This document shows positions 1-64,000 of a stretch of DNA of 64,000 nt, in pieces. The DNA comes from Limonium bicolor. Taxonomy: Eukaryota; Streptophyta; Magnoliopsida; Caryophyllales; Plumbaginaceae. Under the pieces are notes generated by a model. That model saw only the letters and a program-made list of their open reading frames with translations, did no database searches and was not told the origin of the DNA. Position numbers and translations under genes: made by a program. The stretch covers positions 479,175,594-479,239,593 of the forward strand of contig CM041777.1 of assembly GCA_023374045.1 (NCBI GenBank). The letters run 5' to 3'. Within the stretch, counting starts at the first letter, position 1. Each line of letters starts with the position of its first letter.

Positions 1-1557
1 CCCCACAAATATTTGCCTTCAACCTGCGAATACACTCAACAAGGCTCCCATTGAAATAAAATGCTTCTTGTAATTCACCTTGATATTCTTAAACTATCTC
101 TTTTTCTCATTTGCTCCTTAGTCACAAGTTCACAAGTATAGTCATTGTTTCTCCTAGGTTTTTATAACACCTTCCCAATATAAACTCTACACTAAACTCA
201 TCATACACCTAAATCCCATTCCCTTAAACAACAAAACACCTTAAGATAAGTATTTTACCTTGTTCTCTCACAAGCTTCACAAGCTTTTCTCCTTAGATTT
301 TTCTTGCCCAATCTCGGTCACCAATATAGTTCTCCTTGCCAATGTTCTAAACAATGTCCAATGATTCTAATGAGCACTAAACAACACACTAACCTTAAGG
401 AATAAAACCTAGGTTAAAAATGTGTTTTAAGGTTTTGAATTGATTGTTTTACCTTAGTTCCTCAAGACAAGCTTGGATATGAAGCAAGAAGGACCTCCTC
501 TCTCCTTTGAAGAGTAGAAACAAGCTAGAACAAGGCATTAAAAATGGAGTCCCATGAGCACTAATTTTCGGACATGTGAAGAAAATGGTGGAAACCTAGA
601 TTTTCTTACACTTTCTTTACCTTAAGAGAATGAAGAAGCCAATGGAGTCTCCAAACTTGAATTTCCTCCTCTAATGGTGGTTTGACTTGGCACCAAAATG
701 AAGCTCTTGAAGTTTTGAAAAGATAGAAAGGAAGAGCTTGAGCTAACTAAGAAGAATATGTGATTTGTTTTGGTTTTGGAGCTAAAATGAGCAAGATGTG
801 GGCAAAGCTAGATGGAGCTAGCATGGAGTTGTTCTTCACGTTAATGGAGAAGGGAGAGAGCAGCTCAAACCGTGGGAAAACAAAGGAGAATGAAGAAGTG
901 AGGAGAGAGAACTAATAAAGTGTGATATTTATGTAAAAGGTGAATAGTGTTTTTGCTTTATAACTCTTATTTGCTTTCTTATTTGCTTAATGACTCATGA
1001 AGGTGGTGACTCACCCCATAAGAAACCGGCCCCCTTTTAATAATGAGGGTACTTAAGTCTTTGTTGACCAAATGTCTCACTTATATAGACTTATGTTATA
1101 AACTAGCTTAATTAATTCACTATTCACAAAACAAGGCACATTGTTGTGAAATTTTTGATTTCCCATTGATATAGACTTCCAAATGTGATACTATATAGTA
1201 CACATGTTAATTAAAGAGTAATGATGGACATTTAGCCATTCAAAACTCATTTACAAGACAATGTTTCAAAAACGTGCTTTAAGACTCCTTAAAGCACATT
1301 TTGTGTTTTAACTTGTTTTCAAGCTTGGTTTTCTTTGGTAATTGATTTAAAATGACCATTAGGATATTACTAAGGTCTTAGAACAACATTTGGGTACTCT
1401 CCCAAGTCTCTCCAAGCGTAGAGCATGTTTTTGCTTAAACTGCTCTTTTGGTGTTTCCTTATATTTCCTTTGATTAGAAATGTTTCTAAGGCATTATTTA
1501 GCCTCCTTATATCTTAGTTTATTATTTAAACACCATATCTAAGTTTGGGGTATTTCA
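1..1557 (-). repeat. Element A 3' LTR (partial)
   Basis: Matches 25063-26628 almost base for base, with a few substitutions and small indels, and ends GGGGTATTTCA on the plus strand. The rest of the LTR lies left of the window. It contains no coding sequence. The close match of the two LTR ends suggests a fairly recent insertion. Confidence 0.93.
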
Positions 1558-1575
1558 ATCTACCCCCCTTAAAAG
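1558..1575 (-). other. Element A polypurine tract (plus-strand primer site)
   Basis: Read on the minus strand, a run of A and G with TTTTAAGGGGGGTAGAT directly abuts the LTR start TGAAATACCCC. This is the expected position for the primer of plus-strand DNA synthesis. The same tract precedes the LTRs of B, C and E. Confidence 0.88.
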
Positions 1576-1873
1576 AACTTTGTCCTCAAAGTTCACATAT
1601 GTGCTTAATCATTCACGGTACTCAATTTCCTTAATCTTAACACCACATCTTATACTCACATTCACATATCTCAAGACTCAAAGGTCAATCTCAAATACAA
1701 TACATAAGTATTATACATAACTCAAACTTAACACCAAAGTGTAGTAAATTACACAGATTCACATCTTAACAACCAAACAAACGACAAACATGATCGTTTC
1801 CTAACTCAAAAGCGAGGAAGCTCTACCCCCCCCCCCTTAAAAAGGGGTACGCCCCGTACCCTATACAGACGAT
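1576..1873 (-). other. Element A 3' untranslated interior, with second PPT-like tract and hairpin
   Basis: Non-coding stretch between the chromodomain stop (1874-1876) and the 3' LTR. At 1824-1844 there is a second long polypurine tract (minus strand), followed on the pol side by a 7-bp perfect hairpin, GGGTACG/CGTACCC with a 3-base loop, at 1845-1861. Equivalent pairs occur in B, C and E. Confidence 0.75.
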
Positions 1874-2061
1874 CTAGTCAGTAAACAAAGAAGGGTACTT
1901 CGCCCTCATCTTATCCTCTAATTCCCACGTGGCCTCTTCGACATCCTGGTTAGACCAGAGAACCTTCACCAGTCGCACTGACTTGTGGCGAGTGTCCCTA
2001 GTCTTACTGTCCAATATTCTCTGAGGAGTCTCCACGGATCTCATATTCGGTTCTAAAGTCA
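1874..2061 (-). pseudogene. Chromodomain at the C-terminus of element A integrase (frameshifted)
   Basis: About 60 residues with chromodomain features: a PQRILDSK start, VKVLWSN, then EEATWELEDKM and KYPSLF before a TAG stop at 1874. Chromodomains at the integrase end define chromoviruses and are thought to guide integration to marked heterochromatin. It lies one base out of frame with the integrase, whose frame stops at 2059-2061, so a single small indel near 2060 separates them. Confidence 0.88.
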
Positions 2062-3240
2062 ACCTCTCAGTTCTAACACATGGGAGGGGTGGTGCATGTA
2101 TTTCTTTAGCTGTGAAACATGAAAAACATCATGCACTTTACCCAGCTCAGCAGGTAAATTCAACCTGTAAGCAACCGGGCCCACCCGCTCCGTAATCTCA
2201 TAAGGACCAACAAATTTCGGGCTTAATTTGCCCTTCTGCCCAAACCTGAATACACCCTTCATCGGTGAAACTCGCAGAAATACCTGGTCGCCCACTGCGA
2301 ACTCCAGGTCCCGTCGTCGAACATCAGCATACGACTTCTGCCTATCTTGAGCAGCTTTCATGTTCTCCCTGATTTGCTGAACTTCAGCCTTAACTTGTTC
2401 TAAGTACTCTGGTCCTATAATGACCGTCTCACTCGACTCATCCCAGCAGAGCGGTGTACGACATGGTCTACCGTACAACGCTTGAAAAGGTGCCATCTTG
2501 ATCGAAGCGTGATAGCTGTTGTTGTATGAAAACTCGATCAGATGCAATCTATCAATCCAACTGCCCTGGAAGTCTAAGGCACATGCTCTCAGCATATCCT
2601 CGAGTGTCTGAATAGTACGCTCAGTCTGACCATCTGTCTGAGGATGGAACGCGGTACTCAGCTTGAGTTCTGTACCCAACGCTTCTCTGGTAGCTCTCCA
2701 GTACCTCGAAAGGAATCTGATATCTCTATCTGACACTATGGTCTTTGGTATGCCGTGATGTCTCATGATTTCTTTCTCAAATAACTCAGCTAATTTGGTC
2801 ACCTTCCAAGTATCCCTCATCGGTATGAATCAGGCTACTTTGGTAAGGCGATCCACCACCACCCATATCATGTTGAGACCTCCCCTAGCAGGTGGAAGCC
2901 CAACTACGAAGTCCATGGAGATATCATGGAACTTCCACTCCGGAACTGGCATCGACTGTACCATTCCGCCCGGTCGTCGGTGCTCGAATTTCACCTTCTG
3001 GCATGTGAGACACCTCAAGACGAACTCGGTAACATCTGTCTTCATCCCCGACCACCAGAAGTATCTCTTCATGTCTTTATACATTTTAGAGGCTCCCGGA
3101 TGGATGGAAACTGAAGAACAGTGTGATTCTCTAAGTATACGGTCTTTCAGATCCGTGTTGCCTCGTGGTATGCATAACCGGCCCTTAAGTCTGATCAGAT
3201 CATCATCATGAAGTCTGAAGTCGTATTTCTGACTCTCAAA
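2059..3240 (-). pseudogene. Element A integrase (zinc-binding, catalytic core, GPY domain)
   Basis: DDE integrase that would insert the cDNA into host DNA. The N-terminal HHCC finger ends in CLTCQK. The core shows [14 protein letters not shown] and HPQTDGQTER, giving the D, D and E residues. The C-terminal part has the chromovirus GPY motif (KFVGPYEITE) and HDVFHVSQL. An in-frame TGA at 2830-2832 falls in the core, just after DRLTKVA, between the first and second catalytic Asp. The reading frame is otherwise continuous with RNase H and RT, so the parts belong to one polyprotein. Wording is typical of Tekay/Del. Confidence 0.93.
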
Positions 3241-3356
3241 GGTACCATCTGTCAGCTTCTGTCTGACCTCTCTCATGTACTCATCTGTCCTCTGAGCCTC
3301 TCGCACCTCATCAACCAAGCTGGAGAAAGAAACTAGCGAATGGAGTGAGTGTGCTC

Positions 3357-3705
3357 GACGGCTCAGGGCATCTGCTACAACATTGGCCTTCCCCTCTTTG
3401 TATTGGAGGTCAATGTCATAGTCTTTCAGAAACTCTAACCATCTCCTCTGTCGAAGATTTAACTCCTTCTGAGTGAATATGTATTTCAAACTCTTGTGAT
3501 CGGTGTAGATCGTGACACTAACCCCATATAAGTAGTGGCGCCATATCTTCAAAGCGAAGGCTACAGCTCCCAACTCTAAATCATATGTGGGGTAGTTCTC
3601 CTCATGTTTCTTCAACTGGCGTGAGGCATATGCCACCACCTTGCCATGTTGCATGAGCACGTAACCCAGCCCTCTGCCGGATGCATCACAATAAACCTCA
3701 AAGCC
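3357..3705 (-). pseudogene. Element A RNase H domain
   Basis: Degrades the RNA strand of the RNA:DNA hybrid during reverse transcription. Visible motifs in order are VYCDASG (first Asp), [17 protein letters not shown] (Glu), [12 protein letters not shown] (Asp), NLRQRRWLE and [10 protein letters not shown] (last Asp), so all acidic catalytic residues are present. An in-frame TAG at 3706-3708 separates it from RT. The same frame continues into integrase through a short tether, as normal for Ty3/gypsy pol. Confidence 0.93.
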
Positions 3706-3708
3706 CTA

Positions 3709-4700
3709 TGTACCGTCTGGAATGGTCAGGACCGGTGCAGTGGTCAGTGAGTCCTTCAAACGCTGAAATGATCTCTCACAGTCAACTGTCCACAAGAACG
3801 GTGCATCCTTCTTCATCAGACTGGTCATCGGTTTCGCGACCTTGCTGAAATCTCTAACAAACCTCCTGTAGTAACCTGCCAGACCGAGAAAGCTCCGGAT
3901 GTCGGTAACAGTCTTCGGCCTTGGCCAAGTACGTACGGCATCAATCTTTGCTGGATCCACTGCGATCCCAGCATCTGAGATGACATGACCTAGGAAAGAG
4001 ACCTGGTCAAGCCAAAACTCACACTTGGAGAACTTAGCATATAGCTGGTTCTCCCTTAATATTTCCAATACCCTCCTCAGATGTTCCTCATGCTCAACCT
4101 TAGACTTCGAATATATCAAAATGTCATCAATAAACACCACAACCGACTTGTCCAGCTGCTCCCGGAACAAGCGGTTCATCAGATCCATAAACTTCGCCGG
4201 TGCGTTCAACAATCCGAACGGCATCACTGTAAACTCATAGTGGTCGTATCATGTTCGGAATGCCGTCTTCTCAATGTCTCCCTCCTTAATGGCTATCTGA
4301 TGATACCCCGATCTGAGATCAATCTTGGAAAACACAGATGCTCCCTTCAACTGATCGAACAGATCGTCAATGCGGGGTAGTGGATACTTATTCTTCACTG
4401 TCACTGCATTCAGCTCTCTGTAGTCGATACAGAGGCGGAGACTACCATCTTTCTTCTTCACGAAGAGGACTGGCGCTCCCCATGGTGACACACTTGGTCT
4501 GATGAATCCCTTATCCAACAAATCTTTCAATTGTTCTTTTAATTCAGTCATTTCTGCCGGAGCCATATGGTATGGTGCCTTGGCTATCGGTCCGGTACCA
4601 GGTAGCAGCTCGATGGTGAACTCTACCTCCCGAGTGGGTGGCATGCCGGGCAGTTCCCGTGGGAATAAGTCGGGGAACTCCGACACTACCGGTAAGTCGG
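3709..4700 (-). pseudogene. Element A reverse transcriptase
   Basis: Copies element RNA into cDNA in the particle. Motifs include [25 protein letters not shown] with the first catalytic Asp, [16 protein letters not shown], the [10 protein letters not shown] active site with the Asp pair, and [16 protein letters not shown] with the thumb/connection following. A TGA at 4249-4251 interrupts the frame just after KTAFRT, where this family normally has an Arg. This fits CGA to TGA by deamination of a methylated CpG. The frame upstream and downstream is identical, so the stop is a point change. Confidence 0.95.
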
Positions 4701-4819
4701 GGTCAAACTCAGGGTCTCTCTCTATGTCCTGTACATAGCAGAGGTATACTTCTTCCTTTCTCCTCAATTTCTTATACATTGCCATGACGGTGATGATCTT
4801 AGTCGAAGGCTCTCTGGGC

Positions 4820-5252
4820 CTCTGGCGGTATGATATTGTTACCCCAGACGGATTCCTGAGCAGCAATCTATGCTCGGCGCAGAGGATACGTCCCTTGTGC
4901 CGCTCCAACCAGTTCATCCCGAAGATAGCATCAAATCCTAGCTTACTGAACTCAATGAAACTGACTGGGAAGTCTTCTCCCTTAATTCTGATGGTGGCTC
5001 CTCGGTAGTAACGAGTGCAACGAACCTTCTCCTTGGACGGGAGCGTAACCGTGAAGTCGGGTAGCTCATCAGCGTCTAGCCCCAACCTGCTCGCGAAGGA
5101 TGCCGAGACAAAGGTATGCGAGGCCCCTGAGTCGAAGAGAACTGATGCCTCAATCCCATTAATCGGAAAGGTGCCGGTGAGGATAGTACCGCTGGCGTCG
5201 GCCTGTGCCTCTGTAAGTATGCTTAGTGCACCTTCCGTACCGAGTCCATAAC
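4820..5252 (-). pseudogene. Element A aspartic protease, start of the pol exon
   Basis: Retroviral-type aspartic protease that would cut the polyprotein. The active site is [10 protein letters not shown], with its Asp codon at 5131-5133, followed by the FGMNWL strand. The frame is open upstream to 5252 and continuous with RT. No good Met lies upstream of the active site (the nearest, at 5085, is after it), so the domain must be reached by splicing or as part of Gag-Pol. The predicted acceptor TTAG at 5256-5253 begins the exon in the correct phase for a join from the Gag donor at 6268. Confidence 0.85.
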
Positions 5253-5407
5253 CTAATTGTGTTCACAAGCTTCATGAGTATTGATGGTATAACAAGAGTC
5301 GTAACAATTTATATGAACAACACTGTTATTTTATTCATGACCATCCTGTTTACAACATGTGCTTCAATCATACATCTCTTTCCTCATCTCATTCTAACAT
5401 TACATGG

Positions 5408-6138
5408 CTAATACTGTCTAAAGGTTAGGTTTAATCTTCCTGGTCTCATATGCATCGCATTGATTACTGCTGATGGTGCTGTATTCAGCTTGATTCTCTT
5501 AATCCCATGGTATAACATCCTTGATTCTCCTCCCAAAACTAATACATCACCTGACTTAAGTACTATCTTATCTACACGGTCCGCACGCTTCTGCTCGCCG
5601 TATAAAAATTCTGCATCATCCCCAATGGACCAAGACACTACGGGTATCCCTCTTTCGAGAGACTCCGTTGTCTCGTCCTTATCCTGGTGTAGTCCCAGTC
5701 TCCCATCTTTTTCGTAGAAGTTTACAATGCAAATGTCTGCCTGGATGTCTGGAATCGGTTCAGCTTTCCAACTGCTGAGCGATTTCCACGATTGTGTATA
5801 ACTGGATGGAACTCTTCGGGTATTCCCCGATGGGGAGATCCATCTGCACCATCATGGTTGGTAATTCTTGCATAGGATTCCAATCCGCCCAAGCTCTCAT
5901 CTTTAATTTCATCTTGCTCCCCCGGGTACTCCGGTGTGTAAAAACCTCCCGGTTCCCATTCCTAGTTGATTGCATCTTCTGATGATGGCTGGTTGTGCTT
6001 CGGGTGTCAGGTATCCCCTTAATAAAATCATACCTGGGCGGATAACCTGACATTGTTCGGTTGGAAAGTCTATGATTTCGATGTCGGTGTGCTCCGGGTT
6101 AGATGTAGATGGTATAGGGTAGCAGATGTTGAATCTTC
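5408..6138 (-). pseudogene. AlkB-like 2-oxoglutarate/Fe(II) dioxygenase domain carried by element A
   Basis: AlkB-family enzymes oxidatively remove alkyl groups from bases; eukaryotic members act on methylated DNA or RNA. In the C-terminal half the 2OG-contacting Asn and Tyr are in IVNFYE (5725-5714), the iron site HxD is in LGLHQDKD (His 5687-5689, Asp 5681-5683), the distal His is in MLYHGI (5507-5509), and the 2OG-binding Arg pair is in RPGRLNLTFRQY (5435-5437 and 5417-5419). The stop is TAG at 5408. The N-terminal part shows VIRPGMILLRGYL and KMKLKMRAW. The best resemblance is to plant cellular ALKBH1-like proteins. Frame is lost and regained by at least two or three small indels between about 5935 and 5790, so this copy is probably inactive. 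It lies between the Gag zinc knuckles and protease, an unusual place for an extra enzyme. Confidence 0.88.
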
Positions 6139-6268
6139 CTAAAGTGGTAGTAGGTTATATCTTACTTAAGTTCTAATCTCATCTTATTCTTACTTAACTC
6201 ATTTATTCACCAAACATGCATGATAATGCGGTAAGCAGTTTTTTATTACTAAATGGTTATAGCGGTAC
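6139..6268 (-). other. Predicted short intron joining Gag to AlkB
   Basis: 130-nt AT-rich segment with donor CAG|GTACCG and acceptor CCACTTTAG|GAAG. It contains stops in the Gag frame. Removing it joins codon base 6269 to 6138-6137 and continues straight into the AlkB frame, the same frame used by the intact catalytic half. Possible branch sequences (CTACTACC) lie shortly before the acceptor. Inferred from splice signals and phase. Confidence 0.62.
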
Positions 6269-6606
6269 CTGGCCTCGATGAGGGTTCAGGCTCATCGTCC
6301 CGGTCCACCATGTGTAATGTGGGCCCCGACTTCTGGGTCACCCTTGGGTTCTTGTCCGCCTGCTGCACCTTCTCTGACCGTCCGATCCAGCTCCCTGATC
6401 GGTCTTGCCCTTGCCCCTGGTATCGGGCCTATAGGCTCTACTAGCAGGGTTCCGGTAACACTCGTATGCCCGGTGTCCATACACTCCACAAAAGTTGCAC
6501 TCCACCTTATTCCCTTTACAGTCGAGCCCGGGGTGGTCCTTGTGACACCACCTACAGATGAAGCGTCGCTGGTAGCCACCACCGGCTCCCTTCTCAGTCT
6601 CAGATC
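6269..6606 (-). pseudogene. Element A gag exon 3: two zinc knuckles and acidic linker
   Basis: Nucleocapsid part of Gag, which binds element RNA. Two adjacent knuckles are visible: CRWCHKDHPGLDC, one residue shorter than the canonical spacing, and CNFCGVYGHRAYEC, a perfect CX2CX4HX4C. A Gly/Arg/Lys-rich tail follows, then an acidic linker (VDRDDEPEPSS) ending at the 6268 donor. One small frameshift separates the knuckle frame from the linker frame. The exon starts in phase from exon 2 after removal of intron 2. Confidence 0.83.
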
Positions 6607-6686
6607 CTGATGATTCATAATGTCAATTCTCATATCTCAAACGGTTACTAATTTGTTTCTTAACTTATTCAATATCAATTCCTTAC
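6607..6686 (-). other. Predicted gag intron 2
   Basis: 80-nt AT-rich segment, donor AAAGG|GTAAGG and acceptor AATCATCAG|GATCTG, with a TTGAC branch-like site about 20 nt before the acceptor. Unspliced, the Gag frame runs into a stop about 50 nt inside it. Spliced, base 6687 joins 6606-6605 and the frame runs directly into the zinc knuckles. Confidence 0.68.
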
Positions 6687-6939
6687 CCTTTGGCGCCCTA
6701 GAGCGCAGGGGTGTAGCTGCATAAGCATATGTCAACTTCAATGGCTCTTCAGGAGCCTTCTCTTTTTCCTCCTTCCCCTTTGGGTTCTGATTTTTCTGGG
6801 CCTGAGGCTGGTACTTCTGTTTCTTGTACCCTCCTTGCCCTTGACTTTCTGAGCTCTTACCAGCACTCTTCCTCTTTGCATTCTCCTCGTCCCTCAGCTG
6901 GACGGTTATCTCAACCTTAGCAGCGGCATGATAGCACTC
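6687..6939 (-). CDS. Element A gag exon 2: basic linker
   Basis: About 84 codons between the capsid-like part and the zinc knuckles. It begins ECYHAAAKVEI, a stretch that normally continues the Gag capsid helices, and then becomes rich in Lys, Gln, Pro and Glu (for example QPQAQKNQNPKGK). It is open throughout in the frame reached by splicing introns 1 and 2. Alone it would lack a credible start, and exons 1, 2 and 3 occupy three different frames. Confidence 0.72.
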
Positions 6940-7025
6940 CTGCTTTTCCATAGTATTAGTCACACTTATTTCTCATAATCTAAATCTTACTCATTACTTA
7001 CTCAAATCTCAATCATTCTCATTAC
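6940..7025 (-). other. Predicted gag intron 1
   Basis: 86-nt AT-rich segment, donor TTGCAG|GTAATG and acceptor GGAAAAGCAG|GAG, with a consensus branch site TGACTAAT about 16 nt before the acceptor. An acceptor three bases earlier would also keep frame. Read through, Gag stops at 7002. Spliced, codon phase 0 is kept and the Gag homology continues. Inferred from signals and frame. Confidence 0.68.
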
Positions 7026-7679
7026 CTGCAAGGTAGTGTAACTCGTCGGCCCCATGTCGTAGCGGAGTCGATGGCTAAGCCCGCCATAGAAGCAGTCCAC
7101 CAGGATCTGGTCAGAATATCCAAGACCTGGCAGAAGACGGAGCAAGGCAGTGAACTCTGAGTAATACTCGTCCACTGTCATCTTGTCCGTCTGCCTAAGC
7201 GCATCCAACTGCAAGCGCTTCTTCGTCTGGACATGGGCAGGGTAGTACTTTGCTCGTAGCAAGGCGGTGTACTGCTCCCAGCCGAACTCTGGATTGGCCA
7301 CATGCTCGGCCCTCACCAGCTTCCACCAATCGCCTGCCGCCCCCTTCAGATAGAAAGCAGCTAAGCGCACCTTGATCCCAGCAGGGACATCAAGGGTCTC
7401 GAAGGCGGTCTCCAGCTCGGAGATGTACGCCTCAAGCTTGGCGGGATCGGTCTCCCCCTTAAAGTGCGCGGGTCGAAGATCTGCAAGACTCTTCACCCAG
7501 TTTGGTTCCCTAGGTTGTGGCGGTGGAGGTGGTGCACCCGCACCAGGCTGGTAGCCCATATGCCCTAATGCGGCAGCTACGATCTCTGCGATCGTCTGCC
7601 CTCCAGGTATTCCTGAAGTATCCTCACCCTGGCCGCGACCTCGGCTTCCCCTAGGACGTCCTGCCATCTGAACAAGCAT
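7026..7679 (-). CDS. Element A gag exon 1: capsid-like domain
   Basis: Structural protein forming the retrotransposon particle. An Arg/Gly-rich N-terminus (GRPRGSRGRGQG) and a Pro-rich spacer are followed by a standard plant retrotransposon Gag region: FKGETDPAKLEAYI, AAFYLKGAAGDWW, EFGWEQYTALLRAKYYP, DKMTVDEYYSEF and LVDCFYGGL. Two in-frame Met codons, at 7679 and 7667, could start it. The second is followed by G, and the choice is unsettled. The coding sequence ends at the TTGCAG|GTAATG donor rather than at the read-through stop at 7002. It lies about 200 nt from the PBS. Confidence 0.88.
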
Positions 7680-7885
7680 AACTCACATTAGATTTGTATT
7701 CACCACTGTTTCGGTTAACGAATTTATAACGTCAGTAGACGATAAAGACGATCCACACTTAATAGTGGTCATCTGACTCTACTCACTCTAACTTCTCACA
7801 CCCATAACCCATCACTTATTCCTTAACTTATATCCTAACTCGGTGGTTACTCATGTCCGGTATTTCTTGATTAGAGCGTAACTAC
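7680..7885 (-). other. Element A untranslated leader
   Basis: Non-coding stretch between the PBS and the gag start, the usual location of packaging signals. It has clear similarity to the equivalent leader of B and C: the ACTCGGT repeats and the GAGCG-xx-CGCTC palindrome beside the PBS. Confidence 0.7.
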
Positions 7886-7897
7886 GCTCTGATACCA
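7886..7897 (-). other. Element A primer-binding site
   Basis: Minus-strand TGGTATCAGAGC, complementary to the 3' end of plant initiator methionine tRNA. It lies five bases from the LTR end (GGTGTTACA). This is the standard minus-strand primer site of chromoviruses. Confidence 0.95.
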
Positions 7898-8240
7898 CTT
7901 TTTGTAACACCCCATCCAAAGCCTATCGTGGTTATCGCAAACTGAACACTTAATCGAATACGTCGCAGCAGAAATAAATAACACCTGGACCTTGCCACGG
8001 TCTGATCGTTAGAATATACCGGCCTTAACGTTTACAATACTTATCCAAAACACTTATCCAAATCAAAACATCACCATTCACAATACCACAACCAACCGAG
8101 TACAAGTATCTTAACATCATCTCAACCTTACATCAGTTTAAATATAAACAGTCAGGTGCACAGGCGCAACCCGAACTCAAAATAAACATCCCACCCTAAG
8201 ACTAACTGCTCCTACTCTCGTAGTGCGTCCTCATGGGTCT

Positions 8241-8280
8241 CTTACCTGCAAGTGTAAAAATAGCCCCCGGGGGGGTCAGC
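8241..8280 (-). promoter_or_regulatory. Conserved LTR module with abutting splice-like sites (A)
   Basis: Minus strand reads GCTGACCCCCC-GGGGG, a U-rich stretch, TTGCAG and then directly GTAAGAG. An acceptor-like sequence is fused to a donor-like one. Equivalent modules occur in B (10447-10487 and 20664-20701), E (33317-33366) and F (36141-36188). In C the hairpin and U-run remain but the GT after CAG is lost. Confidence 0.5.
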
Positions 8281-9397
8281 ACGAATGCTGGTACACCCTC
8301 TCATGGCCCCCAAGCTAACGGGGCTACGACGACTAATTGTCGATAGCATGGAAATTGATTACATACACAAGCATAATATGAAGTGCAATAACAATAACCA
8401 CAGATGAACATATATAGTTCACAAACAATGAACGACTCAAGCGTTCCCTTATCAAGTGGGTTAGTAACCCCCTCCTTAGTCCTCATTCCCTTAATCTCAG
8501 TTCCTTACCTTACCTTAATCTTAATCTTAATCTTAATCTCAGTATACAAACCTTTCCTGGAAGGGATTGGTTGTAGCTTAATTCGAACCTGGGATTTAGG
8601 TGATCCCACCGCACCATCTTAATGCCACCTACTCTGGACGGGAGTCCAGCGTAGCTGAGCCGGCAACCGGCCCTAGGCTACAAGTCCGAAGACAAGTCCT
8701 TAAGCGGAGGGCGGATCTGATTCAGATACCGTCCCCCTTTTTCCTTAGCATGCATGACCGGAGATCGGTCCCGGGTTTCCTCACTCAAGTTCCAGTTAGT
8801 AGACATCTTAATCACCATGTGCTAGCTAAGCCCTAACGGGCATTAACCAACGACCACCCAACTTAACCCTTATTCTTAACTCAGGAAGTACTAAACTTGG
8901 TTAGTAACCATCTCAAGTCTCGCGGGTTAGTGTAAATATAACACAATCACAGCGAGAACAAAATAACCGGTTGCATGCTTTATCTTGTTTTAGTCATAGC
9001 AATTAAACAGATAGCACACAAGCCGAGGGACACCTCGTTAGCAAGCAGGTCACAAGAAGGATTGTACCGTTCACCGTCGACGATCGTTTGGTTTATCTCC
9101 TTCCAAGTCCCAATTCACAAAGCCTAGAACATTGATTCAGTTTTAGGTTATTATCAATCCAACTCAATAGAATTACTTAACTTCCTAGATCAACTTTTAC
9201 CCATTGTTTTTCACTAAGCCTTATGGTTTTTAACTTGACTCCTAAGTGCATCATTTCCTCATTATTTATTACACTTACTCTCCCACTTAATGACCATCAC
9301 ACCCACCCAAACAAGTCCTTAATAATCTCATAACATCCATACTTAATTATCCCCATCATTTCCTAACCTTAAACAAGGTTTTTGGTCCGTACAGTGG

Positions 9398-9640
9398 CCT
9401 GTCCGAACTTGTGTCCGGACTTCCCAAGTTCGGACACAAGTCGAGACTCAAAGCTAAAAACACGCATGTCCGAACATGTGTCCGACTTCGGAAGTTCGGA
9501 CATGGGTCGAGGAAAACTCAAAGTAGAAACAGGTACGTCCGAACTTGTGTCCGGACTTCCCAAGGTCAGACACAAGTCGAGACTCTAAAAATTTCACGCA
9601 ACAGGGCCTGTCCGAACGTCCATGTCCGGACGGATGTTCG
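9398..9640. repeat. Hairpin array in element A LTR
   Basis: Four successive imperfect inverted repeats built from GTCCGAACTTGTGTC / GACACAAGTTCGGAC-like arms, each separated by a few tens of bases. The sequence differs from the arrays in B and C, but position and design are the same. Confidence 0.8.
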
Positions 9641-9998
9641 GACAAGGCAAAACACTCATTTTCTAAGCCTTCAAACACTTAGCCAATTTTCACCAAACTT
9701 CTCCTAAACCTTCATAATGTCTTCTAACTTCATTTGTCACATTTACACCCTCATACAACATCCCACAAAACTCATTTTCCATCTCCTTAAACACTTACTC
9801 ACTTCATACCAAAATTCCAACACTTATGATATTTTCTCCTTGGTTTTCTAAGTGGTGTTTCATACCTATGACAGCCACTATGCCAATAATGTTCCCTCAC
9901 TACTACAACATCATCTCCCAAGCATCTTTTCTTGCACTTTCCAAGGTTTTCCTTAAATTCTAAACCCTAGTTTCTTTTATCAACATTTACCTAAGTCC

Positions 9999-10003
9999 TA
10001 AAT
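9999..10003. repeat. Target-site duplication of element B (left)
   Basis: TAAAT, repeated at 24682-24686 on the other side of B. Five bases is the usual TSD length for Ty3/gypsy elements. Confidence 0.93.
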
Positions 10004-11753
10004 TGTAACACCCCTACTATTAATTCAGTCATTACCGTCCAATCTCCTCGTGCTTCCCGAGTCACGCAGCGGATACATACTTACATACGGGTGATACAAT
10101 GCCGTTAGTCACCCACGTGACTAACAAGGCTACTACTGCTACATACAGCATCGGTCTGATGGACCGGAATATCCGAGTACTACTTAATACAATACATACT
10201 CTCATTACATACTGGATACTACGATACTCCATTCGATACATTACTCCATTCAATACAATACTCCACAATTCCGTACAAGATAATACACTACGCATACCGA
10301 GTTTACTAGGTTCCAAATCAATACAATACTTCTCCCAAATTCATACATATTCACTAGGAGTCAATCTACTACCCATTCCTCGCAAACTAGATACTTCTAA
10401 TTACAAGGCGCGTCGCCGGTCTCTTACCTTGACCGTATTCGCTCCGGGTACCTGCACACTAAAAATGTTCCCCCGAGGGGGTTAGCTTACGCTGAATATG
10501 ATAACCGCATACCCCGCGTACTAGCGAGGGTACGCCGACCATTTGGTCGAATACATGCAATTCATTTTGCACTACATACATTCATACATACATACATACA
10601 TGCTTTCATTCATGATACTACAATACTACACAAGGATACATACGTACGCACAGTACACTACATGCTTGGAAGACAATACAAGTCAACCAATACTTACTTA
10701 CCATCTTTCAGGATACACATACACAATACATACTCATTACGTGCCCAATACACAATACGGAGATACAATTCTCCAATACATACAAAGGTCCAGTTAGCTT
10801 CATTACACACCCAGGTTAATCGGGTGTTCGATACTACTTTACTTCCGGTCAATGACTTACAATAGTCAAGACCAATACACATACAATACTTACTTCTTAC
10901 ATACTTTACTTCCTGTTAAGTCGGTTATGACCTCCGGGCAGGGATTACTACATCCCACCACCGGGCTTTAGGGTGGCCCACTAATCCAGGATGCTACCCA
11001 TTTAAGGGAATTGGTCCAAGGAAAAGATTATAGCCAGGATTCGGATCCAACCTCTTGTGTTTCCTTATCCTCACGCGTGGCCGAAACTATATCGGACTTC
11101 TACTCATTCCAGTTACTCATTACCCAAGTTAGGAGTTAGAATGTTAGGAATTAGTAGAAGTCAATACTTCATTTCCATTCATACATACAATACTCAAGTA
11201 CGCAATACTCACACATACTTCTCAATTCCATTCATTCATTTCATGAATTATACAAACTAATTGTTCAAGAAACACAACAAGAACAAATAGTTCAAACACA
11301 GTTAAGTGCAATATAAATCCGATTCGTGCATTTATCTTATTGGTGATCACATAAGCACACAAATCGGGGTAACCAGGTTAGGATACAGAGCATGAAGAAA
11401 TCATACCGTTTACCGTTGTATCCGCACTACCGGCTCCTTCGAGGATCAACTACTGGATTCCTATACATACATGAAGTAGTACGATCAATGATCTATTATT
11501 GATCCACTTACTCCTTCATTGATATTTTCAATGTATTCTTACTACTTCATTATTTTCTTACTTGGTTATAAAACCATTCTTTCCTTTACTACTTCATAAC
11601 TTACTTCCTTACACATTTACTTACTTCCTTACCATTATTACTTCATTAATGGTGTATTACTACTTTATATGCATACCGTGTATAGGCATATACCTATACA
11701 TACATATGCTTACTATAGTCATATTATAAAAAATTTTTTTTTGTAAGTGTTTG

Positions 11754-12096
11754 GGCCGTCCGACCCACCGTCCGACCCAACCCTGGGTCGGACCATTCCA
11801 GTAAGGTTCGTTCCCAGAAAATTACCCTGTCCGACCCAGCACTATTCCGTCCGACCCATACTCTCTGGGTCGGACCATTCCAGAAGGTTTTGGTCCTGTC
11901 GTCCAAGCTCCGTCCGACCCACGTCCGACTCACCGTCTGGGTCGGACGAAGTCAGAAACTTCGACATTGTAAAAATTTGCATGTCCGACCCATGTCCGAC
12001 TCACGGCTCTGGGTCGGACCATTCCAGAAAGTTTAGTTTTCGTTTCTTAAGCCCCGTCCGACCCACGTCCGACTCACCGTCTGGGTCGGACGAAGT
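11754..12096. repeat. Hairpin array 1 in element B LTR (CCGACCCA type)
   Basis: Repeated GTCCGACCCA ... TGGGTCGGAC inverted pairs, five or so, with conserved spacer words such as CCATTCCAG and GAAGTCAGAA. The same array is at about 21973-22316 in the other LTR. Confidence 0.85.
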
Positions 12097-12419
12097 CAGA
12101 ACCTTGCTACAGATTTTATTTTTCTTTCCCAACTTCACCCATTGTTTCCCCCAATCTTCTTACATGTAATCTCACATGTTTAACCACTACCTAGGCCCTT
12201 CAAATTGCCTTAGTTCATCCACCTTACATACTTACTAATCCTTACTTGTACAATTTCATTCCCATTCTTTACTTACTTCTCATTCTCATTCTAGCTTGTT
12301 TATACTCCTAATGACTCTTACTTATGATTACTTAAGTCTTAAGCAACTTATACAACCATCCCCAAACAAAGCCTTAACTTACAGCCCACTTAGAATTCCT
12401 CTCGGGTGAAATTTGGTGT

Positions 12420-12676
12420 TGGTCCGGGACCTTGTACACAAGGTAGTCCCGGACCATGATAGATCAGAACTCTCGACTTGTTTTTTTTATGGTCCGGGAC
12501 CTTGTACATGGGGTAAGTCCCGGACCAAGCGTTTTGGGGAAACTCTCGGGTCGATTTCTGCTAGTGGTCCGGGACCTTATACCAGGGGTAAGTCCCGGAC
12601 CCATATTGATTTGCAACTCACGGGTGGTTTTAGATGATCGGTCCGGGACTTAACACAAGGCCTAAGTCCCGGACCA
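12420..12676. repeat. Hairpin array 2 in element B LTR (GGTCCGGGAC type)
   Basis: Four successive stem-loops GGTCCGGGAC ... GTCCCGGACC with 13-16-base loops and ACTCTCGGG-like spacers. The counterpart in the right LTR is at about 22639-22896. A related four-hairpin array occurs in element C. Confidence 0.9.
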
Positions 12677-14458
12677 GTAGTGGTCTGTTACGAATTTCGT
12701 TTTTCTTCTTGCTCTGTTTCGTTCTCATCTTCTTCTAATCACTTCCTAATGGTTTCTAATCTTAATGTTACATGTTTGACTACTTATCCAAGCATCCAAC
12801 TCACCTAGATCCCTCACCAAAATCAATTCCCTCAACCTACTGCTATCTCACCATTTCCACTGTTTTCATTCTTTTCTTCCTTTCTGTTGTAGAGTTCGAG
12901 CTGCTGCTCCTTCTGTTTCTTTCTTTTCTTTCTTTCACAAATGTTACCAGCTCCTAAGCAAGACAGTTTCCTCTCTAAATTTTGACATGGTGACCCTTAA
13001 ACTTAAGGTTTTCACCACGTTAGTTTGTTCACTCATCAAAGATTACAACCTGTCCAACTATACATATATGCATCAGACGGTTTATATATATACATGTGCT
13101 TCAGTTCACCGTTCACACAGCAGCAGCTTACGTATTTTTGTTTGACAGATTCCAACTCAACAATTTACTAATGTTAGTTAACTGCTCATTTCATTGCTAC
13201 GGTCATAATGGTTTTACATTTACTAAGACATTACACTTGCTCCCACACACTCACGCATTATACACAGAACTGAACAGAGGTAATTTACCTCGTTCTTGTT
13301 TTCCTTTTCTTTTCTCTGCTTCTCGGTTTGCTTGCTCTTCTTTGCTTCTTTGTTTGTTTTCTTGTTTTACTCAGACCAAACTTGGCTCCAGATAGTTGGG
13401 CAGTAGTAATGCCAAACCGGCTAGAGAAATGGAAATGGAAGTTCACGTGGGTTTGGTTTTTGCATCAGAGAATGAAACAAATGTAAACAAAGAAAGGTTT
13501 AGCTCTTTGCTTTACCTTAGAACTTATATGGGAAGAAATGAAGCTTCAACCGGTGCTGTCCAAGCTTCAGCCGTTAACACCCACAAAAATGAAATTGCTT
13601 GTTTTGCGTTTTTGGAAGGTGGAGATTACTCTCCTTAATGAGGAGATTCCAACGGTGTTATTTTTGTGAGATTTGGTGGTGGTTCGGTCTCTCAAAAATG
13701 GAGGAGAAGGTGCTGTGTTTCTTGGTGTTTCAAATCGCCATGGCGGCTGCTTGGAGGAGAAGAGAATTCAGAGAGTATGGGCTAGGTCTGTACGTGAGAG
13801 GAGAAATGAGAGGGCAGGAGAGAGATTATGTGAGGTAGTAAATGTAGTTACTTTTTGATTTCTATTTGTTTTGTCCTTTTGCTCATAAGAAGGGAATTAA
13901 AGGGGTGTGAATGGGGCTCAAAATCGGACACACTCACACAGCCCATGTGGGTTGTAAAATTTTATTTACAATATTGGACACACTAGTTTGAGTTATTTGT
14001 GCTTTTACCCCACAGTTACCCGTTTTTTTCGGAATTTCCTCGTCTAAATAATTTTATTGGCTCTAGACATTCATTAATATTTATTAATGGCTATTCAATT
14101 ATTTATACTTATTACGGGTCTATTTAACCCGTTTAAAGTCGCGTTTTCCCGGTTACCTCGAAAACGCGCTTTAATGTTCATTAGTGTTTTTAATCCATTT
14201 TGAGGATCCGTTTTCTTCGGGATTTGTTCCCTCATATCTATTTAGACTTAATTAAGCCTTTAGAGTCCTTACAATACGCTAACCGAGGTCTCATACCTCC
14301 TATGGTTACTTAACGCTTATTTAGCGTTTTTCGCTTTTTAAGCGTTTATTTATTTCTTTTGGATTTATTTTTCCTTACCAACATTACTCTAGAATTATTA
14401 GGCTCTTAAATACGGATTAGAATTATCTTAATCACTATATTTAAGTTTGGGTATTTCA

Positions 14459-14475
14459 ATCTACCCCCCTTAAGA
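14459..14475 (-). other. Element B polypurine tract
   Basis: Minus-strand TTCTTAAGGGGGGTAGAT abutting the LTR start TGAAATACCC. The core is identical to that of A and C. Confidence 0.88.
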
Positions 14476-15830
14476 ACTTTGTCCTCAAAGTTGCTCAAGG
14501 TTATAGGATTATAATACTTGCTCATTCTTACTTGTCTATGCCAAAGGTCGTACATTCTTCCTCCTTACAATTTCTGAATTCATTACTTCAGGTTTCCACA
14601 TTCCTTACGATACAAGTATACCATACTTACTTCCATCCGCATCACGTCCCACCATCTAGTTCCACATTACAAGATTTATACATACATACAATGCAAGGCT
14701 ATTCCCAAAGCAATGCAATACACATTCCAATCCCGTAGGCGCTCAGGTCATCTAGACACGGGACTCCTCTATGTCCCGCCGCCCTTGGAATAATACCACA
14801 TACTACCTTACTATCTTCCTCGGTACTCACTTCTAACACATCCTCATTCTCCATACTAAAGGAAATTCTTTCACTACTCCCAATTAAAACTTTTCTAAAC
14901 ACACAACTTCAAATTCCAATTTATATTCGTTACTTCTATCCTATGTGATTCTTGTGACCACTTAAGGGGAGCTTCAAGAATCGTTCAACCCTGATGTGAT
15001 CAGCATCGGTGTTGCACTATCTTTCCACCCCAATTTGTGTTCGGTTTCCCTCGATCTGATCAGGATCAAGTTCAACTTCCCACATCAGTTTCAAACAAAC
15101 AGATAGTTGATTATTTCAATTTTCTATCCTTTTACTCTGCCTAGTCGTGATTACAATTTCACACATCTCCAAAGGATGGAATTCAGTCCATCAATCATCC
15201 TCACTCTACTTCCCAATACTTGCTTCAATATTCAATACCTACATACTCATTTCATCGTTTGTTACTACTTCCATTCACTACTCTCCTTCATCTCAAATAT
15301 TCTAGCTAAGGACTACAGTACTTAGGAAATTTGGTTGTCCTCGATTTACTTCCAATAACATACTTACGAATACACTACTCATGGTTACAATCCTCTACTA
15401 CTCATAGTCAATCCGTACTACTTCTTTAAGAATACAATACTTGTGGAGCTCCGTCCACTACTCATTCTCAATTGTCTCAAGACAATCACCTAGGGAACTC
15501 AATTTCCTCTAGGTTATACATCGGTTTTATACCGACTCATGCATCGTAATACCATGTCTAACTTCAGATAGACACACACTACAAGAATTATCATTTCCCC
15601 AAGAGTTACTCTACTCTTCTTTACTAATACTTTTCCACTGGGGTTACAAGATGGTATATTCATCCTATGGTATTCGCATCTCTCGTGCCTAATTACCACA
15701 GTTACAATATGAATGAATACGTATGTTTATTTAACATAAGTGCCAATCATTAAATCAATTCTCATTTGTGCTATGCACATTATAGTTTCATGTGTTTTAT
15801 TTATAAAACTTGTATTAAGCGGTTTTCGCT

Positions 15831-15865
15831 CTACCCCCCTTATAAGGGATTACGCCCACGTAATC
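15831..15865 (-). other. Second PPT-like tract and hairpin in element B
   Basis: Minus strand GATTACG-loop-CGTAATC (15848-15865), then CCCTTATAAGGGGGGTAGAGC. Stem bases differ from A in both arms in a pair-preserving way. Confidence 0.7.
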
Positions 15866-18800
15866 TACCATATGTTACTATTAAACATTGGTTACTCGAT
15901 TTGGGCAATTTGAAGCGTTTAGCTTCATTATGATATACTATACAATGTGCTCTGGTCAAGGGTCTTAACCATACCAATGGTTTAGTCTTTGCACCGAGGA
16001 TTCGTACATGAGTTTATTTAACTCCTAATTAATTCAATTCTAGCATATTAGGCTTCAAGGCATTAATAGCCATTCTTCCGTACTTACTATGTGTATTACA
16101 TTTCTTAGTTAGGGCCCACTAGCTTCTGCTGCGCGACCCTGATAACTTGGGTTACTCACCCTTCATGTTATCCTTAATGTGCTATACATCACCTTTCTAT
16201 CCCTCTATTGTGGGAATAAGGTTTACTAACAATGTGGTATTCTTTTACCGCTGTTTGAACTCAATGAGTTTTAGATTATAACCAGCTTTCTGGTAATCTA
16301 TTATACATATTATTCGTACTCCCATGATTATTCACTAAGTCCCTCCGACTTGTTGTCGGGCGAGGTTAAGTCACTACCTAGTTGCAGTGCTTCCTCTGTT
16401 GTCACTAGCTTCTGAATAATACCAGTTCTTCTGGTTCAGTACAAGTGTTCTTTGCTTGTATGACCTTGCATTCTCAATGCGTCGGTCCGAGTGACTTTCT
16501 TCAGTCTTCTTTCACCTTTTATTCCAATGGAATTCACATCTGTGATTGTTAGTGTGTTTCGCACTCTTCGTGCTTCTTTGGCCGTAGGCCGCACGGTTGT
16601 TGCTAAGCTTGCTTAATTGGCTTGCCCTGTCTGTTGGTGAAAAGAAGGATTTACTACGGTTTACATTCTCCATATCCCTAGCCCTCCCATTAGATCATTA
16701 GCTGCACAAGTGCAATACAAAAACACTCAGTCATACAGAGTGCAGAGGCGTAAACGCTTGACAGTAAGTCACTTATGTGATAGGAAAGAATATTTCTGTG
16801 TGTCATCTCATACTTATACTCCGTGTTATTGCTTAACTACTCCCTCATAGCGGTCGCTTGTTGCGCACCGTATTCTTACTCATTATACAACATCGTTTTT
16901 ACTGTTTCTGTTACTGTGATAGTTCGTCTCTACTCATTGCCATTGTCGTTGGCACCATTTCCTTATGGTGTAAATACACTAGGAGATTCCCAGTGTTCAT
17001 GTGTATGACGGTTGTCGTAGAATACTGCACGTTATCATCTTCCCATTGTGGAGATGTTCTGTTTCCAATTAGGTTTCATGTGTAGGTTAGCTTACCTCAC
17101 ATTCTATCATCATTTGTGATACAATTTACCTAGTGTCTTGATTGACAATTGATGAAGTGGTTTATCGGGTTACTAGCTCTCTTGAGCGTTGGTCAATCAT
17201 GGTTTTCAATGTGTATTCACATTGGTTGTTTTGACAATTACTGTCTTTCCAGTGCTGAGCACTAATGATAGGCTCTAGCTGTGTAGTTTTTGCTTGTATG
17301 TATACTACCAGGACATCCCATGAAACTTCAAGGGTTTTCTGGTCCCGTTCTCCAATTGGAGGGTATTCTATCGCTGACAAGTGAAGGTTCTTGTTGAGGG
17401 GTTTATCTCCACTCATAGGTTTAATGACAAGGTTTGCCATGTTGGTGTTTACACAACGGTCCACTATATATATGGATGCACATGGAGTATGCTTACTCCT
17501 TTAAGTCGTAATGGTTTGGAATTCTCATTTCCTTACTCCATCACCCCTTGGCAATATCTATTGCGTGGTTTATTGTTATAATAGATGGAGCCTTTTCTAA
17601 GGGTTCATATCATTACCGCATTGGTGGTCTTTGGTTAAAGGGGTACCTTCCCTTGGGTTTCCCGTAGTGTTCAGGTGTGGACTAGGCCAATGTTGGCATT
17701 ATCATGATTCTTATGCCCCTGTGCTACCACTGCTACAGAAGGCATGGCAGTAATTAAGAACTCCGTCAACTGTATACTAGGCTGATGCTCTAGTGACAGT
17801 GACATTGAGTTGGCCATTACTCCAAGCCACTCAGGATGTTGGGTTTGAATTTGTGGTCCAGTTGTTGATTTCTTGTCGTATGAGGCAATATCTCTTGTAG
17901 GTCTTGTTTACAATTTGTGCCGGTTTTGCAACCGTTTAAGTTTATATAACGTATTTGGTTTATAACTTCTGGGCCGTATTGCTGCAAGCTATGCTCTTTG
18001 CAAGCTGCTTATACATGTTTCCACTCCACGTATACCGTCATAGGTTGGAGGTATTACTAGGCTCCATGGTAAGTCGTGACATCACGCTTCCGTTCATAGG
18101 AGACCCCTTAGGCATCCTGGTGTTAATCAGTGCCTCTTAGTAATTTAGGGCATTTCCTGTTAAGTGAAATCCCTTCGGTGTCTTAACCGAGTGTGCGTCC
18201 CAGCTCCGTGCTTTTATTATGCTGCTTCATTGAACTGTTGTTAATCTAGACACTCTTCAAGGACTGCTCCTGGGTGTTGTTGGTTATGCCGTTACATCCG
18301 GCTCATGTTTATGATATGTTGTGCCTACTATACCGCCTTGTGGTATTGTAATTGAGCTATTCCCTTTTTGGGGTTATAATGTCTCCCGTTCTTGGGTAGA
18401 CTGTTTATACATTCCTCTAGTGTTTAAGACTAGGTTAAATATCCTCTTCCATGATGGATTATGTTCTTTGGTAGTTTTATAGTTGTTCTTGGGAATTCTG
18501 TCCCGTCTGTTGGTCGTTGTGGTGTCCACGTTAGGCTCTTGCCTTACCGTGTTTAGGCTGGGTATACTTTCCAGCTGCCATGTATTTACTGATGTCCTGA
18601 GACATATCCAATGTCTACACTTACTAGTTTGTGCTCTTTGCACTTCCTAGTTCTTATTCCTTATCTTCATATGGGTTCTCTGAGTTCCTTTATACTTGAT
18701 CGGCTGAGTTGTCCAGCTGCTCTGGTTTGAACTTACTTATGGTCCGTAGAACGGAGTTGACTACTTCCCGTGTGTCGTACGCTACATGTATACATACGTG

Positions 18801-20200
18801 GGGTACCGTGTTGATACGTTACCACTTACCCGACTACTGGTCAGGCCCACAAGCTCCTTCGGAGTGCGGTCGTCCCACATCCCGTAATTGGGTACACTCG
18901 TAGCGTTCGTCACACGCCTAGGTGAAGTATTCTGTTGCCAACTCCTCTTGTATCATTCTATGATACTCACCGTAATTCTGTTGGTTTGGTTTTAAGATCA
19001 TGGTACGGTGTCAAAAGAAGTTCCTCATGGTATAGCCATGTTCGAAATCTTGACCAAGTCTAGCTTCATGCTGACTGGTATGAGGTTAAAGTAATGGTCA
19101 GGCCGTTGGGCCTTTCCAAGGTTCCATACTCCTAGTTGTTAGGGTGTGTGATCCTGTAGTTGCTTCTAGTAGCCACGGTACATTACTATGTACATGTGGT
19201 GCGTTAGAGTTCCTTTACATATTCCTGCCCTTACTGCACTTGCCGTGGCAAGTGCGCGGTACTGGTGGTTTTTGGGTAATTCTATACCGATCCCATTCAT
19301 AATTGGTAGTCTTGCTTACTCTTCCTTTGATCTTGTTGATCACTTACTTGGGTTAATCACTCTTCTGAGTAACTCCCCAGTGAGTCTGACATAGCTGTCA
19401 TGGATCAGGGTACTTCTCCAATCCTTGGAGCTTCCCCTTGACTTGGTTGTGTTGTTCCTTGTTGCTTATTCCACACTTTGGCTGTGGCTACTGAGCCTGA
19501 TTTGGGTTAGGCACTACAGTTGTAGTTATGTCAGGTTATACCTTGTGAATATTCCTGTAGCTGTCTGAGCTATGTTGGCCAGGTTTGTACCCTTTTTGGC
19601 GTTGTAGTTTTGGAGTCAGTCACTCCAGACTATGTCCTTAGCTAGCTAGCTCACCATTGGTGGTGTTGCTTGGCTATTACTGTTGTCCCGTAGACCTGCG
19701 TCTCGGGTTTCATTACTGCTCCTGTTTCCATTTCGTTGCACAGTTAGTGCTTCTTTTCCTGTTACTGGTTGTTTAGCTAGGTTCTGCGACTGTTAAGCAT
19801 GTCGCCCCATGCTGTTGCAAGTTATAGCCTCCTTGTGGTTGGAGTGTTTATACTACCGCTATTGAGTGCGGCTATTGTTGTTCAACCGGGATCCACTTCC
19901 GGGTCTTCCATTACTTGGAATCTACCATACGTCGGTTCTGGTTTATTGTGTGATTGTTTCACAACTGCCAGATCGGGTTTTCCCCGAGTATGAGAAGGCT
20001 TTTCTTCTCCCTGGCGTCCTTCCCCAAGTTATACAGTGGGGTTTGCGGCGGGCGGGACTGGTATTGTAGGCATCCGGTACTCACTGGTAGTTCCTAACTA
20101 GCATATCTTTAATGCTAACACTCAGCCCTTAGCCCTAAGCTCCTAATTCCTAACTCGGTATTCCTAAACTCGGTATTTCCAGTCATCAGAGCGATACTTC

Positions 20201-20212
20201 GCTCTGATACCA
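20201..20212 (-). other. Element B primer-binding site
   Basis: Minus-strand TGGTATCAGAGC five bases from the 5' LTR, identical to element A. Confidence 0.95.
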
Positions 20213-20217
20213 CTTTT

Positions 20218-23200
20218 TGTAACACCCCTACTATTAATTCAGTCATTACCGTCCAATCTCCTCGTGCTTCCCGAGTCACGCAGCGGATACATACTTACAT
20301 ACATCGGGTGATACAATGCCGTTAGTCACCCACGTGACTAACAAGGCTACTACTGCTACATACAGCATCGGTCTGATGGACCGGAATATCCGAGTACTAC
20401 TTAATACAATACATACTCTCATTACATACTGGATACTACGATACTCCATTCGATACATTACTCCATTCAATACAATACTCCACAATTCCGTACAAGATAA
20501 TACACTACGCATACCGAGTTTACTAGGTTCCAAATCAATACAATACTTCTCCCAAATTCATACATATTCACTAGGAGTCAATCTACTACCCATTCCTCGC
20601 AAACTAGATACTTCTAATTACAAGGCGCGTCGCCGGTCTCTTACCTTGACCGTATTCGCTCCGGGTACCTGCACACTAAAAATGTTCCCCCGAGGGGGTC
20701 AGCTTACGCTGAATATGATAACCGCATACCCCGCGTACTAGCGAGGGTACGCCGACCATTTGGTCGAATACATGCAATTCATTTTGCACTACATACATTC
20801 ATACATACATACATACATGCTTTCATTCATGATACTACAATACTACACAAGGATACATACGTACGCACAGTACACTACATGCTTGGAAGACAATACAAGT
20901 CAACCAATACTTACTTACCATCTTTCAGGATACACATACACAATACATACTCATTACGTGCCCAATACACAATACGGAGATACAATTCTCCAATACATAC
21001 AAAGGTCCAGTTAGCTTCATTACACACCCGGGTTAATCGGGTGTTCGATACTACTTTACTTCCGGTCAATGACTTACAATAGTCAAGACCAATACACATA
21101 CAATACTTACTTCTTACATACTTTACTTCCTGTTAAGTCGGTATGACCTCCGGGCAGGGATTACTACATCCCACCACCGGGCTTTAGGGTGGCCCACTAA
21201 TCCAGGATGCTACCCATTCAAGGGAATTGGTCCAAGGAAAAGATTATAGCCAGGATTCGAATCCAACCTCTTGTGTTTCCTTATCCTCACGCGTGGCCGA
21301 AACTATATCGGACTTCTACTCATTCCAGTTACTCATTACCCAAGTTAGGAGTTAGAATGTTAGGAATTAGTAGAAGTCAATACTTCATTTCCATTCATAC
21401 ATACAATACTCAAGTACGCAATACTCACACATACTTCTCAATTCCATTCATTCATTTCATGAATTATACAAACTAATTGTTCAAGAAACACAACAAGAAC
21501 AAATAGTTCAAACACAGTTAAGTGCAATATAAATCCGATTCGTGCATTTATCTTATTGGTGATCACATAAGCACACAAATCGGGGTAACCAGGTTAGGAT
21601 ACAGAGCATGAAGAAATCATACTGTTCACCGTTGTATCCGCACTACCGGCTCCTTCGAGGATCAACTACTGGATTCCTATACATACATGAAGTAGTACGA
21701 TCAATGATCTATTATTGATCCACTTACTCCTTCATTGATATTTTCAATGTATTCTTACTACTTCATTATTTTCTTACTTGGTTATAAAACCATTCTTTCC
21801 TTTACTACTTCATAACTTACTTCCTTACACATTTACTTACTTCCTTACCATTATTACTTCATTAATGGTGTATTACTACTTTTATATGCATACCGGTGTA
21901 TAGGCATATACCTATACATACATATGCTTACTATAGTCATATTATAAAAACATTTTTTTTTGTAAGTGTTTGGGCCGTCCGACCCACCGTCCGACCCAAC
22001 CCTGGGTCGGACCATTCCAGTAAGGTTCGTTCCCAGAAAATTACCCTGTCCGACCCAGCACTATTCCGTCCGACCCATACTCTCTGGGTCAGACCATTCC
22101 AGAAGGTTTTGGTCCTGTCGTCCAAGCTCCGTCCGACCCATGTCCGACTCACCGTCTGGGTCGGACGAAGTCAGAAACTTCGACATTGTAAAAATTTGCA
22201 TGTCCGACCCATGTCCGACTCACGGCTCTGGGTCGGACCATTCCAGAAAGTTTAGTTTTCGTTTCTTAAGCCCCGTCCGACCCACGTCCGACTCACCGTC
22301 TGGGTCGGACGAAGTCAGAACCTTGCTACAGATTTTATTTTTCTTTCCCAACTTCACCCATTGTTTCCCCCAATCTTCTTACATGTAATCTCACATGTTT
22401 AACCACTACCTAGGCCCTTCAAATTGCCTTAGTTCATCCACCTTACATACTTACTAATCCTTACTTGTACAATTTCATTCCCATTCTTTACTTACTTCTC
22501 ATTCTCATTCTAGCTTGTTTATACTCCTAATGACTCTTACTTATGATTACTTAAGTCTTAAGCAACTTATACAACCATCCCCAAACAAAGCCTTAACTTA
22601 CAGCCCACTTAAAATTCCTCTCGGGTGAAATTTGGTGTTGGTCCGGGACCTTGTACACAAGGTAGTCCCGGACCATGATAGATCAGAACTCTCGACTTGT
22701 TTTTTATTATGGTCCGGGACCTTGTACATGGGGTAAGTCCCGGACCAAGCGTTTTGGGGAAACTCTCGGGTCGATTTCTGCTAGTGGTCCGGGACCTTAT
22801 ACCAGGGGTAAGTCCCGGACCCATATTGATTTGCAACTCACGGGTGGTTTTAGATGATCGGTCCGGGACTTAACACAAGGCCTAAGTCCCGGACCAGTAG
22901 TGGTCTGTTACGAATTTCGTTTTTCTTCTTGCTCTGTTTCGTTCTCTTCTTCTTCTAATCACTTCCTAATGGTTTCTAATCTTAATGTTACATGTTTGAC
23001 TACTTATCCAAGCATCCAACTCACCTAGATCCCTCACCAAAATCAATTCCCTCAACCTACTGCTATCTCACCATTTCCACTGTTTTCATTCTTTTCTTCC
23101 TTTCTGTTGCAGAGTTCGAGCTGCTGCTGCTTCTGTTTCTTTCTTTTCTTTCTTTCACAAATGTTACCAGCTCCTAAGCAAGACAGTTTCCTCTCTAAAT

Positions 23201-24681
23201 TTTGACATGGTGACCCTTAAACTTAAGGTTTTCACCACGTTAGTTTGTTCACTCATCAAAGATTACAACCTGTCCAACTATACATATATGCATCAGACGG
23301 TTTATATATATACATGTGCTTCAGTTCACCGTTCACACAGCAGCAGCTTACGTATTTTTGTTTGACAGATTCCAACTCAACAATTTACTAATGTTAGTTA
23401 ACTGCTCATTTCATTGCTACGGTCATAATGGTTTTACATTTACTAAGACATTACACTTGCTCCCACACACTCACGCATTATACACAGAACTGAACAGAGG
23501 TAATTTACCTCGTTCTTGTTTTCCTTTTCTTTTCTCTGCTTCTCGGTTTGCTTGCTCTTCTTTGCTTCTTTGTTTGTTTTCTTGTTTTACTCAGACCAAA
23601 CTTGGCTCCAGATAGTTGGGCAGTAGTAATGCCAAACCGGCTAGAGAAATGGGAGAATGGAAGTTCACGTGGGTTTGGTTTTTGCATCAGAGAATGAAAC
23701 AAATGTAAACAAAGAAAGGTTTAGCTCTTTGCTTTACCTTAGAACTTATATGGGAAGAAATGAAGCTTCAACCGGTGCTGTTCAAGCTTCAGCCGTTAAC
23801 ACCCACAAAAATGAAATTGCTTGTTTTGCGTTTTTGGAAGGTGGAGATTACTCTCCTTAATGAGGAGATTCCAACGGTGTTATTTTTGTGAGATTTGGTG
23901 ATGGTTCGGTCTCTCAAAAATGGAGGAGAAGGTGCTGTGTTTCTTGGTGTTTCAAATCGCCATGGCGGCTGCTTGGAGGAGAAGAGAATTCAGAGAGTAT
24001 GGGCTAGGTCTGTACGTGAGAGGAGAAATGAGAGGGCAGGAGAGAGATTATGTGAGGTAGTAAATGTAGTTACTTTTTGATTTCTATTTGTTTTGTCCTT
24101 TTGCTCATAAGAAGGGAATTAAAGGGGTGTGAATGGGGCTCAAAATCGGACACACTCACACAGCCCATGTGGGTTGTAAAATTTTATTTACAATATTGGA
24201 CACACTAGTTTGAGTTATTTATGCTTTTACCCCACAGTTACCCGTTTTTTTCAGAATTTCCTCGTCTAAATAATTTTATTGGCTCTAGACATTCATTAAT
24301 ATTTATTAATGGCTATTCAATTATTTATACTTATTACGGGTCTATTTAACCCGTTTAAAGTCACGTTTTCCCGGTTACCTCGAAAACGCGCTTTAATGTT
24401 CATTAGTGTTTTTAATCCATTTTGAGGATCCGTTTTCTTCGGGATTTGTTCCCTCATATCTATTTAGACTTAATTAAGCCTTTAGAGTCCTTACAATACG
24501 CTAACCGAGGTCTCATACCTCCTATGGTTACTTAACGCTTATTTAGCGTTTTTCGCTTTTTAAGCATTTATTTATTTCTTTTGGATTTATTTTTCCTTAC
24601 CAATATTACTCTAGAATTATTAGGCTCTTAAATACGGATTAGAATTATCTTAATCACTATATTTAAGTTTGGGGTATTTCA
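20218..24681 (-). repeat. Element B 5' LTR (right)
   Basis: 4464 bp, near-identical to 10004-14458, starting TGTAACACCCC and ending GGGGTATTTCA. It is followed by the TAAAT target duplicate at 24682-24686. It contains the second copies of both hairpin arrays (about 21973-22316 and 22639-22896). Confidence 0.95.
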
Positions 24682-24686
24682 TAAAT

Positions 24687-26628
24687 ACCCAAGTACATAC
24701 TTTTGATTCCTAATTCCTTCATGGTGATACCTAAGTCATTGTAAGTCATTAGAACACCTTAATCTCACCCTTTTTCATCAAGACAACCTCTAGAACATCC
24801 TAGTACTTCCTTAGTCATTAAATCCCCCTTAGAGTATCTTACACACTTAAGTTCTCCTTTAGATTTTGCCATGGGTTCTCTAGTATATAGTACATCCTAA
24901 CACTTGGTTTTTCTCCATCAAACAACCAATATCATTCAAATTCTCTTCACAACACCTTAACACACAATTTACACCGAAACTACACCACATCATCTTATAG
25001 CGCATAAACTTAAATGCTTGGCACTTGGGCCCTTAAATGACAATAATCTTAACCACTGAATCTCCACATATATTTGCCTTCAACCTGCGAATACACTCAA
25101 CAAGGCTCCCATTGAAATAAAATGCTTCTTGTAATTCACCTTGATATTCTTAAACTATCTCTTTTTCTCATTTGCTCCTTAGTCACAAGTTCACAAGTAT
25201 AGTCATTGTTTCTCCTAGGTTTTTATAACACCTTTCCAATATAAACTCTACACTAAACTCATCATACACCTAAATCACATTCCCTTAAACAACAAAACAC
25301 CTTAAGATAAGTATTTTACCTTGTTCTCTCACAAGCTTCACAAGCTTTTCTCCTTAGATTTTTCTTGCCCAATCTCGGTCACCAATATAGTTCTCCTTGC
25401 CAATGTTCTAAACAATGTCCAATGATTCTAATGAGCACTAAACAACACACTAACCTTAAGGAATAAAACCTAGGTTAAAAATGTGTTTTAAGGTTTTGAA
25501 TTGATTGTTTTACCTTAGTTCCTCAAGACAAGCTTGGATATGAAGCAAGAAGGACCTCCTCTCTCCTTTGAAGAGTAGAAACAAGCTAGAACAAGGCATT
25601 AAAAATGGAGTCCCATGAGCACTAATTTTCGGACATGTGAAGAAAATGGTGGAAACCTAGATTTTCTTACACTTTCTTTACCTTAAGAGAATGGAGAAGC
25701 CAATGGAGTCTCCAAACTTAAATTTCCTCCTCTAATGGTGGTTTGACTTGGCACCAAAATGAAGCTCTTGATGTTTTGAAAAGATAGAAAGGAAGAGCTT
25801 GAGCTAACTAAGAAGAATATGTAATTTGTTTTGGTTTTGGAGCTAAAATGAGCAAGATGTGGGCAAAGCTAGATGGAGCTAGCATGGAGTTGTTCTTCAC
25901 ATTAATGGAGAAGGGAGAGAGCAGCTCAAACCGTGGGAAAACAAAGGAGAATGAAGAAGTGAGGAGAGAGAACTAATAAAGTGTGATATTTATGTAAAAG
26001 GTGAATAGTGTTTTTGCTTTATAACTCTTATTTGCTTTCTTATTTGCTTAATGACTCATGAAGGTGGTGACTCACCCCATAAGAAACCGGCCCCCTTTTA
26101 ATAATGAGGGTACTTAAGTCTTTGTTGACCAAATGTCTCACTTATATAGACTTATGTTATAAACTAGCTTAATTAATTCACTATTCACAAAACAAGGCAC
26201 ATTGTTGTGAAATTTTTGATTTCCCATTGATATAGACTTCCAAATGTGGTACTATATAGTACACATGTTAATTAAAGAGTAATGATGGACATTTAGCCAT
26301 TCAAAACTCATTTACAAGACAATTTTTCAAAAACGTGCTTTAAGACTCCTTAAAGCACATTTTGTGTTTTAACTTGTTTTCAAGCTTGGTTTTCTTTGGT
26401 AATTGATTTAAAATGACCATTAGGATATTACTAAGGTCTTAGAACAACATTTGGGTACTCTCCCAAGTCTCTCCAAGCTTAGAGCATGTTTTTGCTTAAA
26501 CTGCAATTTTGGTGTTTCCATATATTTCCTTTGATTAGAAATGCTTCTTAATGTTTCTAAGGCATTATTTAGTCTCCTTATATCTTAGTTTATTATTTAA
26601 ACACCATATCTAAGTTTGGGGTATTTCA
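24687..26628 (-). repeat. Element A 5' LTR, distal part
   Basis: Continuation of the A LTR after element B. The stretch 25063-26628 is the second copy of 1-1557. It ends GGGGTATTTCA, after which element E sequence resumes. The first ~380 bp (24687-25062) has no partner in the window because the 3' LTR is cut by the window start. Non-coding. Confidence 0.92.
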
Positions 26629-28279
26629 AAACCCCACTATCAGGACGTTACCACTGTCAATGGAGAATCTATATAGTACACCAATGGGTAAGGACCCATG
26701 GAAGGAAGAATGCTTCAACTAAACGTGCGAGAGCTTATGGACTTGACAAGGAATAATCCTAAATTGGACAAGTAAGTAGTAAAATATATCAAGAAGATAC
26801 CCCATATGCGGAAGCAACTAGTAGGAGGAACACAGGAAAAGAATCAACTCTGATAAAGAGCAAGACGCCTCAAAGATATTGACGAGAAGAATCTTAGTGG
26901 AATCACTGTCATGAGCAGCTACCAGAAATAAGCATACAGGCACAAAACAATCAAGTGAAACTCCTGAAGAACTCAATGACGAAAAATGGAAGGTGAACTG
27001 TATTACAGTATATGTCAGGTAGAGGAAGAACCTCGTAGTGGATTTGCCCAAAAAGGATAATGGAAGATAAATGACATGTGCATGAGCATCACAGGATGGG
27101 CAAACCTTGCAATATTTTTGGAAGCCCGACGTACAGTAATAAGAGATACAATGAACAACACCAAGCAATGCTACAGCTAACAGTTACTTAGAGACAAAAT
27201 ATCAGGAGCAGTGGCATAACGCGGCACATCGACCCGATAGTCTAAACAGGTAATGGAATAATATCGGCAACAAACAAGATGGTAAATCACCTTCACCCGT
27301 ACATACGGGATTCAAATATAAAAGCATGATTATTCAAAACATGTCAGAGAATGCATAGATTCTAAGGGGCAATACCCCGTAAACGGACAGAAGTCTAGAC
27401 AAGATCAACAATGACAATCAAAAGAAAATAATGATGAACACAACTCATCAACCCTACATGTGAACATAAAGAAACTTAAATATATGACCTATGAAGTGCG
27501 TTTCCTAAATGATTGAACATTACTTAATCAGAGTCGCGCAACGGAAGCGGGTGGTCCCATCAGTTAAAATTATTTACTGAGCTCAAGGGAAATGCACAAC
27601 GTACTTCATGAATCTCAAACAAAATATGAGCAATACCCACCAAAAATCTTACAGCCGGGAGGCTATCTTTTAAACTAATCATAAGTTTCAAATAAGAGTG
27701 AAGATTGCTCACTATTTACAGACTAGTCATGCTAGTCTAGGGTACGTGGGCATACCCCTCTTTTAAGGGGGGGAGAGCCTACTGCGTTTTAGCATTTTTA
27801 GCATGGAAGTACACTTCTGTTGTACTATTTCACTGTGATTTGTATGTTTACAAGTATGACTTTGTGATTCTAAGAATTTCACTTACTAATGTGTACTACG
27901 TTACACTAGCATGAATGGATTATGTGTACTACGTTACACTACATTGAAGTTACTTTATTACTACGTGATTATGTGTACTACGTTACACTATGTTGGAATT
28001 ACTCTGTGTGTGCATGATTTGTACTGTACTACACTACTATGAATGAATTACGTGCACTACGTTGCACTGCACTAAAGTTATTTTTGGTGATGATCTTTAA
28101 TGCTCATTATACTGTATGTTATGATTGAATATATACTACGAACTGAAGAGTAGTGTAACTTCGGACTTGATCCCTAAAATAGAATTGAGTTGTGGATGCT
28201 TAGTGGAACTTGATTCCCCACAACCATTTGAACTTAGATATAAGACTTTGGGGCGAAGCCCTTTTTAAGGGGGGTAGAT
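26629..28279 (+). mobile_element. Element E interior, 3' end (plus strand, degenerate)
   Basis: Remnant interior of a related plus-strand element into which A appears to have inserted. No pol domain can be read. Orientation comes from its 3' end: a hairpin and second PPT-like tract at 27740-27776, then a stretch with about four copies of a 50-65-bp repeat containing TGTGTACTACGTTACACTA (about 27885-28075), then a PPT at 28266-28279 beside the LTR start TGAAATACC. The hairpin/PPT layout matches A, B and C. Confidence 0.7.
28266..28279 (+). other. Element E polypurine tract
   Basis: TAAGGGGGGTAGAT on the plus strand, directly followed by TGAAATACCTC, the LTR start. Confidence 0.85.
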
Positions 28280-31200
28280 TGAAATACCTCTAACATTCAA
28301 ATAATTAAATAATGATAAATAAGTATTATTTAGGGGATTTTTAAACCCTAAAAGAAGTATATAAACATTCAGGTGTTAAAACGCACCTAAACTCCTTAAG
28401 GTCAGAAACGTGCGTTAAAGCCCGACCTTAAGTTAAATAAGTTATACAAGCTATAAACTTCATGTAAAGATAATCAAGGATCATTATATGACCCTTAGAA
28501 CACAGGACCTCATCTAAGACAGAGCGAAAATACAAAATGCTCGGGAGTTCCCTTAAAGGCCCTTAAGGCCCGAAAGTCACAGAAATACATTATAGGATGA
28601 AGTAAGGCATTACTCTTCATTCCAAATACACCATAACTATTTATTAAGCATATAAGATGGAGTCCTCAAGCTAAGTTCACAGTTAAAGACAAAGTGCTCG
28701 GAGGTTCCCGATGCGGGCCCCATAAATCCCTAGGAGTGCCCCGGAGCGATACCGAAGTGGCACAAACTCCAATATAAATCATTCTTAGAGTTCCTAACAT
28801 CGTTATTCAACATTCTAAAGAGAATGCTCGAGCCAATTCCTCAAAAATAAACAAAGTGCTCAGACGAATTTCTTAACGCTCCTTTTTGCCCCGGTTAGCC
28901 CGGGAGTTGTGTTTCGAGTTGATATAACCCCGTATAACTCAATGTAACACCTTAACATATTATTATTGACTATAAACAATGTCAATAAACACTTGGAACT
29001 CATAGCGACTAATTATTTTTCAGAAAATCCTTAAAGCACAAAAATGTGTTCTACACAATTACCTTGAAGTTTTTGACGAGCCACAAGTTAATAATCTTAA
29101 AAGGGGATAAATTGAGCTTCTAAATCAATTAAGTCCAGTACTAAATTCATAGTACAAGTGGGGGCGATTTTATCATCAAAAATGTACCTAAAATCAGCAT
29201 TTTTACCTTAAAACTTTCATCTTTTACCATAGAGTAAATGTACCAAATAAATGCTAGAACCTATTACACATATTAGTATGATCTTAGTACAATATAGTGT
29301 AACAAAAATCAAATTAAAAATCAATCTCGTTTGAACTCCATAGTAGGCGCCATTTGGTGTGAAAATTGACTAGTTTTAGCAAAAAGAATTTGCCTTATGG
29401 ATGATGACTCACCTTATCACATGCCATGTTGTATTGTGTCAATTTATTCAGTCAAATGGGAGCCTTTCCACCGATTTTCCTGCAACAAAACACCAAGGAT
29501 AAGTTAGGAGAAAAGTTATGGAAATTTAATATGCTAAAAGTAGATCTAGATTCCTAATAATACAAGTTGCAAGTATACAAACAAAACAGCCATGTTTTAT
29601 CAAGGTGGCTGCCGATTTTTGATCTGTAAAAGGGGAGGATTATTGCCTCATTAATTAGTCAAAAGAATACTCTACCTACTAAGCATAATTCATAGTCAAA
29701 AATAGACAAAATCAATTGTCTTGTACAGCTCTTTATGTCCGAAAATGAGCAAGAAAAGAAGCTTAAAATGCCTTATAAAAATTAAACTAAGAAGCCTACC
29801 TACCTAGCCATGTTCTAATGTTTTTAATCATCAAAAATCAGATGCTATACTACAGCCATGTTACCGAAAATATAAGGAGAATGAAGACAACAAATGACAT
29901 GTATTCTACTTAGAAAATTCAAAAGAAAACACCTTACCTAACTTAGTCCTTGTCTTCTTCTTGCAATTATCAAACAAAGCTTCTATCATGCCTTGCCCAC
30001 CCAGCCGAAAATGTGCATGAAACATGGGCATTCATTGAGCCAAACAAACAATTAATAAACAAGGAAAAGATTAGTCAAATTTGACATAAAATTATCAAAA
30101 GAAAAATCCTCTCATTCCATACCTTAACTTCCAACGTGAGTTTCATTCCCTCCTTGCCTTGTGGCCGGTTTGGTAAGCTCTCCCATCTCATCTTCATCTT
30201 CTTCCTTTGAAGCTCCTAAGTCCATTAATGGAGGTTTAACTTCTCTCTTCAAGAGGAGTTCAAGTACTTAATCATCCTTTATTAAGAGTAAGATTACTAA
30301 GCAAATCTTTATTGTTTTAAGCTCTTAAAAATTGTACAAAAATTATGTACACCTTCTTAGGTGTTTAATACCGAAACTATATGGTAAAATATACCAAAAA
30401 TATAATTTATCACATATATGGTAAGCTTATTACCTTAAGACACATTTTAGTGTTACAAAAGTTACCTAGGTTAAATATTTATTCATACCGAATTGTCTAG
30501 AACAAATATGCTCTATTTTGAGATAAAAATATATCTAAGACATTACAATAATTTTTACATGAGTTATATGACACATATGTATTTATGTATAGTTATTATA
30601 AGTTATAAATCTAGTTTTGAAAATTATATGATGACATATTATCATTCCCGAATTCAAATGGTGAAGAATAGATTTTAATGAGCTAATTATGTATATAAAT
30701 ACATACTATGAATTTTGGGTGAGTTAAAAATAATTACTAGTGTTTAAATGACTAGTTTAATAAGTTATGTGGTAAAAATATAATTTTTATAAAGTTTGGT
30801 GAAAGGAATGTAATTACCGAGAGCAAAATAGGTCCTTGGCATAATTATAATATAATATAGTGTGAGAATTAATATTATGAATTTCGGTTGAATTAAATAA
30901 GTGTTTAGAAGTCAAAATAACAATTTATAAAGTTTTGGGGCTATTTGGTAATTTTTAGAAAGATTGGTGTACAACCGAGAAATATATAAGTTTATGGGTA
31001 TATTATTGTATTAAGTATGAAATTGAACTTTGGTCAAAGTGTTGACCGAAAACTTTGGGTTAAAATGATTTATGACATGAAATATTAAGTTTATAAAAGT
31101 TTTGGGGTGATTATTTAATTTATAAGAGTTTAAATAAGAAACCGAATTTTATATGGGGCGAAATCATAATTTGTGGAAACATAAGTGTCCACTTGGTTAT

Positions 31201-33666
31201 TAAGGAAATTAAATATTAAAACCATAGTTTAGAAGTGAATATATATAATTTATATAAGTTTTGGGGTTAAAATGTAATTATAGAAAGTTATTTGTCAAAA
31301 CCGAAAGGTTAAGGGTTGATTTGGTAATTTATAAAAGTTAAGGTGTCCAAATAATAATTACTGAATTTATAATGGTGATTTAGTGAATTAATTAATTAAG
31401 AAAATAAAACTATGTAGTATAAGGTATTTTGGAGTATAATGTAAAGTTTATGAAATAAATAAGGTTATAATATAGTAACCGAAAAGTATGATGTATTTAT
31501 GGGATAAAAAAATAGGTCCTATATGGATATTTAGGAAATTTAGCAAAGAAAATTATGATCTAAGGATTTATGAAATTAAAACTATATGATACACAAGTAC
31601 AAGTAATTTACTTGTAAAAGAAATAATATTATTTGGGATTAGTTTGTAATTAATAAAAGATATGGAAAAAATATGTCCATGCGTGACATGTAAATATAAT
31701 TTGAGAATTTATTAAGTGGTTTTCCTTTAGACAATTATGTATAAGTATCATAAATAAAACATGTGTATAAAACTTATACGGTTAAGATCTTCAAGTAAAT
31801 CAAAAAGAAAATGGATATAAGGAATTATGGAATTAAAACTATGGGTTATATAGTTATAAGGAATTTAATTGTAACCAATAAATATTATTTATGGTTAAGT
31901 GGAGCATAACAAAAAAATATAAGAATATTATGTCCATGTGTGACATATAAATATATTGGGGAAATTATGAAATTGTTATGTCGCTTAGACAATTGTAAAA
32001 CATGTAACATAAATGGTACATGAACATATAGTTATATACATTAAAGGATTTAAAGATAAATCAATAGAAATAACAAATAAGGTATACATTAAATCATAAG
32101 GTAATTAAAAGAAATTACCACACCATATAAGTTTTATAAATTAAGAATACATGATTTGGAAATATATAAATACCTTGATTATTAATAAGGTTAAGAGGTT
32201 AAAGGAAACTACCTAAGTATTAAGAAATAAACCTCACATGGAATAACGAGTAAGAAATCGTTACATGAATCAATGAAATTATTATACGAGAGTTACATAG
32301 ATTAACACTCTCAGTTAATCCTATTCTAGGACATTATTTGACCAGACGTTGACCGGGAACTAAACAAGTACAGTCTACGATGAACGGTATGGGATTCTTG
32401 CAACCTGTTTGCTACCGGATTACACCGGCTTGTGTGCTATCTGTTGTTTGATATAACAACCAAGATAATTGCATGTAAAATGTTGTATTGCTCTTGTGCA
32501 CTGTTGTGTTGCTTTACGTGCGTGAATGATACTAACTATAACGTGTATGTCCCACGCATACAACACTACATTAGCAGTGGATTAAATACTTGCGTTTTAT
32601 CATACCGAGAACTTGTACTCAAGTTTCTCACTAACTTCACTTTATAACAAACGTCATTATCCTAAGCGTGATAATTGACAATACACATTGTGTTCTTGAT
32701 TAACGTCCTTATGTGACATCTAACAAATTCTATACTACGAGAAGCGAGGAGCCCAGTTGGATCTGGCCATGCATGTTACTGGAGCTGTACCTGTCTCAGG
32801 TCGTCTCCTATATAATTTATGTTGCGACGGGATTTTGGGTGCACTATGTCACTCACCGGCTGTGTACCGGAACAGTTCAAGTTGGGAGGAAGACTTTATT
32901 CCTCTCGAGGGTTCGATTCCCACCTCTTTTAAGTACAGGAGTTAACTACGTTATCTTCTGAGGGAGTAATTACCCACCTACTTGTACGAGAGTCCCATCT
33001 CGTCTAAGGGTTTATCATACCCGACCAATTTACTCTGTGAAGATGGAGTTTAACGAGGTTACTATACCTCCAATGCTGTGAGGTATTCTTATAAACATGT
33101 TAGTCCCATTGTGAGGATCTGACTACTCGTAAACAATTACAGTCATCTAACTTGACCTTCTGAAGTCTTGTTCTATGTGACCTTGTTGTCCTTGTATGGA
33201 TACTTGTTATTATCATGTTATGCTTGTTTACAGCTTTATTAAAATGAACTGCATGTATTCGACAAAGTAGTTGGTGTGGCCCAATAGCCGATGGGCTGCA
33301 CGTTTTCCATACCAGCGTTGTTTGCTGAGCCCTTTTGGGGGCACCCCCATTTTTCAGGTACCGGAAGAAAGAAGAGATTACCCGACCGAGTGTAGGCGGG
33401 GTAGAATTAAGACAGGGGATTATTATTACCGGAAGCAATTTACAGTACTGTATCTTTACTATTGGTTTTATATTTTAAGCGGTTGGTATTCAGCGCTCAG
33501 ACCGTAGCATTTGTAAGTTGTATTGGAGTTAGCCTTGTTGGTCACATGGGTGACTAATGGCGTTGTAGCACCACCCGTTGTTATGTATATATTTTCCGCT
33601 GCATTTCCAGTTATCTTTGGGAGCTATCATCGTACAGGTTGTGGAGTTTTGGGTTGGGGTTTTACA
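28280..33666 (+). repeat. Element E 3' LTR
   Basis: About 5.4 kb from TGAAATACC to GGGGTTTTACA. Its end half has patches recognisable in A's LTR (GGCTTGTGTGCTATCTGTT, 32428-32446) and ends with the GGGTGACTAATGGCGTTGTA block seen in B and C. 30200-32300 is very AT-rich with diverged tandem repeats. The end boundary is inferred from the terminal ACA and the change in sequence; no second LTR copy is available. No genes seen. Confidence 0.68.
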
Positions 33667-36567
33667 ATAACTGAACTTCAGAAATGTTAAGAGTGTGGTA
33701 TTGGCTTGTTAACAAACATAAAACCTAGCTAATACACTTAATCAGTTTTGTAAACACGTGGAAAAAAATCAGAAATCAACTTAATGCATTACAAGAGAAG
33801 TGGGAAGGAAGCAATGTATAGATTGTTGTTTCTGTTTTTCCCGAAACAGTGGCTTCTATAAAATGAAGTTCCTGGGATGTGATTAGGGTGTTCTTGGTCT
33901 AATCATGAGTTTAAAACATGGCTAACATACTTAGGTAGAGAGGGATTAACTTGGGGAAGATTAAACACCAGTTTTGATAACTTAAACATGGAGTGAATAA
34001 AGTCATATGCAGGTTGTACCTTCATCTGCTCTTATGTTTTCTGGTTCTGTCTAGGTGAGTCCCAAGGTGGTTAGTAGTGCTGTATCAAGTCGGTTGCAAA
34101 AATAAAACCTTGCTAGGATGCCTAGCAAAGAGGGGGTACATGTTAGGAAGATTAAAACTAATCTCCGGTGAACTAGGAATGAGAGGAGGCCAAGTTAAGT
34201 TGTAGGAGTGCTGTTCTGGTTAGTAAGCTGGAAATCTTGACAGAATGAAGACCTAGATTGTTGGTTAAATCTGTCACAGTGAAGGGCTTAAAGTTACTAT
34301 GAACATCAGCCAAGGAAGAACTTAGTTATCTAATAAAAAGGTATACTAAGGTATAAGGGAAAATGACTATAATATAGTAAGGTTAACGACAAAGGAATCT
34401 GGGTAGAAATGACTTAGGAAATGTCCTAGTATACTTCGAAAGATTTGGGGTCAAAAACACCTACGAAATAAAGGGGAGGTAAGAGAATTGATGTTAAAGA
34501 GAAAATGATAGCTTCAAAATGTGTCTAAGTTGTGGTGATAGGTTAAGCTAGGATAACTTAGGCAAGTCAAAATGGTTAACCAAGATGGGGAAAATAAAAT
34601 AAGATTAACAACCGGTAAAGGATAGGAATTCCCGTTAGGGGTTGGACTAAAGAACGGGATGTAAAATTTAGAGCGACTAAGCAGCAGTTTTGAACAAAGG
34701 AGAGTTGAGGGAGGATATAGAACTTGGGCATATGAGAATCCAAGATTATAGCAAGGTAAATATAGTCCAATAATTCACAGAAGGTGGGCAAACAAAAAAA
34801 GAAACAAAATCAACATGGTACTACTGGGCCTAAAGCGGTGAGTCTGAATCAAACTAACGTGGAAGGACTAGCAGTGTCTGCTATACCCCTTAAGTCTAAA
34901 TCAACAGTCATAGGTAGAACTACAAACAATAACGCCCGATCGAACGATCTAACCCGCTCAAATAATTATTATAGGAGTGAGTCCCACGAGTAGCGGGAAA
35001 CCCTTGTTCAAGTATCTATGACAACTATTATAAGGTATGGACATGTGTGGTTCGTATGTTGCCGTGTTACACGGCTTGTTTGCTGTGTGCCTTGTGTGAA
35101 AATAACCATAAGATCAAAGCATAAAATTTGGATTGTTGCTTATCTTGCTTATATGATTGCTATATCTTTGTTGCATATTATTTGTGTGCACACAGTAGTT
35201 TAGTCCCTTCTCGTTTATGGAACTTTGAGATGGAACATGATGAACTACGTAAACAAAACAGAAGACCTATACAAAGAGAAAACTTCTCTCGAACTATAGA
35301 GGACTTCTAATGACACCCTCTATGGTGTCAAGCTATTAATGGTAATGATGAGTAAATACCAACTGGTGAAACATGAGAATAACCCGGGAAGACAACATCT
35401 CAGGCCGCGTGGTATGGATGCTCGGGAGTTGGTATCTGCATCAGATCCTTCGACCGTCTATGGTGGAACATATTTTAGGGGTCCCTGGGTGACCCCGCTT
35501 TCTCAGCACATCCTGGGGTCTAGAGGTGACCTCGCTTTCTCGACCCTTGGCGTCAAGAATGGGGGATTGGCAATTGGTGGAGCATATCCTGGAGTCTAGA
35601 GGCGACTTCGCTTTCTCGGAACATGACGTCGGGAATGGGGGATTAGCTATGGATGAGACGTCCTCCAATGTGCGGTGATAAGAGAATTCACAAGTAACCC
35701 TTAAAGAAACAAAGAAAGATTGGCACCTACATGATATGGTCACGGGATCTAAACTATATCCCCAGACCTGGTGCGAGGAAAGAGCAAGAAAATACACAGT
35801 ATGGGAACAAGAGAAAAGAAATAAAAACACACAACGCTCGAATGATCGCATAGTGAGGATCAGGAGTATAACATACCTATGCACACGTTTTATTATGTAC
35901 ATGATTGTTGTTGCGATACTAGCAGCTTGTTGTGCTTGGTTGTGTGTTTGATGTTGCAATGACGCCAGCATGTTATGCTTGGTTGCTTGTTGTTAATGCT
36001 CTGCCACCTTTGAGTGTGTATGAAACCATGATGTATTGTGGCCTGCTTTACTGCTTTATTATAGCATGTAAATTGACTTAATAATATTCGACCAAGTAGT
36101 CGTGTAGCCCAGCAACATACGGGCTACACACGTTCATACTCAGCATAGTTTGCTGAGTCCTTTACAACCCAATTTTTTTTCAGGTATTGTGCCGCACGAT
36201 AATGGAGCGTAGGCGGGATGGCTACCATGGGGGTAGTCCATCACGGCATGACTTTTAAGTTTGTAGTAGTATGTGTAATATATGGGTTGTTACTAAACCC
36301 GAGATGTAATTCGTAGTTTATGATTTGGTAATTTTGTTGTAGACACTCGGTATTTGGGAATTGTACTTTATGTTGTATATGAGTTTTGATAGAGGGCTGT
36401 TTCCAGTCATACAGAACGTAACTTGGTGTTGGAAGAGTGGTCGTGTCAACCACGTGGGTGGTTGGCGTCTGTGACACCCGGATGGAGTCTATTCCGCTGC
36501 ATAGTTAACTTGTAATATGGCGAAGAACGATGTTTGTATTGTTGGATGTTTATTCGGGGGTGTTACA
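33667..36567 (+). repeat. Element F: LTR tail of a related plus-strand element
   Basis: Ends CGGGGGTGTTACA at 36567, preceded by CACGTGGGTGGTTGGCG and TCCGCTGCAT, the same end signature as B, C and E. It also has a GTTTGCTGAGTCC...TTTTTTTTCAG|GTA module at 36141-36188. The start of this LTR is missing, probably because E inserted in it. Short tandem repeats at 35450-35640 share the words CTGGGGTCTAGAGGTGAC and CGCTTTCTCG. No coding sequence supported. Confidence 0.6.
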
Positions 36568-37708
36568 TATGAATTATCCTAGAGCTTTTCTAAAGAGGCC
36601 CACAGGAAATTGCGGACCCAACTCGACTGATGAACCCGATGATGACTGGGTATCTTACGGGGCTGATCTAGGGCGCCTATGCTAGCCCGGTTGGGCTAAA
36701 CATGGTATGACCTTATGAATTTGGATTTAACAAGCCCGATCAAAAAGTTGCAAATCGTAGAAGTTGATAAGTCATATAGACAAGACTTTGTGGAAGTAAA
36801 CTAAGAGAGAGCAGTTGATCCGATAAACAATGACGATACACGGACGAAATCTGATCAGTAGATTATAACATTAATAGATGTCACTCTAAATTCATGTTCT
36901 ACTTTCCTTTACTTTTTGTTGTCTAAATGGAACTCATGTTATTGCGGAAGCTAAAATGATTATGCCAGCTCAACTCTTTTGTTCTTCATTTCTTGTCAAC
37001 TAAGAACTCAACGGAAAAACGTGGTCAAATCTCAGGTTTAATCGGCCTCCTCATTTTTTAAAAGACTGATAATCGAGCTACGAAACAAAATAAACATGCA
37101 GTCCCGTAATATATACAGTTTAAATCTTAATCACTTCTATCTCAAATGATCATAACCACAAACCTCTCTTTTCTAGTGCCTAGTCAGACTTAAACATAAA
37201 ATTAGACCAATGAATACAATCTGAGTGCCTAATACACGAATCACAAAGAACACCAGCAAAACTGAATAAACAAATAGAGAGCATGATCGAGTAGAAATAT
37301 CCATGCATGATTTCAGTAAGCTACAAATTACCTGGGATAGTATTCAATACAACGAGTAGGACAAAGAACTTTTTATGCAAAGAAGATTGACGGAAGCAAG
37401 ACAAAACTGACAAATAGATTAGCTTGTTAGAACAAAAGGAATAATCAGAAGATAGGATGAAATGAAATAGCGGGGATGCCAGTCTCAAGAATACCGAGAC
37501 CATACACAAATTGGACCTCTGTCGAATTAGGTTCAGGACACACGCAGAAATCAGAATCAAATGCCCAAGGCAGGTTAAAGAGAAGACGACGAGGAGGGTC
37601 TCTGAATTCTTAAGCCTGTACAGATTTTATTTTCATGGAGATTATGTACATAGTTAGAGGCAAAGTTAGTTGGATAATCAAAAGAAAAGTAGGGATCCTC
37701 AGCTCAGA
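36568..37708. other. Unassigned non-coding stretch
   Basis: Between the end of F and the start of C. No PBS, LTR tip, repeat pair or protein domain could be recognised on either strand. It could be the target into which F and C inserted or an older eroded element. Confidence 0.4.
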
Positions 37709-40700
37709 TGTAACACCCCTACCGTTAATACTGTCATTACCGTCCAATCTCCTCGTGCTACAAGATTCACGCAGCGGATACATATTTACATACAATGGGT
37801 GATACAATGCCGTTAGCCACCCACGTGACTAACAAGGCTACTACTACTACAGACAACATTGGTCTGATGGACCGGAATCCCAAGTACTACACATCTACAA
37901 TACGTACTCCATTTACCGAATAAATACTACAATGCTCTATTCACCACCATACTCCTTACAATACCATACAATACAATATTCATAACCGAGTTTACTAAGT
38001 TCCTTACACGAATACAATACCTCTTTCAATTTCATTCTTACTCATTAAGAGTCTACATCTACCCAATCCTCACCTCTCCATACTTACAATGCACAAGGTG
38101 TACCCCCTTGGTACTCTACAATCTACACTGTCACCGGTCTCTTATTGCGACCATGTCTGCTTCGGGTAGCTGCACACTAAAAAGGTTTTCCCTAGGGGGT
38201 CAGCTTTCGCTGCATATGATAACCCCATACCCGCGTACTAGTGAGGGTACGCCGACCACTTGGTCGAATACATGCAATTGATTTCATTCAAACATACATG
38301 CATACATGCTCTTATACACAATACTATATACTTTACGCAAGGAAATACACGTATACATCCCAACACATACAAAGAGATTATACAAGTCCAACAATACTTA
38401 CTTACCTTCTTCTGAAATACACATTCACGATACATGCACACCACATACTCATTACATGCTCAATCCATACACAATACATATACAATGCCCAATACTTTGT
38501 TAGCTTCATTTGTCCACCCGGGTTAATCGGGTGGAGATTACTCTTTTACTCGTTACACAATACTTACGCATACATACTCATACTTTACTTACTTACTTAC
38601 TTACTCAAGTCAAGTCGTCGGGACCTCCGGCCCGGGGACTACTCTGTCCCACCACTGGGATTTACTTGGTTCACCAATCCAGGATGCTACCCATTTAAGG
38701 GGTTTGGGCCGTGGACCAGTTTAAGAACCAGGAATCAGATCCAACCTCTTGTGTCTCCTCATCCTCACGCGTGGCCGAAACTATATCGGACTTCTACTCA
38801 TTCCAATTTATCCAATACTTACGTTAGGAGTTAGGTAGTTAGGAATTAGTAGAAGTCATTCATTCAAGCCACATACACAAATGCATTACTCATATACACA
38901 TCCATACAAAAATACAATACAATATGGAAGTACACTACGAGATACAAATACACTTCATCATCATTCATATATTTCATGAATTATACAAACTATTGTTCAA
39001 GACATATATCCAGAACAATGTAAACAAGCACAAGTAAGTGCAATATAGTCCGATTCGTGCATTTATCTTATTAGGTGATCAAATAAGCACACAAATCGGG
39101 GTAACCAGATTAGGATACAGGGCATGAAGAAATCATACCTTTTTACCGGAATTTACTTTACCGGGTGCTCCCTTGTTTCTTTGGTTCCCTCTTGTTCCTT
39201 GATTCTTATCCACGAACCAATGACTACATGTCAAATGGTTCAATTAATACTAAGTATTACAATACATACATAATTACTACTCCCTTACTTACCCCGTTGT
39301 CCCGTTGTTTCGGTTTATCTTGATGTTTATAAACTTACAACTTTCTTAATTACTCCTCCAACTTATTTATACCTTTAGTGACCCTTAAACATCATTAATT
39401 AAATACTAATTATCTTATATTATCATTTCCATTCACTTCCTTACCTTAATACCCACTTGATACACTTAATTTCACAATTTTTGGTTGGTCCGGACCTTGT
39501 CCGGGTCTTAAGTCCCGGACCAACACTGGTCCTAACTCTCGGGCACATTTTCTACTATGGTCCGGGACATTATCCCTCTCTTAAGTCCCGGACCAAACGT
39601 TGCCCATACTCTCGGTTAGTTTTTATACTATGGTCCGGGACCTTGTGCCTATCTCAAGTCCCGGACCAGGCTTGGTCAGTAACTCTCGGGGTGTTTTCAG
39701 AGGGTGGTCCGGGACTTGGTCCTGGACCTAAGTCCCGGACCATAACAGGTCTGTTACAGATTTTGCATTTTTCTTGCTCTGTTCAATTCCTTCCTTTGCC
39801 TACTAAATTCCCAAATGTTCCTACACTTAATCCCACATGTTTAAGCACCTAATTAAGCTTCTAAACATGCTCAAATCCATTACTAATTCATTACCCCTCT
39901 TCATACCAATTCACACACATATTTTTACATTTTCATCCCAACACTTACAAACTCTCCCTAGTTTTGTTTTGCTACAGATTTTGGTTCCTACTTCCTCCAT
40001 ACATAATTTCCTCTCCTAATGCCATTTCCAAGGCCTACAATGCATTACCTCACCTCTTCAAGTCCAACACTCATTCACTAGGTCTTGTACATAAGCTCTC
40101 CTAGTTTCTCCAATACAATTCAACAACTCTTGCTACAGATTTTACATTCTTTCATTCTCATACTATAACTACTACTCCATGGTCATTAAACATCCCTACA
40201 ATCCCCAATACACACCTTGGTTCTCCCATTCACCAAGTCATCCATTAATGCACATTTTCTACCAAATTTTGCCATAGTTCACCTACTTTTCTTACTTAGC
40301 CACACATACACATTCTCACCAAATTCATTCCTAATCTAGCCACACCCATACAAGGGTCCTACCAGCAATCAATACATTATGAATTCACCAATAGTTTCTC
40401 AACCACAATTCCAATACACATACACATTACATTTGGCTCCAAAGCCTATAATTCAAATACTTGCTCTTAAATACTCAAACTTCATAATCCTCAATACTAA
40501 TACAAGGTTTTGGGTTCTTTAAGTAGTTTACCATTTCCCATTACTCTAACGCAATAAAATTTAACATTAGGAAGGAGCTCTTACCTTGAGCTTATATTTC
40601 CTTCTTTCTTTCCCATTTTTCCTCCTTCTTCCTTTCTTGCCCCAAAATCGGTTATGTGGGGAATGGAGTTGCCAAACTCCATTCCCATCACCCAATGAAC

Positions 40701-41912
40701 ACAAAACAATTGAAATTAATATACTTACCCTTAAATTAATGCTAGTTCATTGAAATGTTTAAAGCAAGATTTCTAGGGTTTACCTTTGGAGTGTTTTAGG
40801 AGGGGTTTTAGCACTTGGTTCAAGAAGGTGAATCCACGACCATTTCAAGGTTGATATTATGCTCAAAAGAGAGAGAAAAATAGAGCATTACAAATGGGCA
40901 GAAATCAGTTATGAAGGAAAATGGAGAGAACATGAGTTTTTCATGTAGATTTTTACCTAAATGGAGAGAGGAGACTCCAAGCTACCCATTGGTGCTATTT
41001 TCTCTTTGAATGGGGAAAACCCATGGAGATGAACTTCCTCATTTTTAACTTTTGAAAAGAGGGAAATGTAGAGGATGATGAGGGGATTACAAATATGTAA
41101 TTATTTCCACATTTGGAGCTCAAATGAAGGTGGAGCATGGAGGAGAAAATGAGAAGCCATTGAAGCTTCTCCTTGGAGCTTCAAAATCGCCAACCAGAAG
41201 AGAGAGGAGGGAGAAATCAGATTGGTGATGAAGGAGGGAGGTGAGAGAGTAGAGAAATGAGTGAGTGAGGAGAGAGAGAAGGGATAAAGTAGTTCTTACT
41301 TTATTACTTTTTGCTTTTGCTCTCTTATTTAATTAGCTAGTTACATGTGTGTGTGAGGGAGTTATTTGACTGTTAAAAACCGGCCCCCTACAGTTATACT
41401 AGTTGGAGCGTTTTTCGTCTTTTGCAGAAAACGCTTGTTATTTTACCCGGTTTCGATACTATTCACTAACTGGGCCCGTTTTCCGGAATTTTCTCGTTTA
41501 ATTATTTTTATTGACTATTAAGCTTCCATAAATGCTTAATAATTGTTATTTAATGATTTATGATTTTTACGGGTTCGTTTGACCACTTAAAATCATGTTT
41601 TCGGGTTTTCTCGAAAAACGTGCGCTCAATCTCTACTAGCGTTTTAATGCATTATTTGGATCTGTTTTCTTTGGGAGTTGTTCCCTTATATTATTTAGGC
41701 CTTATTAAGCCTTAAGAATCCTTATAATACGCTAACCGAGGTCTCATACCTCCTATGGTTATTTAACGCTTATTTAGCGTTTTTTGCTTTTTAAGCGTTT
41801 CTTTATTTCTTTTGGATTTATTTTTCCTCCCCTATTTTACTTAGGCGTTATTAGGCTCTTAAATACGGATTAGGATAATTTTAATCACTATATTTAAGGT
41901 CGGGGTATTTCA
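37709..41912 (-). repeat. Element C 3' LTR (left)
   Basis: 4204 bp, TGTAACACCCC to GGGGTATTTCA, nearly identical to 47646-51004 over the shared part. The right copy carries a short extra piece near 48050-48085. It includes an ACTT microsatellite near 38586-38606 and four GGTCCGGGAC hairpins at 39487-39741. Confidence 0.93.
39487..39741. repeat. Hairpin array in element C LTR
   Basis: Four GGTCCGGGAC/GTCCCGGACC stem-loops spaced 60-70 bp apart by ACTCTCGG-type spacers. The first arm has lost one G here but not in the right copy (about 49459-49721). Confidence 0.9.
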
Positions 41913-41930
41913 ATCTACCCCCCTTAAGAA
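41913..41930 (-). other. Element C polypurine tract
   Basis: Minus strand TTCTTAAGGGGGGTAGAT abutting TGAAATACCCC. Confidence 0.87.
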
Positions 41931-43143
41931 CTTTGTCCTTAAAGTTGTTCGAGGTTATAGAGTTACTATACTTACTCATTCTTACAGGTCTAATGTCAAA
42001 GTAGTACATTCTTCCTCCTTACAATTCTCAAATCCGTTCCTCAAGGTCTCTACTTACCATTCCATACCAATGTACAATAATTACTCCAATCCGCATTACT
42101 ACCAACCATCTGGTTCCTCATTACAAGCTTTATACGTACATACAGTGCAAAGCTATCCCCAAAGCAATGCAATACACACACAATCCCGCAGGCACTCAGG
42201 TCGTCTAGACACAGGACTCCTCTATGTCCAGCTGCCCTTGGAAAACATAATATGGTACCTACTATCATTCTACGGTACATGCTTCTAACCAAACCTTCAT
42301 TCTCAGTCTAAGGAAGATCCTTCCCAACAGCTAATCAGAAATCCTTCTAAAGCATACAACTCTAAATTCCAATTTATATTCATTACATATATCCTATGCG
42401 TGATTCTTGTGACCACTTGAGGGGAGCTTCAAGAATCATTCGACCCTGATGTGATCAGCATCAGTGTTGAACTATCTTTCCACCCCAATTTGTGTTCGGT
42501 TTCCCTTGATCTGATCAGGATCAAGTTCGACTTCCCACATCAGTTTCAAACAAACAAATAATTTACTTGTTTTCATTTTCTATCTTTTTACCCTTCCTAG
42601 TCGTGATTACGAATTCATACATCTCCAAAGGATGGAATTAGTCCATCAATCATCCTCATTCTACTTCCCAAATACTTTACTCCGTGGTTCAATACCTAAA
42701 TGCCCATTTCATCAGCCTTCACTACTTCCATCCATTACTCTCCATCCTTTCAATTATTCTTACTAGGGATTACCATACTTGAAAAATTTAGTTGTCCTCA
42801 ATTCACTTCCAATAATTTACCTAGGTATACACTACCCCTAGACTTCGTTCATCTACTACTCTCATTCATTTCGTACTACTTCTTCAAAGGCTACAATACT
42901 TGTGGAGCTCCGTCCACTACCCATTACTTTTCTTTTACTAATACTCTTACATGGTGTTACAAGGTAGGTATATCCATCCTATGGTATTTGCATCTCTCAT
43001 GCCTAATTACCATAATTTCAATATGAGTGAATACTTATGTTTATTTAACATAGTACCAGTTATGAAATCAATTCTCATTTGTGCTATGCACATTATAGTT
43101 TAGGTGTTTTATTCATAAAATTCACATTATGCGGTTCTCGCTC

Positions 43144-43177
43144 TACCCCCCTTAAAAGGGATTACGCCCACGTAATC
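43144..43177 (-). other. Second PPT-like tract and hairpin in element C
   Basis: GATTACG-loop-CGTAATC followed (minus strand) by CCCTTTTAAGGGGGGTAGAGC; same arrangement as A, B and E. Confidence 0.7.
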
Positions 43178-46100
43178 TAACATATGTTATTATTATTAAA
43201 CATTGGTTTACTCAATTTGGGCAATCTGAAGCGTTTTAGCTTCTTTACGGTTTATTACATGATATACCCTTGTCAAAGGGTCCTAAGCATAACAATGGTT
43301 TAGTCTTTGCACCAAAGATTCCTATATGAGTTTATTTAACTCATAATTAATTCAGTTCTAGCCTATCAGGCTTCAAGGCATTAATAACCATTCTGTTATT
43401 CTTACTAGGCGTATTAAATCTCCTAGCTAGGGCCCACTAGCTTCTGCTGCGCGACCCTGATAACTTGGGTTACTCACCCTCCGTGTTATCCTTAATGTGC
43501 TATACATCACCTTTTTATTCGTCGATTATGGGAATAAGGTTTACTAACAGTGTGGTATTCTTTCACCGCAGTTTGAACTCATTTATAACCTGCTCTCTGG
43601 CAATCTATTATGTATACTATTCGTGCTCCCATGATTATTCACTAAGTTCCTCCGACTTATTGTCAGGCGAGGTTAAGTCACTACTTAGTTGTAGTGCTTG
43701 CTCTATTGTCGATAGCTTCTGAATTATACCAGTTCTTCTGGTTCAGTACAAGTGTTCTTCACTTGTGTGACCTTGCATTCTCTATGTGTTGGTCCTAGTG
43801 ACTTTCTTAAGTCTCTTTTCACCCTTTATTCCATTGGAATTCACATTTGTGATTATTAGTGTGTTGTACACTCTTCGTGCTTCTTTGGCCTTAGACCGCA
43901 CGGTTTGTTGCTAAGCTTGCTTAACTGGCTTATGCCATGTTTGTTGGTGAAAAGAAGGGTTTACTACGGTTTACATTCTCCATATCCTTAGCCATCCCAT
44001 TAGATCATTAGTTGCACAAGTGCAACACCAAAACACTCAGTCATACAGAGTGCAGAGGCGTAAACTCTTGACAGTAAGTCACTTATGTGAAAGGAAAGAA
44101 TATTTCTGCCTGTCATCTCATACTTATACACCGTGTCATTATCTGCTACTTCCTCATAGCGGTCGCTTGTTGCGCACTGTATTCTTACTCATTGTACAAC
44201 ATTGTTTTTATTGTTTCTATTACTGTGGTAGTTCTTCATTACTCATTGCCATTGTCATTGGCACCATTTCCTTATGGCATGAACACTGAGGGTTTCCTCT
44301 ATTCGTGTGTATGACGGTTGTCGTAACATACCGCAATGTGATTATTTCCAAATGTGGAGATGTTTCATTTAAACTTAGGTTTCATGTGTAGGTTGGATTA
44401 CCTCACATTATTTCCATCATTTATGATACCATTTACCAATTATCTTGGTTGACCAAGGATAAAGTAATTTATTGGGTTACAAGCTCTCTTGAGTGTGGGT
44501 CATTCATGGTGTTCAATGGGTATTCACATTGATTTTTTTTCCTGACAATTATTGTCTTTCCAGTGTTGAGCATTGGTTATAGGCTCTAGCTGTGCAGTTT
44601 CACTTGTGTGTATATCACCGGGACATCCCAAGAAACTTCGAGGGTTTTCTGGTCCCGTGCCCTAATTGAAGGGTATTTCATCACTGGTAAGTGAAGGTTC
44701 TTGTTACGAGGTTTGCTTCCGCTCATAAGTCTCCTGACAAGGTCACTATGTTAGTATTTGTCTATGTACTGCATGTGGAGTATACTTACTCCTTCGAGTC
44801 CCTATGCTCTTTAAGCGTTGTGCTTTTATAGTCCAAAGCCTCTTGTAGGCGTAGTGGTTTGGAAATCTTATTTTCTTGTTCGATTGTCTCTTGGCAATAA
44901 CTACATGCACAAGATCATTGTTATGGTAGATGGAAGCCTCTTCTAAGGGTTCACATCTTCACCACCTTGGTGGTCTTCGATTAATGAGGGGTGCTTTTCC
45001 TCGGGTTTCCCGTAGTGTCCAAATGTGGACTAGGCCAATGTTGGCATCATCATGATTCTTATGCCCATGTGCTACCATTGCTACAGAAAGCATGAAGGTA
45101 ATTAAAAGCTTGTCAACTGTATACTAGACTGATGTTCTAGTGACAGTGACATTGAGTTGGCCATTACTCCAAGCCACTCAGGATGTTGGGTTTGAGCTGA
45201 TGGTCCAGTTGTTGATTTCTTTGTCGCATGAGGCAATATCTCTTGCAAGTCTTATTATCAAATGGTGTGGGTTATGCAACCATTAAGGTTTACATAACAT
45301 AGTTGGTTGATGGCTTCTAAGCCTTATTGCTGCAAGCTATGCTCTTTGCAAGCTGCTTATACATGTTTCCACTCCATGTATACCCCATAGGTTGGAGGTA
45401 TTACTGGGTTCCATGGTAAGTCGTGACATCACACTTCCATTCATAGGAGACCCTTTAGGCAATCTGGTGTTAATTCGGGCCTTCTGATAATTTAGGGTAT
45501 TTCCTGTTAAGTGAAATCCCTTCGGTGTCCTAACCGAATGTTCGTTCTAGCTCATGTGCTCTTATCATGACGCTTGTTCAATTGTTGTTATCTCAGATAC
45601 CCTTCAAGGATTGCTCCTGAGTGCTGTTAGTTATGCCGTTACATCCGGCTAATGTTTACGATATGTTGTGTCTACTATACTGCCTTGTGGTATTGTATTT
45701 GAGTTATTCCCTTTTTGAGTTATAACGTCTCCCGCTCTTGGGTAGACTGTTTATACTTTCTCCTAGTGTTCTAGGCTAGGTTTAATATCCTCTCCAATGA
45801 TGGATTACGCTCCTTGGTAGTCTTGGCAATTGTTCTTGGGATCCTCATCCCGTTCATTGAACATTGTGGTGTTCACATTAGGCATTTGCCTTACAGTGTT
45901 CAGGCTGGGTATACTTCCCAGCTGCCATGTATTTCCTTGATGTCTTCGAGACGTATCCAATGTCTATACTTATTAGTCTGTGCTTTTTGCACATCTAATT
46001 CTTATTCCTTATCCTCAGATGGATTCTCTGAGTTCTTTTATGCTAATTACTTAGCTGAGTTGCTTCTCCTTGATCGTCTGAGGTGTCCAGCTGTTCGGGT

Positions 46101-47628
46101 TTGAACTTACTCCTGGTCCATAGAGCGGAGTTAACTACTTCCCGTGTTTCGTACACCACGTGTATACATACGTGGGGTACCGTGTTGATACGTTACCACT
46201 TACCTAACTATATGTCAGGCCCGTAAGCTCCTTCTGAGTGCGGTTGTCCCACATCCCGTAATTGGGTACACTCGTAGTGCTCGTCACACGCCTAGTCGAA
46301 GTATTCTATTGTCAACTCCTCTAGTATCATTCTATGATACTCACCGTAATTATGTTGGTTTGGTTTTAAAATCCAAGGTTTAAAAGAAAGGTTGTGGTTT
46401 TGAAAGAAAATTTTTGGGTTTGAAATAATAGTCCGGTGTCAAAAGATGTTCTTCATGGCATAGCCATGTTTGAGGTCTTGACCAAGTCCAGCTTCTCACT
46501 GACTGGTATGTCCTTAATACAATGGTCAGGCCGTTAGGCCTTTCCAAGGTTCCATTCTTCCTGTTCTTAGGATACGTGGTCCGATAGTCGCTTCATTGCG
46601 GTCTCGGTACATTACTATGTACTTGTGGTGTGTTAGTGTTCCTCTACATGTTCCTGTTCTTATTGCACTTGTCGTGGCAAGTGCGTGGTACTGGTGGTTT
46701 TTGGGTAACCCTATACCAGTCACGGTGTGGGTTCCACTCGTATTTGGGTAGTCCTGTTAACTCTTCCCTTGATCTTATTGATCTATGTTTTGGATACTTG
46801 ATCTTTTAAGTAGTTCCTCTGTGATCTTGACATGACTGTCATTGATCGGGGTACTTCTCCAATCCTTGGAGATCCCCATTTATTTAGTTTGTGTTTTCCC
46901 CTTGCTGCTCGTTCCCACACATTTGTTGTGGTTACTGAGCCTTCAGCTTGTTTAGGAACTACTTCTGTAGTCCTGTCGGATTATCCCGTGAATGTTCTCG
47001 TAGCTGTGTAAGCATACTGGCCAGGTATTGTAACCTCCTTGGCGTTGTAGTTTTGGAGTTAGCCACTCCCGACTATGTCCTTAGTCAGCTAGCATACCGT
47101 TGGTGGTATTATCTAGCTATTACTGTTCCATAGACTTGTGTCTTGGGTTCTGTTTCCGCTCTGTTGCACGCTTAGTGCTTCTTTTCCTGCTGCTGGTTGA
47201 CTAGCCAGGTCCTTGCGACTGCTAAGCAGGTCGCCCCATGCTGTTGTAAGTTGTAGCCTCCTTGTAGTTGGAGTGCTCATTCCACCGCTATTAAGTGCGG
47301 GTATTGTTGTTCAACCGGGATCCATATCCGGGTCTTCCAATTCTTGGAATCTACCATATGCCGGTTCCTGTTTACTGTGTGATTGTTTCACAACTGCCAG
47401 AACGGGTTTTCCCGAGTATGAGAGGACTTTCCTTCTCTCTGGCGTTCTTTCCCAAGTTATATAGTGGGTTTGCGGAGGACGGGTCTGGTATTGTAGGTAT
47501 CCGGTACGCACCGGGAGTTCCTAACTAGCATATCTCTAATGCTATCACTCAGCCCTTAGCCCTAAGCTTCTAAATCCTAACTCGGTATTTCCTAGACTCG
47601 GTATTTCCAGTCATCAGAGCGATACTTC

Positions 47629-47640
47629 GTTCTGATACCA
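47629..47640 (-). other. Element C primer-binding site (one mismatch)
   Basis: Minus-strand TGGTATCAGAAC, one base different from the initiator-Met PBS of A and B, five bases from the LTR tip. Confidence 0.88.
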
Positions 47641-47645
47641 CTTTT

Positions 47646-50600
47646 TGTAACACCCCTACCATTAATACTGTCATTACCGTCCAATCTCCTCGTGCTACCA
47701 GATTCACGCAGCGGATACATATTTACATACAATGGGTGATACAATGCCGTTAGCCACCCACGTGACTAACAAGGCTACTACTACTACAGACAGCATCGGT
47801 CTGATGGACCGGAATCCCGAGTACTACACATCTACAATACGTACTCCATTTACCGAATAAATAATACAATGCTCTATTCACCACCTTACTCCTTACAATA
47901 CCATACAATACAATATTCATAACCGAGTTTACTAAGTTCCTTACACGAATACAATACCTCTTTCAATTTCATTCATACTCATTAAGAGTCTACATCTACC
48001 CAATCCTCACCTCTCCATACTTACAATGCACAAGGTGTACCCCCTTGGTACACTACTACCTCAAGGCTACAAGTTCAATACTATTCTCTACAATCTACAC
48101 TGTCACCGGTCTCTTATTGCGACCATGTCTGCTTCGGGAACCAGCACACTAAAAAGTTCCCCCTAGGGGGTCAGCTTTTGCTGCATATGATAACCGCATA
48201 CCCCGCGTACTAGTGAGGGTACGCCGACCACTTGGTCGAATACATGCAATTGATTTCATTCAAACATACATGCATACATGCTCTTATACACAATACTATA
48301 ATACTTTACGCAAGGAAATACACGTATACATCCCAACACATACAAAGAGATTATACAAGTCCAACAATACTTACTTACCTTCTTCTGAAATACACATTCA
48401 CGATACATGCACACCACATACTCATTACATACTCAATCCATACACAATACATATACAATGCCCAATACTTTGTTAGCTTCATTTGTCCACCCGGGTTAAT
48501 CGGGTGGAGATTACTCTTTTACTCGTTACACAATACTTACGCATACATACTCATACTTTACTTACTTACTTACTTACTCAAGTCAAGTCGTCGGGACCTC
48601 CGGCCCGGGGACTACTCTGTCCCACCACCGGGATTTACTTGGTTCACCAATCCAGGATGCTACCCATTTAAGGGGTTTGGGCCGTGGACCAGTTTAAGAA
48701 CCAGGAATCGGATCCAACCTCTTGTGTCTCCTCATCCTCACGCGTGGCCGAAACTATATCGGACTTCTACTCATTCCAATTTATCCAATACTTACGTTAG
48801 GAGTTAGGTAGTTAGGAATTAGTAGAAGTCATTCATTCAAGCCACATACACAAATGCATTACTCATATACACATCCATACAAAAATACAATACAATATGG
48901 AAGTACACTACGAGATACAAATACACTTCATCATCATTCATATATTTCATGAATTATACAAACTATTGTTCAAGACATATATCCAGAACAATGTAAACAA
49001 GCACAAGTAAGTGCAATATAGTCCGATTCGTGCATTTATCTTATTAGGTGATCAAATAAGCACACAAATCGGGGTAACCAGATTAGGATACAGGGCATGA
49101 AGAAATCATACCTTTTTACCGGAATTTACTTTACCGGGTGCTCCCTTGTTTCTTTGGTTCCCTCTTGTTCCTTGATTCTTATCCACAAACCAATGACTAC
49201 ATGTCAAATGGTTCAATTAATACTAAGTATTACAATACATGCATAATTATTACTCCCATACTTACCCCGTTGTCCAGTTGTTTCGGTTTATCTTGATATT
49301 TATAAACTTACAACTTTCTTAATTACTCCTCCAACTTATTTATACCTTTAATGACCCTTAAACATCATTAATTAAGTACTAATTATCTTATACTATCATT
49401 ACCATTCACTTCCTTACCTTAATACCCACTTGATACACTTAATTTCACAATTTTTGGTTGGTCCGGGACCTTGTCCGGGTCTTAAGTCCCGGACCAACAC
49501 TGGTCCTAACTCTCGGGCACATTTTCTACTATGGTCCGGGACATTATCCCTCTCTTAAGTCCCGGACCAAACGTTGCCCATACTCTCGGTTAGTTTTTAT
49601 ACTATGGTCCGGGACCTGTGCCTGTCCTATCTCAAGTCCCGGACCAGGCTTGGTCAGTAACTCTCGGGGTGTTTTCAGAGGGTGGTCCGGGACTTGGTCC
49701 TGGACCTAAGTCCCGGACCATAACAGGTCTGTTACAGATTTTGCATTTTTCTTGCTCTGTTCAATTCCTTTTTGCCTACTAAATTCCGAAATGTTCCTAC
49801 ACTTAATCCCACATGTTTAAGCACCTAATTAAGCTTCTAAACATGCTCAAATCCATTACTAATTCATTACCCCTCATCATACCAATTCACACACATATTT
49901 TCTACATTTTTATCCCAACACTTACAAACTCTCCCTAGTTTTGTTTTGCTACAGATTTTGGTTCCTACTTCCTCCATACATAATTTCCTCTCCTAATGCC
50001 ATTTCCAAGGCCTACAATGCATTACCTCACCTCTTCAAGTCCAACACTCATTCACTAGGTCTTGTACATAAGCTCTCCTAGTTTCTCCAATACAATTCAA
50101 CAACTCTTGCTACATATTTTACATTCTTTCATTCTCATACTATAACTACTACTCCATGGTCATTAAACATCCCTACAATCCCCAATACACACCTTGGTTC
50201 TCCCATTCACCAAGTCATCCATTAATGCACATATTCTACCAAAATTTTGCCATAGTTCACCTACTTTTCTTACTTAGCCACACATACACATTCTCACCAA
50301 ATTCATTCCTAATCTAGCCACACCCATACAAGGGTCCTACCAGCAATCAATACATTATGAGTTCACCAATAGTTTCTCAACCACAATTCCAATACACATA
50401 CACATTACATTTGGCTCCAAAGCCTACAATTCAAATACTTGCTCTTAAATACTCAAACTTCATAATCCTCAATACTAATACAAGGTTTTGGGTTCTTTAA
50501 GTAGTTTACCCATTCTCATTACTCTAACGCAATAAAATTTAAAATTAGGAAGGAGCTCTTACCTTGAGCTTATATTTCCTTCTTTCTTTCCCATTTTTCC

Positions 50601-51004
50601 TCCTTCTTCCTTTCTTTGCCCCAAAATCGGTTATGTGGGGAATGGAGTTGCCAAACTCCATTCCCATCACCCAATGAACACAAAACAATTGAAATTAATA
50701 TACTTACCCTTAAATTAATCCTAGTACATTGAAATGTTTAAAGCAAGATTTCTATGGTTTACCATTGGAGTGTTTTAGGAGGGGTTTTAGCCCTTGGTTC
50801 AAGAAGGTGAATCCACCACCATTGCAAGGTTGATATTATGCTCAAAAGAGAGAGAAAAATAGAGCATTACAAATGGGCAGAAATCGGTTATGAAGGAAAA
50901 TGGAGAGAACATGAGTTTTTCATGTAGATTTATACCTTAATGGAGAGAGGAGACTCTAAGCTACCCATTGGTGCTATTTTCTCTTTGAATGGGGAAAACC
51001 CATG
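47646..51004 (-). repeat. Element C 5' LTR, interrupted
   Basis: Second LTR copy, collinear with 37709-41025, cut at CCATG (51000-51004), the likely target duplicate of D. It includes the second GGTCCGGGAC array at about 49459-49721. Confidence 0.92.
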
Positions 51005-53419
51005 TGTTATCCCCAAAATCTTTACCCTCTTCTAAACATGAACAAGGTTTTTCTAGGATCAGTGCATGGCTAAGGGAAAAATTGTCATTTTTTCACCTAA
51101 TGGATATTTCTCCTGTTTTGCAGAAAATAGGGGCTTCAAGGTGGTATGAGATGAATGGTGATAACGTGAAATCAGAGACATGTGGTATGTTTGACATGGA
51201 ATCATACTGGCATAATGGTGAAGAGTATGTTGGAGATACAAAAGGTTAATGGTTCCAGTCTAATGACAAATAACTTTTTGTAGTTTTTGTTTTCTATTTT
51301 TCCCTTTTTTCAATTTTCAAAATCAGATTTTTATTTGCAAAGTAAAAATAAAATAAAAACAAAAACAAAAACAAAAATGCTTCTTTCCTATTTTTAGGGG
51401 TAGTTTATTTTCATTCAAAAAAAAATTCAAAAATCCAAAAATGAAAACTTGAAACGAGTTTTTGAAAAAAAAACCAAAACAATTTTAAGTTATATTATTT
51501 CCCTTAGTTATCGTTTTTTTTATGAGTATTTTTTTTTAGATAGTTTGTTCATTCTTATCTCTTTAGTTCGGTTAATGTTTATTTTCAAAATTCACAGAAA
51601 AAGAAAACAAAAAAATCCTTTCTATTTGTTTAACAAAAAATGTTCTTTTTTTTAATTCCATCATTTTGTTACTAATCACAACGGTTTAGGTAGTTTTTAT
51701 TTTCGACCTTATTCTTCTCTTAACTTGTTTGTTCATTTTTTTAAAATTCAAAACAAAAATTTAGTTGTTAAGATTTGAACTCTTTTTCCTTTTTTTTTAT
51801 TTTGTTCATTTTAATTCATTTACCTTGTTAATTGCTAACTCACCACTAGTTTATAGGTTTGTTTTGATCCAGCCAACTTCATATTCTTTCTATATAAACA
51901 GATTCATTTTTCATTGATAACGGGGGACAGACATACACGCTCATGCATAGTCACATATAGAGGTCTGGTGCCCCTTGGACATAGAGTATTCACGGTTCAA
52001 AGCCTTTGCTAAGCCTACACCATTATTATCGTTTCAAGCTTCCTTGTGTCTACCAGTCTACGCTCTTAAGTTTACATAGTTTTCAACTTTTTCTCACATA
52101 ATACCGCCATTGTCACCAGTTGGGTTAACGATCAACAAACTAACTCATCAAATGCTATTCACAATTCACTTCTACTCATTTATATCATCTCTGCTGCTTT
52201 GTTGTCTTTGATCCTGTCGTCGCTAGCTAAAAAAAAAACAGAAACGACACCCGCACTATTGGTGATTGCATCCTGCCAGCATCTGCATGTTCCAAGTATT
52301 ACCACCATCATTTAAATTTCGCAAGCCAGGATCTCCTCGTATATTACTCGAGGTAGCAGAAGTACAGTTTCTTGTCTCATTCATCGCAAACGTTGGCATA
52401 TTATTTTTGCTCAGAAGGAGAAAAAGCAGTTGTTGAAGAGAAGTTCATCCGAAGTATATAGCCACCGAACCTGAGTTGTTCGACCCATTAGGAGAGAACA
52501 AAGACTGCTCGTTTTCCCTTCTCAAGCCATGGTCTAATTCAAAACCATTTTTGTTAAGCTGTTAATGACAACATTCTTGTTTTGTATCACCGGTGGTTCA
52601 ATCTAGGAGAAGATCCTCTAGCACTGTTGCTGCTAGTCGCGTCGCTACTTCAAGCATCCCCCCGTATGCTCCAACTTTTGGTTGCTGTAAGCCAAGAATT
52701 TGAATATACACAGGTTTCTAACCAACACTGGTCTCATGGGTGTGTCACCGCACACTACTCCTTCACGCAATACGGCAAGCTCCGAGAGGAACCAATGGGG
52801 GAAAGGTGAGTTTAATTTTTTTTTTCTTCATTTTCCTTATTTATTTATGTACATGCGCTGATGATCAAATTGGTAGTGGTCCAATTCTTTTGTCAAAACA
52901 AAATAGGAATAGGTGGAGTCAAAGTTAATTTTTTTTTCTCTAATGATAAGTCAATAATATGCATATTAATTAGGCAAGCCCATGACGTTAGTTTCTTTTT
53001 TCCATTTTTTTATTTCAGCCATTTATTTAATAAGTTGGTTTTTTTTTAGATGTGAATTTTCAAAAAAGTAATCTTTACAACCCCCCATTGTACCATTACA
53101 ATAAAAAAAGACAATGTCATAAATAATTAGCCTTAGGATTTATAATAGTAAAGGAAAAGGAGTTTATAAGGGTAATGAAAGAATTTGAACCCTTATAAAT
53201 TTCATACCAAGCCCCCGGACCCATAGTTCTAAAAATCGTAGTAACATTTCCTTTCCAAGTTTAGAAGGTTAAAACTTAGGTGGCGACTCTATTTAGGTTT
53301 GTGTGGGCCAGTTAGAATAATTAAGCTTTAATTTTATAATTTCGGTTTAGTTGTTCTAATTGCAAATCGAACCTTGAATCCTTAAGCTCAATACTTAAGG
53401 GTCAAAACCAACACCCACA
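51005..53419 (+). repeat. Element D LTR copy 1
   Basis: 2415 bp from TGTTATCCCC to CCCACA. It is nearly identical to 58790-61206. Contents include A-rich and T-rich tracts (51300-51800) and no credible gene. A possible TATA box TATATAAAC lies at 51892-51900. Confidence 0.88.
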
Positions 53420-53456
53420 GACTGGCAACTCTGCTGGGGACCACCACCTAAGTTTT
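53271..53456 (+). other. Inverted repeat enclosing the element D PBS
   Basis: AAAACTTAGGTGG (53271-53283, in the LTR) and its exact complement CCACCTAAGTTTT (53444-53456, after the PBS) could pair across the LTR end, holding the PBS in a large loop. Repeated around 61056-61243. Confidence 0.65.
53423..53440 (+). other. Element D primer-binding site, copy 1
   Basis: TGGCAACTCTGCTGGGGA just after the LTR end. It resembles the TGGCGACTCTGCTGGGGA-type PBS I associate with Tat/Ogre elements, with one mismatch. Copy 2 is at 61210-61227. Confidence 0.75.
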
Positions 53457-53559
53457 AAAATTTTAAACTTAGAAAAGAGGGCTTAACTTGAACTTATAAA
53501 TTCTAAGGCTTACTTTTTATGATATTATTCTTTTTATTATCTTGTGCATACGAGAGATG

Positions 53560-53880
53560 AGGGTCCAAATAAACCAATCATCGGTCATGCTTAGACATGA
53601 CCCGTTCTGAGACACACACCGTAGGGTGATGTGTAAAAGTGGGGAAATGAGGAGGATGGCGTGCAAACCCCATCCCTTCACTACCCGGGCCCAAAGCCCC
53701 AAGCACCTCTCCGAACGTATCTTTACCCAAAAACCAAATTGCGGTCATGTCAAGACATGACCCGTCTGAGACACACCTTAGGGTGATGCGTAAAGGTGGG
53801 GGAAATGAAGAGGATGATGTGCAAGCCTCATCCCTTTATTACTGGGCCCAAAGCCCCAAGCACTCTCTGGATGTATCCAA
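53560..53880. repeat. ~165-bp tandem duplication
   Basis: Two diverged copies, each with GGTCATG, a short palindrome around AGACATGACC, ACACACC, AGGGTGATG and GGGCCCAAAGCCCCAAGCAC. Also present in interior copy 2 (about 61367-61680). Confidence 0.8.
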
Positions 53881-54349
53881 ACCCATTTGATGAAACTTGG
53901 ATAGTGAGGACATGCATATTTTCTCTTTATATCTCTGTGATTCCATGCTTCTGTGATAAGCTTGATTGTGTGTTGGTTAGTAGCTGAAATAAATCATCTT
54001 TTATTGGATATTTATCTTTCTGCCCAAAGGCCCATTCTAGTCTAGGTGAACTATTCGCTTCGGCTTGACCAAGAAACATTAGATTAAGGTGGTCTCTTTC
54101 GGCCCAAAAATGTCTTAATCTGAATCATCCATTTTGATCCACTTAGGGTTAGGCCCAAAAAAAAATCCATTTAAATTTGCAAAAATTCACAAGACTTGAA
54201 AATTGATTTATGGATCATGTTTACATTCCGACCCAAAGGCCCATCAAGAACTTGGATTAGGTCTTTCACTTGAACACTGAAAACTCTTTCAATCTAGCAA
54301 CCCATTCATATTCCATATAATTTCTTCCGGTTCATGTATGCCACTTTCA

Positions 54350-54960
54350 ATTTAAGATGTTCAAGCCCAAGCGATTGTTCACAATTCAAATGACATTCCG
54401 GCCTAAGCGCTCCACTCAATGTCTGAAACATTACGGCCCAAGTGCCAATCTACAGTTAGAAATTATTTTCGGCCCAAGGGCCTCATTCTCAAAGTGTTTC
54501 AGGCCAAGTGTCTCACTCACACTTCAGATCTGTCAGGCCCAAGCACCTATCCACAATCATGATACCGTTTTGGCCCATGTGCCTCACTTTCAATTCAAAG
54601 AGATTCAGGCCCAAGCACCTATCTACAATCCAAATGCATCCCGGCCCATGTGCCTCCCTTTTAGTCCGCTAATATTCAGGCTCATGCGCCTATCCATAGT
54701 CCAAATGCATCCTGGCCCATGTGCCTCACTTTTAGTCCACAGATTTTCAGGCCCATGCGCCTATCCACATTCAAAATGTCAAAATGCATCCCGTCTCATG
54801 TGGCTCACTTTCAGTGCACGGATATTCAGGCCCAAGTGTCTATCCACAACCCAAGAGTATCCCGGCCCATGTGTCTCACTTCAAGTTCAAGAACTCCAGG
54901 CCCGAGTGCCTATCCACAGCCTAAAGAGCATTCCGGGCTAAGGGTCTCATTCACAGTTAA
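54350..54960. repeat. Degenerate GGCCCA tandem repeats
   Basis: About 60-bp units alternating GGCCCAAGxGCCTATCCACA with GGCCCATGTGCCTCACTTT. The long open frame across them is a by-product of the repeats. Second copy at about 62140-62750. Confidence 0.78.
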
Positions 54961-56283
54961 GGGACATTCCAAGTCTGATTTTTCAGCCCAAGAGTCCTCT
55001 CATAATACATTAGATTTCATTGTTGTGTTTTCTTAGGTTTGCGTAGGAATTTTACCGTTTTAGTAGGTTTACAAATTTTTAGGACGTTTTGTCATTCGTT
55101 AGCTATTTTTCTTTTGTTAAGTTGACTTCAAAAAAAAGGAAGAAAAAAGATCACAGACATTTCTATGTCCTCCCGAAGGTACATCATGGTTGAAAGCTCG
55201 AGTATTCTGTGCGCCAACATCATGCAGATTGGCGGTATTGGAGTTCATAAAGGAGATCAGGATTCACATGCATAAAATGTTGCTATAAACTATCATTCAT
55301 CTTTCAAATACGTTTCAAACAAATGTTTTGTGAAATCTAAGTTCAGAAGTTTCCAAGCAAGGACTGTTTTGAATGAACATTTTTTGACATCAACAATAAG
55401 AAGCATTGGTTTTGTTAAATCAACTTCTTCATATTCACAAGCAAATGAATTTTTCAAGTCCAAAACTTTTCCAAGCTGAAAAGATAAATTCATGAGGAGC
55501 TTTCTTTGCAAGGAACATCCGTTTCTGCTAAACAAATATCTCTCGAAATTAAGGTTTGTGAAACGATCGTTTTTTGACAGTGGAACACAAAGACTTGTTT
55601 TGCTTCTAAGAAGAGGAGCATGCTTTCCCAAGTACCAAGACACATCCCAAAACACCAAAGAAACCCACATAATGGTTAGTAGAGCACATGGTCATCAAAC
55701 AAATGTTGAAATCCCCGACACAATACTGGGGGCAATCTGAGTTAGAATCGTTTATTTTAAACAATTGAACGAAACTCTCTGAGTGAAAGAGTGCGAGCGT
55801 GTCTTGAGTGAAAAAAAACCAATGAGAGAAAAAGCGTGTCGTCTTTACACGTGGAGAGGTCTCAAACATGTGAGGTAAGCAGCATAACTCTGACTAAAGG
55901 AGATAGCTTGTAAATTTACACTAAGACCTGTGAATAGTAACCAGAAGAGACACATAACTATCAGGAATGACGAAGTACCTAGGTAAACCACCACATAGCC
56001 AAAAGCTTATGAAACCCTGAAATTCAACCCTAGGCACCCCTGCTGAGCCTTTCATATATATCAGCTTTTATCAACAAAGCTCCACAAAAAGCTAGCTCAT
56101 GATGATTACGTACCCTGGTGACCAAAGGAAGCGAGGAGCCCAACTCTCGGATGAGGACACTCCTAGTTCGGAAAAGAAACAACACTACTGCAAACATGAT
56201 GAAGATCCGCAAACGGTTGCAACATGACCCAGGATTCCAAAGCTTAATCAAAACAACTCTAAAAACGGGAAATACAAGAACCC

Positions 56284-56480
56284 TGAAGGCATGTCAAAGC
56301 CACCCCAAAAAAAACAGGAAACACAAGAACCCCGAAGGCATGTCAAAGCCACTCCAAAGGATCGGGAAACACAAGAACCTCGAAGGCATGTCAAAGCCAC
56401 TCCAAAGGATCGGGAGGCACAAGAACCCCCGAAGGCAAGTCAAAGTAACTCCAAAAGCTTTAAGACCGGGAAACACAAGA
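56284..56480. repeat. 48-49-bp minisatellite
   Basis: About four units sharing GAAGGCATGTCAAAGCCAC and CGGGAAACACAAGAACC, starting at 56285, 56334, 56382 and 56431. Confidence 0.85.
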
Positions 56481-57642
56481 ACCCCGAAGATGAAAAGGCG
56501 AATCTAAAAGCCTCGAGTTTCCAAACAAAAAAGTAGAAACAAGGATGACACCAAGGTCATTAACTTGAAGGGAAGTCCACATGCAGTAACAAGACTACTT
56601 CACACGTAAGGACGGGAAGACGAATCTGGGAGAAGGTCAAGTCGCAGCTTTGGTCACCCTTAAGCCCCACAAGACCGAAAATATCCCTCCATGATCCTTG
56701 TGATATTCATCATACCCAATGGCCCCATTATAAGCCTCAAAGACTTTTGACTTGATAGTTATGTGTCTAAATCAAGTGAAAGTAACAGGTCGAAGGCGTA
56801 AGTCCATCAAATATCAAATTCAAAAGTATGAAAGTTATGACTGTAAGTGAGGAATGAGTGGGAATGCTAAACACATCGAGTGTAGGTAGAAAAAGCACCA
56901 CATCAAAGTGAACCTTAACCCTGTGAGGATGAGAATTGTTCACATGTTAATCAAAGATAATACTGGGGGCAATCGATCGTTTCGATCGATTGCCATAGTT
57001 TCTAACTCAGATAGCTCAAAGAAATACTAGAGGCAATTGTTTCCCACAATTTCCACAGATGACACAAATTAATCCAAAAGTCTTAGGCTCGTCTTAAGCT
57101 CTAAGCACCATGTCCCAAAACCTCAAGCCTTAAGCACCATGTTCCGACATTGCAATCCCAAAAACTCAGGCTTATCATAAGCCTTAAGCACCGCATCTCA
57201 AAACCTCAAGCTCCATAACCCTGAGAAAATCATAATGCCCGGAAGCATGTTCAGTTTGAAGGATCAAAATTTTGGTCTCAAAGTCCATTCCTGAAAAATG
57301 AGCGTTCCATGAATTTTAGCTTAAAGAAGTATTTGCTTATACATCTGAATTTTTGACAGCAGAGTCAACACCAATCTTGACACCAAGCCAACCATATTTT
57401 TGAAAATTGAGTCAATCTTCTTTTGGCACCGAGTCACCTATATTTTTTTTTGAAAATTGAATTGATCTTGTTTTCATAGTAAGTCCATGAGTTTGTTTTA
57501 GCATTGAAGTCAGACAGTTTGTTTTGACATTAACATCGAGTCAATTTCGCACATTGATTTAGTCATTAAAGCTTTTTTGTGTATTGAGACGGTACACTTG
57601 TTTGATATGTCTTACATCGAGCCAGCAAGCATGGTTTTTATT

Positions 57643-57985
57643 GAGTACAGGTGGAGGTATGCTGCCCGTTGAATTGAAGCAGGGTGTATACTGGCCAATG
57701 TGTACGAGTGGTTGAGTACAGGTGGAGGTATGCTGCCCGTTGAATTGAAGCAGGGTGTGTACTGGCCAATGTGTACGAGTACAGGTGGAGGTATGCTGCC
57801 GGTTGAATTGAAGCAGGGTGTATACTGGCCAATGTGTACGAGTGGTTGAGTACAGGTGGAGGTATGCTGCCCGTTGAATTGAAGCATAGGGTGTATACTG
57901 GCCAATGTGTACGAGTACAGGTGGAGGTATGCTGCCCATTGAATTGGAAGCAGGGTGTATACTGGCCAATGTGTACAAGTACTGA
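57643..57985. repeat. 64-71-bp minisatellite with alternating unit length
   Basis: Five units beginning GAGTACAGGTGGAGGTATGC at 57643, 57713, 57777, 57848 and 57913. Spacings of 70, 64, 71 and 65 come from presence or absence of a GAGTGGTT-like extra piece. Confidence 0.87.
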
Positions 57986-58126
57986 GGGCGATGGGCGATG
58001 GCAATAAGTCCTCATTTCTATGTCAACTTTTTGGATAACAACTGGCGGGCGATGGCAATAAGTCCCCTGTGAAAACCAGAAGTTCATCCCAGCAACCTAG
58101 TTGGCGGGCGATGGCAATAAGTCCCC
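57984..58126. repeat. Three copies of GGGCGATGGCAATAAGTCC
   Basis: The word GGGCGATGGCAATAAGTCC recurs three times about 55-75 bp apart, between the two larger arrays. Confidence 0.75.
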
Positions 58127-58151
58127 TTGGAAACCAACATGGAGCATTTTT

Positions 58152-58440
58152 GAATGGGTTTCGGTCCCCAGAGGCATCCGAGTTATTTTCTTTTTGAATG
58201 GGTTTCGGTCCCCAGAGGCATCCGAGTTTTTCTTTTTGAATGGGTTTCGGTCCCCAGAGGCATCCGAGTTATTTTCTTTTTGAATGGGTTTCGGTCCCCA
58301 GAGGCATCCGAGTTATTTTCTTTTTGAATGGGTTTCGGTCCCTAGAGGCATCCGAGTTATTTTCTTTTTTTAATGGATTTCGGTCCCCAAAGGCATTCGA
58401 GTTATTTTCTTTGAACGGGTTTCGGTCCCCATAAGCATCC
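58152..58440. repeat. 42-45-bp minisatellite
   Basis: Seven units of GAATGGGTTTCGGTCCCCAG AGGCATCCGAG then a T-rich end, starting at 58152, 58196, 58238, 58282, 58326, about 58371 and 58413. Later units are more diverged. Confidence 0.88.
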
Positions 58441-58772
58441 GAACCACATCACACATCTTGGAATTCATTTTGAACGAGTTTTGGTTCTTAAAAGCATCGA
58501 ATCACATGACATATTTTGCACATAAGATCATGGGCTCCGGTTCTCAAAAGCACCTGGATACACTATGCTTTGCTTGTATTTTCTCATTTGGATAGGTTCA
58601 GGCCCCTAAGAGTGCATTGGTACAATGACATGCTCTGTAAGCTAAACATCTTTTCAAGGTAGTCAGCATCTCTGAACACAGGAAAAGGGACAAGCAAGGT
58701 GAGACAAGGTTGGTAAAGATTTTGGGTATTATCAAGCGTCAACTTGAGTTTTCACTGACATTCCAAAATCAA

Positions 58773-58789
58773 GTTGACGGGGGCCAATC
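58773..58789 (+). other. Element D polypurine tract
   Basis: GTTGACGGGGGCCAATC directly before the second LTR's TGTTATCCCC, which fixes plus-strand orientation. Confidence 0.75.
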
Positions 58790-61206
58790 TGTTATCCCCA
58801 AAATCTTTACCCTCTTCTAAACGTGAACAAGGTTTTTCTAGGATCAGTGCATGGCTAAGGGAAAAATTGTCATTTTTTTCACCTAATGGATATTTCTCCT
58901 GTTTTGCAGAAAATAGGGGCTTCAAGGTGGTATGGGATGAATGGTGATAACGTGAAATCAGAGACATGTGGTATGTTTGACATGGAATCATACTGGCATA
59001 ATGGTGAAGAGTATGTTGGAGATACAAAAGGTTAATGGTTCGAGTCTAATGACAAATAACTTTTTGTAGTTTTTGTTTTCTATTTTTCCCTTTTTTTCAA
59101 TTTTCAAAATCAGATTTTATTTGCAAAGTAAAAATAAAATAAAAACAAAAACAAAAACAAAAATGCTTCTTTCCTATTTTTAGGGGTAGTTTATTTTCAT
59201 TCAAAAAAAAAATTCAAAAATCCAAAAATGAAAACTTGAAACGAGTTTTTGAAAAAAAAACCAAAACAATTTTAAGTTATATTATTTCCCTTAGTTATCG
59301 TTTTTTTTATGAGTATTTTTTTTTAGATAGTTTGTTCATTCTTATCTCTTTAGTTCGGTTAATGTTTATTTTCAAAATTCACAGAAAAAGAAAACAAAAA
59401 AATCCTTTCTATTTGTTTAACAAAAAATGTTCTTTTTTTAATTCCATCATTTTGTTACTAATCACATCGGTTTAGGTAGTTTTTATTTTCGACCTTATTC
59501 TTCTCTTAACTTGTTTGTTCATTTTTTTAAAATTCAAAACAAAAATTTAGTTGTTAAGATTTGAACTCTTTTTCTTTTTTTTTTATTTTGTTCATTTTAA
59601 TTCATTTACCTTGTTAATCGCTAACTCACCACTAGTTTATAGGTTTGTTTTGATCCAGCCAACTTCATATTCTTTCTATATAAACAGATTCATTTTTCAT
59701 TGATAACGGGGGACAGACATACACGCTCATGCATAGTCACATATAGAGGTCTGGTGCCCCTTGGACACAGAGTATTCACGGTTCAAAGCCTTTGCTAAGC
59801 CTACACCATTATTATCGTTTCAAGCTTCCTTGTGTCTACCAGTCTACGCTCTTAAGTTTACATAGTTTTCAACTTTTTCTCACATAATACCGCCATTGTC
59901 ACCAGTTGGGTTAACGATCAACAAACCATACTCATCAAATGCTATTCACAATTCACTTCTGCTCATTTATATCATCTCTGCTGCTTTGTTGTCTTTGATC
60001 CTGTCGTCGCTAGCTAAAAAAAAAACAGAAACGACACCCGCACTATTGGTGATTGCATCCTGCCAGCATCTGCATGTTCCAAGTATTACCACCATCATTT
60101 TAAATTTCGCAAGCCAGGATCTCCTCGTATATTACTCGAGGTAGCAGAAGTACAGTTTCTTGTCTCATTCATCGCAAACGTTGGCATATTATTTTTGCTC
60201 AGAAGGAGAAAAAGCAGTTGTTGAAGAGAAGTTCATCCGAAGTATATAGCCACCGAACCTGAGTTGTTCGACCCATTAGGAGAGAACAAAGACTGCTCGT
60301 TTTCCCTTCTCAAGCCATGGTCTAATTCAAAACCATTTTTGTTAAGCTGTTAATGACAAAATTCTTGTTTTGTATCACCGGTGGTTCAATCTAGGAGAAG
60401 ATCCTCTAGCACTGTTGCTGCTAGTCGCGTCGCTACTTCAAGCATCCCCCCGTATGCTCCAACTTTTGGTTGCTGTAAGCCAAGAATTTGAATATACACA
60501 GGTTTCTAACCAACACTGGTCTCATGGGTGTGTCACCGCACACTACTCCTTCACGCAATACGGCAAGCTCCGAGAGGAACCAACGGGGGAAAGGTGAGTT
60601 TAATTTTTTTTTCTTCATTTTCCTTATTTATTTATGTACATGCGCTGATGATCAAATTGGTAGTGGTCCAATTCTTTTGTCAAAACAAAATAGGAATAGG
60701 TGGAGTCAAAGTTAATTTTTTTTTCTCTAATGATAAGTCAATAATATGCATATTAATTAGGCAAGCCCATGACGTTAGTTTCTTTTTTCCATTTTTTTAT
60801 TTCAGCCATTTATTTAATAAGTTGGTTTTTTTTTAGATGTGAATTTTCAAAAAAGTAATCTTTACAACCCCCCATTGTACCATTACAATAAAAAAAGACA
60901 ATGTCATAAATAAATAGCCTTAGGATTTATAATAGTAAAGGAAAAGGAGTTTATAAGGGTAATGAAAGAATTTGAACCCTTATAAATTTCATACCAAGCC
61001 CCCGGACCCATAGTTCTAAAAATCGTAGTAACATTTCCTTTCCAAGTTTAGAAGGTTAAAACTTAGGTGGCGACTCTATTTAGGTTTGTGTGGGCCAGTT
61101 AGAATAATTAAGCTTTAATTTTATAATTTCGGTTTAGTTGTTCTAATTGCAAATCGAACCTTGAATCCTTAAGCTCAATACTTAAGGGTCAAAAACCAAC
61201 ACCACA
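58790..61206 (+). repeat. Element D LTR copy 2
   Basis: 2417 bp, near-identical to 51005-53419, with the same start, end and following PBS-like site. Confidence 0.9.
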
Positions 61207-64000
61207 GACTGGCAACTCTGCTGGGGACCACCACCTAAGTTTTAAAATTTTAAACTTAGAAAAGAGGGCTTAACTTGAACTTATAAATTCTAAGGCTTAC
61301 TTTTTATGATATTATTCTTTTTATTATCTTGTGCATACGAGAGATGAGGGTCCAAATAAACCAATCATCGGTCATGCTTAGACATGACCCGTTCTGAGAC
61401 ACACACCGTAGGGTGATGTGTAAAAGTGGGGAAATGAGGAGGATGGCGTGCAAACCCCATCCCTTCACTACCCGGGCCCAAAGCCCCAAGCACCTCTCCG
61501 AACGTATCTTTACCCAAAAACCAAATTGCGGTCATGTCAAGACATGACCCGTCCTGAGACACACACCTTAGGGTGATGCGTAAAGGTGGGGGAAATGAAG
61601 AGGATGATGTGCAAGCCTCATCCCTTTATTACCTGGGCCCAAAGCCCCAAGCACTCTCTGGATGTATCCAAACCCATTTGATGAAACTTGGATAGTGAGG
61701 ACATGCATATTTTCTCTTTATATCTCTGTGATTCCATGCTTCTGTGATAAGCTTGATTGTGTGTTGGTTAGTAGCTGAAATAAATCATCTTTTATTGGAT
61801 ATTTATCTTTCTGCCCAAAGGCCCATTCTAGTCTAGGTGAACTATTCGCTTCGGCTTTGACCAAGAAACATTAGATTAAGGTGGTCTCTTTCGGCCCAAA
61901 AATGTCTTAATCTGAATCATCCATTTTGATCCACTTAGGGTTAGGCCCAAAAAAAAATCCATTTAAATTTGCAAAAATTCACAAGACTTGAAAATTGATT
62001 TATGGATCATGTTTACATTCCGACCCAAAGGCCCATCAAGAACTTGGATTAGGTCTTTCACTTGAACACTGAAAACTCTTTCAATCTAGCAACCCATTCA
62101 TATTCCATATAATTTCTTCCGGTTCATGTATGCCACTTTCAATTTAAGATGTTCAAGCCCAAGCGATTGTTCACAATTCAAATGACATTCCGGCCTAAGC
62201 GCTCCACTCAATGTCTGAAACATTACGGCCCAAGTGCCAATCTACAGTTAGAAATTATTTCGGCCCAAGGGCCTCATTCTCAAAGTGTTTCAGGCCAAGT
62301 GCCTCACTCACACTTCAGATCTGTCAGGCCCAAGCACCTATCCACAATCATGACACCGTTTTGGCCCATGTGCCTCACTTTCAATTCAAAGAGATTCAGG
62401 CCCAAGCACCTATCTACAATCCAAATGCATCCCAGCCCATGTGCCTCCCTTTTAGTCCGCTAATATTCAGGCTCTTGCGCCTATCCATAGTCCAAATGCA
62501 TCCTGGCCCATGTGCCTCACTTTTAGTCCACAGATTTTCAGGCCCATGCGCCTATCCACATTCAAAATGTCAAAATGCATCCCGTCTCATGTGGCTCACT
62601 TTCAGTGCACGGATATTCAGGCCCAAGTGTCTATCCACAACCCAAGAGTATCCCGGCCCATGTGTCTCACTTCAAGTTCAAGAACTCCAGGCCCGAGTGC
62701 CTATCCACAGCCTAAAGAGCATTCCGGGCTAAGGGTCTCATTCACAGTTAAGGGACATTCCAAGTCTAGATTTTTCAGCCCAAGAGTCCTCTCATAATAC
62801 ATTAGATTTCATTGTTGTGTTTTCTTAGGTTTGCGTAGGAATTTTACCGTTTTAGTAGGTTTACAAATTTTTAGGACGTTTTGTCATTCGTTAGCTCTTT
62901 TTCTTTTGTTAAGTTGACTTCAAAAAAAAAAGGAAGAAAAAAGATCACAGACATTTCTACGTCCTCCCGAAGGTACATCATGGTTGAAAGCTCGAGTATT
63001 CTGTGCGCCAACATCATGCAGATTGGCGGTATTGGAGTTCATAAAGGAGATCAGGATTCACATGAATAAAATGTTGCTATAAACTATCATTCATCTTTCA
63101 AATACGTTTCAAACAAATGTTTTGTGAAATCTAAGTTCAGAAGTTTCCAAGCAAGGACTGTTTTGAATGAACATTTTTTGACATCAACAATAAGAAGCAT
63201 TGGTTTTGTTAAATCAACTTCTTCATATTCACAAGCAAATGAATTTTTCAAGTCCAAAACTTTTCCAAGCTGAAAAGATAAATTCATGAGGAGCTTTCTT
63301 TGCAAGGAACATCCGTTTCTGCTAAACAAATATCTCTCGAAATTAAGGTTTGTGAAACGATCGTTTTTTGACAGTGGAACACAAAGACTTGTTTTGCTTC
63401 TAAGAAGAGGAGCATGCTTTCCCAAGTACCAAGACACATCCCAAAACACCAAAGAAACCCACATAATGGTTAGTAGAGCACATGGTCATCAAACAAATGT
63501 TGAAATCCCCGACACAATACTGGGGGCAATCTGAGTTAGAATCGTTTATTTTAAACTATTGAACGAAACTCTCTGAGTGAAAGAGTGCGAGCGTGTCTTG
63601 AGTGAAAAAAAACCAATGAGAGAAAAAGCGTGTCGTCTTTACACGTGGTGAGGTCTCAAACATGTGAGGTAAGCAGCATAACTCTGACTGAAGGAGATAG
63701 CTTGTAAATTTACACTAAGACCTGTGAATAGTAACCAGAAGAGACACATAACTATCAGGAATGACGAAGCACCTAGGTAAACCACCACATAGCCAAAAGC
63801 TTATGAAACCCTGAAATTCAACCCTAGGCACCCCTGCTGAGCCTTTCATATATATCAGCTTTTATCAACAAAGCTCCACAAAAAGCTAGCTCATGATGAT
63901 TACGTACCCTGGTGACCAAAGGAAGCGAGGAGCCCAACTCTCGGATGAGGACACTCCTAGTTCGGAAAGAAAACAACACTACTGCAAACATGATGAAGAT
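61207..64000 (+). repeat. Element D interior copy 2 (partial)
   Basis: Collinear with 53420-56214 to the last base of the window, with scattered small differences. No coding domain. Its presence after LTR copy 2 shows the tandem arrangement. Confidence 0.9.

What the first reader, a model, noticed from the sequence alone, without database searches (positions are those of the whole stretch)
5408..6138. AlkB-type demethylase domain captured by a chromovirus retrotransposon
Between the Gag zinc knuckles and protease of element A lies a domain with the AlkB signature: N-x-Y in IVNFYE, H-x-D in LGLHQDKD, distal His in MLYHGI, and the RxNxTxR end in RLNLTFR. It resembles cellular plant ALKBH1-like proteins. 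AlkB enzymes remove base methylation. A retrotransposon carrying one could protect its RNA or cDNA from methyl marks or evade m6A/m1A- or 6mA-based control. AlkB domains are known in some plant RNA viruses; I know of no described chromovirus family with one, though I could not search.
Basis: partly seen in the sequence, partly recalled or inferred. Interest (0 to 1): 0.95.

Follow-up and report, generated by a model that had tools for sequence, protein, structure and literature searches.

The report
Retrotransposon carrying a spliceable demethylase exon
An abundant plant retrotransposon carries an ALKBH1-type (AlkB family) enzyme gene between its gag and pol genes, whole in some copies and conserved much as its own replication enzymes are; it is likely spliced onto the Gag coat protein and would then strip methyl groups from the element's own RNA or DNA.

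Summary
Window 6138-5408 (-) is an AlkB domain (PF13532, E 2.3e-36), frameshifted in this copy of an LTR element. The same domain sits between gag and protease in 10 of 10 full copies read (chosen for open AlkB frames) and in 15 of 16 copies sampled without regard to AlkB. It resembles plant ALKBH1 (about 50% identity; AlphaFold model best matches rice ALKBH1). AlkB pN/pS is 0.159 in the 10 copies (PR-RT there 0.150) and 0.227 in the unselected sample; neutrality predicts 0.63-0.94. The domain is bounded by splice-like sites, and gag exon 3 fits in frame both to AlkB and to pol. The genome holds copies joined exactly at each predicted junction (exon3|pol 12, exon3|AlkB 6, exon1|2 at least 200, exon2|3 132; reversed-pattern controls 0). 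Best reading: alternative splicing makes either Gag-AlkB or Gag-Pol, and Gag carries the enzyme into the particle; splicing, packaging and substrate are inferred, without RNA or enzyme data. AlkB in a retrotransposon is not new: orchid Ogre-like elements carry an ALKBH5-type one (PMC9289625). This appears to be a second capture: another AlkB subfamily, another retrotransposon type, another expression mode.

The parts
5408..6138 (-). AlkB exon (ALKBH1-like 2OG-Fe(II) oxygenase), from the predicted 3' splice site to the stop codon; frameshifted in this copy
   Evidence: one open frame in 10 of 10 full sister copies, which were chosen for that
6139..6268 (-). Predicted intron 3 (GTACC...TTTAG, 130 nt, 31% GC), between gag exon 3 and AlkB
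   Evidence: six genome places lack it exactly
6269..6606 (-). gag exon 3 (zinc knuckle), frame damaged in this copy
   Evidence: zf-CCHC_3 weak (E 0.0093, below cut-off) in the L040 frame
6607..6686 (-). Predicted intron 2 (80 nt, 28% GC)
   Evidence: exon2|exon3 junction in 132 places
6687..6939 (-). gag exon 2 (linker)
6940..7025 (-). Predicted intron 1 (86 nt, 29% GC), with an ACTAAT branch-like sequence
   Evidence: exon1|exon2 junction in at least 200 places
7026..7667 (-). gag exon 1 (capsid), from a likely start ATG
   Evidence: PF03732 E 2.8e-17
5253..5407 (-). Spacer after the AlkB stop, with AATAAA (from 5335), ending in the predicted 3' splice site ACAATTAG before pol
1876..5252 (-). 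pol: protease, RT, RNase H, integrase, chromodomain-like end; several stops and shifts in this copy; low end approximate
   Evidence: PF08284, PF00078, PF17917, PF17921, PF24626
7886..7897 (-). Primer binding site TGGTATCAGAGC (initiator-tRNA-Met type, recalled)
7903..10002 (-). 5' LTR, inner part, up to the nested insertion (border approximate)
24682..26629 (-). 5' LTR, outer part, beyond the nested insertion
1..1558 (-). 3' LTR, first part (runs off the window); 98.4% identical to the 5' LTR over 1566 columns

Best explanation
The AlkB region is an ALKBH1-type dioxygenase exon sitting between gag and pol of an abundant chromovirus-like LTR retrotransposon, likely spliced onto Gag and predicted to demethylate the element's own RNA or cDNA inside the particle. 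Shown: position and order, conserved catalytic residues, purifying selection, splice-like borders, and genome copies joined exactly at each predicted junction with frames kept. Inferred: the unspliced RNA is the genome; one splice choice (exon 3 to AlkB, perhaps with early polyadenylation at the AATAAA) gives a Gag-AlkB protein, the other (exon 3 to pol, skipping AlkB) gives Gag-Pol, so that AlkB rides on the short-Gag mRNA known from other plant elements. Predicted: Gag carries the enzyme into the particle, where it removes N-methyl groups (m6A, m1A or 6mA) that would mark the RNA or stall reverse transcription.
For: Domain: PF13532; HxD, H and RxNxTxR in 10 of 10 full copies; AlphaFold pLDDT 93.7, best PDB matches rice ALKBH1 5xoi/5xeg, TM 0.85/0.83 by query, 49/50% identity. 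Family: gag, AlkB, protease in 10 of 10 full copies; AlkB in 15 of 16 copies found by the exon1|exon2 mark. Selection: AlkB pN/pS 0.159 in the 10 copies, 0.227 in 15 copies not chosen by AlkB, neutral simulation 0.63-0.94; in the 10 copies gag 0.199, PR-RT 0.150, RH-IN 0.157 (9 copies). Splicing: introns 28-31% GC, exons 46-59% in the window copy; exon3|pol 12 places, exon3|AlkB 6, exon1|2 at least 200 (100+100), exon2|3 132, controls 0. Natural copy L040 has one 812-aa Gag-PR-RT frame across three junctions; L043 runs from the end of gag exon 3 through AlkB to its stop in one 262-aa frame. All four presence/absence pairs occur among intron 1, intron 2 and AlkB. L030 and L031 lack AlkB but lie among AlkB-bearing copies on the pol tree; 7 of 12 exon3|pol loci show LTR end and PBS. 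Short-Gag mRNAs by splicing are known in BARE1, EVD and sunflower elements.
Against: No RNA was seen: splicing is read from genome copies only. Midpoint rooting places 10 of 12 AlkB-less copies at the base of the pol tree, so they may be an older AlkB-less line rather than splice products; only L030 and L031 argue for loss, and template switching could also mix the states. The 10 full copies were picked for AlkB similarity and an open AlkB frame, so their pN/pS is biased low; the unselected sample has no matched pol value. A whole AlkB frame was shown in only 3 of 16 unselected copies (three more loci end before the domain does, one shows no AlkB). No substrate was tested; ALKBH1 proteins act on several. 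Packaging is inferred from fusion to Gag. The first Met of the AlkB frame lies at the start of the Pfam domain in 9 of 10 copies, so a start without Gag is not excluded. The host's own ALKBH1 gene could not be compared (search did not complete).
Confidence: 0.66

Rival explanations
1. AlkB is a separate gene of the element, made from its own frame (own promoter, reinitiation or full-length RNA), not fused to Gag; the enzyme works free in the cell on element or host RNA, as proposed for the orchid elements.
For: The AlkB frame has its own stop and a following AATAAA; a Met stands at the start of the Pfam domain in 9 of 10 frames, and the relative P0001 is predicted to start there; the orchid AlkB is a separate ORF2. 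Only 6 exon3|AlkB places were found against 12 exon3|pol.
Against: No ATG precedes the domain in 9 of 10 frames although about 30 residues upstream are kept open; exon 3 joins AlkB in frame in 5 of 6 junction loci; splice-like sites are conserved.
Confidence: 0.19
2. AlkB-less copies are the ancestral family and AlkB came in later as a whole cassette, for instance from another AlkB-bearing element by template switching; the exon3|pol copies are then not splice fossils.
For: 10 of 12 exon3|pol copies fall at the base under midpoint rooting; retroelements recombine (recalled).
Against: L030 and L031 nest among AlkB-bearing copies in a supported group (95/90); the cassette borders are GT...AG and preserve frame; introns 1 and 2 show the same exact absence in many places; the intron 2 label changes 9 times on the tree, at least 3 forced, unknown states counted as without.
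Confidence: 0.1
3. AlkB is a passenger: a captured host sequence that multiplied with the element but does nothing for it.
For: In 13 of 16 unselected loci no whole frame was shown (three of them end early, one shows no AlkB); plant elements often carry captured gene pieces (recalled).
Against: pN/pS 0.16-0.25 in every set against 0.63-0.94 expected; catalytic residues kept in 10 of 10 copies; in the relatives P0001-P0004, 61-73% identical, HxD and H are kept in 4 of 4 and RxNxTxR in 3 of 4, P0003 ending before it.
Confidence: 0.04

Closest known systems
Phalaenopsis Gypsy_Pa_2799 AlkB elements (Alvarado-Marchena 2022, PMC9289625; parts 1-4 of 7 read)
   Same: Ty3/gypsy elements in very high copy that carry a complete AlkB-family domain with its cofactor residues; theirs demethylates m6A RNA in vitro.
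   Different: Theirs is ALKBH5-like, in Tat/Ogre-related 25 kb elements with 6.4 kb LTRs, in a separate 565-aa ORF2. Here it is ALKBH1-like, in a chromodomain-type element of about 14.4 kb with about 4.05 kb LTRs, as an exon between gag and pol. Their screen of 121 angiosperm genomes reports the domain in no plant but Phalaenopsis.
Plant ALKBH1 (rice ALKBH1, 5xeg/5xoi; ALKBH1D-like proteins)
   Same: Fold, catalytic residues, about 50% identity, an upstream F(D/N)IC motif.
   Different: The four element sequences tested and P0001-P0004 form their own clade with a long stem (100/100), apart from 47 cellular sequences; upstream of the F(D/N)IC motif comes Gag (if spliced) instead of the cellular N-terminal extension.
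Spliced short-Gag isoforms of BARE1, EVD, Tyran/Varan (passages read)
   Same: Splicing, in some with early termination, separates a Gag mRNA from Gag-Pol.
   Different: There the splice only ends or shortens Gag; here it would add an enzyme.
AlkB domains of plant RNA viruses (recalled)
   Same: AlkB carried by a genetic parasite of plants.
   Different: RNA viruses, AlkB inside the replicase protein; not compared here.

Membership tests
AlkB / 2OG-Fe(II) oxygenase (PF13532) | Profile match over the domain and HxD...H...RxNxTxR | tested here: met
   E 2.2e-45, profile positions 1-194 of 194 in the L011 frame; motifs in 10 of 10 full copies
AlkB / 2OG-Fe(II) oxygenase (PF13532) | AlkB fold | tested here: met
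   AlphaFold model of the L011 frame matches AlkB and ALKBH1 structures
AlkB / 2OG-Fe(II) oxygenase (PF13532) | Demethylase activity | not testable with these tools
   No assay
Plant ALKBH1 subfamily | Closer to ALKBH1 than to other AlkB homologues | tested here: met
   PDB sequence search: rice ALKBH1 (5xeg) E 8.7e-72, bacterial AlkB 1.9e-24 at best, entries named ALKBH1 (6ie2 and others) 4e-12 at best; no ALKBH5 among the 21 matches
Plant ALKBH1 subfamily | Falls inside the cellular ALKBH1 tree | tested here: not met
   Separate clade with P0001-P0004, 100/100, apart from 47 cellular rows; root by midpoint only
Chromovirus (Ty3/gypsy) | gag, PR, RT, RNase H, IN in this order between LTRs | tested here: met
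   9 of 10 full copies; L025 has lost RT and RNase H; L013 and L027 carry a large insertion in pol; domains
Chromovirus (Ty3/gypsy) | Chromodomain after integrase | tested here: inconclusive
   PF00385 24.5 bits, cut-off 25.1, E 2.5e-5, in L015
Tekay/Del clade | RT phylogeny with reference elements | not tested
   No reference set at hand; the label is recalled
Orchid AlkB elements (Gypsy_Pa_2799 type) | ALKBH5-like domain in a separate ORF2 of a 25 kb Tat/Ogre element | tested here: not met
   ALKBH1-like, exon between gag and pol, about 14.4 kb; the orchid sequence itself was not at hand
Spliced short-Gag elements | GT-AG introns in gag and spliced RNA | tested here: inconclusive
   Splice-like sites and exactly intron-less copies found; RNA not available

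The most novel reading that the evidence does not exclude
A retrotransposon that arms its own coat protein: an alternatively spliced exon turns Gag into Gag-AlkB, so each virus-like particle carries an on-board eraser for base methylation. As a second capture, from ALKBH1 instead of ALKBH5 and in another lineage, it would show that methylation of RNA or cDNA is a recurrent host barrier that retrotransposons have beaten more than once in the same way.
Probability: 0.4. Interest if true: 0.88.

Novelty: new variant of a known kind. Interest (0 to 1): 0.74.

Why it matters
One orchid family with an AlkB could be an accident; an apparently independent capture by another lineage makes base methylation a likely general pressure on plant retrotransposons. 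The exon layout suggests a simple way for an element to load an enzyme onto Gag without losing Gag-Pol. It also gives concrete junctions (exon3|AlkB, exon3|pol) that anyone with long RNA reads of the host can look for, and the genome copies joined at those junctions are a first test without RNA.

Tried and rejected
Chance match: rejected (E 2.3e-36). One-copy insertion: rejected. In-frame part of a single gag-pol frame: rejected for the intron-bearing copies printed, where stops lie in the spacers. Relatives elsewhere: three protein searches, best 120 listed each, show four unnamed near relatives, P0001-P0004 (61-73% identity; genomic context unknown), most of them ranked above the cellular ALKBH1 proteins (in one search the fragment P0003 ranks lower); P0121 (Artemisia annua) also ranks high, holds the domain twice, is 42-45% identical, and was not put into the tree. 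No relative in viral contigs. Literature: searches with AlkB or ALKBH1 and LTR retrotransposons (listings only: 25 of 68, 20 of 162, 5 of 5, 10 of 12 papers; open-licence PMC only) showed no other such element than the orchid one. Host ALKBH1 gene and the count of unspliced pol borders: requests did not complete. A role on m1A58 of the primer tRNA was considered; only a listing was seen. Rows dropped: L013, L025, L027 from the second pol tree, because of insertions or a deletion (all three are); L001 (the window copy again); rows under 85% coverage.

Full report
The observation. The window copy is broken by small insertions and deletions (3 and 12 bases against one sister copy, over up to three BLAST pieces).

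The element. On the minus strand the window element runs 5' LTR (26629-24682 and about 10002-7903), PBS (7897-7886), gag, AlkB, pol, 3' LTR (from 1558 off the left edge). A second element of about 14.7 kb (10003-24681, LTR pair 99.3%) sits inside the 5' LTR. From these coordinates the LTR is about 4.05 kb and the interior about 6.3 kb, so about 14.4 kb in all. The LTR pair is 98.4% identical over the 1566 columns available, so the insertion is fairly young. The host is an unnamed 2.92 Gb genome in 2686 contigs.

Fixed in the family. In one search the AlkB piece had 150 matches, all that were scored of 41106 first-look candidates, so a lower bound. I read 10 full copies chosen from that list for an open AlkB frame of 250-251 residues: 10 of 10 have gag, AlkB, protease in this order with a matching repeat on both sides; RT, RNase H and integrase follow in 9 of 10 (L025 has lost RT and RNase H; L013 and L027 carry a large insertion in pol). 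Each AlkB is one open frame of 251 residues stop to stop, as expected from the choice. I therefore took a second sample by a gag mark: 16 of the at least 200 exon1|exon2 places (4 loci given by the tool, 12 fetched). AlkB is at its place in 15 of 16; L060 shows none in the 921 bases read. Three (L056, L058, L062) have the whole frame open; L048-L050 end before the domain does; the rest are broken. Some of the small shifts may be assembly errors; I could not tell.

Selection. Pooled pN/pS of AlkB is 0.159 in the 10 full copies, 0.227 in 15 of the gag-mark sample, 0.250 in the six exon3|AlkB loci, 0.234 in L002-L008, 0.221 over all 39 rows; random mutation of the same gene gives 0.63-0.94 depending on the transition bias. 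In the 10 full copies gag is 0.199, PR-RT 0.150, RH-IN 0.157 (9 copies). The first sample is biased towards conserved AlkB, there is no matched pol value for the second, and pairs are not independent; still every set lies far under neutrality.

What enzyme. An AlphaFold model from 44 aligned sequences has mean pLDDT 93.7 and pTM 0.90. Foldseek ranks rice ALKBH1 first (5xoi, 5xeg; TM 0.85 and 0.83 by query, 0.92 and 0.93 by target, 49 and 50% identity), then E. coli AlkB, then mammalian ALKBH1 entries. By sequence, rice ALKBH1 has E 8.7e-72, bacterial AlkB 1.9e-24 at best, ALKBH1 entries such as 6ie2 4e-12; ALKBH5 is not among the 21 matches. In a tree of 55 proteins the four element sequences and P0001-P0004 form one clade (100/100) with a stem of 1.41 changes per site, apart from 47 cellular rows. 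So the gene was not taken recently from a typical ALKBH1, or it evolved fast. P0001-P0004 come from unnamed contigs; whether they lie in elements is unknown.

Introns. The spacers of gag begin GT and end AG, hold stops, and are 28-31% GC against 46-59% in the exons of the window copy. Exon 3 ends one base into a codon in intact copies; both the AlkB exon and the pol exon continue that codon in frame (read). I therefore wrote the four predicted joints and looked for them in the genome: exon3|pol 12 places (7 exact, 2 with one, 3 with two mismatches), exon3|AlkB 6 (1 exact, 5 with one to three mismatches), exon1|exon2 at least 200 (100 on each strand, perhaps a cap), exon2|exon3 132 (66 on each strand, up to 2 mismatches); the patterns read backwards gave 0 each time. 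Copy L015 lacks intron 1 exactly while keeping AlkB. L040, a natural copy without AlkB, reads through Gag, zinc knuckle, protease and part of RT in one frame of 812 residues (domains). L043 reads from about the last 23 codons of gag exon 3 through AlkB to its stop in one frame of 262 residues, with six residues missing inside AlkB. Of the exon3|AlkB loci 5 of 6 are open across the joint; of the 12 exon3|pol loci six were translated and 4 of these 6 are open across it. Seven of 12 exon3|pol loci show LTR end and PBS within the 1.5 kb held, so these came by the element's own route; in the other five it was not seen.

Is absence of AlkB a splice product? For intron 1, intron 2 and AlkB every pair shows all four combinations (20/4/3/7, 20/5/4/7, 21/5/3/7), which single gains without loss or recombination cannot give; many of these loci were fetched because of a junction, so the frequencies mean little. 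On the pol tree the AlkB-less label needs 3 changes, 2 forced by well-supported branches; L030 (all introns and AlkB gone) and L031 (introns 1 and 2 kept, AlkB gone) lie among AlkB-bearing copies in a supported group of 12. Against this, 10 of 12 AlkB-less copies lie at the base when the cleaner tree is rooted at its midpoint, so they may be an older AlkB-less line. The intron 2 label needs 9 changes, at least 3 forced, with unknown states counted as without; that is as scattered as shuffled labels (414 of 500 shuffles as low).

Mechanism. Plant elements are known to make a short Gag mRNA by splicing (BARE1), with early termination in sunflower Tyran and Varan, and in EVD as summarised in PMC12786077; I saw passages only. 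Here the exon in that place codes for an enzyme, and an AATAAA follows its stop. I infer a Gag-AlkB product beside Gag-Pol, hence loading into the particle. In Arabidopsis, m6A holds ONSEN RNA in stress granules and the host eraser ALKBH9B frees it (PMC12786077 passages); rice ALKBH1 removes 6mA from single-stranded DNA and R-loops (PMC10469495 passages). Both RNA and nascent cDNA are therefore possible substrates; I do not choose between them.

Known or new. The orchid Gypsy_Pa_2799 elements carry an ALKBH5-like domain active on m6A RNA in vitro; the authors saw no such domain in the other species of 121 genomes (PMC9289625, parts 1-4 of 7). The present case differs in AlkB subfamily, retrotransposon type, size, position and predicted expression. 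My literature searches (listings only, open-licence PMC only) show no second case. Hence new variant of a known kind.

Noticed in passing
window 10003-24681: A second LTR element of about 14.7 kb with LTRs of about 4.46 kb (99.3% identical) is nested in the 5' LTR of the AlkB element; the longest frame listed inside it is 167 aa, not scanned for domains, so it may be non-autonomous.
   Followed up: partly
window 37709-50900: Direct repeats spaced about 9940-9980 bases (93-100% identical), likely the LTRs of a third element; one stretch is 73% identical to 20218-20517.
   Followed up: no
window 51088-63223: Direct repeats spaced about 7790 bases (92-100% identical), with tandem arrays inside (71- and 79-base units near 54.6 and 62.4 kb).
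   Followed up: no
window 57641-57982: Tandem array with a 134-base unit, 2.5 copies, 96% matches, open in three minus-strand frames.
   Followed up: no
L041: A copy with the exon3|AlkB joint whose sequence upstream of exon 3 gives a 144-aa repetitive frame unlike gag, as if rearranged.
   Followed up: no
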